The notes under the pieces were generated by a model, which worked only from the letters and a program-made list of their open reading frames with translations, ran no database searches and was not told where the DNA came from. Source: a bacterium (GTDB lineage Bacteria; Desulfobacterota; Anaeroferrophillalia; Anaeroferrophillales; Tharpellaceae). From it: a stretch of DNA of 39,343 nucleotides. The number at the start of each line of letters is the position of its first letter. The first letter of the stretch is position 1. The stretch lies in assembly GCA_029932385.1 (NCBI GenBank), contig JAOZQE010000006.1, positions 1 to 39,343 of the forward strand, given 5' to 3'. Of the stretch, positions 1 to 39,343 are shown one piece after another. The translations under genes were made by a program, and so were the position numbers.

Positions 1-91
1 CTTATATTGAAAATTGAATGACTGCCATAACGGTATTCCACTACACCTCCCCCATATATTCGTTAGATTGGGAATATAGCAGATAAATATG

Positions 92-113
92 ACCACCTCA
101 AAGCGGTGGTTTT
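92..113 (+). terminator. Candidate hairpin terminator, possibly bidirectional
   Basis: ACCACC (92-97) and GGTGGT (105-110) form a perfect 6-bp stem with a 7-nt loop. A short T tract (110-113) follows on the plus strand. It lies just beyond the stop codon of the minus-strand permease gene, so it could end that transcript or one entering from outside the window. The T tract is short and the minus-strand side has none, so the function is only probable. Confidence 0.4.
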
Positions 114-122
114 AACCTTTGG

Positions 123-908
123 TTAGAGACTAATAAAGTAATCCGCAACCATAAAAATACCGGTTATGAAAAGCGCCCAGTAAACAATTTTCTGGAAAAC
201 TTCTGCATTTACCCGATTGTGAATGATCTCTCCGACGAAAATTCCGACAAAAAGAAACGGGAGCATCCAGATTAGATACGTGACATCCGCACTCATTGAT
301 ACGTGACTAAAAATGACACCGGAGACATTATGAAAAAAGGCTTGAAAGGTTGCATCTGTCAAAAATAGAATCGTATTAAGAGTAAGCCATAAAAGGCTCA
401 AAGTTGCCCGAAACGCTCCCTTCTCTGGCAGTTTTTTTGTCGCATAGAAGACTATAAACGGCCCGCCGGTGGCAAATGCCCCATGAATCACCCCCCCTAA
501 GAAGAGCAACAGGTAGTATATCTGCGGCGGCGGATTAAGTCTCGCTTCTGCCTTAAAGTAGGCTTTGCTCAGCTGTAGAACGGCAGTTATAATGATGAAT
601 ATCCCTAAAATCAGTTTCAGCATTTCCGAAGGAAAGTTATTGAAAAAATAGATTCCTAGAGGCATTCCCGCCCCGGCGAGAATGACGATGACAAAAAACT
701 GCCGAAACTGGATCCGTTTAAATTTAGTGCTTACGATATAGAGAGAAAGTATCCACCCGATAATCGCCAACAAAACTTTTGCCTTATGAATGCCAAGCAG
801 ATAGGTGATAAACGGGAATGCGAGGATAGTACACCCGAACCCGGTAATCGCTTCAACCGCATGGGAAATAAAGATTATAAGACCTGTCAAAAGGAACGAG
901 ATATCCAT
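123..908 (-). CDS. TauE/SafE (TSUP) family membrane permease
   Basis: The 261-residue protein is almost entirely hydrophobic, with about eight predicted membrane segments. The N-terminal part reads FISHAVEAITGFGCTILAFP, and a second half-repeat carries LLFLGGVIHGAFATGGPFIV. These two glycine-rich half-repeats are typical of the TSUP family, whose members export sulfite, sulfoacetate or related anions and take up some organic anions. Length is normal for the family. It is the last gene of the minus-strand catabolic block, 70 nt after the GltS-like symporter gene, so it may export an anionic breakdown product. The substrate cannot be read from the sequence. The start is an ATG at 906-908. No frameshift or truncation is seen. 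Confidence 0.85.
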   Translation of the reverse strand: MDISFLLTGLIIFISHAVEAITGFGCTILAFPFITYLLGIHKAKVLLAIIGWILSLYIVSTKFKRIQFRQFFVIVILAGAGMPLGIYFFNNFPSEMLKLILGIFIIITAVLQLSKAYFKAEARLNPPPQIYYLLLFLGGVIHGAFATGGPFIVFYATKKLPEKGAFRATLSLLWLTLNTILFLTDATFQAFFHNVSGVIFSHVSMSADVTYLIWMLPFLFVGIFVGEIIHNRVNAEVFQKIVYWALFITGIFMVADYFISL

Positions 909-978
909 TATATTCCTATTCTAAAACTGTTCAATTTACTGCATTTACAGCCTAATCTACCCTGAAAAACAGCAAAAT

Positions 979-2400
979 TTACTTTGCGTTATCTGCCGGC
1001 AGACTCCTTTTGAAAAAAAACTTCTGCATGATAAACATCAACAGGAAAAACACCACACAGTGAGCAAAAATGATTTTAGCCAGGCCTATGGTTCCGAGCC
1101 AGGGTGCCGTCGGCATCATGGCATACATTATATATAGAGGCATCAACAGAGCAAGCTGAACCGATGTGGCTAATCCGGTTTCTACAGAAACTGTGGTTTT
1201 GAACTCAGGATCAGTGATTCGCAGCAGAATCAAGCTGTTGGACACGGTTCCGGTCAGCATACCAAAAGTTGAGAGAAACCTCTCTAAGCCGAACTTATCC
1301 AGACGCGTTGAAAACCACCACACGGTACTACTGGCAATCACGGCAATCAACACAACCGTAATCAGCATAGGCCCAATATACCTGGTTAAAGCGGCAAATT
1401 TGACCCCCAGAAGGCAGCAAACAATTACATAATCAACGCAGAGGCCGGTGAGCCGGTTGATGGTGCCACTGTCGATCTGATGGCCAGCGCCGCTCTTATT
1501 AATCAGCACTCGCGTCAGAATTCCGCCGAACAGACCCCAGATGTAGATCAGATTAAAGGTCAGCATACCGTATGCAGGCGGCAGAATAAAATACTTAAGG
1601 ACATAACAGATCCCCCAGCTGACGCCGTAAGCTAAGGCTCCTAGAGCAACGTGAAAGGAGAGGGAATCGAGATTGGCGCTGTGAGTTACCTGGTTCCCCA
1701 TCGATTCAGTTTTATCTTTAGCAATTATGCCGCGAAGAAAAGCTTTATCGAGACCATCACTACTGGTGTAAGCGGCAAGCCCCTTGCGAATGCCCCAGTT
1801 AGCAATCGGAACGCCGACAAATGCGGCTACGATATAACCCATCGCCGCGTATGTGACCCCCAGAGTAACCACATCCTGCATCCCGCATTTCTCCCATATT
1901 TGAGCATAGGTAGTTGCGGAGCCTGGACCCCCGGCAAAGCCGATACCGGCCAGAAAACCGGTCGCGGTTTCAAGAGATGCACCGGTTACCGCATTCCAAG
2001 CGGAGATCACCCCAAAACCAATAAGCAGCTGTAACATATAGACGGCGGCGTAAAGTAGCCCAATCCATAAGGTTCCCCGGAATATCTCCCTGCCCATGCC
2101 TTTACCGTCACCATTACCACCCTTGATCGCCGACAACCCGATTAGCGTAAAAGCGAGGCTGAAGAACAGGTTGGTCAGGTTGATAAAGGTACCAAATTCG
2201 ACCCTGACCCAACCGTCCGGACTGGGATAACCGATTACGCCGAGATTGATTAGCAGCATACCGACCAATCCTGCCAAAAGGCTTGAAGGAAACAAGAATT
2301 TCTGGAAAAACGTGACTTTACTTCGGACTACAACTCCAACGGGGATAAGGATTGAAGCCCAGATAAAGGCTATAATATATGGGGTTAAGAGTTTTTCCAT
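979..2400 (-). CDS. GltS-like sodium/carboxylate symporter
   Basis: This 473-residue inner-membrane protein has about ten to twelve hydrophobic segments. It contains the glycine-rich stretch ATGFLAGIGFAGGPGSATTY near residue 150 and a matching GMLTGTVSNSLILLRITDPE in the second half, the pattern of two inverted re-entrant repeats in the glutamate:Na+ symporter (GltS, ESS) family. It is longer than classical GltS (about 400 residues), and many family members at this length are uncharacterised. An AGGAGG-type ribosome-binding site lies directly upstream of the ATG (visible as CCTCC at 2410-2414). It is preceded by a stable hairpin after the ligase gene. In this operon it may import a dicarboxylate or amino-acid-like product of periplasmic hydrolysis; glutamate itself is only one possibility. 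Confidence 0.75.
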   Translation of the reverse strand: MEKLLTPYIIAFIWASILIPVGVVVRSKVTFFQKFLFPSSLLAGLVGMLLINLGVIGYPSPDGWVRVEFGTFINLTNLFFSLAFTLIGLSAIKGGNGDGKGMGREIFRGTLWIGLLYAAVYMLQLLIGFGVISAWNAVTGASLETATGFLAGIGFAGGPGSATTYAQIWEKCGMQDVVTLGVTYAAMGYIVAAFVGVPIANWGIRKGLAAYTSSDGLDKAFLRGIIAKDKTESMGNQVTHSANLDSLSFHVALGALAYGVSWGICYVLKYFILPPAYGMLTFNLIYIWGLFGGILTRVLINKSGAGHQIDSGTINRLTGLCVDYVIVCCLLGVKFAALTRYIGPMLITVVLIAVIASSTVWWFSTRLDKFGLERFLSTFGMLTGTVSNSLILLRITDPEFKTTVSVETGLATSVQLALLMPLYIMYAMMPTAPWLGTIGLAKIIFAHCVVFFLLMFIMQKFFFKRSLPADNAK

Positions 2401-2479
2401 TTGTTAAACCTCCTGGTGTTGGCAAAGAGACGATATCGTAATTTCTAGCAGATGGGCTAAGTACACAATATTGGATTTA

Positions 2480-2501
2480 GACCCCGGAGAATTCCGGGGT
2501 C
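2480..2501 (-). terminator. Strong intercistronic hairpin after the acyl-CoA ligase gene
   Basis: GACCCCGGA (2480-2488) and TCCGGGGTC (2493-2501) are exact reverse complements around a 4-nt loop, giving a GC-rich 9-bp stem 11 nt beyond the ligase stop codon. No T run follows on the minus strand. It may therefore cause partial termination or protect the mRNA 3' end rather than act as a full intrinsic terminator. Confidence 0.5.
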
Positions 2502-2512
2502 CATAACTGTGA

Positions 2513-4081
2513 TTATTCATCAGTGAGGCGATCATAACAACCGCTGGTCAGATCCTCTCTCTCCTGCAGAATAAGAGCTTTCCTGATCTTACCTGTGGGG
2601 GTCGTCGGAAAGCTCTCTTTGTACTCGACATAGCGCGGCACCTTAAAATCAGCAAGATTTTTAACGCAATGGGCAATGATTTCTGCGGGAGGAATTGTCT
2701 CGGAGCTTTCACCCAGGGCCGGAACGATATAGGCTTTAACCTCCTCTTTGCGATCCTGATCCGGAACCGGAACTACGGCAGCAGAGAGAATCTTGGGATG
2801 GCTCATCAGAACATTTTCCACTTCCACGGCGGCAATATTGTCTCCAGCTCGTTTGATCATCTCTTTAATGCGCCCGACGATGTAAAAATAGCCCTGTTCA
2901 TCTTCTCGAAAAAGGTCTCCGGTTCTGAACCATTCACCGGAAAAAGCTGCATCAGTTGCCTCAGGCTTATTGTAATAGCCTACAAACATGCCCGGCCCAC
3001 TAACCCACAGTTCACCGGTCTCCCCTTGCACCACTTCCTGGCCAGCTTCGTCAACGATCTTGACGGTACGAAAGGCGGTCGGCTTGCCGACAGAACCAGA
3101 ACCACTCATATGACCGTCTTCAAGCGGCATAACGATACCAGGCCCGATCTCAGTCATACCGTACCCCTCTCTGAGAGGTGTATTAAAACGCTCTTCAAAA
3201 GCTTTATGAATACCTTTAGGAATCGCACCACTGAAGAGTATTCTCAAGTTGTTTTCCTTATCTTCTGGGTATTCCGGCTGCTTAAAAATCCAGTAGGAGA
3301 GCAGGGCCCAGGATACGGTGATGCCATATTTACGAATAGTCGGCATAAATTTTGACGGACTGTAGCTTCGGGCCACTACCATCTTCATCCCTTTCATAAT
3401 GCACATAAGCAGTTCCCAGGGCGGATCCATATAGTAGAACGGCTCAACACAGAAAAACACATCCCTTTCGCTCATCTTCTGGGCCGCAACCCAAGCTAAG
3501 GTCTGCCAGTATTCGTGCGTCAGCAGACAGCCTTTGGGAAATCCGGTTGTGCCCGAAGTGTATTGAATACTTATCAAATCATCTTCACCAACCTCTACCC
3601 CACTAAACTCTGTCGCAGCGGTCAGGGCAAGACCTGGCAGATTCGGTCCGATGTCACCAGCTTCAACACCAACCGAAAACAGTATCTTAATGTCGGGTGT
3701 ATTATCCTTTACCTGTTTGAAAACCGGTGCGTATTCATCGGCTATAACGAGACCGACAGAGTCAGAATCATTGAGAGCATACTCTAAATCTTCGCCTTGG
3801 AGCCGAATATTTAAAGGCACCGCAACGGCTCCGATTTTAGCCAGAGCCAGCCAGACAAAAATAAATTCAGGGCCGTTGGCGAGCATCATCGCAAAGTGAT
3901 CACCTTTGCTTATACCCGCCTTCTGCAGAATGACAGCATATTGATTAACCGTATCGTTCAATTGTCTGTAGGTATAAGATTTATCCTCTGTAATAAAATA
4001 GAGCATCTCATTACTGGCGAAACGATCCACCGCTTTCTCAAGCAGGGTTGCAATATTCTTTTCTATTCCGTCAATACTCAT
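2513..4081 (-). CDS. Class I adenylate-forming acyl-CoA ligase (CaiC-like)
   Basis: The 522-residue protein shows the full ANL signature set: the P-loop YTSGTTGFPKG at residues 174-184, GYGMTE in the middle, GEWFRTGDLF with the conserved aspartate, and a C-terminal PTTPTGKIRKA carrying the catalytic lysine. Family enzymes adenylate a carboxylic acid and transfer it to CoA in the cytoplasm. Overall flavour is that of crotonobetaine/carnitine-CoA ligases and medium-chain fatty-acid ligases, but the substrate pocket cannot be assigned by eye. It lies 24 nt after the CocE/NonD hydrolase gene, suggesting that it activates the acid released by that hydrolase. The start is ATG with a weakly purine-rich upstream region. 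It is followed by a strong hairpin. Confidence 0.85.
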   Translation of the reverse strand: MSIDGIEKNIATLLEKAVDRFASNEMLYFITEDKSYTYRQLNDTVNQYAVILQKAGISKGDHFAMMLANGPEFIFVWLALAKIGAVAVPLNIRLQGEDLEYALNDSDSVGLVIADEYAPVFKQVKDNTPDIKILFSVGVEAGDIGPNLPGLALTAATEFSGVEVGEDDLISIQYTSGTTGFPKGCLLTHEYWQTLAWVAAQKMSERDVFFCVEPFYYMDPPWELLMCIMKGMKMVVARSYSPSKFMPTIRKYGITVSWALLSYWIFKQPEYPEDKENNLRILFSGAIPKGIHKAFEERFNTPLREGYGMTEIGPGIVMPLEDGHMSGSGSVGKPTAFRTVKIVDEAGQEVVQGETGELWVSGPGMFVGYYNKPEATDAAFSGEWFRTGDLFREDEQGYFYIVGRIKEMIKRAGDNIAAVEVENVLMSHPKILSAAVVPVPDQDRKEEVKAYIVPALGESSETIPPAEIIAHCVKNLADFKVPRYVEYKESFPTTPTGKIRKALILQEREDLTSGCYDRLTDE

Positions 4082-4105
4082 CTTTAGCTCCTTTATATTA
4101 AAATT

Positions 4106-6007
4106 CTATTTATTAGAAACCTGTTTAATAACGGGCAGATCGATAAATGAGGCGTAATCACTGTTTCTGAAGATCGTAACCGTCGGATCCCCTTCCAGGG
4201 GAATACGATCAAAATTGCCTTTGTCAGCACCGGCAATAGCGATACGAATGCGATGTCCTTTTTTAATCAAAACCGAGGTTGGAATCATCTCAAAAGCAAG
4301 TTCCGCTATCTCACCCGGCACTAAAGGCTGAGCATCTTTTTTTACAAAGGAGTGGTACGGGGTAGACTGTTTAATATAAGGGTTCTGCGACTCCTTTCGA
4401 TGGATAACACGCAGCCCACCTTCGGTAATCAACCGGCTTTTTCCGTCTTGATCAACATCTTCAAAGTACGCAATCAGAACCCCATCTTTATGATCGGAAG
4501 ATACATACAGGGTTACAACCGGATGTCCGGTGATCTGCATATCTGTACCTAGAGGCGAACTATCATAGGTCAACATTCTCTTATCCATGTCGCCGCGATT
4601 GTCGTAGTTCAGAACCGGGCCACCAGCACCGGTAGTCCAGCGGCTTTCAGGACCGGTAGTAACGTCAAAATCAACCTTATATTTATCGAAAGCACTATCA
4701 TTAACCGGCCTCTCTGAAGACAACTTAAAACCCTCCTGCAAAAACATACGTAAGCTCCGGGAGCCGGCAGGCGGCCAGACATCGGTCTCCTTATAAACCT
4801 CTTCACCAAGGTTGAAGTAAGTAATGGCTGACCACTTATCAACTCCATTATCCGCCCCCTTCAGATAGTGATCAAAGAAGTCACCGGCCATCTCCCACTG
4901 ATCATGTTCACTCGGTAAAGGAGCCAGAATTTTGTCACTTACTACATAAGGGCTGGCATGTGAACGCCCACCATGGTTAGATCCGAGAATCAGAATTTTC
5001 ATCGGATTACTATAATTGAGAAACTGAAGGATATTGGAGTCTGAAAGCCCACCATCGTACCAACTGCACATTTTAAGCATGGCAACATTGGATTTTTCGA
5101 TTCTATCTTTAAGTCTCACTGTTGAAATATCTAAAGTTGAGATGCCCGAATCACCCCACTCCTGATCAATAAATTCAATCGGAGTCCCTTCTTTAGCCAC
5201 ATCTGAGTTTTGGGCATGCTGCGCGATCGCTTTCGCCAACATCTTCCCATCAGTGTCGGCATCGACCGGTCGAATTGCCCGCCCCAGCATCTGCCACTGA
5301 TTATTATCGAGCATTTTCACATAAGCACCCCACTTGTTAATTACGGCAGCAGCCGAGAGTCCATAGGGTTTGGCATAGGTCTTAAAATGATCGAGATAAC
5401 CGCCACCCCAAGGGAAGATGGCCTTCACCGCCGGATGGTTTTGAGCCGCGAGGAGTTCCGCATTAGTACCGGGATATGATATGCCATAAGCCCCGATCTT
5501 CTGGTTACTCCAAGACTGTTTAATCACCCACTCGGCAACATCGTAATGATCCCGGGCCTCAGTCGGACCCCATTCGATAACGCGGGTCCCGTACGATGCC
5601 CCGGAGCCACGAACATCGACATCAATGATTGCATAACCATGGGAGAGGAGAACCATATCATTGGCATTTAAGAGCGGCAGATCCTGCCACTGCTCAGGAT
5701 TGGGAGCAAGCCCTGGGTTCTCGACTATGGCCTTGCGGGAAGAGCGATAGTAACGGGTTAAATGAAGCAGTGCCGGGATTTTATCACCAGATTTATAGCC
5801 ATCCGGCACTGTAATATCCGCAGCTAATTTAACTCCGTCACGCAAAGTGATGTATAATGATTTCGTCGTTCCCTGATTTTGGGCTCCGGCTGACAGTGGT
5901 AAAAACAGACAAACCAACAGAATGACCGCTAACGACAACGTTATTAATGTTCTGTGATTATAATTTATGCAGTTTCCTTGATTATGGTTGAACTTAATCT
6001 CTTTCAT
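4106..6007 (-). CDS. Exported CocE/NonD family alpha/beta hydrolase
   Basis: Members of this family (S15 X-Pro dipeptidyl-peptidase-like, cocaine esterase-like) hydrolyse esters or acyl-amides. Using the ATG at 6007 (a TTG codon one triplet earlier is less likely), the protein has 633 residues. Residues 18-42 form a signal peptide ending SAGAQ. The predicted catalytic triad is intact: Ser177 in GAYGISYPG, Asp318 in SWYDGG and His345 in SNHGGRSH. A C-terminal beta-sandwich domain of the PepX_C type follows (around residues 400-630, ending with VLIKKGHRIRIAIAGADKGN). The signal peptide puts it in the periplasm or outside the cell. It sits between the amidohydrolase-fold gene (22 nt apart) and the acyl-CoA ligase gene. 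The true substrate is unknown. Confidence 0.85.
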   Translation of the reverse strand: MKEIKFNHNQGNCINYNHRTLITLSLAVILLVCLFLPLSAGAQNQGTTKSLYITLRDGVKLAADITVPDGYKSGDKIPALLHLTRYYRSSRKAIVENPGLAPNPEQWQDLPLLNANDMVLLSHGYAIIDVDVRGSGASYGTRVIEWGPTEARDHYDVAEWVIKQSWSNQKIGAYGISYPGTNAELLAAQNHPAVKAIFPWGGGYLDHFKTYAKPYGLSAAAVINKWGAYVKMLDNNQWQMLGRAIRPVDADTDGKMLAKAIAQHAQNSDVAKEGTPIEFIDQEWGDSGISTLDISTVRLKDRIEKSNVAMLKMCSWYDGGLSDSNILQFLNYSNPMKILILGSNHGGRSHASPYVVSDKILAPLPSEHDQWEMAGDFFDHYLKGADNGVDKWSAITYFNLGEEVYKETDVWPPAGSRSLRMFLQEGFKLSSERPVNDSAFDKYKVDFDVTTGPESRWTTGAGGPVLNYDNRGDMDKRMLTYDSSPLGTDMQITGHPVVTLYVSSDHKDGVLIAYFEDVDQDGKSRLITEGGLRVIHRKESQNPYIKQSTPYHSFVKKDAQPLVPGEIAELAFEMIPTSVLIKKGHRIRIAIAGADKGNFDRIPLEGDPTVTIFRNSDYASFIDLPVIKQVSNK

Positions 6008-6032
6008 CAATAAATTCCCTTTGCTCCAAATA

Positions 6033-6983
6033 TCAACCTAAGTTAAATAGTTGCTGTGCATTATCATAAAGCCACTTCTCTTTGACTTTATCTTTTAACG
6101 GCAGGCCTTTAACTTCGTCGACAATCTGCGTCAGCGGCAACGCCAGCTCTCCAACCCCGGAACCGAATACGATCTGATCCTGCAACAGGGTGTTTGCAAA
6201 CTGTATCAGCATTTCAAAGCCTGATCCCGGCACCGAAAGATATTTAGGACGATGAGAAGAGGTATCGATATAGATATTGCGATGGCGGCGGGCGACACCC
6301 ACCAGCTCCGGCACCCAGGGCCAACCACCACAGGTTGCCACAATTTTCACCTTGGGAAAATCCCGGGCGACTTTATCCAAGTTCCGGGGATGGCCAACTT
6401 CCATAGGCAGTTCGGTATTGTAACTCATTGCCGTATAGCAGAAAACCGGCACATCAAGAGAGGTTGCCAGAGCGTAGCAAGGGTAATAGCGGGGGTCAGT
6501 GGCAGGAATACCCGACTTAAATGAATTAACATGCAGGGCGACAAAACCGGATGATTTAATTGCCTTTTCAACTTCATCAAGAGCCTTATTCGCATCGATA
6601 AAAGGGTTAAACACTGCCGTCCCTTTTTGCTTTTCCGGCACCCGGGCAATGCGCTCGTGAGTTTTATCGATCTCAACATCATCAAGCAAGCCCCACACAA
6701 TTCCAGCCTTATCGAGCTGAGCTTTATATTGTGAATCAGTTGGAGTAATTTTGTCGGCCAGCCCGACAAGATATGTTTTGAATTCGCCAGCGGACAGTTC
6801 AGCCCCCTTTTTTTCAAGATCCTCAAAACTACAGCCCAGAGCATTAGCCCATAGATCTCCGAAGATGTGTCGATAGTTGGCGAGCCCATCTCCTTCACCG
6901 TTCATAACAAAAAAGCTCATATTTTCCGCCAGCTCATCGGCAGTAAGCGGCGCATCAAGCCTTACATCAATTACTTTTTGCAT
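6033..6983 (-). CDS. Amidohydrolase-2 fold protein lacking all canonical metal ligands
   Basis: The 316-residue cytoplasmic protein has the layout of PF04909 TIM-barrel amidohydrolases: a DP..YPCYALATSLDVPV segment like the usual DP...lyeaa..lglPV, then KIVATCGGWPWVPEL, then DQIVFGSGVGELALP near the C-terminus. Each canonical ligand position is replaced. The N-terminal HxH is absent (IDVRLDAP, residues 5-12), the His after the PV strand is Tyr183, the His before GG is Thr217, and the final metal or proton-transfer Asp of the FGSD motif is Gly275. I checked Tyr183 and Gly275 in the nucleotide sequence. It is therefore probably not a classical metallo-hydrolase and may be a binding protein or a changed enzyme. 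The start is ATG with an AGGA upstream. Neighbours are the RND transporter and CocE/NonD genes. Confidence 0.75.
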   Translation of the reverse strand: MQKVIDVRLDAPLTADELAENMSFFVMNGEGDGLANYRHIFGDLWANALGCSFEDLEKKGAELSAGEFKTYLVGLADKITPTDSQYKAQLDKAGIVWGLLDDVEIDKTHERIARVPEKQKGTAVFNPFIDANKALDEVEKAIKSSGFVALHVNSFKSGIPATDPRYYPCYALATSLDVPVFCYTAMSYNTELPMEVGHPRNLDKVARDFPKVKIVATCGGWPWVPELVGVARRHRNIYIDTSSHRPKYLSVPGSGFEMLIQFANTLLQDQIVFGSGVGELALPLTQIVDEVKGLPLKDKVKEKWLYDNAQQLFNLG

Positions 6984-7035
6984 TGTGGTTGTCCTGTTTA
7001 TGTTTTATATGTTTATTGAAATTGTGTTACAATTT

Positions 7036-9357
7036 TTATTCAGACGAACTGCTTTTCGCAGGCGTCAGCCAGCGGGCCAAAGCTGGCAACAGGATAATCG
7101 CTCCAAGCATATTGACCAGGAACATAAAAGTTAACAGAATTCCCATATCTGCCTGGAACTTAAGTGGCGAAAAGACCCAGGTGGCAACTCCAATCGCCAG
7201 CGTCACCCCGGTAAACACCACAGCATTACCCGTATCCTCCAGGGTACGAAAATAGGCCTCATTAAGCTCTACTCCATCATCCATCAATTGAATAAAGCGA
7301 CTATAAATATAGATCCCGTAATCAACCCCGACCCCGACACCGAGGGCAACCACGGGCAAGGTGGAGACTTTCAGCCCGATCCCTAGCAGACTCATCACGG
7401 CATAGCCGAGCAGAGAAACCAGGCCTAACGGCGCAATTATACAGATCAGCGATTTCAGCGAGCGATAGGTGAGAAAGCAGAGAATGATGATCGCCATAAA
7501 GAGGTAGATCAAGATCGGAAACTGCGCTCCAGAGACAACTTCATTGGTTGCCGCCATAACCCCGACATTGCCACAGGCCAACTTAAATTGAAGATCGTCA
7601 AGTCCGTATTCTTCATTGTAACTTTTCACTTCCGCCACAATCCGGGCGATGGTTTCCGCCTTATGATCGGCGGTGTAAATCTTAACCGGCATAACACTGC
7701 AGTCCGGACTGAATAGGCCGCTGCTGGTTGACAACCCTTTAATAGACTGCACCAATACCAACTGATTTCGCGGTAGCACCTGCCATTTGGGATAACCCTC
7801 GTTCCAGCCACCGTTAACCGCCTTGGCAACCCGGGGTAGACTAACGACAGTCAAAACCCCCGGCACATTGCTCATATGCCAGGCGAACCGGTCAATTAAG
7901 TCCATCTTGTTATAGTCGATACAGGCATCCGGCACCGTTTCGACAATAACAGAGATAATATCAACACCGATATAAAAGTGGCTGGTAATCATCCGGCTGT
8001 CTTTATTGTAACGTGAATCAGGACGCAGCTCAGGAATCCCTCGGGCGATATCACCGATCCTAATTTCAGATCCCTTCCAGGCCCCAAAACAGACCAGCAT
8101 AACCGCAATCAGCAACACCACAGCAGCCGGTTTAAACTCCGTCACCTTGGCCACCGTTCGCCAGAGTCCCTGCATCTGCAGGGCCCGTTTCTGAGTTTTG
8201 ACCCGGTATTTAGCTTCATATGTAACATAGGAGAGTAGAAGCGGGAGCAAAAGCAGATTGGTAAAAATTATCACCGCCACACCGAGACTTGCGGTAATCG
8301 CCATCTCCTGAATCATCTGAATATCGATCAGCAAAATAGTAATAAAACCGATGGTATCACTCGCCAGAGCAATACAGCCGGGGATCAACAGACGGCGAAA
8401 GCTGGCCCGGGCGGCGGTTATATTGTCAGCACCATTAAAAACCTCGGCCCGACTACTGCTGACCATCTGCACACCATGACTGATACCGATGGCAAAGACG
8501 AGAAAGGGAACTAAAATTGACATCGGATCGATACCAAAACCCAGAAGCGGCAGCAGACCCAACTGCCAGATGACCGCCGTCAAAGAGCAGGTCAACAGAG
8601 TAACCGTCAGAATACAAGACTGAGTATACCAATAGACCAGAAAACCGGTAATCAGAAAAGCGATACCAAAAAAAAGAATCACCCGTTTTGCACCATCGGT
8701 CATATCGCCGATAAACTTTGCAAAACCGATTATATGGACACTGATCTCATCAGTTTCAAGATTACTTCTGATATTCTCAAGCTGCTTTGCAACCTCAAGA
8801 TAGTCCAAACGTTCACCCGTATCAGGGTTGATATCGAGCAGCTCGGCACTAATAATTGCGGCTGAAAAATCGACCGCGACCAGCTGACCGATAATGTTTG
8901 ATTTAAGGATATTCTTGCGCACCTGCTCAAGTCCCTCAGGAGTAGTCTGAAAATCTGCGGGGACAACCTTACCGCCCGCAAACCCAACTTCAGTAACCTC
9001 GGTAAAACGAACATTGGGAGTGAACAAAGATTTAACTTTTGTGCGATCGACACCGGAAAGATAAAAGACATCGTCGGTAGCTTTTTTGAGGGTGTCGAAA
9101 AAATCTGGTTTAAAAATACTGCCATTTTTAGACTTTAAGGCAATCAATATCTGATTTGCCCCGCCGAACTCCTTACCATGTTTGACAAAGGTCTGCATAT
9201 ATTCATGGTTTAAGGGAAGCAGTTTACTGAAACCGGCATCGATACGCAGCTTAGTTGCAGAATAACCCATAAATATTGTCAGCATTAAAAAAATGGTTAT
9301 AAATAGACGTCGATGTCCGAAGATAATATTTTCCAATCCGGGAATTAAATTTTTCAT
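7036..9357 (-). CDS. MMPL/RND family inner-membrane transporter
   Basis: The 773-residue protein has the two-fold RND layout of the MMPL/HpnN-like group: TM1 at about residues 14-32, a periplasmic loop to about 225, five membrane segments to about 395, TM7 near 412-430, a second periplasmic loop to about 615, and five further segments to the C-terminus. At about 770 residues it is typical of lipid or hydrophobic-compound exporters and shorter than AcrB-type pumps (about 1,030). The second half contains VVALGVGVGVDYGIYIYSRF, matching the conserved GxxxDYxxxxxxR of the family. Its start abuts the stop codon of the YCF48-like gene, so the two are likely translationally coupled. With DUF1302 and DUF1329 proteins it probably forms an envelope-spanning route for a hydrophobic molecule (inference from recurrent co-occurrence). 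Confidence 0.85.
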   Translation of the reverse strand: MKNLIPGLENIIFGHRRLFITIFLMLTIFMGYSATKLRIDAGFSKLLPLNHEYMQTFVKHGKEFGGANQILIALKSKNGSIFKPDFFDTLKKATDDVFYLSGVDRTKVKSLFTPNVRFTEVTEVGFAGGKVVPADFQTTPEGLEQVRKNILKSNIIGQLVAVDFSAAIISAELLDINPDTGERLDYLEVAKQLENIRSNLETDEISVHIIGFAKFIGDMTDGAKRVILFFGIAFLITGFLVYWYTQSCILTVTLLTCSLTAVIWQLGLLPLLGFGIDPMSILVPFLVFAIGISHGVQMVSSSRAEVFNGADNITAARASFRRLLIPGCIALASDTIGFITILLIDIQMIQEMAITASLGVAVIIFTNLLLLPLLLSYVTYEAKYRVKTQKRALQMQGLWRTVAKVTEFKPAAVVLLIAVMLVCFGAWKGSEIRIGDIARGIPELRPDSRYNKDSRMITSHFYIGVDIISVIVETVPDACIDYNKMDLIDRFAWHMSNVPGVLTVVSLPRVAKAVNGGWNEGYPKWQVLPRNQLVLVQSIKGLSTSSGLFSPDCSVMPVKIYTADHKAETIARIVAEVKSYNEEYGLDDLQFKLACGNVGVMAATNEVVSGAQFPILIYLFMAIIILCFLTYRSLKSLICIIAPLGLVSLLGYAVMSLLGIGLKVSTLPVVALGVGVGVDYGIYIYSRFIQLMDDGVELNEAYFRTLEDTGNAVVFTGVTLAIGVATWVFSPLKFQADMGILLTFMFLVNMLGAIILLPALARWLTPAKSSSSE

Positions 9358-9358
9358 A

Positions 9359-10477
9359 TCACTTGCCTTTTACTGGTAGAGTTAAATCTTCACCCAAACC
9401 GAGATCATCTGAACTCAATTTTTTCAAACCAAAAGATCCGGCCAGAATCACCCCACCATCATCCGTTTTTACAGCTTTTAAAATACTCTTGCGATTGGGT
9501 TGCTGTTTAAGAGTAAAGCTTTCCCCCCCATCGTTGCTGACCAGCAGGACACCACCAAGTCCGGTGACAATAATATGCCCGCTATCAAGACACAAGCCGC
9601 GAGTCAGTGACGCCTGAGTTTTAATTTTTATCAGTTTCCAATTCTCTCCGGCATCTTCGGAACGAAACAGGTGACCACGCAGTCCAAAGAAGAGTACCAC
9701 ATCACCCTTAAGAGGCTGGCAACCAAAAAATGAACCGTTGTAAGGTGAAGGCATCGCCATCCAGGTTTTACCTTCATCATCAGAGCGAAATATATTACCT
9801 GCTTCTGCAGCCATGTAGATATATCCATTTTCTGAGGCAATGATCTGATTAAGATGAAAATCCCACATCGGCTTATCCCACTCATCCACACTCCCACTCT
9901 CGGAGGTATCACCATCATCTAAACTGGCACCAAAAGTCAGGGGTTCAAACACTCTTTCATTCCAGGTCTGACCTCCGTCACGGGTCTCCAGATAGAGGCC
10001 GTATGCACCAACCGCAATGCCATAGTCCGCATCCCTGAACCAGACGTCAAACAGCGGACGCTCATCATTGGGATTGTTATAGAGACGTGACCAGGAGTTA
10101 CCGCCGTCATCGGTACGCAAGATTTCTGCATCATGGCCAACGACCCAGCCCAATTTCCGGTTAAGAAAAAAAACACCAGTTAAGGTTGCCCGGGTCGGGA
10201 CATCGACCTGCCTCCAGGTTTTTCCGTTATCACCGGATATAAGGATATGTCCCCTTTCACCAACCGCTACCGCAAAACTATCAATAGAAATACAGTCCAG
10301 AAGCAGTGAATATGGTGCCCGGGGAGCTTTCACAGAGGATTCGTCAGCTTCCTCCAGAGCTGCAGCAGTTGGAACTCCAGCTATTAAATAACTTGCTACA
10401 AACATATATATCAGTAGCAATCTGAAAAATAATTTACCGAGCCGGCAAAGGCCTGAGAGGGTAAACAAAAAATCCAT
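9359..10477 (-). CDS. YCF48/BNR-repeat beta-propeller protein, exported
   Basis: At least six copies of a D-x-G-x-x-W type repeat are visible, for example ISGDNGKTW, RTDDGGNSW, ETRDGGQTW, RSDDEGKTW, RSEDAGENW and VSNDGGESF, each preceded by a G-x-x-G strand. This is the YCF48/BNR propeller pattern, shared with the photosystem II assembly factor HCF136 but widespread in non-phototrophs. I place the start at the ATG at 10475-10477, which has GGAG six bases upstream. The longer frame begins with TTG at 10489. The N-terminus (LFFRLLLIYMFVASYLIAGV) is a signal peptide or anchor, so the propeller is periplasmic. It lies between the DUF1329 and RND genes, a recurring arrangement, and probably scaffolds that transport system. 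No enzymatic function is implied. Confidence 0.8.
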   Translation of the reverse strand: MDFLFTLSGLCRLGKLFFRLLLIYMFVASYLIAGVPTAAALEEADESSVKAPRAPYSLLLDCISIDSFAVAVGERGHILISGDNGKTWRQVDVPTRATLTGVFFLNRKLGWVVGHDAEILRTDDGGNSWSRLYNNPNDERPLFDVWFRDADYGIAVGAYGLYLETRDGGQTWNERVFEPLTFGASLDDGDTSESGSVDEWDKPMWDFHLNQIIASENGYIYMAAEAGNIFRSDDEGKTWMAMPSPYNGSFFGCQPLKGDVVLFFGLRGHLFRSEDAGENWKLIKIKTQASLTRGLCLDSGHIIVTGLGGVLLVSNDGGESFTLKQQPNRKSILKAVKTDDGGVILAGSFGLKKLSSDDLGLGEDLTLPVKGK

Positions 10478-10518
10478 AAGAAGCTCCAAAACAGTTAAAG
10501 GAAAAATTTTAACCAGAA

Positions 10519-10542
10519 GGTGATCAGATTTACCTGACCACC
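10519..10542 (-). other. Intercistronic hairpin between DUF1329 and YCF48-like genes
   Basis: GGTGATCAG (10519-10527) and CTGACCACC (10534-10542) pair over nine positions, one a G-U wobble, around a 6-nt loop in the minus-strand RNA. No T tract follows directly. It may stabilise the highly expressed upstream part of the mRNA or cause partial termination. Confidence 0.4.
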
Positions 10543-10588
10543 CTCCTTTAAAAAGGTTAATATTGAATCTCTTTCCCGAACTACCGAC

Positions 10589-11956
10589 TTAGCGGCGACC
10601 GGATCTACGCAGGGAATTAGGTGAGAACTCACCGCGACGAATCTCAACTTCAAAATCCCACATTTCATCAACTTCATTGCTCAGCTTGTCCGCCATATAG
10701 CGCCCAGCCTGAAGATCATAATGAATCTCTCCAATCGCATAGATCGAAAAAATTTCATAAAAGTTAATGGTGTGAGCTTCAGAAACACGCCAGAGGTCAT
10801 CACGGTTGTCGTATAAATCGGCAACCAGTATCGACCAGGAATCTTCGTCTACATACATTGTACGTCTTTTGTAGATGTGGCTGGTGTTCTCCTTTAACGT
10901 CGCTTCCACTATCCACAAACGATGGAGCTCATAACGCATAGCATCCGGGTTTGGGTGCATAGGAGTCAAAAGTTCTTTATAAGATATCTTCGGGCTCTTG
11001 AATTTGTATGAATTATAGGGAACGTAGAACTCTTTTTTACCTACAAGTTTCCAGTTATAACGCTCGGGACTACCATTGAACATATCGAGTGAGTCGATAG
11101 TCTCAAGGCCGTCACCACCACCGGTCGGAGTGTCAAAAGCGTACTGCGGTGCCCGGCGCACGCGGCGCTGACCAGGATTGTACATCCAGGCTTTACGACT
11201 TTCTTTATTTTGATCCAGGGTTTCATGCACCAGACTGATACTCCCAGCGATCCGGGCCGGGGCCTGATCCTCACTTTTGTAACAGAAGAGCATATTGTCG
11301 AGTTTACTGTCATCCATACCTTCTTGTGAATATGTCATATTGAACAACTCAGTATGCTCACCCAACGTATAACCACCACTACGGGTTACCGGAACATTGT
11401 GATAATGTCGAAACATTTTGACTCCACGCCACCGGGTGAGATGATTCCAGATAACCTCGAGACCATCGTGAGGAATCGGAAACGGGATTCCTTCGCCAAC
11501 ATTTTTGAGGCCGTTACCACCCTCAACCATTTGCGCATTCGAGGCAATTCTTTTGGTCGCATTATAGATACGCTGTGGAGCAGAGCTACTCCGGTGGGTC
11601 GGATAAACGTTCATTTTAAAAGTTGGGTATTTAAGCAGCAGGGCTTTGTGGCCTGCGGTCAGTTTGTCGGCGTACTGATCCATATTTCCAGCAGTTATGG
11701 TAAAAAGAATCTTGTCATCAACATACGGATCGATATGGTGATCGCCAGGCTTATATCCATCTGGCGGAGTCGTAATTCCACCAGTCCACTCAGGAATAGT
11801 GCCATCAGCGTTACCCGCCTTTTCCGCACCAAGAGGGGTAAGATCGTTTCCCAAACGGGCAATCTCTTCCGCAGAGGCCGTAGCCCAGACGTTAGCAACG
11901 CTGCCAACTATCAGTAGTACGGCAACACCTAAAATAACGAGTGATTTTTTTCGCAT
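10589..11956 (-). CDS. DUF1329 family periplasmic protein (LolB/LppX-like fold)
   Basis: The 455-residue protein has a signal peptide (LVILGVAVLLIVGSVANVWA) and then the characteristic start of DUF1329 proteins, ASAEEIARLGNDLTPLGAEK, followed by NADGTIPEWTGGITTPP. Later family-like segments include RHYHNVPVTRSGGYTLGEH, NPGQRRVRRAPQYAFDTPTG and RRTMYVDEDSWSILVADLYD. The family is annotated as outer-membrane lipoprotein-sorting-like and is thought to resemble lipid-binding LolA/LolB folds; no biochemical role is established. A clear AGGAG region precedes the ATG. It is 15 nt after the DUF1302 gene, the usual pairing. An intercistronic hairpin follows. Probable role: periplasmic carrier for a hydrophobic substrate (inference). 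Confidence 0.9.
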   Translation of the reverse strand: MRKKSLVILGVAVLLIVGSVANVWATASAEEIARLGNDLTPLGAEKAGNADGTIPEWTGGITTPPDGYKPGDHHIDPYVDDKILFTITAGNMDQYADKLTAGHKALLLKYPTFKMNVYPTHRSSSAPQRIYNATKRIASNAQMVEGGNGLKNVGEGIPFPIPHDGLEVIWNHLTRWRGVKMFRHYHNVPVTRSGGYTLGEHTELFNMTYSQEGMDDSKLDNMLFCYKSEDQAPARIAGSISLVHETLDQNKESRKAWMYNPGQRRVRRAPQYAFDTPTGGGDGLETIDSLDMFNGSPERYNWKLVGKKEFYVPYNSYKFKSPKISYKELLTPMHPNPDAMRYELHRLWIVEATLKENTSHIYKRRTMYVDEDSWSILVADLYDNRDDLWRVSEAHTINFYEIFSIYAIGEIHYDLQAGRYMADKLSNEVDEMWDFEVEIRRGEFSPNSLRRSGRR

Positions 11957-11971
11957 AGTTTTTCTCCTCTC

Positions 11972-13615
11972 CTAAAATGAATATTTAATATTAGCTGAAA
12001 CAACATCACGATCATTGGTTTTATTGAGATCACCAGCACCAAAGAAATTAGTATATGAAAGATCAAGCTTCCAAGTTTTCTGATAATCGAAAGCAACCCC
12101 GGTAGAAACCGCCTTACGGCGTCTCAAGAAACTGGCACCTCCGGGTGAGATACCGTGCACATCATGTTTCCAGGCAATCCGGGGAGATATGGAGACTGCG
12201 CCGATAGCATTGCTGTAGGTTAATCCCGCCATCGCCCGGTAGCCCCAAGATGTAGCATCAGCATCATTTCCAGGACAATCGAGCGCCAACTCATCGGTAT
12301 CGGGCATATCATCAACTTGCATTACGCCGGCTTCAACCAACATAAACCCGGAAGTTGACCCTAAGGTCGGACCGAGTAATTTGGTTACAGTTGCCTGAGC
12401 CTGATAAACATCACGTTCAATATAACCATGAATCAATTCACCGGATTTCCAAGATCCTTCCATCTGCCCAGGCAGACCTAAAGCTGCCATAATCAGCGGC
12501 TCATCAGCAATCTGCAGAGGCATATCCGGACGATAGGAAATTTCTCCCTGGACCGCAAAACTGCCGATTTGAGTTGAAGCACTTATACCGAATAGCTGAA
12601 TATCCTCGACATATTCTGTCAGATAATGGGCTGTCGCGGGAACCCCGACTATACTAGCTTTCACAGCACTGATAGTGGGAATACGGTTATGATATTTAAG
12701 ATAGAAAAAGCCAAATTCAGTATCATTTAAAGTGGGTGAATACCAGCGCAGAGCTAAGCCATACTGACCGGTGTCTTTGGCTTTTTTTGTCTCTACCCGG
12801 GTAACAGTATAAGGATAAGTTCCCTCGGGCAATCGGCCACCACCCAACGTAATATAATCACCGCCATCCCCGGCATAGTCAAGAGTACTCCAATAGGAAC
12901 CGTTAGGGTCAATATCGGTTTGATGCCAGTCGTATAAATAGAGACCCTCCAGACTAATATTCTCGGTCAGACCAAACGAGGCCCAGACCATTCCTTCAGG
13001 AACCAGAGCCTCTTTTAATTCTGAGCCCGGCAGTCGAAAAGCGGCAACATCAACCGGGTTGATTGCGTTAATACTGTTACCGATAAATGTGCTCTCTCCC
13101 CAACTTACTACCTGATCACCAACCCTGATTTGAGCCGGCATATCACCGAGGTAAAATTCCCACCAGATAAATGTGTCCAGAAGTTTAATATCACTACCAA
13201 CTAGATCTAAGGCATCACTCGAAAGCTCCTGCTTCTCACGACGACCTTTCTCATTTTCATAATCGTAAAAGGCACTGCCTCGAACAAAAATACCGCACAT
13301 ATCACGGTAAGCAATATCCAGTTCACTGGTAACTTTAAAAGCATTACTGACCACACCCTTATCATAGTTCAGATTCCCATCATCGGAATTTACGTCGGTT
13401 CGGTTCCCTCCATTGGCAATACCGATAAGATCTTTATCCCGATCCTGAACCCGCATGGTTACACCGTAAGTCAGGGTCGTATCAAGTCTGCCGACAAAAT
13501 CTCCACTGCGGAAGCCAAAGGCTTCTACCTGGCGTGGATAAATAAACGGTATGGCAGTAACAAGCAGCAACAGGCATGCTGTTATTAGCGAATAACGACA
13601 AAGATTTTGTTTCAT
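11972..13615 (-). CDS. DUF1302 family outer-membrane beta-barrel protein
   Basis: I choose the ATG at 13613-13615, with AAGGAG nine bases upstream. The longer frame starts with GTG at 13687 and has no such site. The 547-residue protein has a signal peptide ending PRQVEA and then FGFRSGDFVGRLDTTLTYG, the typical opening of DUF1302 proteins. The body has the alternating pattern of amphipathic beta strands and ends in VVSANIKYSF, with the terminal aromatic residue recognised by the BAM machinery. The family matches the known motif IRVGDQVVSWGESTFI and the segment NAINPVDVAAFRLPG. It is the first gene of the nine-gene block. It is most likely an outer-membrane pore or adaptor for the operon's substrate; the exact function is unproven. 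Confidence 0.9.
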   Translation of the reverse strand: MKQNLCRYSLITACLLLLVTAIPFIYPRQVEAFGFRSGDFVGRLDTTLTYGVTMRVQDRDKDLIGIANGGNRTDVNSDDGNLNYDKGVVSNAFKVTSELDIAYRDMCGIFVRGSAFYDYENEKGRREKQELSSDALDLVGSDIKLLDTFIWWEFYLGDMPAQIRVGDQVVSWGESTFIGNSINAINPVDVAAFRLPGSELKEALVPEGMVWASFGLTENISLEGLYLYDWHQTDIDPNGSYWSTLDYAGDGGDYITLGGGRLPEGTYPYTVTRVETKKAKDTGQYGLALRWYSPTLNDTEFGFFYLKYHNRIPTISAVKASIVGVPATAHYLTEYVEDIQLFGISASTQIGSFAVQGEISYRPDMPLQIADEPLIMAALGLPGQMEGSWKSGELIHGYIERDVYQAQATVTKLLGPTLGSTSGFMLVEAGVMQVDDMPDTDELALDCPGNDADATSWGYRAMAGLTYSNAIGAVSISPRIAWKHDVHGISPGGASFLRRRKAVSTGVAFDYQKTWKLDLSYTNFFGAGDLNKTNDRDVVSANIKYSF

Positions 13616-13748
13616 TTGACTTGTCTCCTTTCTAGGCAAAAGATTATTAGCTAAAACGTTTTCTTCTTTGCTGGATTTAACGTTCACTTTCTAAAATACA
13701 AACTGCGGTTCTGATTGATCTAATTATAAGCCCCCCCCTTAAATCTAA

Positions 13749-13777
13749 TTGATTAACTAAATACTAACTAATAAATT
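13749..13777. promoter_or_regulatory. Candidate TetR operator, direct-repeat copy 1
   Basis: This AT-rich 29-bp element starts TTGATTAA and ends ACTAATAAATT. It resembles the element at 13841-13867 and lies where the -35 region of the TATAAT at 13723-13728 would be, a suitable place for a repressor. Assignment to the adjacent TetR protein is an inference. Confidence 0.35.
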
Positions 13778-13840
13778 GAGTAAAACATTAACCCTCTCCA
13801 GCTCTCCAAATTATAAGGTATCCCCTACCAATTTGATTTA

Positions 13841-13867
13841 TTGATTAATTGCTTACTAATAAAAATT
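13841..13867. promoter_or_regulatory. Candidate TetR operator, direct-repeat copy 2
   Basis: TTGATTAA at the left, TACTAA in the middle and AAATT at the right repeat the order seen at 13749-13777, about 90 bp away, with a short gap in the alignment. The sequence is so AT-rich that part of the similarity could be chance. Confidence 0.3.
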
Positions 13868-13943
13868 ATAAAACGCAAAAATTATTTTCACTCTTTAAAC
13901 AATATTATGACCAACTACGCCAATAAAGGACCCACCAACGAAA

Positions 13944-14549
13944 TCAACGCCTTTCATCAAGACCGAGCAGATCATAGATATTTTTTTTCATTGCTTGAGT
14001 AATCTGAGCAGTATAGGGGTTATCCGGCAGAGTACTACGAAAGTATCCATAGCCCTCTAGAACAGCAAAAATTATAGTGGCTACTTCCTTCTTGTTATCT
14101 ACTTTGACAACCCCTGCCTTTTCAGCCAGTTCAATTTCTAAGGCACAAAAATCTATCAAGCCCCGGTTCAGTTCCTGCAACCGTTCCCAAACTTTCTCAT
14201 TTCTGAGCCCTAAAGCGTAAATAGACCAAAACACCCTACCACGTTTTGGCAGATTGTCAGAATGCTCAAAAACAGCGTTTATCAAAAAATATAGCCGCTC
14301 ACGCGGATCAGAGCAACCACTCAAAAAAGACTGATATGCTTCCAGAGCTCTTTCAAGAAGATAGTCTACAAGCTCAAAAATCAAATTATCTTTGGTCCCG
14401 AAATAGTGTATCAAAAGGCCTGAATTAACTCCCATACGATCTGCAATTTTACCAATCGTAGTTCCCATAAAGCCTTCCTCATCTACAACTTTATAGGCAC
14501 ATCTAAGTATTTCCGGTTTTCGAATGTGCGATATGCTTTTGCGACCCAT
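13944..14549 (-). CDS. TetR/AcrR family transcriptional regulator
   Basis: The preferred ATG at 14547-14549 has AGGGAG nine bases upstream and gives 201 residues; the longer frame opens with GTG at 14582. Residues 12-60 form the TetR helix-turn-helix, with GTTIGKIADRMGVNSGLLIHYFGTKDNLI read in part as helix 2-turn-recognition helix followed by the usual YF..K. The rest is an alpha-helical ligand-binding domain, whose size is normal. It lies upstream of, and in the same direction as, the nine-gene block, separated by about 330 bp of AT-rich DNA, which makes it the natural local regulator. An acyl-CoA or the operon's hydrophobic substrate is a plausible inducer, but nothing in the sequence proves this. 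Confidence 0.9.
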   Translation of the reverse strand: MGRKSISHIRKPEILRCAYKVVDEEGFMGTTIGKIADRMGVNSGLLIHYFGTKDNLIFELVDYLLERALEAYQSFLSGCSDPRERLYFLINAVFEHSDNLPKRGRVFWSIYALGLRNEKVWERLQELNRGLIDFCALEIELAEKAGVVKVDNKKEVATIIFAVLEGYGYFRSTLPDNPYTAQITQAMKKNIYDLLGLDERR

Positions 14550-14582
14550 ACTTTTAAACTCCCTGATCTCTCCCCTTCTCAC

Positions 14583-14607
14583 ATAGATTAAACATCCACT
14601 AATCTAT
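14583..14607. promoter_or_regulatory. Inverted repeat, candidate autoregulatory operator of tetR
   Basis: ATAGATTA (14583-14590) and TAATCTAT (14600-14607) are perfect 8-bp inverted arms separated by 9 bp, a geometry typical of TetR-family operators. It covers the expected -10 region of a promoter whose -35 is TTGACA at 14624-14619 on the minus strand, so binding would repress tetR. Confidence 0.45.
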
Positions 14608-14799
14608 CTAAAATAGCTTGTCAAGCTTTTTTATTAAACGATCACTAATTTAATTCACGCTAAAAAACTACAACCAAGATTAAATGACTACGGTTTTTCA
14701 TTTACGACGAAAAAATTTGCTGGTCAGCTTGAATAGTTTTCCTGCTTGTTCTATTCCAAATTGAGATATTATGGAAAAAAAGTCTTAAAAGAAAAACTA

Positions 14800-14828
14800 T
14801 TGACTTTTTCAGCCATTTTATTTATGTG
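14800..14828 (+). promoter_or_regulatory. Candidate sigma70 promoter for the TonB receptor gene
   Basis: TTGACT at 14800-14805 and TATGTG at 14823-14828 are separated by 17 bp. The -35 is good and the -10 is mediocre. Transcription from about 14835 would give a leader of roughly 205 nt that contains the hairpin and terminator listed next. Confidence 0.4.
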
Positions 14829-14875
14829 GGCACTGGTTGTTAAATAGTGTGAAGCGAAATCTCAGCTAAGAAGGT

Positions 14876-14895
14876 TGAGAAAACAGTTTTTCTCA
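14876..14895 (+). other. Leader hairpin upstream of the TonB receptor terminator
   Basis: TGAGAAAA (14876-14883) and TTTTCTCA (14888-14895) form a perfect 8-bp stem with loop CAGT. It lies in the untranslated leader between the candidate promoter and the terminator and may be part of an attenuation device. Confidence 0.4.
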
Positions 14896-14937
14896 TCAAG
14901 CAACTTTTTAAAGATACGATTTACAGGGTAATCTGCG

Positions 14938-14993
14938 ACCACGAAGGTCGGCTGGTTCACAGTATGTGAGCTACCGGCTTTCGTGGTTTTTTT
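14938..14993 (+). terminator. Intrinsic terminator inside the TonB receptor leader
   Basis: The outer stem ACCACGAA (14938-14945) pairs with TTCGTGGT (14980-14987). Inside it GCTGGT pairs with ACCGGC and TCACA with TGTGA around a 3-nt loop. Seven T residues (14987-14993) follow. No plus-strand gene lies upstream, so the terminator sits in a 5' leader, 48 nt before the receptor start codon. This is the layout of an attenuator or riboswitch expression platform. Confidence 0.7.
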
Positions 14994-15040
14994 GTTTTCC
15001 AGAGTAACCCTCTTTATCAGCATCTCAGGAGTCAGCTTGT

Positions 15041-17269
15041 ATGACCATAAAATTATATTATCGTTTACGACTATTGTTCCGGGGTCTGTTTTTTTTATTG
15101 CTCAGTTCGAGTATATGCTTTGCAAATGACACAAACAATGAGGTGGGCGTAACCAGGTTGGAACAAATTACGGTTGAAGCTTGCCCCATCAATCCGACTA
15201 AACAGGGGGAAGATCGGCTCTATTCCGGTAGTGAAATTACATCAGAGGGTCTGAAACTGGTAGGGATTGGCGGTATGAGCAGCACATTTAAAGCCCTTTC
15301 CATACTTCCAGGCATCAACCCGGAACTTACCGATCCTACCGGTATCGGCGGAGCTGAGATGCGGCTGCGTGGGATTAAAAGCATGTTCACCGGCTTTAGC
15401 GTCGAAGGTATCCCAAACTATGGCATAATGAGTGTCGGGCCCAGGGATTATATCTACGATCTTGAAAATATGGCGGCGGTGAAGCTTTATCGCGGTGCGA
15501 CTCCGGCGGCCCTATGCGGCGGTATTGGCAATCGTGGCGGGGCCATCGCTTTAAGCTATGCCCGGCCAGCTGACGATTTCACTCTGCAATTGGAACAGAG
15601 TTTCGGTCCGGATTCACTGAGGCGCAGTTTTTTTCGTCTCGATTCCGGTCTTTTGTTTAATCAGAGTAAATTCTTTCTCTCCGGCTCTTACACCAAAGCT
15701 GATAAATGGAAAGGTGCAGGTGAAGTCGGTGGTCGTAATCATATCACGTTGGGTGTCAGTCAGAAGTTCAATGACAATCTTGATGCCGAGCTATTCTACA
15801 ATTATAACCAGGTCGATCAGGATCTCTATAAAGGCCTGAATTATGATCAGGCCCGTAATATCTCTCACCACTATAGAGATGACTATCTGGAGGATTTAAC
15901 CGGAACCCCGGCTGACAAGGATTTTTACGGCTACCATCACAGTGAAACTGAAAATCATGATGTGATGACAATCATAAACTACTCTCCCAAAGAGCATCAT
16001 ACCTTCACACTCAAACCTTACTACTCATCCGAAGACAAAAAGTGGCTCGACGGCGGCGCTGACAAATACGTTGAAACTGAACGTTTTGGTTCCAAATTCG
16101 ACTATACGAGAGATTGGAGCGGAGCCTTAATCAGTGCCGGTTACTGGTACGAAAATTTTGATCTTGAAAAGTATCTTCGCAAAAACAAGATCAATGATCA
16201 GGGGCGTAACTATGCCGGATGGGCTTACCTTGCCGAAAACCGGGGTGACGGTCATATTCATAGCCCCTACCTCCAACTGGATCGCAGTATCGGTCCTTTT
16301 TCTTGCCAGGCGGGAATAAAATATTTTTTCTACCATGAACCTGCAAATCGAGCCTACCTAAGTGATAAGAGTACTCCTTCTTCATACAGTAAAGCTCTGA
16401 ATGACAATCTCGGGATCGACTACGAGATGAGTCTGGAAGCCGTAAACTACCAAAAATGGCTGCCCTCATTCAGTCTCGGTTATCAGGCATCTCCTGATCT
16501 TGAATTTTATCTGAATTATGGTCGTAATTATATGCGACCTTACGCTTATGTTCCGATTGCAATGGTCTTTAGTGGAAACCGTAAAAAATTCCAAGTGGCC
16601 GGTCTCTCCCTGCAAGATCTATTCGACAAATGGAAACTTGAAACCTCAGATAATTTCGATTTTGGCTGCCGTTTTGAGCATTTTTGGTTCAGTCTCTCCC
16701 CAACCATCTTTTATGCCCGCCACCAAGATCTGCTTTTTGTCGCTAATGACAATCGGGTTGGGGTCAGCTATCACCAGAATGTCGGTGATGCTACCGTCTG
16801 GGGGGCTGAACTCGAATGTAATATCTACCCGACCGACAACCTTATACTCTTTTTCAATCCCAGCTATACCAAAGCCACATTTGATAATGACCTTGTAAGT
16901 ACGGACAGCATTCTTGAGACCGGCGGCAACGATCTGCCGGATACGCCCCGCTGGCTCTTAAAAGCCGGTTTCATCTACTATTACAAAAATTTTACGGTCT
17001 CACCCAGTATTAAATATGTTGACCAACGTTACGGAGATATTGAAAACCGAGAAGAGATTGACAGCTATACAACGGTTGATTTGACAATCGAATACCTGAT
17101 AAAAAATCCCTGGTTTCTTCAGGAAGCCAGCCTGAAACTGGAGTTTACCAACCTGTTTGATAAAAAGTATGTCGGCACAATCAGGGCTGATGACGACGGT
17201 TTCAATACCAGCCAGTATTACTCTGGAGTACCGTTCACAACAGTGTGTAAAATCAGCGGGAAGTTTTAG
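15041..17269 (+). CDS. TonB-dependent outer-membrane receptor
   Basis: The 742-residue protein starts at an ATG with CAGGAG nine bases upstream. It has a signal peptide (LFFLLLSSSICFA), then a short segment with a TonB-box-like RLEQITVEA. A plug domain follows (about residues 50-160) with LSILPGINP, MRLRGIKSMFTGFSVEGIP and VKLYRGATPAALCGGIGNRGG. The remaining 560 residues are beta-barrel, including QASPDLEFYLNYGRNYMRPY, and the chain ends in Phe (CKISGKF), with LEFTNLFDKKYVGT near the end as in many siderophore-type receptors. It uses the proton-motive force through TonB-ExbBD to import a large or scarce ligand. Substrate is unknown: iron chelate, nickel chelate and others are possible. It stands alone on the plus strand, next to the hydrogenase maturation genes. 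Confidence 0.9.
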   Translation: MTIKLYYRLRLLFRGLFFLLLSSSICFANDTNNEVGVTRLEQITVEACPINPTKQGEDRLYSGSEITSEGLKLVGIGGMSSTFKALSILPGINPELTDPTGIGGAEMRLRGIKSMFTGFSVEGIPNYGIMSVGPRDYIYDLENMAAVKLYRGATPAALCGGIGNRGGAIALSYARPADDFTLQLEQSFGPDSLRRSFFRLDSGLLFNQSKFFLSGSYTKADKWKGAGEVGGRNHITLGVSQKFNDNLDAELFYNYNQVDQDLYKGLNYDQARNISHHYRDDYLEDLTGTPADKDFYGYHHSETENHDVMTIINYSPKEHHTFTLKPYYSSEDKKWLDGGADKYVETERFGSKFDYTRDWSGALISAGYWYENFDLEKYLRKNKINDQGRNYAGWAYLAENRGDGHIHSPYLQLDRSIGPFSCQAGIKYFFYHEPANRAYLSDKSTPSSYSKALNDNLGIDYEMSLEAVNYQKWLPSFSLGYQASPDLEFYLNYGRNYMRPYAYVPIAMVFSGNRKKFQVAGLSLQDLFDKWKLETSDNFDFGCRFEHFWFSLSPTIFYARHQDLLFVANDNRVGVSYHQNVGDATVWGAELECNIYPTDNLILFFNPSYTKATFDNDLVSTDSILETGGNDLPDTPRWLLKAGFIYYYKNFTVSPSIKYVDQRYGDIENREEIDSYTTVDLTIEYLIKNPWFLQEASLKLEFTNLFDKKYVGTIRADDDGFNTSQYYSGVPFTTVCKISGKF

Positions 17270-17368
17270 TGGCCTGCAGGTTCTTTACTTATTTTTTTAT
17301 TTTTACCCGTCTCAAAGGATTAGACTGATTTCTGCCCGGATTTCAATAGCCTTTGTGTGGCCCTGGGT

Positions 17369-18379
17369 TTAACAAATTCTTGGTACCAGATCACCACTCG
17401 GTTGATCAATAATGCGTTCTCCCCCGATCAACGTCTTCATGATGACTCTTCCCGTCGGTTGATTTTCTTCAACCACCCGGCCGATAATTGCGGCATTTTT
17501 TCCTAAAGGGTCATGCTTCATAATCTGGATGACTTTTTCAGCCTCATCTGCCGGACAAAAGAGCAGCATTTTCCCCTCGTTAGCCAGAAACAGGGGTTCC
17601 AATCCGTAAATTTCAGCAAAACCGCGAACCTCTTCTTTGACCGGGAGAGATTTTTCCTCGATTTGCAGGTGGGTTCGAGATTGTTCGGCAAGCTCGGCCA
17701 GAACGCCACCGGCACCGCCCCGGGTGGCATCTCGCAGGCAGTGGATGTTGACGGAATTTTTTTGTAATTTTAGTACCAGGTGGTTCAGGGAGGAAGCATC
17801 AGAAATAATGGTGCTTTCGGGAAAACCCTCTTCTCGGGAAGTAATGACCGCCGCGCCATGATCGCCGATCGTGCCATTGACGATAATAAGATCATCCTTT
17901 TTAATCCGCTGTGGTCCAAATGGCAACTTTTCATGAACCCCAATTCCGGCGGTATTGATATAGATGCCGTCGGCCATACCTTTAGGAACGACCTTGGTGT
18001 CTCCGGTAACGATCTGAACTCCGGAAGATTGCGCAGCCGTAGCCATCGAGATAACGATTTTTTCAAGATCAGCCAATCGAAATCCCTCTTCAATGATAAA
18101 GCCCGCACTTAAATAGAGGGGGCAGGCTCCGGACATAGCGAGATCATTAACCGTGCCGTGTACGGCCAGTGATCCGATATTACCTCCGGGAAAAAAAATT
18201 GGATTGACAGTATAACTATCGGTTGTAAAACTTAGGCTTTTTTGATCAACGGTCAGCAGGGCGCTGTCATTGAGTGGTTCTAAATGAGAATTGCGGAAAT
18301 TTTTCAGAAAAAGGTCATGCACTAACTCAGATGTTAAGCGACCGCCACCACCGTGACCGAGCATTATCAAGTCATCCAT
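17369..18379 (-). CDS. hypE: Hydrogenase maturation factor HypE
   Basis: HypE (336 residues here, usual 330-350) dehydrates the S-carbamoyl group that HypF places on its C-terminal cysteine to make the thiocyanate that donates CN to the Fe of [NiFe] hydrogenase. The sequence ends VPRIC, so the essential terminal cysteine (Cys336) is present. The PurM-like ATP-binding features are the early GHGGGG, the DSYTVNPIFFPGGNIG stretch and the HGTVNDLAMSG segment. GDTKVV and RDATRGG complete the family pattern. It is the last gene of the ten-gene hydrogenase operon, 17 nt after hypF, and faces the TonB receptor gene convergently. The 99-bp gap to that gene shows no convincing terminator. Confidence 0.97.
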   Translation of the reverse strand: MDDLIMLGHGGGGRLTSELVHDLFLKNFRNSHLEPLNDSALLTVDQKSLSFTTDSYTVNPIFFPGGNIGSLAVHGTVNDLAMSGACPLYLSAGFIIEEGFRLADLEKIVISMATAAQSSGVQIVTGDTKVVPKGMADGIYINTAGIGVHEKLPFGPQRIKKDDLIIVNGTIGDHGAAVITSREEGFPESTIISDASSLNHLVLKLQKNSVNIHCLRDATRGGAGGVLAELAEQSRTHLQIEEKSLPVKEEVRGFAEIYGLEPLFLANEGKMLLFCPADEAEKVIQIMKHDPLGKNAAIIGRVVEENQPTGRVIMKTLIGGERIIDQPSGDLVPRIC

Positions 18380-18396
18380 AATTATTGAGTCCTTTC

Positions 18397-20790
18397 TTAT
18401 TTTGTATTTTTGGCCGCCATCTGCTGGGCCGCGATTAATGCTTGACCTAAAGCCAAACCGCCATCATTGGTAGGAACTTGACGGTGGTAATAGACTTTCA
18501 ATAAATGATTCTTGCTATCGTTATTTGCCGGCCATTGTTGACACCCTTCGAGGAGCAGGCGATTTTGAAAGCAGCCGCCACTTAAAACTACTCGATCAAG
18601 ATTGAAGCCAACCGACAATTTCTCCGCTGTGGTCATCAGAGCATCGATCAGGGAGTCGTGAAAAAGAGCCGCCAAAGCCTCACTGGAAGATCCGTTAAGG
18701 GAGAGTTCTGCAAGTTTTTCGATCATGGGTAAAAGGTTCAGTTGATAGTAGTATTCATTTTTTGGTTTCAGCTCTTCGGTCACTGTCCAAGGTAGCAGGG
18801 TTGCCCTTGAAGTTTTTTGGTTCTCGTGATCCCGGTGGAAATTCGTCGCCATGGCTTCGAGTTCAATGGCGGCTTGGCCCTCGTACTTGCACGCTTGGGA
18901 AAAACCGAGGATGGCGGCAACCCCATCAAAAAACCGTCCCAGGCTTGAGGTCAGAGGGTTGTTGACCGATTGTTTCAGTATTAAGGAAAGATCCTGATCG
19001 GAAAAAGATTCAGGAACAAATTTTAGTTCTCGGGATTTTTTCAGCCAATCATCAGGATCGGCCTGATTAAGCAGGCTTAAGCCAATGCGCCAAGGTTCGC
19101 GAATCGCTCTCTCACCACCCGGTAACGGAAAATAAACGAGTTGACCGAGTCGAGTAAAGCTGTTTTCCTCAACATGCAAGAATTCTCCGCCCCAGATATG
19201 ACCATCCGTACCATAGCCGGTACCATCCATGGCCAAACCTAAGACCGGACCGGAAATTTGGTTGTCAGCCATACAGCTGACGATGTGAGCGTGATGGTGC
19301 TGTACCCTGATAACGGTCTTGGCTGAAAGTGCTTTGGCAGCCACCGAACTATAATAGGCGGGATGCAGGTCGCAGGCGATGATTTCCGGTTGACAAGCAG
19401 CGATTTTTTCCATCAGCATAATATTTTCATGAAAAAAATCACGGGCCTGCGGGGTCTCCAAGTCACCAATATGGGGGGAACATAGGGCCTTCTCACCCGT
19501 TATCAGGCAGAGTGAGTTTTTGAGCTGGCCACCTAAGGCAAGAATCGCCGGCGACCGGTTTTTAAGGGCAATATTTTGTGGGACATAGCCCCGGGAACGT
19601 CGTAAAAGTTGCGCCTGCTGATTGACCACCATAACAACGGAGTCATCAAGGCGGACAACAATATCGCGATCATGAAGCAGGAAATAGTCGGCAATTCCTT
19701 TTAAACGCCACAGCGCTTCCAAGTTTCCGATGCAAATTGGTTCATCACTGATATTAGCACTGGTCATAACCAGCACCTTAATCTCCTCCTCAGCAAAGAG
19801 CAGGTGGTGAAGCGGTGTATAGGGCAGCATAATGCCGTAGCAGGAGAGACCCGGAGCTATAGCCGGTGATAATCGGTGGCTGTCCCCATCTTTAAGGCCA
19901 CTGTTTTTTTCAAGCAGGACAATTGGTCGAGCCGGGCTTAAGAGAAGTTTTTTTTCAGTCGCATTGATAGAGACAAGTTTTTCAACGGCGGCCAAATCTT
20001 TAACCATCAGAGCAAAAGGTTTAGCATTGCGTTGTTTCCGTTCACGAAGACGGTTGACGGCATCGTGGTTATCGGCGGCCACGGCCAGATGAAAACCACC
20101 GAGTCCCTTAAGGGCAATAATTTTACCCTCTTTGAGAAATTTTCCGGTTAAATGAAGTATGTCCGTCGTCGCTATTTTCTCTCCCTGAGCATCACATAAG
20201 GTCAGTTGCGGCCCACATTCCGGGCAGGCGGTGGCTTCGGCATGAAATCTACGGCTTTGAGGATCATCATATTCAGTCTGACATTTACGACAGAGAGGAA
20301 AGGCAGCCATCGAGGTTCTTTGTCGGTCATAAGGCAGATCGTTAACAATCGTCAGGCGCGGGCCACAGTCGGTACAATTGATAAACGGATAGCCAAAACG
20401 CCGATCAGCGGGATCGTTCATTTCGTTAAGGCAGGCCGGACAAGTTGCCATATCGGCCCCGATCGTGAGTTCATGCGAACCCTCTTGCGGGCTTTCCCAA
20501 ATTTCGAACGAATTGGATGAACTATGTTTGCCGGCAGGAACCCCTTTGGGGGGTATCTCTTGCTGAGTGAATTTATTTACGACTGCCGGAGCCGGCAGGG
20601 TTGAGAAGATTTGTTCCGTAAACCTGTCAACGTCTGTTTCCAAACCTTCGATCTCAACCCTTACCCCATCCGGTCGATTACAAACAAAGCCGGAAAGCCG
20701 CAGATCTGTGGCCAGGCGATAGATGTACGGGCGAAAACCGACTCCCTGGACAACGCCGGTAAAATGGAGACGTAATCTCTTTATTTTCAA
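18397..20790 (-). CDS. hypF: Carbamoyltransferase HypF
   Basis: HypF makes carbamoyl-adenylate from carbamoyl phosphate and ATP and transfers the carbamoyl group to HypE. All domains are visible in 797 residues: an N-terminal acylphosphatase domain (GVVQGVGFRPYIYRLA), two Cys4 zinc motifs (CPACLNEM...CTDCGP and CRKCQTEY...CPECGP, about residues 115-195), a YrdC-like domain (about 210-395), and a Kae1-like C-terminal domain with VQHHHAHIVSCMADN and ALDGTGYG-like LAMDGTGYGTDGHIWGG. The start is TTG (20788-20790), preceded by TTAGGG. No later ATG would keep the acylphosphatase domain, so TTG is credible. Stop-to-start spacing to hypB is 7 nt. Confidence 0.97.
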   Translation of the reverse strand: MKIKRLRLHFTGVVQGVGFRPYIYRLATDLRLSGFVCNRPDGVRVEIEGLETDVDRFTEQIFSTLPAPAVVNKFTQQEIPPKGVPAGKHSSSNSFEIWESPQEGSHELTIGADMATCPACLNEMNDPADRRFGYPFINCTDCGPRLTIVNDLPYDRQRTSMAAFPLCRKCQTEYDDPQSRRFHAEATACPECGPQLTLCDAQGEKIATTDILHLTGKFLKEGKIIALKGLGGFHLAVAADNHDAVNRLRERKQRNAKPFALMVKDLAAVEKLVSINATEKKLLLSPARPIVLLEKNSGLKDGDSHRLSPAIAPGLSCYGIMLPYTPLHHLLFAEEEIKVLVMTSANISDEPICIGNLEALWRLKGIADYFLLHDRDIVVRLDDSVVMVVNQQAQLLRRSRGYVPQNIALKNRSPAILALGGQLKNSLCLITGEKALCSPHIGDLETPQARDFFHENIMLMEKIAACQPEIIACDLHPAYYSSVAAKALSAKTVIRVQHHHAHIVSCMADNQISGPVLGLAMDGTGYGTDGHIWGGEFLHVEENSFTRLGQLVYFPLPGGERAIREPWRIGLSLLNQADPDDWLKKSRELKFVPESFSDQDLSLILKQSVNNPLTSSLGRFFDGVAAILGFSQACKYEGQAAIELEAMATNFHRDHENQKTSRATLLPWTVTEELKPKNEYYYQLNLLPMIEKLAELSLNGSSSEALAALFHDSLIDALMTTAEKLSVGFNLDRVVLSGGCFQNRLLLEGCQQWPANNDSKNHLLKVYYHRQVPTNDGGLALGQALIAAQQMAAKNTK

Positions 20791-20797
20791 TTTTGCC

Positions 20798-21469
20798 CTA
20801 ATCTTCTTTCTGATTATGCTGAAAATCTTCGATGGCTTTAGTCAGCCAGGCAAACCATTCTTTCAGGCCGTTATCCTCCTTGCATGAAACCTCAAAAATC
20901 TTGAGTTTGGGATTGATGGCATGAGCATCGTGCCGGGCTTTTTTTAGATCAAAATCGACGTAGGGGGCAAGATCGATCTTGTTGATCAGGAGCACTGATG
21001 ATTCAGCAAACATAAGTGGGTATTTAGCCGGTTTGTCAGCCCCTTCCGGCGTGCTTAAGATCATAATCTTGGCATTTTCACCAATCTTAAACTCTGCCGG
21101 ACAGACCAGGTTGCCGACATTTTCGGTAATCAGAAGATCAAGATTGTCAAAATCGAATGAGGGAAAAGTCTCCTTGATCATGTTGCCGTCAAGGTGGCAG
21201 GCGCCGCCGGTATTGATCTGGACGACCGGTATGTCGAGCTTGGCGATTCTTTCAGCATCGTAACTGTCCTGGATATCACCCTCAATAACCCCGATTTGAA
21301 AGTGCTCGCGCAAAGCCATGATCGTTTTTTCAACCAAAGTGGTTTTGCCCGCGCCCGGTGAACTCATCAGATTGATGACGTAAACTTTTTTTTCATCAAA
21401 AAAAGTGCGGTTATCTAAAGCAATCCGATTGTTGGCATCAAGGATATTGGTGACGACATTAATTTTCAT
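20798..21469 (-). CDS. hypB: Hydrogenase nickel-incorporation GTPase HypB
   Basis: The reading frame is open further upstream, but that part is the antisense shadow of hypD. The conserved start is the ATG at 21467-21469, giving 223 residues. The protein carries the P-loop SSPGAGKTTL, the GTPase-domain metal site (TGGACHLDG and NVGNLVCPAEF, Cys-His...Cys), and NKIDLA for guanine recognition. It lacks both the CxxCGC motif and the His-rich N-terminal stretch seen in some HypB proteins, so it has no nickel-storage segment. HypB works with HypA to deliver Ni to the large subunit. It follows hypD by 13 nt and precedes hypF. Confidence 0.96.
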   Translation of the reverse strand: MKINVVTNILDANNRIALDNRTFFDEKKVYVINLMSSPGAGKTTLVEKTIMALREHFQIGVIEGDIQDSYDAERIAKLDIPVVQINTGGACHLDGNMIKETFPSFDFDNLDLLITENVGNLVCPAEFKIGENAKIMILSTPEGADKPAKYPLMFAESSVLLINKIDLAPYVDFDLKKARHDAHAINPKLKIFEVSCKEDNGLKEWFAWLTKAIEDFQHNQKED

Positions 21470-21482
21470 ATTGATGTTTTCC

Positions 21483-22577
21483 TTAAGTTGTTGGATAGCG
21501 AAAAAAGGCGGCACAACAGCCTTCATTTGAGACCATACAGGGGCCAAAAGGGGTTGCCGGGGTGCAAGCGGCACCAAAAAGAGTACATTCGGAAGGTTCG
21601 ATGAGGCCGCGTAAAACCTCGCCGCAACGGCAGGCGCGATTAGCTTGACTGTTGATCTTGGGAATTGAAAAATGGCTCTGGGCATCGAAAGCCGCAAACT
21701 TTTCTCTTAAGACCAAGCCGCTTTCGGGAATCTTGCCTAAGCCCCGCCAGTTGACGGTTGCCGGCTGGAAAACTTCATCCATAATAGTTCTGGCTTTCGG
21801 GTTCCCTTCATTTTTCACCCCACGATGGTATTGTATCTTAACCTCTGTAACCCCATTCGTCAACTCTTCCAGGATTAGATATATCCCTTCAAGAATATCA
21901 ACCGGTTCAAAGCCGGTAATAACTGCGGCCCGGTTCGTCTTGATAATGAAATCATAGGCCTGGGCTCCGATAATCGTACTGACGTGGCCGGGGCAGAGAA
22001 ATCCGTCAATTTTGAGCTCTTCTTCAGCCAGCAGGAGACGCATTACCGGCGGCATCAGTTTGTGGCTGCAAAATATAAAGAAATTGGTGATGCCCAGTTT
22101 TTTGGCTTGGAGGACAGCTGCGGCAACGGTGGGAGAGGTGGTTTCAAAACCAATGCCCATAAAAACAATTTTTTGCTGAGGATTGATTTTGGCCAGGGCC
22201 ACGGCGTCAAGGGCGGAGTGGACGGTTTTTATCCGGGCTCCAGCAGCCCGGATTTTCTCCAGTGATTTGCCGTGGCTGCCGGGTACTCTGAGGAGATCGC
22301 CATAGCTGGCAAAGATAATGTTTGGCTGGGCCGCGAGCCAGAGAGCCTGGTCGACATCCTCAATCGAAGTAACGCAGACCGGACAGCCAGGGCCGGAGAC
22401 CAGACGAATATTGTCGGGCAGAAGTTGGCGTATGCCGAAACGGCTAATGGCGGTAGTGTGACTGCCGCAGACTTCCATAATTGTAATTGGCTTGGTTAGG
22501 TCAGCCGCTCTTTTTTTGATCTTTTGCAGCAATCCCTGAACCAGTTCCGGAGACCGGTACTCATCAATATATTTCAT
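21483..22577 (-). CDS. hypD: Fe-S scaffold protein HypD
   Basis: HypD forms the scaffold, with HypC, on which Fe(CN)2CO is assembled. The true start is the ATG at 22575-22577 (MKYIDEYRSPELVQ), giving 364 residues; the frame extends upstream through hypC without meaning. Conserved cysteine motifs are all present: EVCGSHTTAISRFG, SGPGCPVC, DGFLCPGHVS, and a C-terminal [4Fe-4S] region beginning CRCGEVLRG and continuing through ECTLFGAAC and GPCMVSNEG. The start overlaps the end of hypC by 14 nt, indicating translational coupling between two proteins that form one complex. Confidence 0.97.
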   Translation of the reverse strand: MKYIDEYRSPELVQGLLQKIKKRAADLTKPITIMEVCGSHTTAISRFGIRQLLPDNIRLVSGPGCPVCVTSIEDVDQALWLAAQPNIIFASYGDLLRVPGSHGKSLEKIRAAGARIKTVHSALDAVALAKINPQQKIVFMGIGFETTSPTVAAAVLQAKKLGITNFFIFCSHKLMPPVMRLLLAEEELKIDGFLCPGHVSTIIGAQAYDFIIKTNRAAVITGFEPVDILEGIYLILEELTNGVTEVKIQYHRGVKNEGNPKARTIMDEVFQPATVNWRGLGKIPESGLVLREKFAAFDAQSHFSIPKINSQANRACRCGEVLRGLIEPSECTLFGAACTPATPFGPCMVSNEGCCAAFFRYPTT

Positions 22578-22797
22578 TATCGATGATCTCCTGGAGCAGC
22601 GCCAAACTCTTTTGGGCCTCTTCAGTATCGATTTTATGGATGGCAAAACCGGCATGACAAAGGAGATAGTCATCAAGACTGACGGCTTCATCGAGCAGGT
22701 CAAGCGACACCTCACGTTTAGTCCCGCCGATCTCAATGACAGCCAGACAGTCATCTTCTTTAAAGGCGATAATCCGCCCGGGAAAACTTATGCACAT
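22564..22797 (-). CDS. hypC: Hydrogenase maturation chaperone HypC
   Basis: The 77-residue protein begins MCISFPGRI, with the essential cysteine directly after the initiator methionine, which binds the iron of the Fe(CN)2CO precursor with HypD. It also has the conserved VSLDLLDEA segment and the C-terminal GYVLVHAGFAI-like DYLLCHAGFAIHKID. Length is normal for HypC/HupF/HybG proteins. It overlaps hypD by 14 nt and starts 1 nt after the hypA stop codon. Only one HypC-type chaperone gene is seen in the window, so it probably serves this single hydrogenase. Confidence 0.97.
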   Translation of the reverse strand: MCISFPGRIIAFKEDDCLAVIEIGGTKREVSLDLLDEAVSLDDYLLCHAGFAIHKIDTEEAQKSLALLQEIIDNEIY

Positions 22798-22798
22798 A

Positions 22799-23146
22799 TC
22801 AATCTACATCCAATTCTAAAAGCTGTAGTTCCTGCCAACCTTCGGTTACCGTGACCTGATCTCCCTGACAATGAGGGCAAATGGTCGGGTCGGCATCTTT
22901 ACTGGTGAATTCCTGGTTACAATCAAAACAGTGAACTTTCAGGGGGAGAATAGTTAGTTCCATTTGGGCTTGGTCACAGATACTATTGTTGGCGAGGGTC
23001 TTAAAAGCAAAATCAAGGGCGGCAGGTTCCACAGAAGAGAGGCGCCCGCAGGAGAGATTTACCTGATTGACTTTGGTGAATCCGTGTTCTTTTGCCTGTT
23101 CATCGATAATTGTTAACAGGGATTGGACGAGGGATAGTTCATGCAC
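22799..23146 (-). CDS. hypA: Hydrogenase nickel-insertion protein HypA
   Basis: HypA delivers nickel to the large subunit and needs the N-terminal Met-His-Glu as its Ni site. I therefore place the start at the GTG at 23144-23146, which gives MHELSLVQSLL and 115 residues, the normal length. The ATG at 23182 would add twelve residues and bury the nickel site. This GTG lies 2 nt after the protease stop codon, which fits the tight operon. The zinc domain is present with CFDCNQEF and ICPHCQGD (two CxxC pairs). The upstream ribosome-binding site is weak (GAGAAG), which suggests coupling with the preceding gene. Confidence 0.95.
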   Translation of the reverse strand: MHELSLVQSLLTIIDEQAKEHGFTKVNQVNLSCGRLSSVEPAALDFAFKTLANNSICDQAQMELTILPLKVHCFDCNQEFTSKDADPTICPHCQGDQVTVTEGWQELQLLELDVD

Positions 23147-23148
23147 TT

Positions 23149-23634
23149 TTAAGCTTCTCGTCGGTTTGGCACCAATTGCCATCCGGACAATTCTTTAAGA
23201 AAAAGTTTCTCCATGGCAGGGTATGAACTATACATGATCGGGGTCATGGTTGGATTCATCTCACCACCGTAATCTTGAGGGGTAATGCAGAGAAAGATGG
23301 TCTCAGGCAACTTATCCATTAACTCAGCTTTAATTAAGACATCAAAAAATTCAACCTCATGAGCTGAGGTTGGAGCGGGTAGATAAAGTTCCATCTCGGT
23401 CTGGGTGAAGCGGTAGATGGAGCCCGGTTGGTCATCACTTTTAATAATGTCAATAACCAACAGACGATCACAGGAGCTTATGGTATCAAGTAAGCCGTAG
23501 CCGAGGGTTCCTCCATCGACAAGTTTAACGTTTTCGGGAAAATGGTAGGTCTTCTCCATCTCATTAAGAAAATGGACACCGAAACCTTCATCACGAAGAA
23601 GCGTGTTGCCTAAGCCCAAAATGGTTGTTCGCAT
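23149..23634 (-). CDS. hyaD: [NiFe] hydrogenase maturation endopeptidase (HyaD/HynC type)
   Basis: The 161-residue protein starts MRTTILGLGNTLLRDEGFG, the signature of M52 peptidases. The nickel-recognising residues are visible: Glu16 in RDEGFG, the Asp of VIDIIKSD and the His of TSAHEVEF. After nickel insertion it removes the C-terminal tail of the large subunit, here the 15 residues after His542. It lies 5 nt downstream of the cytochrome b gene and directly before hypA. The gene name follows the hya-type order and is by analogy. Confidence 0.93.
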   Translation of the reverse strand: MRTTILGLGNTLLRDEGFGVHFLNEMEKTYHFPENVKLVDGGTLGYGLLDTISSCDRLLVIDIIKSDDQPGSIYRFTQTEMELYLPAPTSAHEVEFFDVLIKAELMDKLPETIFLCITPQDYGGEMNPTMTPIMYSSYPAMEKLFLKELSGWQLVPNRREA

Positions 23635-23639
23635 ATCGC

Positions 23640-24305
23640 TTAATTCTCTCTGCGAAAGACCCGGCCACTGACCATCGATGAGATTGTGCCCTCTTTGTAA
23701 ACGATATCAATCCAGATCGCCATATAGACATGCACTATGATAAAAAGGATAAAACCCCAAGCTATGATATGATGGATCAGGCGCACTCCAGCGAGGCCGA
23801 CCATGGCAATTTCAACCGGCTTCAAGAGGTCTCCTACCCAGGCACTCAGCCCAGCATGGTAGTTGGCCCCAACCATTACCAAACCTGTCAGGATAATCAT
23901 GAACTGTAAGAAAATCAGCCCGGTGTAAGCCAGTGATTGCAGGGGACCGTACTGGTATTCATGTTCAGGTTTTTCATCAGAGATGAGCAGGTAGAATTTT
24001 ACTTGAGTTAGCAAATTGTCAAGACTGGTCCAGGCCAGAAGATCGGTCCAACTGGCGTGAAATTTTGCGAAGAGTCCAAGATAGGCACGCCAGAGCATGA
24101 GAAAAGTCAGGAAAATCCCGAAAAACGTATGCAGGGTACGGATGTTTCCCATATAGAATTTATCGGCTGTGACTCCAGCTCCGCAGGAGAGCGGGTAGGC
24201 GATATAAAAACCGGTGATCAATAGAGTAAAAACCGACAACACTACCGACCAGTGAATCAGGCGAATCGAGAGCCACCACTCTTTTTTCATACTTATTTTA
24301 GACAT
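23640..24305 (-). CDS. hyaC: Ni/Fe-hydrogenase b-type cytochrome subunit
   Basis: The 221-residue integral membrane protein has four or five hydrophobic segments. Probable haem ligands lie in IRLIHWSVVLSVFTLL, RTLHTFFGIFLTF and RLIHHIIAWGFILFIIVHVY, the usual arrangement in HyaC/HupC proteins. It anchors the hydrogenase heterodimer on the periplasmic face and passes electrons from H2 to the quinone pool. It lies 9 nt after the large-subunit gene. Its presence rather than an Isp2 or ferredoxin-type subunit points to a simple membrane-bound uptake enzyme. Confidence 0.94.
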   Translation of the reverse strand: MSKISMKKEWWLSIRLIHWSVVLSVFTLLITGFYIAYPLSCGAGVTADKFYMGNIRTLHTFFGIFLTFLMLWRAYLGLFAKFHASWTDLLAWTSLDNLLTQVKFYLLISDEKPEHEYQYGPLQSLAYTGLIFLQFMIILTGLVMVGANYHAGLSAWVGDLLKPVEIAMVGLAGVRLIHHIIAWGFILFIIVHVYMAIWIDIVYKEGTISSMVSGRVFRREN

Positions 24306-24314
24306 TACAGGCTC

Positions 24315-25988
24315 CTAGAGAATTTTGAACTTACCTATTTCACGCCCCTTGAAGTCGATAACATGAACTGCGCAGGCCATACAGGGATCAAATGAGTGGA
24401 TGGTGCGCAAAATTTCCAGGGGTTGATTGATATCCGCCATATGGGTTCCAATCAGAGACTCTTCATAGGGCCCGCGAATCTTTTTCAAATCCCGGGGCGA
24501 GCAATTCCAGGTTGAAGGGACCACAGCCTGATAGTTGCTGATGACCTGGTTTTCGATCTTCAACCAGTGACCGAGAGAGCCCCGAGGAACTTCAGTCAGG
24601 CCCCGTCCCTGACCGCTCTGCGGCACATCACAGCGGGTCCAGGTGCGCTTGTCACCAGCCTTTAAGTTGCCTGCCAGTTCATTGATCCAGGTTTCAGTAT
24701 GATCGGCGACAAGCTTGGTTTCAAGACCCCGGGCGACAGTTCTTCCCAACGTCGAAAAAAGGACGGAGGCCGGAAGCCCTGTGGCCTTTAAGGTACTGTC
24801 AACCAAGGGTTTGATTCGTTTGTCGCCTTGGGCGTAACCGACAATAAAACGGGCCAGAGGGCCGGTCTCAAAGGGTAGGTCATCATAGCGCGGGGCTTTG
24901 CACCAGGTATATTTCTCGTCACCCTTGACTTGGCCCTTATCGTCTAAACCGGTGTATTGGGGGTCGGTTTTGCCATCGTAGGGATGCAGCTTTTCGTTGC
25001 CAACATACCAGGAGTGAGCAACTTCTTCAGTTATTTTGGCTTCATCCAGGGGTAGTGGATTTGCCAGATCAGCCCCTTTGATGACCCCTTTGGGCAACAG
25101 AACTTCATTCCATTGATCATCCAGGGGGAAGCCGCCGTAAGAGAGATAGTTTTTAACGCTGGCCCCGACACCGGCGAGTCCTTCATCTTTATAGTAGGTA
25201 CCGGCGATCAGAAGATCTGGAATATAAGCAGTATCAATAAAATTTTGTACCTCTTTCAGGCGGAAAAGGAATTCACCGATGCGATGGGCATCCTGGATAT
25301 CCATGACGCAGGTGACGCCGCCGGCGACCAAAGTCTGGGGATGGGGATTTTTACCGCCAAAAATTGCCTGCATCTGGCCGCCGATCTTGGCAATGTGCAG
25401 AGCATCAAGATAATGGGAGGCGATTACGAGATTGGCTTCCGGCGGTAGCTTAAATGAGGCATTGCCCCAATAAGCATTGGCAAAGGGACCTAAACGACCC
25501 GATTTGACAAATTTAGTCAGGCGTTTCTGGACGGCTCGATAATGGGTCTCCGAGCAGTTGTAAGGGTTGTCGTGGTAGCTTTTTGCCAGTTCAACCGTTT
25601 TTCCCGGGTCAGCCGAGAGGGCACTGACAATATCACACCAGTCAAGACCATGCAGATGATAAAAATGCATGATATGGTCGACTATATACTGGGAAGATTT
25701 GATCAGATTGCGAACGATGCGGGCATTGGGTGGTGGTGTAACCTTGAAAGCGTCTTCGCAGGCTAAAATGCTGGCTTCATAGTGGGAGTAAGTACAGACG
25801 CCGCAGATACGTTGGGTGATAAGGCCGGCATCGCGCGGATCACGGCCTTTTAAAATAGTTTCAATGCCGCGCCACAAGGTGATTGAACTCCAGGCATCGC
25901 GGATAATATTTTTTTCGTCTACTTCAACCTCGATCCGAAGATGTCCTTCAATTCTGGTGATCGGGTCAACGATAATTCTTTTAGCCAT
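24315..25988 (-). CDS. hyaB: [NiFe] hydrogenase large subunit, group 1
   Basis: The 557-residue subunit carries the NiFe active site. L1 is RICGVCTYSH with Cys62 and Cys65. L2 is DPCMACAVH with Cys536 and Cys539, and His542 is the last residue of the mature chain, followed by a 15-residue tail (VIDFKGREIGKFKIL) for the maturation protease. The N-terminus RIIVDPITRIEGHLRIEVEVD is also diagnostic. No selenocysteine codon is used. The pair of RICGVC and DPCxxCxxH with a separate cytochrome b gene identifies a group 1 respiratory uptake enzyme; the exact subgroup needs a tree. It is carried across the membrane with the small subunit. It follows that gene by 5 nt. Confidence 0.97.
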   Translation of the reverse strand: MAKRIIVDPITRIEGHLRIEVEVDEKNIIRDAWSSITLWRGIETILKGRDPRDAGLITQRICGVCTYSHYEASILACEDAFKVTPPPNARIVRNLIKSSQYIVDHIMHFYHLHGLDWCDIVSALSADPGKTVELAKSYHDNPYNCSETHYRAVQKRLTKFVKSGRLGPFANAYWGNASFKLPPEANLVIASHYLDALHIAKIGGQMQAIFGGKNPHPQTLVAGGVTCVMDIQDAHRIGEFLFRLKEVQNFIDTAYIPDLLIAGTYYKDEGLAGVGASVKNYLSYGGFPLDDQWNEVLLPKGVIKGADLANPLPLDEAKITEEVAHSWYVGNEKLHPYDGKTDPQYTGLDDKGQVKGDEKYTWCKAPRYDDLPFETGPLARFIVGYAQGDKRIKPLVDSTLKATGLPASVLFSTLGRTVARGLETKLVADHTETWINELAGNLKAGDKRTWTRCDVPQSGQGRGLTEVPRGSLGHWLKIENQVISNYQAVVPSTWNCSPRDLKKIRGPYEESLIGTHMADINQPLEILRTIHSFDPCMACAVHVIDFKGREIGKFKIL

Positions 25989-25993
25989 TTTAT

Positions 25994-27205
25994 TTAGCCC
26001 TCATCTTGCGGTTTGGGAATATCTTTCTGGCCATGGCGCTTAACGTAGGAGACTATACCATGGGTGGCGACCCCGACGGCGGTTACTCCGGCCAGAACTT
26101 TGCCGATATTGTCGACGGTTTTTTCACCACCACCAAAAGTTTTTTCGGCAATCGGTTTTTCGAGTGGTGCCATAGTGTCCCAAAAATTGGGCTCAACACA
26201 GCCGATGCAACCGTGGCCGGCCATAATCGGCCAGGAGATTCCATCGTTAAAACGAACCTTGGCGCAATTGGCATAAGTGTAAGGACCTTTACAGCCCATT
26301 TTATAGAGACACCAGCCCTTTTGGGCACCGGTGTCACCCCACTCCTCGACATACTCACCGGCATCGTAGTGGGGGCGGCGTTCACAGTAGTCATGAATCC
26401 TTTTACCATAGGCCCAAATGGGGCGTCCTAGAGAATCGAGTGGCGGTAGAGCCCCGAACATTAAATAATGCAGAATTGTGCCGACAAAATTGACCGGGTT
26501 GGGCGGACAGCCGGGAATGTTAACGGTTTTTATGCCAAGAGCGTCACTGATACCTTTGGCGGCGGTGGGATTTGGCTTGGCCGCCTGGACATTACCAAAA
26601 GATGAGCAGCTGCCGATACAGATAACGGCGGCTGCTTTACTGGTGACTTCGCGAGCGACCTCCATACCGGTACGACCTTTGGGGCCTAAAGTTAGATATT
26701 TTCCATCAAGACCAGTTGGCAGAGCCCCTTCGATGACACAGATAAATTTACCGGAAAAGTCACTCAAGGCTTTAGCCAGATTCTCTTCGGCTTGATACCC
26801 GGCGGCTGCCATCAGGGTTTCATGATATTCAATCGACAGGGTTTCAAGGATTAAATCATCGACGTTGGGGTAGGAGGTACGTAAAAAAGCTTCACTGCAA
26901 CCGGTACATTCGGCAAAGTGAAGCCAGACCACAGGTACCCGGCCAAATTGCTCGGCCGCCCGGGCGACCCGGGTTTTGAAAACCGGTGGCAACATCAGGG
27001 CGGCGGTGGTAACCGCTGACCATTTCATAAATGAACGGCGGCTGACCCCGGCACTTTCAAGTTGCTCGGCCAAAGGTTCAATCAAGGATGGCAGTTCATG
27101 ATCCATCTTGTCAAGATGGAGATCACACTCCTTGACCATTTGCTGGTAATCTTGAGCAATACGTTCTTCAAGTTCTCTATCCCGCTTTTTGAAGTTGCGG
27201 TTCAT
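25994..27205 (-). CDS. hyaA: [NiFe] hydrogenase small subunit with long pre-Tat segment
   Basis: The 403-residue subunit carries three Fe-S clusters. A Tat signal is clear, VSRRSFMKWSAVTTAALML, with the twin arginines at residues 56-57. That is unusually far from the N-terminus; most hydrogenase small subunits have about 10-30 residues there. The segment before it (RELEERIAQDYQQMVKECD and onward) is charged and likely helical. The start is well supported: ATG at 27203-27205 with AGGAG eight bases upstream. Proximal-cluster ligands begin CTGC (Cys100, Cys103), not the CTCC of oxygen-tolerant enzymes. Later cluster motifs are GSCSSFGNV, GCPPNP, HDYCERRPHYDAGEY, NCAKVRFN and GHGCIGCVEPNFW. A C-terminal membrane anchor (KVLAGVTAVGVATHGIVSYV) fits docking to the cytochrome b. 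Confidence 0.95.
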   Translation of the reverse strand: MNRNFKKRDRELEERIAQDYQQMVKECDLHLDKMDHELPSLIEPLAEQLESAGVSRRSFMKWSAVTTAALMLPPVFKTRVARAAEQFGRVPVVWLHFAECTGCSEAFLRTSYPNVDDLILETLSIEYHETLMAAAGYQAEENLAKALSDFSGKFICVIEGALPTGLDGKYLTLGPKGRTGMEVAREVTSKAAAVICIGSCSSFGNVQAAKPNPTAAKGISDALGIKTVNIPGCPPNPVNFVGTILHYLMFGALPPLDSLGRPIWAYGKRIHDYCERRPHYDAGEYVEEWGDTGAQKGWCLYKMGCKGPYTYANCAKVRFNDGISWPIMAGHGCIGCVEPNFWDTMAPLEKPIAEKTFGGGEKTVDNIGKVLAGVTAVGVATHGIVSYVKRHGQKDIPKPQDEG

Positions 27206-27248
27206 GACCTTGTCTCCTGTTCACGTTAGAAGCTTCCATTTATATGTA

Positions 27249-27276
27249 AGTATACCGAGCCCATTTTTTTTGTCAA
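27249..27276 (-). promoter_or_regulatory. Sigma70 promoter of the hydrogenase operon
   Basis: On the minus strand TTGACA (27276-27271) and TATACT (27254-27249) are separated by 16 bp; both hexamers are nearly perfect. Transcription would start near 27242, about 35 nt before the small-subunit ATG. No sigma54 element was seen. Confidence 0.65.
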
Positions 27277-27342
27277 GTATTTTGTTTATCGCCATTTTTT
27301 GAGAGCAGCCTTTTCAATCAAATCATAGGAGGAAAATAGTTA

Positions 27343-27444
27343 ATGCACGAAGTGGAGTTTCAAAACGTTGGCACCTTTGTGCTGTTCAAGGAGACAGCGG
27401 TCGCAGTTAAAAAAATTATCCTTGAATTTTGGCCGGAAATGTGA
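27343..27444 (+). CDS. Possible 33-residue microprotein upstream of the CBS gene
   Basis: A full consensus Shine-Dalgarno AGGAGG (27327-27332) lies ten bases before an ATG that opens a 33-codon frame ending in TGA. The product begins MHEVEFQNVG and continues with a mixed hydrophobic and basic helix-like part and the end ILEFWPEM. I do not recognise a family. The ribosome-binding site is the best in this part of the window, which is why I list it. It lies divergent from the hydrogenase operon and 51 nt before the CBS-domain gene. Alternatives are a leader peptide or a chance frame. Confidence 0.35.
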   Translation: MHEVEFQNVGTFVLFKETAVAVKKIILEFWPEM

Positions 27445-27495
27445 CAGGCTTCAGTGCAAATTAAGTAAACCGTTTTCAATCTGGAGTTTATCGGC

Positions 27496-27945
27496 ATGAA
27501 ACGAGTTGGCGACCTTATGACCCGGGATATATTCCCTCTTAAATCCTATCAGACATTAAATGTCGTGCGGCTCCTGATGCGTACGGTTAGTATCCGCCAC
27601 GTACCGATCTTAGACCGGCAGGAGAAATTTGTCGGTCTTTTAAGTCATCGCGACCTACTCACCTATTCGATCTCAAAACTGGCAGATATTAACCCGTTGG
27701 CGCAGAAAGAGCTCGACCGCCACATCCCGATCAAGGATGTCATGCAGACCGAGATTGCAACCACAACTGAGAACACCAGTTTGATTGAGGCCATCACTCT
27801 GATGATGAAAAATAAATTCGGCTGTCTGCCGGTAGTTGACAAAAAAAAGTACCTGGTCGGCATAATCACGGAGGAGGATATCAGTCGCCTGGCGATCAGA
27901 CTTCTGGAGAAAGAGGATAAACGGCAAAAACTAGTTCAGATATAG
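27496..27945 (+). CDS. Tandem CBS-domain protein
   Basis: The 149-residue soluble protein consists of two CBS motifs and little else. The first starts MKRVGDLMTRDIFPLKSYQTL and includes RHVPILDRQEKFVGLLSHRDLL; the second is KDVMQTEIATTTENTSL followed by FGCLPVVDKKKYLVGIITEEDI. Such stand-alone pairs bind adenine nucleotides and act as energy or redox sensors for partner proteins. GGAG lies nine bases before the ATG. It is divergent from the hydrogenase operon, so a role in sensing energy state near that system is possible but unproven. Confidence 0.92.
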   Translation: MKRVGDLMTRDIFPLKSYQTLNVVRLLMRTVSIRHVPILDRQEKFVGLLSHRDLLTYSISKLADINPLAQKELDRHIPIKDVMQTEIATTTENTSLIEAITLMMKNKFGCLPVVDKKKYLVGIITEEDISRLAIRLLEKEDKRQKLVQI

Positions 27946-27957
27946 TCCTGACGGGGA

Positions 27958-27986
27958 TTGACAAAACGGCTGGTCATAAATATCTT
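27958..27986 (+). promoter_or_regulatory. Candidate sigma70 promoter of the BI-1 family gene
   Basis: TTGACA (27958-27963) and TATCTT (27981-27986) are separated by exactly 17 bp. The predicted start is about 50 nt before the ATG at 28043, which has AAGGAG upstream. Confidence 0.5.
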
Positions 27987-28042
27987 TAGTAAAATAATCT
28001 GACAAAAACTATGATGACGAGAGATACAAGGAGAGAAACTTA

Positions 28043-28732
28043 ATGCAAAGCGTAAGTGCACAGAGCGACGGCAGAGAGAGTGCCGTAGTCAATGAATTTA
28101 TCTACAGCGTCTACAACTGGATGGCCGTCGGCCTGGCTTTAACCGGTTTTGTCGCCTATTTTGTCGCTAACAGCCAAACTATGATGGGGCTTATCTTCGG
28201 TAACAAACTGGTCTTCTACGGGCTTATCTTCGGCGAGTTAGGTTTAGTTTTTACGCTGGCGGCAAGGATTGACAAACTAAAGCGCAGTACCGCCATCGCC
28301 CTTTACATTCTCTACGCAGCCCTTAACGGAGCGACCCTTTCCACCATTTTTCTGCTCTACGCCCGCTCGACCATCACCTCAACCTTTTTCATCTGCTCTG
28401 CTACCTTTATCGTCAGCAGCGGTTACGGGATGTTAACCAAGCGTGATTTGACCTCGATGGGAAGCTTTCTTTTCATGGGGCTGATCGGAATCGTGATTGC
28501 CTCAGTCGTGAACATGTTCGTACAGAGTTCACATATGAGTATGATAATCAGCTACATCGGGGTTCTGGTATTTGTCGGCCTGACCGTTTACGATACCCAG
28601 CGTCTCAAGCAGATGGCGCTCTCTCAAGAGGCCAACAGCAAGGGTGCGATCATGGGTGCTCTGGCCCTCTATCTTGACTTCATCAATCTCTTTCTGATGA
28701 TGCTCCGGATCGTCGGCGGCGGCCGCGATTAA
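28043..28732 (+). CDS. Bax inhibitor-1/YccA family membrane protein
   Basis: The 229-residue protein has seven hydrophobic segments and ends with a short charged tail. The family pattern is clear in NGATLSTIFLLYARSTITSTFF, GYGMLTKRDLTSMGSFLFMGLIG and LVFVGLTVYDTQRLK, the last containing the conserved YDTQ with the aspartate of the BI-1 di-aspartyl pH sensor; ALYLDFINLFLMMLRI supplies the second aspartate. Bacterial members are related to calcium-leak channels (BsYetJ) and to FtsH-associated YccA. The function here is unknown. A good ribosome-binding site (AAGGAG) precedes the ATG. Its stop codon overlaps that of the convergent queC gene in the shared tetranucleotide TTAA. Confidence 0.93.
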   Translation: MQSVSAQSDGRESAVVNEFIYSVYNWMAVGLALTGFVAYFVANSQTMMGLIFGNKLVFYGLIFGELGLVFTLAARIDKLKRSTAIALYILYAALNGATLSTIFLLYARSTITSTFFICSATFIVSSGYGMLTKRDLTSMGSFLFMGLIGIVIASVVNMFVQSSHMSMIISYIGVLVFVGLTVYDTQRLKQMALSQEANSKGAIMGALALYLDFINLFLMMLRIVGGGRD

Positions 28733-29421
28733 AGAGCCGGATCTTTAAGTGCCGCCTCGCGAAATGCATTTTCGCGCAGGCGGCAACTGTCACAAAGACC
28801 ACACGCTTTTCCTTCCAGATCGGGATCATAACAACTTATCGTCATCCCGTAATCAACCCCTAAAGCAACGCCCCTCTTTATAATTTCACTCTTTTTCATC
28901 TGCAACAGCGGTGCCCTTAGCTGAAAATAGTTGACATTTTCAACCCCTTGGCGAGTACCGAGATTAACTGCTTTCTGCATGGCCTCAAGATATTCCGGCC
29001 GGCAATCCGGATAGCCGCTGTAATCCAAAGCGTTAACCCCGATAAAGATATCCCGAGCTCCGACTACTTCGGCCCAGGAAGCCGCATAGGCAAGAAAGAT
29101 CGTGTTTCGGGCGGGAACGTAAGTTATCGGGATCATCTCTTCCGCATTCAGATCAGCGCCGTTTTTCGGCACCTCAATAGTGCTGTCAGTCAAGGCGGAG
29201 CCACCGATCAGGCCCATATCCAGATTCAGCACTAGGTGTTTACGGGCGTTAAAAAAAACCGCCAGACACTGAGCTTTTTCAACCTCAATCTCCTGGCGCT
29301 GTCCGTAACGAAAACTTAAACAGAAAAGCTCAAATCCCTCAGCCCGGGCAATTGCTGCGACCGTCGATGAATCAAGTCCGCCGCTTAACAGGACTACGGC
29401 TTTTTTAGTTTCAGATTGCAT
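28729..29421 (-). CDS. queC: 7-cyano-7-deazaguanine synthase QueC
   Basis: QueC converts 7-carboxy-7-deazaguanine to preQ0 using ATP and ammonia. The 230-residue protein has the PP-loop LSGGLDSST at residues 12-20 and the C-terminal zinc site with Cys in ISCYDPD and CGLCDSCRLR. The segment ITYVPARNTIFLAYAASWAE is family-typical. It is the last gene of the queA-to-queC operon, 21 nt after queE, which makes its substrate. The stop overlaps the convergent BI-1 family gene by four bases. Confidence 0.97.
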   Translation of the reverse strand: MQSETKKAVVLLSGGLDSSTVAAIARAEGFELFCLSFRYGQRQEIEVEKAQCLAVFFNARKHLVLNLDMGLIGGSALTDSTIEVPKNGADLNAEEMIPITYVPARNTIFLAYAASWAEVVGARDIFIGVNALDYSGYPDCRPEYLEAMQKAVNLGTRQGVENVNYFQLRAPLLQMKKSEIIKRGVALGVDYGMTISCYDPDLEGKACGLCDSCRLRENAFREAALKDPAL

Positions 29422-29442
29422 GTTAACCTCAAAAAAAATTTC

Positions 29443-30090
29443 TTAACGACCGCGTTCCGCGCCCGGCCAGAGCAGAGTATGAAGCTGCAACTGAAGCCGG
29501 GCTTTAACCCGGTATTTAAGCATTAATTCCGCCAGCCGGGCCGGAGCCAATGAAGCCGTAACCGGACTGAAGATAATCTCGGTCAGGTTAATTCCGGCAA
29601 GATTTTCCTTTATAAAATCCAGACTCCAGAAAAAATCGACCTCATCAACCAAGACAAATTTAAGCTGGTGGTGCGGCTTAAGCCGTTTAAGATTGGCCTT
29701 ATCAAAACTTGTGACCATACCGCTGCCCGGAGTTTTAACATCAACAATAAGAGTGGCCCGGGAATCAACCAGAGCCAGATTTTGCGACCCGTTAGTCTCA
29801 ATCAAAACGGTAAAATCACGGGCCAGAAGTTCCTTAACCAACTTCGGCATCTCTTCCTGCAGCAACGGTTCACCGCCGGTAATTTCGACCAGAGAGCACC
29901 GGTACTCAAGAAGCCGGGCGATCACCTCTGCAACGGTAACGACCTCACCCGCAGCTTCTGACCGGGCATAACCGGTATCACAATAAGAGCAGTTAAGGTT
30001 ACATCCGGCAAGGCGCACAAATAGACAGGGGAGTCCCGCAAATGTGGACTCCCCTTGAAGAGAATAGAAAATTTCGCTCAGTTTGAGCAT
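29443..30090 (-). CDS. queE: 7-carboxy-7-deazaguanine synthase QueE
   Basis: QueE is a radical-SAM enzyme that contracts the ring of 6-carboxytetrahydropterin. The cluster motif is CNLNCSYCDTGYA (CxxxCxxC), preceded by the conserved EIFYSLQGEST. GGEPLLQEE and LIETNGSQ follow. I take the ATG at 30088-30090, giving 215 residues and starting MLKLSEIFYS; the longer frame begins with GTG at 30102. Neither start has a strong ribosome-binding site, so translation may be coupled to secF 56 nt upstream. A stable hairpin lies inside the first 20 codons (separate entry). Confidence 0.95.
   Translation of the reverse strand: MLKLSEIFYSLQGESTFAGLPCLFVRLAGCNLNCSYCDTGYARSEAAGEVVTVAEVIARLLEYRCSLVEITGGEPLLQEEMPKLVKELLARDFTVLIETNGSQNLALVDSRATLIVDVKTPGSGMVTSFDKANLKRLKPHHQLKFVLVDEVDFFWSLDFIKENLAGINLTEIIFSPVTASLAPARLAELMLKYRVKARLQLQLHTLLWPGAERGR
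30028..30054 (-). other. Perfect hairpin within the 5' end of queE
   Basis: GGGGAGTCC (30028-30036) and GGACTCCCC (30046-30054) form a GC-rich 9-bp stem with a 9-nt loop, starting about 36 nt into the queE coding sequence. It could slow ribosomes or serve as an RNA-processing or stability element. It also coincides with the conserved GESTFAGLP codons, so chance is possible. Confidence 0.45.
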
Positions 30091-30145
30091 AGAAGTAATC
30101 ACTCAGATTTTATCACAACAATAATACTCAAAACCTGGTTCCTGA

Positions 30146-31048
30146 TCATCTTTTTTTAGGCTGCATCGAGATAACCACCGGACTCGCAATAAAAATCGAT
30201 GAGTAGGTTCCGACCGTAACTCCGACAATCATGGCGAAGGCAAAATCGTGTATAACCCCACCACCCAGAAAGAAGAGACTGATTAAGACCAGCATGGTTG
30301 TCAGTGAAGTCAGAATCGTCCGGCTTAAGGTCTCATTAATCGAACTGTTGACGGTCTTGAGAAAACTTGATTTTCCAGCACCTTTCATATTCTCGCGAAT
30401 CCGATCATAAACAACAATCGTATCATTCAGTGAGTAACCAACAATCGCCAGCAGGGCCGCGACAATAGGGAGAGAGAACTCTTTATCAAGGAGCGCAAAA
30501 ACCCCGACTGTAATCATGACATCATGCACCAGGGCGACAATTGCACCAACAGCGAAACGCAACTCGAAACGAACGGTAATATAGATGAGAATGCCGATCA
30601 TCGCATAGATTATCGCCAACATCCCCTGATGCCTAAGATCCTTACCCACCTTCGGCCCGACCATCTCGACCCGTCTGATATCAACATTTTCCGCACTGAA
30701 AGCTTTATTGAGTACGACCTTGATCTCATCGGAAAGACCGACCAGATTTGAAGTTGATTTCTCAACCCGGATCAAAAACTCATGGGTTTCCTCACCCTCA
30801 AACTGCTGAATTGAAGCATCGCCCATATTGATCTCAGCCAGAGCTTCACGAATTTGATCAGAAGTCACATCCTCGGCGAAACGAACCTGGACCATGGTTC
30901 CGCCGGCAAAATCAATACCGTAGTTTAGGCCGCCACGGACCAGTAGAGCCCCCATGCCGATGAGAATGACAATCGCGGAAACTATCATAAAGAAACGACG
31001 CTTACCGACAAAATCGACATGCATCCGGTCCGAATTTAAAAACTCCAT
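30146..31048 (-). CDS. secF: Protein translocase subunit SecF
   Basis: The 300-residue protein has TM1 at about 19-38, a periplasmic domain opening with GLNYGIDFAGGTMVQVRF, and five C-terminal membrane segments. Diagnostic motifs are VGYSLNDTIVVYDRIRENM and SRTILTSLTTMLVLISLFFLGG. SecF works with SecD and YajC as a proton-driven partner of SecYEG that pulls exported proteins into the periplasm. It follows secD by 101 nt and is transcribed from the queA side. Confidence 0.97.
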   Translation of the reverse strand: MEFLNSDRMHVDFVGKRRFFMIVSAIVILIGMGALLVRGGLNYGIDFAGGTMVQVRFAEDVTSDQIREALAEINMGDASIQQFEGEETHEFLIRVEKSTSNLVGLSDEIKVVLNKAFSAENVDIRRVEMVGPKVGKDLRHQGMLAIIYAMIGILIYITVRFELRFAVGAIVALVHDVMITVGVFALLDKEFSLPIVAALLAIVGYSLNDTIVVYDRIRENMKGAGKSSFLKTVNSSINETLSRTILTSLTTMLVLISLFFLGGGVIHDFAFAMIVGVTVGTYSSIFIASPVVISMQPKKR

Positions 31049-31149
31049 AAAGTTACTCTCCAGAAATTAGTGATTTACAAATTGTTTGCGATCTCTGAAA
31101 CCGACAGACAACCTTATAAAATCACTTACTTGCGGCCTTAAAGCCTGCG

Positions 31150-32742
31150 TTAGATACTTAATTTTTTCAAATGACGACGTTCAGCAACAATATCAAAGAC
31201 CATATGAGTCACAAAAATTGCAGTATAAAGACTCGAGATTATCCCTAGAGAGAGAGTAACCGCAAAACCTTTAATCGGGCCGCTACCATACTGATAAAGA
31301 ACAATCGCGGCAATCAGGGTTGTAATATTAGCATCCATAATCGTCAGGAAAGCCTTACCATAACCACCGTCAATACTCGCCCGGGGAGTTTTCCCAAGCC
31401 GCAGCTCCTCCCGGATACGCTCAAAGATAAGAACATTGGCATCGACCGCCATTCCGATCGTCAGCACGATCCCGGCAATCCCCGGCAAAGTCAGAGTCGC
31501 CTGTACCAGGGCCAGAATACTCATCACAAAAAGAATATTCAGAACCAGAGCCAGATTCGCAACCAGGCCGCTTAAACGATAGTAAACCACCATAAAAATA
31601 ACCACCAGGAGAAAACCGACTACCATCGAAACAAAACCGTTCCGAATTGAGTCCCGACCGAGAGAGGGTCCAACCGCACGCTGTTCCAGGATTCTGATCG
31701 GTGCAGGTAGAGCTCCGGCTCTTAAAACAATTGCCAGATCATGAGCCTCTTTGGCGGAGAAGCGGCCGCTAACCTGAGCCTGCCCGCCGGAGATCCGCTC
31801 CTGGATCACTGGAGCTGAATAGACATTACTATCAAGAATGATTGCCAGCCGCCGTTTAACATTGGCCGCAGTTATCTGATCAAAAAGCTTCGCCCCCTGG
31901 GCATTGAACTCCAGAGAAACGTAAGGTTCACCAAACTGACTGTTGAAACGGACATTGGCATTAGAAATATAGTCACCCGTCATCAAACTCTTTTTTTCAA
32001 CAACATAAGGCCGCTTGCTGAGCAGGGCATGGGTCTCCGGATCCCGGCTCTGTTCGTAGAGAATCTCAAGATTTTCACCGAGTTCCGCCGGGGTGGCCTT
32101 GGAGGGATCGAACTGATCATTAACCAGCTTAAACTCTAATAGAGCGGTCTTTCCGATCAGATCAATCGCCCGGCGCGAATCCTTAACTCCCGGCAACTGA
32201 ACTAAGATTCGATTATCCGCCTGAACCCTGATTTCCGGCTCCGACACTCCGAACTGATCGATCCGGTTGCGCATGGTTTCAACCGCCTGATCAAGGGCCA
32301 GTTTTTCCGTCCGCTGACGCTCCTTCTCGCTGACTTTATAGAGAACGATTGCCCCCTGGGTTGACATGTGCTCCCAGATCGGATAACGATCAGTCATAAA
32401 GGTTAACAGGCCTTCAACATCGGCCTTATTTTCAGCCTTAATCCGAATAATCCCGGTTTCAGTCTGGGTTACCTCAGAGATTTTGACCTTATCTTCAAGC
32501 AACGAACGTTTGACGCTGGCCGTCATCCGGTCGGTAGCAGTATGCATCGCCTTTTCGACATCGACCTCCATCAACAGATGGACACCGCCCTGAAGATCCA
32601 GACCTAAATGAATCTTTTCGGTCGGAAAGATATTTCCCCACCACTTCGGTACATTACCACTTATCGTCGGAAACAGATAGATCAGGGCTAAAACGACCGT
32701 CACCAGGACAATCGCCAACCTCAGTTTTACACTCTTAATCAT
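31150..32742 (-). CDS. secD: Protein translocase subunit SecD
   Basis: The 530-residue protein has an N-terminal membrane segment, the D1 motif HLGLDLQGGVHLLMEV near residue 46, a large periplasmic P1 region with RNRIDQFGVSEPEIRVQ and RILVQLPGVKD, and RAGALPAPIRILEQRAVGPSLG before the C-terminal block of five membrane segments, which includes GMAVDANVLIFERIREE. Length is normal for deltaproteobacterial SecD, which is shorter than in E. coli. It is separated from yajC by 121 nt holding a terminator-like hairpin. Confidence 0.97.
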   Translation of the reverse strand: MIKSVKLRLAIVLVTVVLALIYLFPTISGNVPKWWGNIFPTEKIHLGLDLQGGVHLLMEVDVEKAMHTATDRMTASVKRSLLEDKVKISEVTQTETGIIRIKAENKADVEGLLTFMTDRYPIWEHMSTQGAIVLYKVSEKERQRTEKLALDQAVETMRNRIDQFGVSEPEIRVQADNRILVQLPGVKDSRRAIDLIGKTALLEFKLVNDQFDPSKATPAELGENLEILYEQSRDPETHALLSKRPYVVEKKSLMTGDYISNANVRFNSQFGEPYVSLEFNAQGAKLFDQITAANVKRRLAIILDSNVYSAPVIQERISGGQAQVSGRFSAKEAHDLAIVLRAGALPAPIRILEQRAVGPSLGRDSIRNGFVSMVVGFLLVVIFMVVYYRLSGLVANLALVLNILFVMSILALVQATLTLPGIAGIVLTIGMAVDANVLIFERIREELRLGKTPRASIDGGYGKAFLTIMDANITTLIAAIVLYQYGSGPIKGFAVTLSLGIISSLYTAIFVTHMVFDIVAERRHLKKLSI

Positions 32743-32761
32743 CAGTTAATTGCTCCAAATC

Positions 32762-32832
32762 AAAAAACGGCTCTCTCTTAATTCTTTTTCAGATAACTCC
32801 CTGAAAGGGAAAATAAAGAGAGTAAGATGCCG
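32762..32832 (-). terminator. Terminator-like hairpin between yajC and secD
   Basis: In minus-strand RNA the stem is CGGC (32832-32829) with GCCG (32771-32768) and CTCTCTT (32822-32816) with AAGAGAG (32779-32773). A smaller inner hairpin, TCCCT/AGGGA (32798-32810), sits in the loop. Six U (32767-32762) follow. The position inside the operon suggests partial termination, which would lower secDF and queEC expression relative to yajC. Confidence 0.55.
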
Positions 32833-32863
32833 GTTTTCAATACATTAAAATCAAAATTAAAGA

Positions 32864-33187
32864 TTAGTTTTCTCCGGTGATAACCGACATGATCTGGCCG
32901 CGAGCGACTTTGATTCTCACCTTTTCCGCCACTTCGACAGTCACAAATTTCTCTGCGACGTTGGTAATCCTTCCCATAATCCCGCCGGCCGTCACAATGT
33001 CATCTCCGCGTTTGAGGTTGCTCAACAGAGCCTTATGTTCTTTCTGACGCTTCTGCTGCGGTCTGATCAGCAGAAAGTAGAATATAACAAACATTAAAAT
33101 CAACGGGATAAAAGACTTCATACCTTCCATACCTCCCGCAACATTAGCTATTCCACCCTCTGCCATTGCATATGCTACACTTGACAT
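32864..33187 (-). CDS. yajC: Preprotein translocase accessory protein YajC
   Basis: The 107-residue protein has one membrane segment (IPLILMFVIFYFLLIRPQQK) followed by the family-typical KALLSNLKRGDDIVTAGGIMGRI and a C-terminal KVRIKVARGQIMSV. It associates with SecDF in the inner membrane. An AAGGGG ribosome-binding site precedes the ATG. It lies between tgt and secD, the usual neighbours of yajC in many bacteria. Confidence 0.96.
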   Translation of the reverse strand: MSSVAYAMAEGGIANVAGGMEGMKSFIPLILMFVIFYFLLIRPQQKRQKEHKALLSNLKRGDDIVTAGGIMGRITNVAEKFVTVEVAEKVRIKVARGQIMSVITGEN

Positions 33188-33253
33188 AAAATTCCCCTTC
33201 TTTTAATAATTATTTAAAGATAACCTGAAATTAAACACACTTACTTTTTATAT

Positions 33254-34363
33254 CTACGCCTTATAATCGGCAAGAAAATTATTTTTAAATTGCTGAAACC
33301 GATTCGCCTCAAGAGCCAAGCGAATACCTGCCATGAGTCGGTTGTAAAAATTAAGATTATGAATCGTTGCCAGCACCGAAGACAAAATCTCTTTACTGAT
33401 AAAAAGATGTCGCAAGTAGGCCCGGCTGAAATTACGACAGGTATAACAGTCACACTGATCATCAATCGGTTCTGGATCTTCACGGAACCGAGCCTGTTTA
33501 ATCGTCAACGGACCCCGATGTGTAAAATACATCCCGTTACGGGCATTACGGGTCGGCATGACGCAATCAAACATATCCAAGCCGGCAGCTACCGCCACCA
33601 GCAGATCCTCCGGGGTGCCGACCCCCATCAGGTAGCGGGGATTAAACTCCGGCATCTGCGGACCGAACTCTTCGACCACGTCGTACATGGCCGCCTGACC
33701 CTCACCGACACTTAAACCGCCTAAAGCGTAGCCGTCAAAGCCGACCTCTACAGTTTTTTCAAGACTTAGCCCCCGCAATTCGGGATAAGTACTGCCCTGA
33801 ATAATACCGAAGAGCAGATTATCTTCACGTTTCCGGGCAGCTTTTGAACGCTGCGCCCAGCGGGCCGTCAACTCCAGGGAATCACGAGCCTCTTTGTAAG
33901 TTGCCGGGTGGGGCGTACACTCATCAAAAGCCATAATGATATCAGCCCCCAGAGCCTCCTGAATTTCAATCGAAGACTCCGGTGAAAGATGATGACTGCT
34001 GCCGTCAATAGGCGAGCGAAATGTCACTCCGCCCTCTTCAATCCGCCGCATAGAGGAGAGACTGAAGACCTGAAAACCGCCGCTGTCGGTCAGCATCGGC
34101 CCGCTCCACCCCATAAATTTGTGAACCCCCCCTAATTTCTTGATAAGCTCATGCCCGGGCCGCAGAAACAGATGGTAGGTATTGGCCAAAACTATCTGGG
34201 CCTGGGTCTCATCCACAAGCTGTTTCGGGGTCAGACCTTTTACCGTTGCTTTGGTTCCGACCGGCATAAAACAAGGAGTTTCAACCGAACCGTGAATAGT
34301 ATCTATCCGGCCCCGGCGGGCAAATCCGCTAGACTCTTTATTAATGATCTGAAATCCGGTCAT
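33254..34363 (-). CDS. tgt: tRNA-guanine transglycosylase
   Basis: The enzyme swaps guanine-34 for preQ1 in GUN-anticodon tRNAs. In 369 residues the catalytic aspartates are Asp93 (LTDSGGFQVFSL) and the one in MFDCVMPTRNARNG near residue 265. The zinc site is DCDCYTCRNFSRAYLRHLF with a later His. LMGVGTPEDLL and GGLSVGEG are also conserved. The likely ribosome-binding site GAGGT (34377-34373) falls inside the palindromic element that fills the gap to queA, so the repeat may supply or mask it. Confidence 0.97.
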   Translation of the reverse strand: MTGFQIINKESSGFARRGRIDTIHGSVETPCFMPVGTKATVKGLTPKQLVDETQAQIVLANTYHLFLRPGHELIKKLGGVHKFMGWSGPMLTDSGGFQVFSLSSMRRIEEGGVTFRSPIDGSSHHLSPESSIEIQEALGADIIMAFDECTPHPATYKEARDSLELTARWAQRSKAARKREDNLLFGIIQGSTYPELRGLSLEKTVEVGFDGYALGGLSVGEGQAAMYDVVEEFGPQMPEFNPRYLMGVGTPEDLLVAVAAGLDMFDCVMPTRNARNGMYFTHRGPLTIKQARFREDPEPIDDQCDCYTCRNFSRAYLRHLFISKEILSSVLATIHNLNFYNRLMAGIRLALEANRFQQFKNNFLADYKA

Positions 34364-34368
34364 AGTTC

Positions 34369-34513
34369 AAGGGTACCTCGAAAAATTGCCTTTTTCCCCA
34401 ATTGCTGCGTTGGACTCAAATTTTAATCCTCACAATACTAAATGTATTACTGCGGTTAAAATCTTCGCCCGCCTTGCACTAGAACAAAAATTCTGATTTT
34501 TCAAGACACCCTT
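34369..34513. repeat. Long imperfect palindrome between queA and tgt (dispersed-repeat type)
   Basis: About 145 bp fold on themselves. The ends are AAGGGT (34369) and ACCCTT (34508-34513). The outer arms are AAGGGT..CT.GAAAAAT against its near-exact reverse complement at the far end (15 of 18 positions). An inner ATTTTAA pairs with TTAAAAT, and the centre AATAC-TAAAT-GTATT is a perfect small palindrome. It fills the whole intergenic space, reaching the queA stop codon on one side and 6 nt from the tgt start on the other. No transposase or target duplication was seen. I regard it as a MITE-like or REP-like repeat. Confidence 0.65.
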
Positions 34514-35564
34514 AAGGCTCTATAAACATTGCATCACCGTAACTGAAGAACCTGAATTCAAGTTCTATCGCCTTACGGTAGGCAGCCATTATCGTCTCAT
34601 GACCGGCAAAAGCTGAAACCAGCATCATCAAGGTTGAAGCCGGTAGATGAAAATTAGTCAGCAGGGCATCAACCAGTTTAAATTCAAATCCGGGATAGAT
34701 ATACAAATCGCACAGACCTTCGGTACGTCCGGTTGCGGCATAATACTCCAGAGTTCTGGTCACGGTACTGCCGACCGCAATCAAGCGCCCGCCTCTTTTT
34801 TTCACCGCGGCAAGCCGGGTCAGAGTCAGCTCCGGAATTTGAAAATATTCAGCATGAATCTGGTGTTCCTCAACCTTGTCACAGCGTACCGGCGCGAAGG
34901 TTCCCGGACCGACATGCAGGGTTAAGAAGGTTTTTTCAACCCCTTTTTTCTCAAGTTCAGCCAGAAGCTCACTCGTAAAATGCAATCCGGCGGTCGGTGC
35001 TGCGACAGCACCCGAAGCCTTGCCGTTGGCATAAACCGTCTGATATGAAGTTCTATCAAGGAGGTCAGGCTGACGCTTTATGTACGGCGGCAGAGGCATG
35101 TGACCAACGCTCTCAATCAGAGCCATCACCGACACTCCGACAGGACTTGTCAAGGCCAGCAAACCGGTCTCACAACCGGAGGGGGCGACAACTTCACCGA
35201 TCAGGCCGGAGCCAAAATCAAGTTTTTGTCCGGAGCGTACCTTTTTTGATGATTTAAATAAAGTCTGCCACAGAGACCGATTTGCGTTAGCATCGAACTC
35301 TCCGGTTTCATGACGTACCAGAAAAGCTTCGATGCGGCCGCCGGTCTCTTTACGTCCTAAAAGACGAGCCGGAAACACCTTTGTATCATTAAGAACCAGA
35401 AGATCACCGGCCTCAAGATACTCAATAAGGTCACGAAACTGACCCGCCTTGAAATCCCGACCGTTGCGCCTAAGCCGCAGTAACCGTGATTGATCCCTCA
35501 GGGATAGAGGATGCTGCGCAATAAGTTTCGGCGGCAGCTCATAATCAAATAAAGATACATCCAT
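34512..35564 (-). CDS. queA: S-adenosylmethionine:tRNA ribosyltransferase-isomerase QueA
   Basis: QueA builds epoxyqueuosine on tRNA from preQ1-tRNA and the ribosyl part of SAM. The 350-residue protein starts MDVSLFDYELPPKLIAQHPL, the family consensus. It contains LVLNDTKVFPARL, GAVAAPTAGLHFTSELL, HVGPGTFAPVR and TNFHLPASTLMMLVSAFAG. The ATG has no clear ribosome-binding site, and a small hairpin (TACAGG/CCTGTA, 35575-35591) lies immediately upstream. It is the first gene of the queuosine/Sec operon, with a promoter about 240 nt upstream. Confidence 0.97.
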   Translation of the reverse strand: MDVSLFDYELPPKLIAQHPLSLRDQSRLLRLRRNGRDFKAGQFRDLIEYLEAGDLLVLNDTKVFPARLLGRKETGGRIEAFLVRHETGEFDANANRSLWQTLFKSSKKVRSGQKLDFGSGLIGEVVAPSGCETGLLALTSPVGVSVMALIESVGHMPLPPYIKRQPDLLDRTSYQTVYANGKASGAVAAPTAGLHFTSELLAELEKKGVEKTFLTLHVGPGTFAPVRCDKVEEHQIHAEYFQIPELTLTRLAAVKKRGGRLIAVGSTVTRTLEYYAATGRTEGLCDLYIYPGFEFKLVDALLTNFHLPASTLMMLVSAFAGHETIMAAYRKAIELEFRFFSYGDAMFIEP

Positions 35565-35892
35565 ACAAACTAATACAGGCGTTACCTGTAAATAAGTGCT
35601 TTTATCAGAACCTTTTCTTATTTAAAAAAGAAAATAACCTGTAAGTCACTAAAATTCATTTCCCATCTTAAAAAATCAACGGCCAACCGATTCCCGAAGT
35701 AATTTACCAAAGATCTCAGTCACATAAGCGCAAAAAAAACCTTTTACAGGTCTCTCAAAAACAGCTCGCGACCATAAATTAAGTCACTTACCAGAACGAC
35801 CCGCTTATAAAGCACAACTGCTGGCTTAAGTCAACCGTAATTCGGGTCACCCAATAGCTTTAGGCCATGACTTTTACAAAAGTTAAGTGAAG
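35565..35892 (-). promoter_or_regulatory. Long leader region of the queA operon
   Basis: This 328-bp gap has no credible gene. Below the promoter the minus-strand leader is about 235 nt. It includes a short stem ACCT/AGGT followed by eight T (35751-35732) and several complementary copies of ACAGGT and ACCTGT (near 35751, 35640, 35580) that could pair in alternative ways. There is also an AAGAAAA/TTTTCTT stem near 35612-35633. No preQ1 riboswitch consensus is visible. Confidence 0.4.
35806..35834 (-). promoter_or_regulatory. Sigma70 promoter of the queA-tgt-yajC-secDF-queEC operon
   Basis: On the minus strand TTGACT (35834-35829) and TTTATA (35811-35806) are separated by exactly 17 bp. Predicted transcription start is near 35799. 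It lies downstream of the DUF2065 gene, so the queA operon can be transcribed separately from it. Confidence 0.55.
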
Positions 35893-36081
35893 TCAGAAAA
35901 AATTCACCAGATAGAGCAGTGCGACCCCCGCAAGCATTGCCGTCAGCCCGAATATACGTAAATATTTCTCGGGCTGTTCTTTAATCATCTCCAGAGTTTT
36001 CTTTATGGCCCCCGGAGCCAGGAAATAGGGCATCCCCTCCAGAATCAAAGCCAGCCCCAAAGCGGTTAAAAAATATTTCAT
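35893..36081 (-). CDS. DUF2065 (YjeT-like) small membrane protein
   Basis: The 62-residue protein has two hydrophobic segments around a short charged loop: FLTALGLALILEGMPYFLAPG, then IKEQPEKYLRIFGLTAMLAG. The LGL.L..EG.PY motif and length match DUF2065, known in E. coli as YjeT. It is an inner-membrane protein of unknown function, often found near hfl or deg genes. It starts 28 nt after the TPR gene, and likely shares its transcript. Confidence 0.88.
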   Translation of the reverse strand: MKYFLTALGLALILEGMPYFLAPGAIKKTLEMIKEQPEKYLRIFGLTAMLAGVALLYLVNFF

Positions 36082-36109
36082 CGTTCTCCTTCATGACAAT
36101 CCGGCGGCA

Positions 36110-38020
36110 TCACTTTTTCCCGGCCAGCAGGGCATCCAATTTATGCTCCAGTTCAATTTTAAGCGCAGGATCAGTCTCCCGCATGAGAATATCCCGATAA
36201 AGCTTCTCCAGCTTCTCCGGAGCCACAGGTTTCTCATTCACCTGGCCTTGAGCCTCATAAATTGTCACCAGACGCAAAGCGGAAAGATCATGAAACTCCT
36301 GACTGCCGGTAGCATAGAGCACTTCAAAACGAGCCCGGGCTTCAGCCGGTTCGCCACAGCGGTAATAGGATTCAGCCAGGAGAAAAACTACCCGCTCGTG
36401 GAGACGACCCTGAAGTTTGAGTTTTTCCAACCATAGCAGTGAGGGCAGAACCTTAAGATATGACTGCGCCGCAAAGAGAGATTCGGCCACCAGCAAAACC
36501 AGCTCCGGAGCCGTACGCAACAGTTTCTCATCTTCACGCCGGTCGAGCGAGAAATGGCCCATAACCTCACGGCTGATCCAATCATCAAGTTTTTTGGGAT
36601 CAGGAATCTTCCCGGCCAGGTTGCAGAGGCTGGCAAGTAATTTCACCCGAACAGCGGGGTCGTCATAATGAACATAAAGTAAGCGATAAAAAGTTACGGC
36701 ATCAGAGAAACGGCCAAGTTTCACCCGGCAACTGCCGGCCAGCAGATCAAGTGCCAGCCGCCGCTGATTACAAGGAACGGTTTTCCGGGAAGCGTAAACG
36801 GGTAAAGCCGCCGGAACGAATTTGACTATCTCGACACATTTATCGAGATGGCCGAGAGCGATGATAAAAGGAAAATAGAGTTTTTCCTGCTGCCAGAACT
36901 GGGGTTGCTCCTGAATCAACCGGTAACCGAAAGTAACTACCCCCCGGTAATCCTCGCTCTGATAATTAAGCAGAAGCAGAGTTTCAAGATAGGCGGTACG
37001 GTGCGCATCCGGAGGCGGAATCAGGGCAATCAATACCGTCAGCCACTTTTTCAATGCTTTCTGATCTCCGGCGGCCTGAGCAATTTCAACCAGCAGTTCA
37101 TAGACCGTCCGTTTTTCCGCCGGATCCAGACTGAACCCTGTTAGTATGATTAATTCGTCCCGAATTTCCGATAAATGCTTATCTGCCTTTAACTGCCCCG
37201 CAGTCAGTAGCACCGCCGTAGTAAGTCTTGCTGAATCAAGATCTGCGGCCGGAATCTGCAGCCAACGTTTAACCGTTTCCGTCATCAGACCGCTGTCGCT
37301 GGTGTGCCAGGCTGATTCAACCATGATCGCGTAAAGATCCTGGCGTTCCGATACTGTCAATGAAAATTCATCCGCTACCCGGCTGATCTGGACTAACAGC
37401 GGCAATGCTTCCGAGTAATTCTGCAGCCGGTAATAAGAGAATGCCGCGACCCAGTAGATAGTCTGCCGATCCAGTTTCAGCCGGCGGATCCGTTCAGAAT
37501 CAACAATTTTCAATAAAGGTACTATCTCCCGGTTGGCAGCTGCGAAATTACTGTTCGCAAAAAATATACGGGAGAGCTCAAACGCGGCCTTAATAGCAGC
37601 ATCACTGGTGCCGTATTCTCTGGTAACCCTGGTAAAAAAATCGATCGCTTTCGTCTGTTCACCAGCAGCCAGAAAACAGCCCCCAAGGCGCAGCTTAAGA
37701 TCATCTGGATCAATCTCCAGACCCGCAACTGAAAGGGGCTTTTTGAGTTTGGCAAATTCCCGGGATGCTTCCTGACAGTTACCGGTTTTCAGAAAACAGA
37801 GAGTTAATACCAGATGCGCCTTGGGAGCCAGCTTAGACTCGGGATAATTAATTAAAAACTGAGTCAGCTCTGCGCCGGCAAAATCATATAACCCGTCAGC
37901 AAAAGCCCCGAAAGCCACCTTGGCATCATCGTATTCACCGGCAATCGCCCGGCCACCACCCCCGGCAGGTGAAAATAAAAACATAAAAAACAGCGTAATA
38001 ATCAACAGTCGGCGCGACAT
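36110..38020 (-). CDS. Exported TPR-repeat protein of unknown function
   Basis: The 636-residue protein has an N-terminal signal peptide (LLIITLFFMFLFSPAGGGGRAIA) and then a nearly continuous series of helical repeats. Early ones resemble TolA-binding YbgF/BamD-type TPRs: VAFGAFADGLYDFAGAELTQFLINYPESKLAPKAHL is of that class, followed by GEQTKAIDFFTRVTREYGTSDAA and NYSEALPLLVQI. The C-terminal part again has ESYYRCGEPAEARARFEVLY. No catalytic motif is seen. It probably acts in the periplasm as a protein-binding scaffold, possibly in envelope assembly. It forms a two-gene unit with DUF2065. I cannot name a family more precisely. Confidence 0.75.
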   Translation of the reverse strand: MSRRLLIITLFFMFLFSPAGGGGRAIAGEYDDAKVAFGAFADGLYDFAGAELTQFLINYPESKLAPKAHLVLTLCFLKTGNCQEASREFAKLKKPLSVAGLEIDPDDLKLRLGGCFLAAGEQTKAIDFFTRVTREYGTSDAAIKAAFELSRIFFANSNFAAANREIVPLLKIVDSERIRRLKLDRQTIYWVAAFSYYRLQNYSEALPLLVQISRVADEFSLTVSERQDLYAIMVESAWHTSDSGLMTETVKRWLQIPAADLDSARLTTAVLLTAGQLKADKHLSEIRDELIILTGFSLDPAEKRTVYELLVEIAQAAGDQKALKKWLTVLIALIPPPDAHRTAYLETLLLLNYQSEDYRGVVTFGYRLIQEQPQFWQQEKLYFPFIIALGHLDKCVEIVKFVPAALPVYASRKTVPCNQRRLALDLLAGSCRVKLGRFSDAVTFYRLLYVHYDDPAVRVKLLASLCNLAGKIPDPKKLDDWISREVMGHFSLDRREDEKLLRTAPELVLLVAESLFAAQSYLKVLPSLLWLEKLKLQGRLHERVVFLLAESYYRCGEPAEARARFEVLYATGSQEFHDLSALRLVTIYEAQGQVNEKPVAPEKLEKLYRDILMRETDPALKIELEHKLDALLAGKK

Positions 38021-38157
38021 ATCAACCTTGATGCCTTTATAAAAAGTATCGGAATGGCATTAGTAAAAACATAAAAAGATTTTCTGAATCTACTCTGAAA
38101 CAGACTTTTGTTCAAGTCAAATTATCATTTATCCTTATCTAACTTACGGCCCCGGGC

Positions 38158-38187
38158 TTGACAAAATGAGCCCCGATGAACTACTAA
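38158..38187 (+). promoter_or_regulatory. Candidate promoter giving a leaderless crcB transcript
   Basis: TTGACA (38158-38163) and TACTAA (38182-38187) are separated by 18 bp. The predicted start would coincide with the crcB ATG at 38194, and no ribosome-binding site precedes that ATG. The -10 is weak. Confidence 0.3.
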
Positions 38188-38193
38188 GTTGCC

Positions 38194-38571
38194 ATGCTGA
38201 ATCTTTTTATTATCGGCTGCGGCGGTTTCCTCGGCGCTATCAGCCGCTTCCTGGTCTCTGAACTGGTTTACACGTTCATTGGCGCGGGTATGCCCTACGG
38301 AACCCTGGCGGTCAATCTCAGCGGCTCTTTTCTGCTCGGAATTGTGGCCCAGATCGGACTCTCCGGCAACCTCCTCCCGGCGAGCCTCAACTCATTTGTC
38401 GGAATCGGCTTCCTCGGAGCCTTCACCACATTTTCAACCTTCAGTGTCCAGACTCTGGAATTACTGGAAAGCGGCAGCCTCTTAAAAGCCTTTCTCAATA
38501 TTTTTCTAAACATCACTCTCTGCCTGATCGGTGCCTGGGGAGGGTTTAGCGCCGGGCGATTTTTAACCTGA
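38194..38571 (+). CDS. crcB: Fluoride channel CrcB/Fluc
   Basis: The 125-residue protein has four membrane segments and the Fluc signature: GCGGFLGAISRFLVSELVY at the start, YGTLAVNLSGSFLLGIVAQ with the pore-lining Asn, and GFLGAFTTFSTFSVQTLELL with the phenylalanine-box region and the TFSTF motif at the central Na+ site. The dimeric channel lets toxic fluoride leave the cell. Length is normal. It is a single-gene unit. I looked for a fluoride riboswitch upstream and found only a degenerate resemblance (see rejected items). Confidence 0.95.
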   Translation: MLNLFIIGCGGFLGAISRFLVSELVYTFIGAGMPYGTLAVNLSGSFLLGIVAQIGLSGNLLPASLNSFVGIGFLGAFTTFSTFSVQTLELLESGSLLKAFLNIFLNITLCLIGAWGGFSAGRFLT

Positions 38572-38702
38572 AACTAACTCTCACACAATATCTGAAAACT
38601 ATTTCACACACCCCGTTTATTCTCCGATGGCAAGCATTTCCGATGCCTTGAGAGACAACTCCCGCACATTCTGAAACAACTTCAAAAAAATAAATTACCC
38701 CC

Positions 38703-38731
38703 TTGACATTTACTACATATTGTGGTTTATA
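38703..38731 (+). promoter_or_regulatory. Sigma70 promoter of nrdJ
   Basis: TTGACA (38703-38708) and TTTATA (38726-38731) are separated by 17 bp. The first NrdR box lies across the spacer and the second directly downstream, so NrdR binding would block RNA polymerase. Predicted start is near 38738, leaving a leader of about 100 nt to the nrdJ ATG. Confidence 0.65.
38711..38726. promoter_or_regulatory. NrdR box 1
   Basis: TACTACATATTGTGGT matches the NrdR box consensus acaCwAtATaTwGtgt at most core positions. It lies between the -35 and -10 of the nrdJ promoter. NrdR is the ATP/dATP-sensing repressor of ribonucleotide reductase genes. Confidence 0.8.
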
Positions 38732-38741
38732 TGCTCGACAG

Positions 38742-38757
38742 ACACTACATATAGTGT
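38742..38757. promoter_or_regulatory. NrdR box 2
   Basis: ACACTACATATAGTGT is a near-perfect NrdR palindrome. It starts 31 bp after box 1, about three helical turns, with a 15-bp gap. This spacing is the standard one for paired NrdR sites. Confidence 0.88.
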
Positions 38758-38840
38758 TTTCAGCAGATCCTGCTTATATTGTTAGAAGCACTTAAAATCA
38801 TTAATAATTAACTTAAATTGTGAAAGAAAAAGGAGTAACA

Positions 38841-39343
38841 ATGAAAAAGTCAGAATCAATCCCCAGCCTTCCGAAATCGGCTACCACACCATTTTTCAGC
38901 GCCAATGCAGTCACTGTCCTGGAGCGCCGCTATTTGAAAAAAAGTGAAACCGGTGAGGTGGTCGAAGAACCTAAAGATATGCTCTGGCGGGTCGCCTGGA
39001 CTATCGCTGAAGGGGAGAATGAATTTGATAAAAAAGCCGACGTCAAAAAGCTTGCACGGGAATTTTACGAGATGATGGCTAAACTGGAATTTCTTCCCAA
39101 CTCTCCAACCCTGATGAATGCCGGCCGTGAACTAGGCCAGCTCTCAGCCTGTTTCGTTCTACCGATTGAAGACTCAATGGAGAGCATCTTTGAAGCTGTA
39201 AAACAGACCGCCTTAATCCACAAGAGCGGCGGCGGCACCGGCTTCTCCTTCTCCCGGATTCGTCCCTCCAACGATCTGGTTCACTCCACTAGCGGGATCT
39301 CCAGCGGCCCGCTCTCTTTCATGTCGGTTTTTGACTGTGCCAC
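38841..39343 (+). CDS. nrdJ: Adenosylcobalamin-dependent (class II) ribonucleotide reductase, N-terminal part
   Basis: The frame starts at an ATG with AAGGAG upstream and runs to the window edge, giving 167 complete codons without a stop. The product contains [33 protein letters not shown] (with the first redox cysteine) and [16 protein letters not shown]. These match class II NrdJ proteins of the Thermotoga/deltaproteobacterial type. The enzyme reduces ribonucleotides using coenzyme B12 and works with or without oxygen. Its promoter has two NrdR boxes. The C-terminal part, including the remaining catalytic cysteines, lies outside the window. Confidence 0.94.

Follow-up and report, generated by a model that had tools for sequence, protein, structure and literature searches.

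The nine genes at positions 123–13615 of the window (the whole 39,343-nucleotide stretch of DNA analyzed here), from an uncultured bacterium of Desulfobacterota type, are, by comparison of their sequences and neighborhoods across genomes, a mosaic of recent origin and not a conserved pathway: a quartet of the AmeABCD type is combined with a catabolic cassette that evolves separately and is based on an acyl-CoA ligase. All nine open reading frames are intact, co-directional on the minus strand, and tightly packed, with 1–112 bp between adjacent genes, and they follow the order given in the initial annotation, whose family names also match the Pfam and NCBIfam profile results. The end it set at 13615 corresponds to an ATG that gives the DUF1302 protein a clean signal peptide, the longest reading frame beginning at a GTG at 13687. 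A TetR gene lies upstream of the nine genes on the same strand. The features are as follows.

1..14841, no strand assigned, segment that also makes up an entire contig of another species in the genus (G010, JAOZKP010000039.1)
13944..14582, minus strand, TetR-family regulator, BetI-like (Pfam TetR_N 6e-10, TetR_C_37 2e-10; NCBIfam BetI below cut-off)
11972..13615, minus strand, DUF1302 outer-membrane protein, AmeA-type (PF06980, 3e-162)
10589..11956, minus strand, DUF1329 periplasmic protein, AmeB-type, LolA-like, with signal peptide (PF07044, 3e-147)
9359..10489, minus strand, YCF48/BNR-repeat periplasmic protein, AmeC-type (PF14870, PSII_BNR, 3e-21)
7036..9357, minus strand, HAE3/MMPL RND transporter, AmeD-type (PF03176, 1e-30; TIGR00921, 1e-44)
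6033..6983, minus strand, Amidohydro_2 protein with a GWPW motif, lacking metal ligands and a signal peptide (cytoplasmic) (PF04909, 1e-25)
4106..6010, minus strand, exported CocE/NonD serine hydrolase, S15 plus PepX_C (TIGR00976, 1e-91)
2513..4081, minus strand, AMP-forming acyl-CoA ligase (PF00501, 2e-74)
979..2400, minus strand, GltS-like Na+ symporter, divergent subfamily (PF03616, Glt_symporter, 8e-13)
123..908, minus strand, TauE/SafE (TSUP) anion permease (PF01925, 3e-23)

The conservation of the nine genes as one module, implied in the initial annotation, does not hold up. The full set is found in only one other genome, on a near-identical contig of a congener, and the same order was not recovered from any independent lineage. 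The GltS-like, TSUP, and ligase genes are not conserved with the quartet: the remaining quartet loci of the genus, family, and order all lack them, and a ligase-amidohydrolase-TSUP set is present in a Desulfobacterales genome without any DUF1329 gene. The congener's 14.8-kb contig differs from positions 1..14841 of the window by nine mismatches and no indels, reflecting either recent transfer or misbinning; misbinning of the segment in that congener is possible. Contig contamination of the window genome itself was ruled out, as the contig also encodes a SecD that shares 90% identity with a congener's. The left 600 bp and positions 14401–15100 share no 12-mers, direct or inverted, that could mark transposon ends, and foreign composition was rejected, with tetranucleotide distances failing to separate the nine-gene stretch. 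Searches for RNA elements, a tRNA integration site, and an operator palindrome between the TetR and DUF1302 genes found none.

The DUF1302, DUF1329, YCF48-like, and HAE3 RND genes are contiguous and in that order, and together they correspond to the previously described AmeABCD ("nanopod") cassette. The AmeABCD system of Castellaniella defragrans, which effects efflux of apolar monoterpenes, matches the window quartet in all four families and in their order, including the HAE3 RND protein, and sits within a catabolic island (PMC6394551), whereas in the window the next genes encode the amidohydrolase-like protein, CocE, the ligase, GltS, and TSUP. Deletion of ameABCD lowered monoterpene tolerance and raised Nile Red accumulation, a phenotype that points to export, not to the outer-membrane uptake initially proposed (PMC6394551). 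Export of a hydrophobic compound and tolerance have been demonstrated only for the C. defragrans system (PMC6394551). A related "nanopod" cluster of porin-like, DUF1329, YCF48, and MMPL genes shows high expression in the Desulfobacterota hydrocarbon degrader ORM2a (Ca. Anaerobenzenivorax) when it degrades benzene anaerobically, where the direction of transport was left open; it differs in its additional universal-stress and hypothetical genes and its benzene context, and no attached hydrolase/ligase set is described (PMC13101534). In Pseudomonas putida, DUF1302/DUF1329 genes and their partners (PP_0765/PP_0766 and PP_2018/PP_2019) are required for growth on the ester surfactant Tween 20, but lie in two separate loci, with no linkage to ligase, GltS, or TSUP genes described (PMC10866462). 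These three studies tie the quartet to hydrophobic substrates, and the deletion phenotype and benzene expression make it less obscure in function than had been assumed (PMC6394551, PMC13101534). The genus carries several quartet copies with varied partners, for example an AOR-ADH fusion and another ligase, or SDR/epimerase genes, and the window genome has three DUF1329 paralogs, on C18, C46, and C152. The nearest quartet relatives of the window DUF1302 protein (G001:C163/C182) are 55–57% identical; the RND protein is 68% identical to its G001:C163 counterpart and 55–56% identical to the RND proteins of AOR-linked quartets.

The second part of the mosaic has relatives elsewhere. A Desulfobacterales MAG (L078, JALVSJ010000005) carries, in a single run, an amidohydrolase (60% identity), a TRAP importer, a ligase (66%), and a TSUP gene (only 29%). 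It differs in that TRAP DctPQM replaces GltS, an XRE-cupin gene replaces TetR, no CocE gene is nearby, and DUF1329 is missing from the genome. Apart from this ligase and that of the near-identical congener contig, no match at E<=1e-130 was found among 395 genomes of the phylum; one further taxonomic relative of the MAG has an amidohydrolase homolog, on a short contig without a ligase. Linkage of ligase and amidohydrolase recurs in Bosea (12 kb apart), Paracoccaceae La 6, Pseudosulfitobacter, Sulfitobacter alexandrii, and Paraburkholderia PREW-6R, and the best plasmid relatives of the ligase likewise adjoin amidohydrolase relatives. The alphaproteobacterial pairs are accompanied by polyamine- or peptide-type ABC importers, with no TSUP gene annotated there, and at some loci by enoyl-CoA hydratase, aminotransferase, or ALDH genes; amidases adjoin the amidohydrolase/ligase genes in Pseudosulfitobacter, Sulfitobacter, and L096. 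The core of the catabolic cassette is the metal-less GWPW amidohydrolase-like protein and one specific acyl-CoA ligase.

The amidohydrolase-like protein has the GWPW segment after strand 6 and a TIM-barrel fold but none of the ligands of a functional metal-dependent amidohydrolase (HxH in beta-1, His in beta-5 and beta-6, Asp in beta-8), all four positions being replaced (HxH by RLD, His by Tyr, His by Cys, Asp by Gly). In an alignment of the GWPW family, HxH is present in 0 of 20 members, some of which have no metal ligand at all. An AF2 model (pLDDT 86) best matches PDB 3irs, the Amidohydrolase_2 protein BB4693 (also 3k4w), which shares the fold and an NWPW/GWPW segment but retains the beta-6 His lost from the window protein. 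A decayed pseudogene was ruled out by 60% identity across orders and conserved motifs, and the GWPW family is under selection. The initial label of a dead amidohydrolase is right about the lost metal ligands and wrong if read as decay: the gene is conserved and not simply dead. In Chloroflexota, members of the GWPW family travel with other CoA-thioester genes.

The CocE/NonD protein matches TIGR00976 at 308.6 bits against a cut-off of 66.3, placing it within the family, and has a signal peptide as judged by eye. Alignment to cocaine esterase shows a GISYPG nucleophile elbow with SWYDG and GSNHG at the Asp and His positions, so that with its Ser-Asp-His motifs intact the enzyme looks active.

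From these families we tentatively propose, at somewhat less than an even chance, a TetR-controlled catabolic operon of mosaic origin for breakdown of a hydrophobic ester, a scheme read from genes whose full set is known only from two near-identical contigs. A hydrophobic ester (or amide) would reach the periplasm, the quartet moving the parent compound or a released alcohol or other product in either direction, and would be hydrolyzed there by CocE/NonD. The GltS-like symporter would import the released small acid and the ligase would form its CoA thioester. The amidohydrolase-fold protein could then catalyze, without a metal, a lyase, isomerase, or decarboxylase reaction on the acid or the thioester, and TSUP would export the released anion. 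The families found are consistent with four elements of the initial annotation: a hydrolase that is exported, import of an acid, activation with CoA, and export of an anion.

The weakest step is the identity of the acid. Our leading candidate, although a doubtful one, is a carboxylate that bears a sulfonate group, such as an ester of the sulfosuccinate or sulfoacetate type would yield; the exported anion would then be sulfite or a sulfonate. Because GltS-like relatives adjoin TSUP genes (in L103, L106, and L107) and genes for sulfoacetaldehyde acetyltransferase, Xsc (above the equivalog cut-off, in L101 and L107), the GltS-TSUP pair is plausibly sulfonate-linked. This association, together with the second lineage in which the amidohydrolase-ligase pair adjoins TSUP, lends independent support to an earlier hint of sulfonate or sulfite export. 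Xsc occurs in 4 of 9 GltS genomes compared with 18 of 245 (P = 0.002, phylogeny not corrected). The window GltS-like protein is itself a weak family match (48 bits to PF03616) and only 31–36% identical to the sulfonate-linked relatives. Neither the window genome nor the sampled congeners contain Xsc, and the window contains no recognized desulfonating enzyme. The genus shows no dsrA (0 of 13 genomes), so any sulfite set free could not serve in respiration, and its export would make sense. The acesulfame clusters of Bosea and Chelatococcus offer a precedent in combining an importer, hydrolase(s), and a TauE/SafE exporter of a sulfur anion (PMC10413263), but hydrolysis there is cytoplasmic, no CoA ligase is involved, and the hydrolases are unrelated to those of the window. 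Sulfoacetate/taurine catabolism (Xsc, TauE; SauCD) includes, among its known steps, a TauE-family exporter and CoA activation of a sulfo-acid (PMC12890257, PMC10413263); SauCD is ADP-forming, whereas the window ligase is AMP-forming, and Xsc is absent from the genus as sampled. A search of the accessible literature found no precedent for a GltS-Xsc-exporter arrangement. That the genes encode a new anaerobic pathway in full is a long shot: after periplasmic cleavage of a sulfonated ester, a GltS-type sulfonate symporter would import the sulfo-acid, a dedicated AMP-forming ligase would make a sulfo-acyl-CoA, a metal-free amidohydrolase-fold enzyme would desulfonate or rearrange it, and sulfite would leave via TSUP.

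A sulfur-free route is quite conceivable, though we would not bet on it: CocE would free a mono- or dicarboxylic acid, GltS would import it (or glutamate/aspartate), the ligase would activate it, TSUP would move an unrelated anion out or in, and the quartet would handle the hydrophobic ester. Both transporter families are broad, TSUP proteins occurring in many copies per genome with poorly predictable substrates (PMC5840216); the nearest NCBIfam models of the ligase are of the crotonobetaine/fatty-acid type, all below cut-off; and the pairs described above beside polyamine ABC, enoyl-CoA hydratase, and amidase genes have no visible TSUP. Against this route, two lineages that differ in their importer both have TSUP beside the amidohydrolase-ligase pair, and the GltS-TSUP(-Xsc) association recurs.

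Efflux operons are typically under TetR regulators, and the quartet might instead export a toxic hydrophobic compound that the hydrolase and ligase inactivate rather than feed into growth. The ameABCD deletion phenotype agrees with such detoxification, but the CoA ligase and importer speak for catabolism, as do high quartet expression in Desulfobacterota growing on benzene (PMC13101534) and its requirement for Tween 20 use (PMC10866462), which leaves this reading improbable. Least probable, and very unlikely, is that the quartet forms one unit and the five genes downstream of it another, unrelated one, the two being adjacent merely after recent transfer. Their phylogenetic histories differ and each part occurs without the other elsewhere; yet the nine genes share one strand with short gaps, only 52 bp separate the RND and amidohydrolase genes, there is no convincing terminator within the run (matches equal the shuffled expectation), and both parts stay together on contigs of two species.

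For the proposed mosaic catabolic operon, the nine-gene guess now gives way to three units that can be told apart and tested. Most valuable among them is the widespread amidohydrolase-fold family without a metal site, which in both Desulfobacterota and Proteobacteria accompanies one acyl-CoA ligase: it has a solved structure (3irs), and knowing what the ligase accepts would show on which class of substrate the entire family acts. Should the acid prove to be a sulfonate, GltS-like symporters would represent a class of sulfonate importer not recognized before, and the locus would supply candidate genes for an anaerobic route of ester-type sulfonates, of which sulfosuccinate has been reported to be broken down anaerobically (PMC5445686).

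The window, which is the entire contig C141 of an uncultured 2.35 Mb genome, carries nine co-directional open reading frames on its reverse strand, running from 13615 (or a GTG at 13687) to 123. Their order, DUF1302, DUF1329, YCF48, HAE3 RND, amidohydrolase, CocE/NonD hydrolase, acyl-CoA ligase, GltS-like symporter, and TSUP permease, was described in the initial annotation, and both reading frames and family matches confirm it. Intergenic gaps span 1 to 112 bp, terminator-like matches between the genes do not exceed the shuffled expectation, and a BetI-like TetR gene lies upstream of the run; all nine genes may be carried on one transcript. The CocE protein has a signal peptide, and its alignment to cocaine esterase matches the nucleophile elbow (GISYPG), the Asp motif (SWYDG), and the His motif (GSNHG).

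The run was originally interpreted as a coherent envelope-to-cytoplasm catabolic module. Its steps of hydrolysis, import, CoA activation, and export stand as a reading of gene content, but the nine genes are not a conserved module: among 59 relatives searched, only G010, a member of the same genus, carries the amidohydrolase and CocE at high identity, and the same holds for GltS and the ligase where sampled. The 14,841-bp G010 contig (JAOZKP010000039.1) shares its first base with the window, from which it departs at nine positions with zero indels. Because SecD of the two genomes is just 87% identical, this contig reflects either recent transfer or misbinning. In the window's own genome, SecD lies on the module's contig and is 90% identical to that of G005, a relative; this linkage to core genes places the module securely in that genome. 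Another compared genome, G004, lacks both the module and the adjoining hydrogenase operon at the corresponding site. Beyond the module, the window contains:

15041-17269, divergent from the module and just past the end of the G010-shared segment: TonB-dependent receptor, with a plug domain under the Pfam cut-off
17369-27205: complete operon of [NiFe]-hydrogenase structural and maturation genes (HypE/F/B/D/A, HycI, cytochrome b, large and small subunits)

Three units within the run recur separately. The first, the DUF1302-DUF1329-YCF48-RND quartet, is a known cassette for hydrophobic compounds, since its four families and their order are those of Castellaniella AmeABCD, whose deletion reduces monoterpene tolerance (PMC6394551), a related cluster is strongly expressed in a Desulfobacterota strain during methanogenic benzene degradation (PMC13101534), and Pseudomonas putida requires DUF1302/DUF1329 to use Tween 20 (PMC10866462). 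The sole functional study favors export over uptake as its direction. The window's genome has four DUF1329 copies, and quartets with other partners recur across the genus and order. Many relatives' quartet contigs stop shortly past the RND gene, where missing downstream genes are weak evidence; absence from genomes is the better measure. Six quartets are followed by a protein of ~980 residues. The one scanned fuses an aldehyde:ferredoxin oxidoreductase to an iron alcohol dehydrogenase, and the remainder are 83 to 98% identical to it or to one another. Two of the fusion-bearing loci have a different AMP-ligase next (33 to 34% identical). Such a fusion is an acid-to-alcohol or alcohol-to-acid enzyme on a single chain. 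The quartets closest to the window's are two copies in G001 (DUF1302 55 to 57%; RND 68% in one), which adjoin SDR and epimerase genes, hinting at a lipid role for this subtype instead of a catabolic one.

L049:1435-4377; L059:7943-10897; own-genome contigs C18 and C46 (L043, L044): quartet-linked ~980-residue fusion
L056:141-9369 and L055 (G001:C163, C182): G001 quartets, accompanied by SDR, 3-beta-HSD-like epimerase, and possibly ketosphinganine-reductase-like genes

GltS and TSUP form another of the units. The GltS-like protein is a rare one, turning up at E 1e-30 in 11 of 247 genomes, the window's and G010 included. A TauE-family gene adjoins its relatives in three loci (L103, L106, L107), and in two a relative is immediately next to, or one gene away from, a sulfoacetaldehyde acetyltransferase (Xsc) gene scoring above the equivalog cut-off:

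L101 (G022:C435), 5568-10156: GltS-like, Xsc, aminotransferase
L107 (G151:C72), 4525-9792: GltS-like, Xsc, PLP decarboxylase, TSUP; acetate kinase further on

In these two loci, the symporter is a candidate for sodium-coupled uptake of cysteate, taurine, or related amino-sulfonates. Xsc occurs in 4 of the 9 other GltS genomes versus 18 of 245 (P = 0.002, uncorrected for phylogeny). TSUP substrates are not predictable from sequence (PMC5840216).

The nine genes could together mediate periplasmic hydrolysis, acid import, CoA activation, and anion export, and one might speculate that the imported acid is sulfonated. This idea is chemically reasonable, as linear alkyl sulfosuccinates are reported to break down anaerobically, which was attributed to ester cleavage (PMC5445686), and acesulfame offers a precedent in clusters of importer, hydrolase, and TauE genes (PMC10413263). 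Neither Xsc nor dsrA was found in the window's genus; a sulfonated acid would therefore need another desulfonation step, and sulfite would not be respirable.

The remaining unit pairs the amidohydrolase with the ligase. At E 1e-130, G010 alone among 395 phylum genomes has a ligase homolog, which makes the presence of both proteins in a Desulfobacterales MAG locus notable; DUF1329 was not found in that genome.

L078 (JALVSJ010000005): XRE-cupin regulator, amidohydrolase (60%), TRAP DctP-DctQ-DctM, ligase (66%), TSUP (29%)

Plasmid-borne ligase relatives are accompanied by an amidohydrolase relative in Bosea (43%, 12 kb apart), Paracoccaceae La 6 (41%), Pseudosulfitobacter (40 to 41%), Paraburkholderia PREW-6R (40%), and Sulfitobacter alexandrii (39%); those of Ciceribacter, Azospirillum, and Nonomuraea have no such companion. 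Frequent neighbors include amidases, ABC importers, and enoyl-CoA hydratase. The pair is constant while importer and hydrolase vary. A recurrent proteobacterial set (L121:4281-11383; L127) combines ALDH, acyl-CoA ligase, an FAD amine-oxidase-like protein, and an amidohydrolase with the GWPW motif, plus an aminotransferase in L121, which suggests that this ligase family serves in a pathway for amines or omega-amino acids.

The amidohydrolase-like protein, initially called dead, lacks a signal peptide and every metal ligand. HxH is found in none of 20 aligned relatives, all of which keep GWPW; every ligand is likewise missing from the L078, L096, L068, L109, Bosea, and Rhizobium proteins, and other aligned members retain one to three. 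Its 60% identity across different orders demonstrates that the protein is under selection. Its structure model, built from a five-sequence alignment, is a TIM barrel (pLDDT 86) nearest to 3irs, a protein without assigned function (TM 0.67), followed by LigJ/LigY and decarboxylases. From its neighbors alone (CoA ligases, crotonases, CoA transferases, and MaoC-like genes), we infer a metal-independent catalytic step that acts on an acid or a CoA thioester; speculatively, the protein could be a metal-free lyase. The module is a new combination of known parts, and this under-described amidohydrolase-fold family is its best lead.
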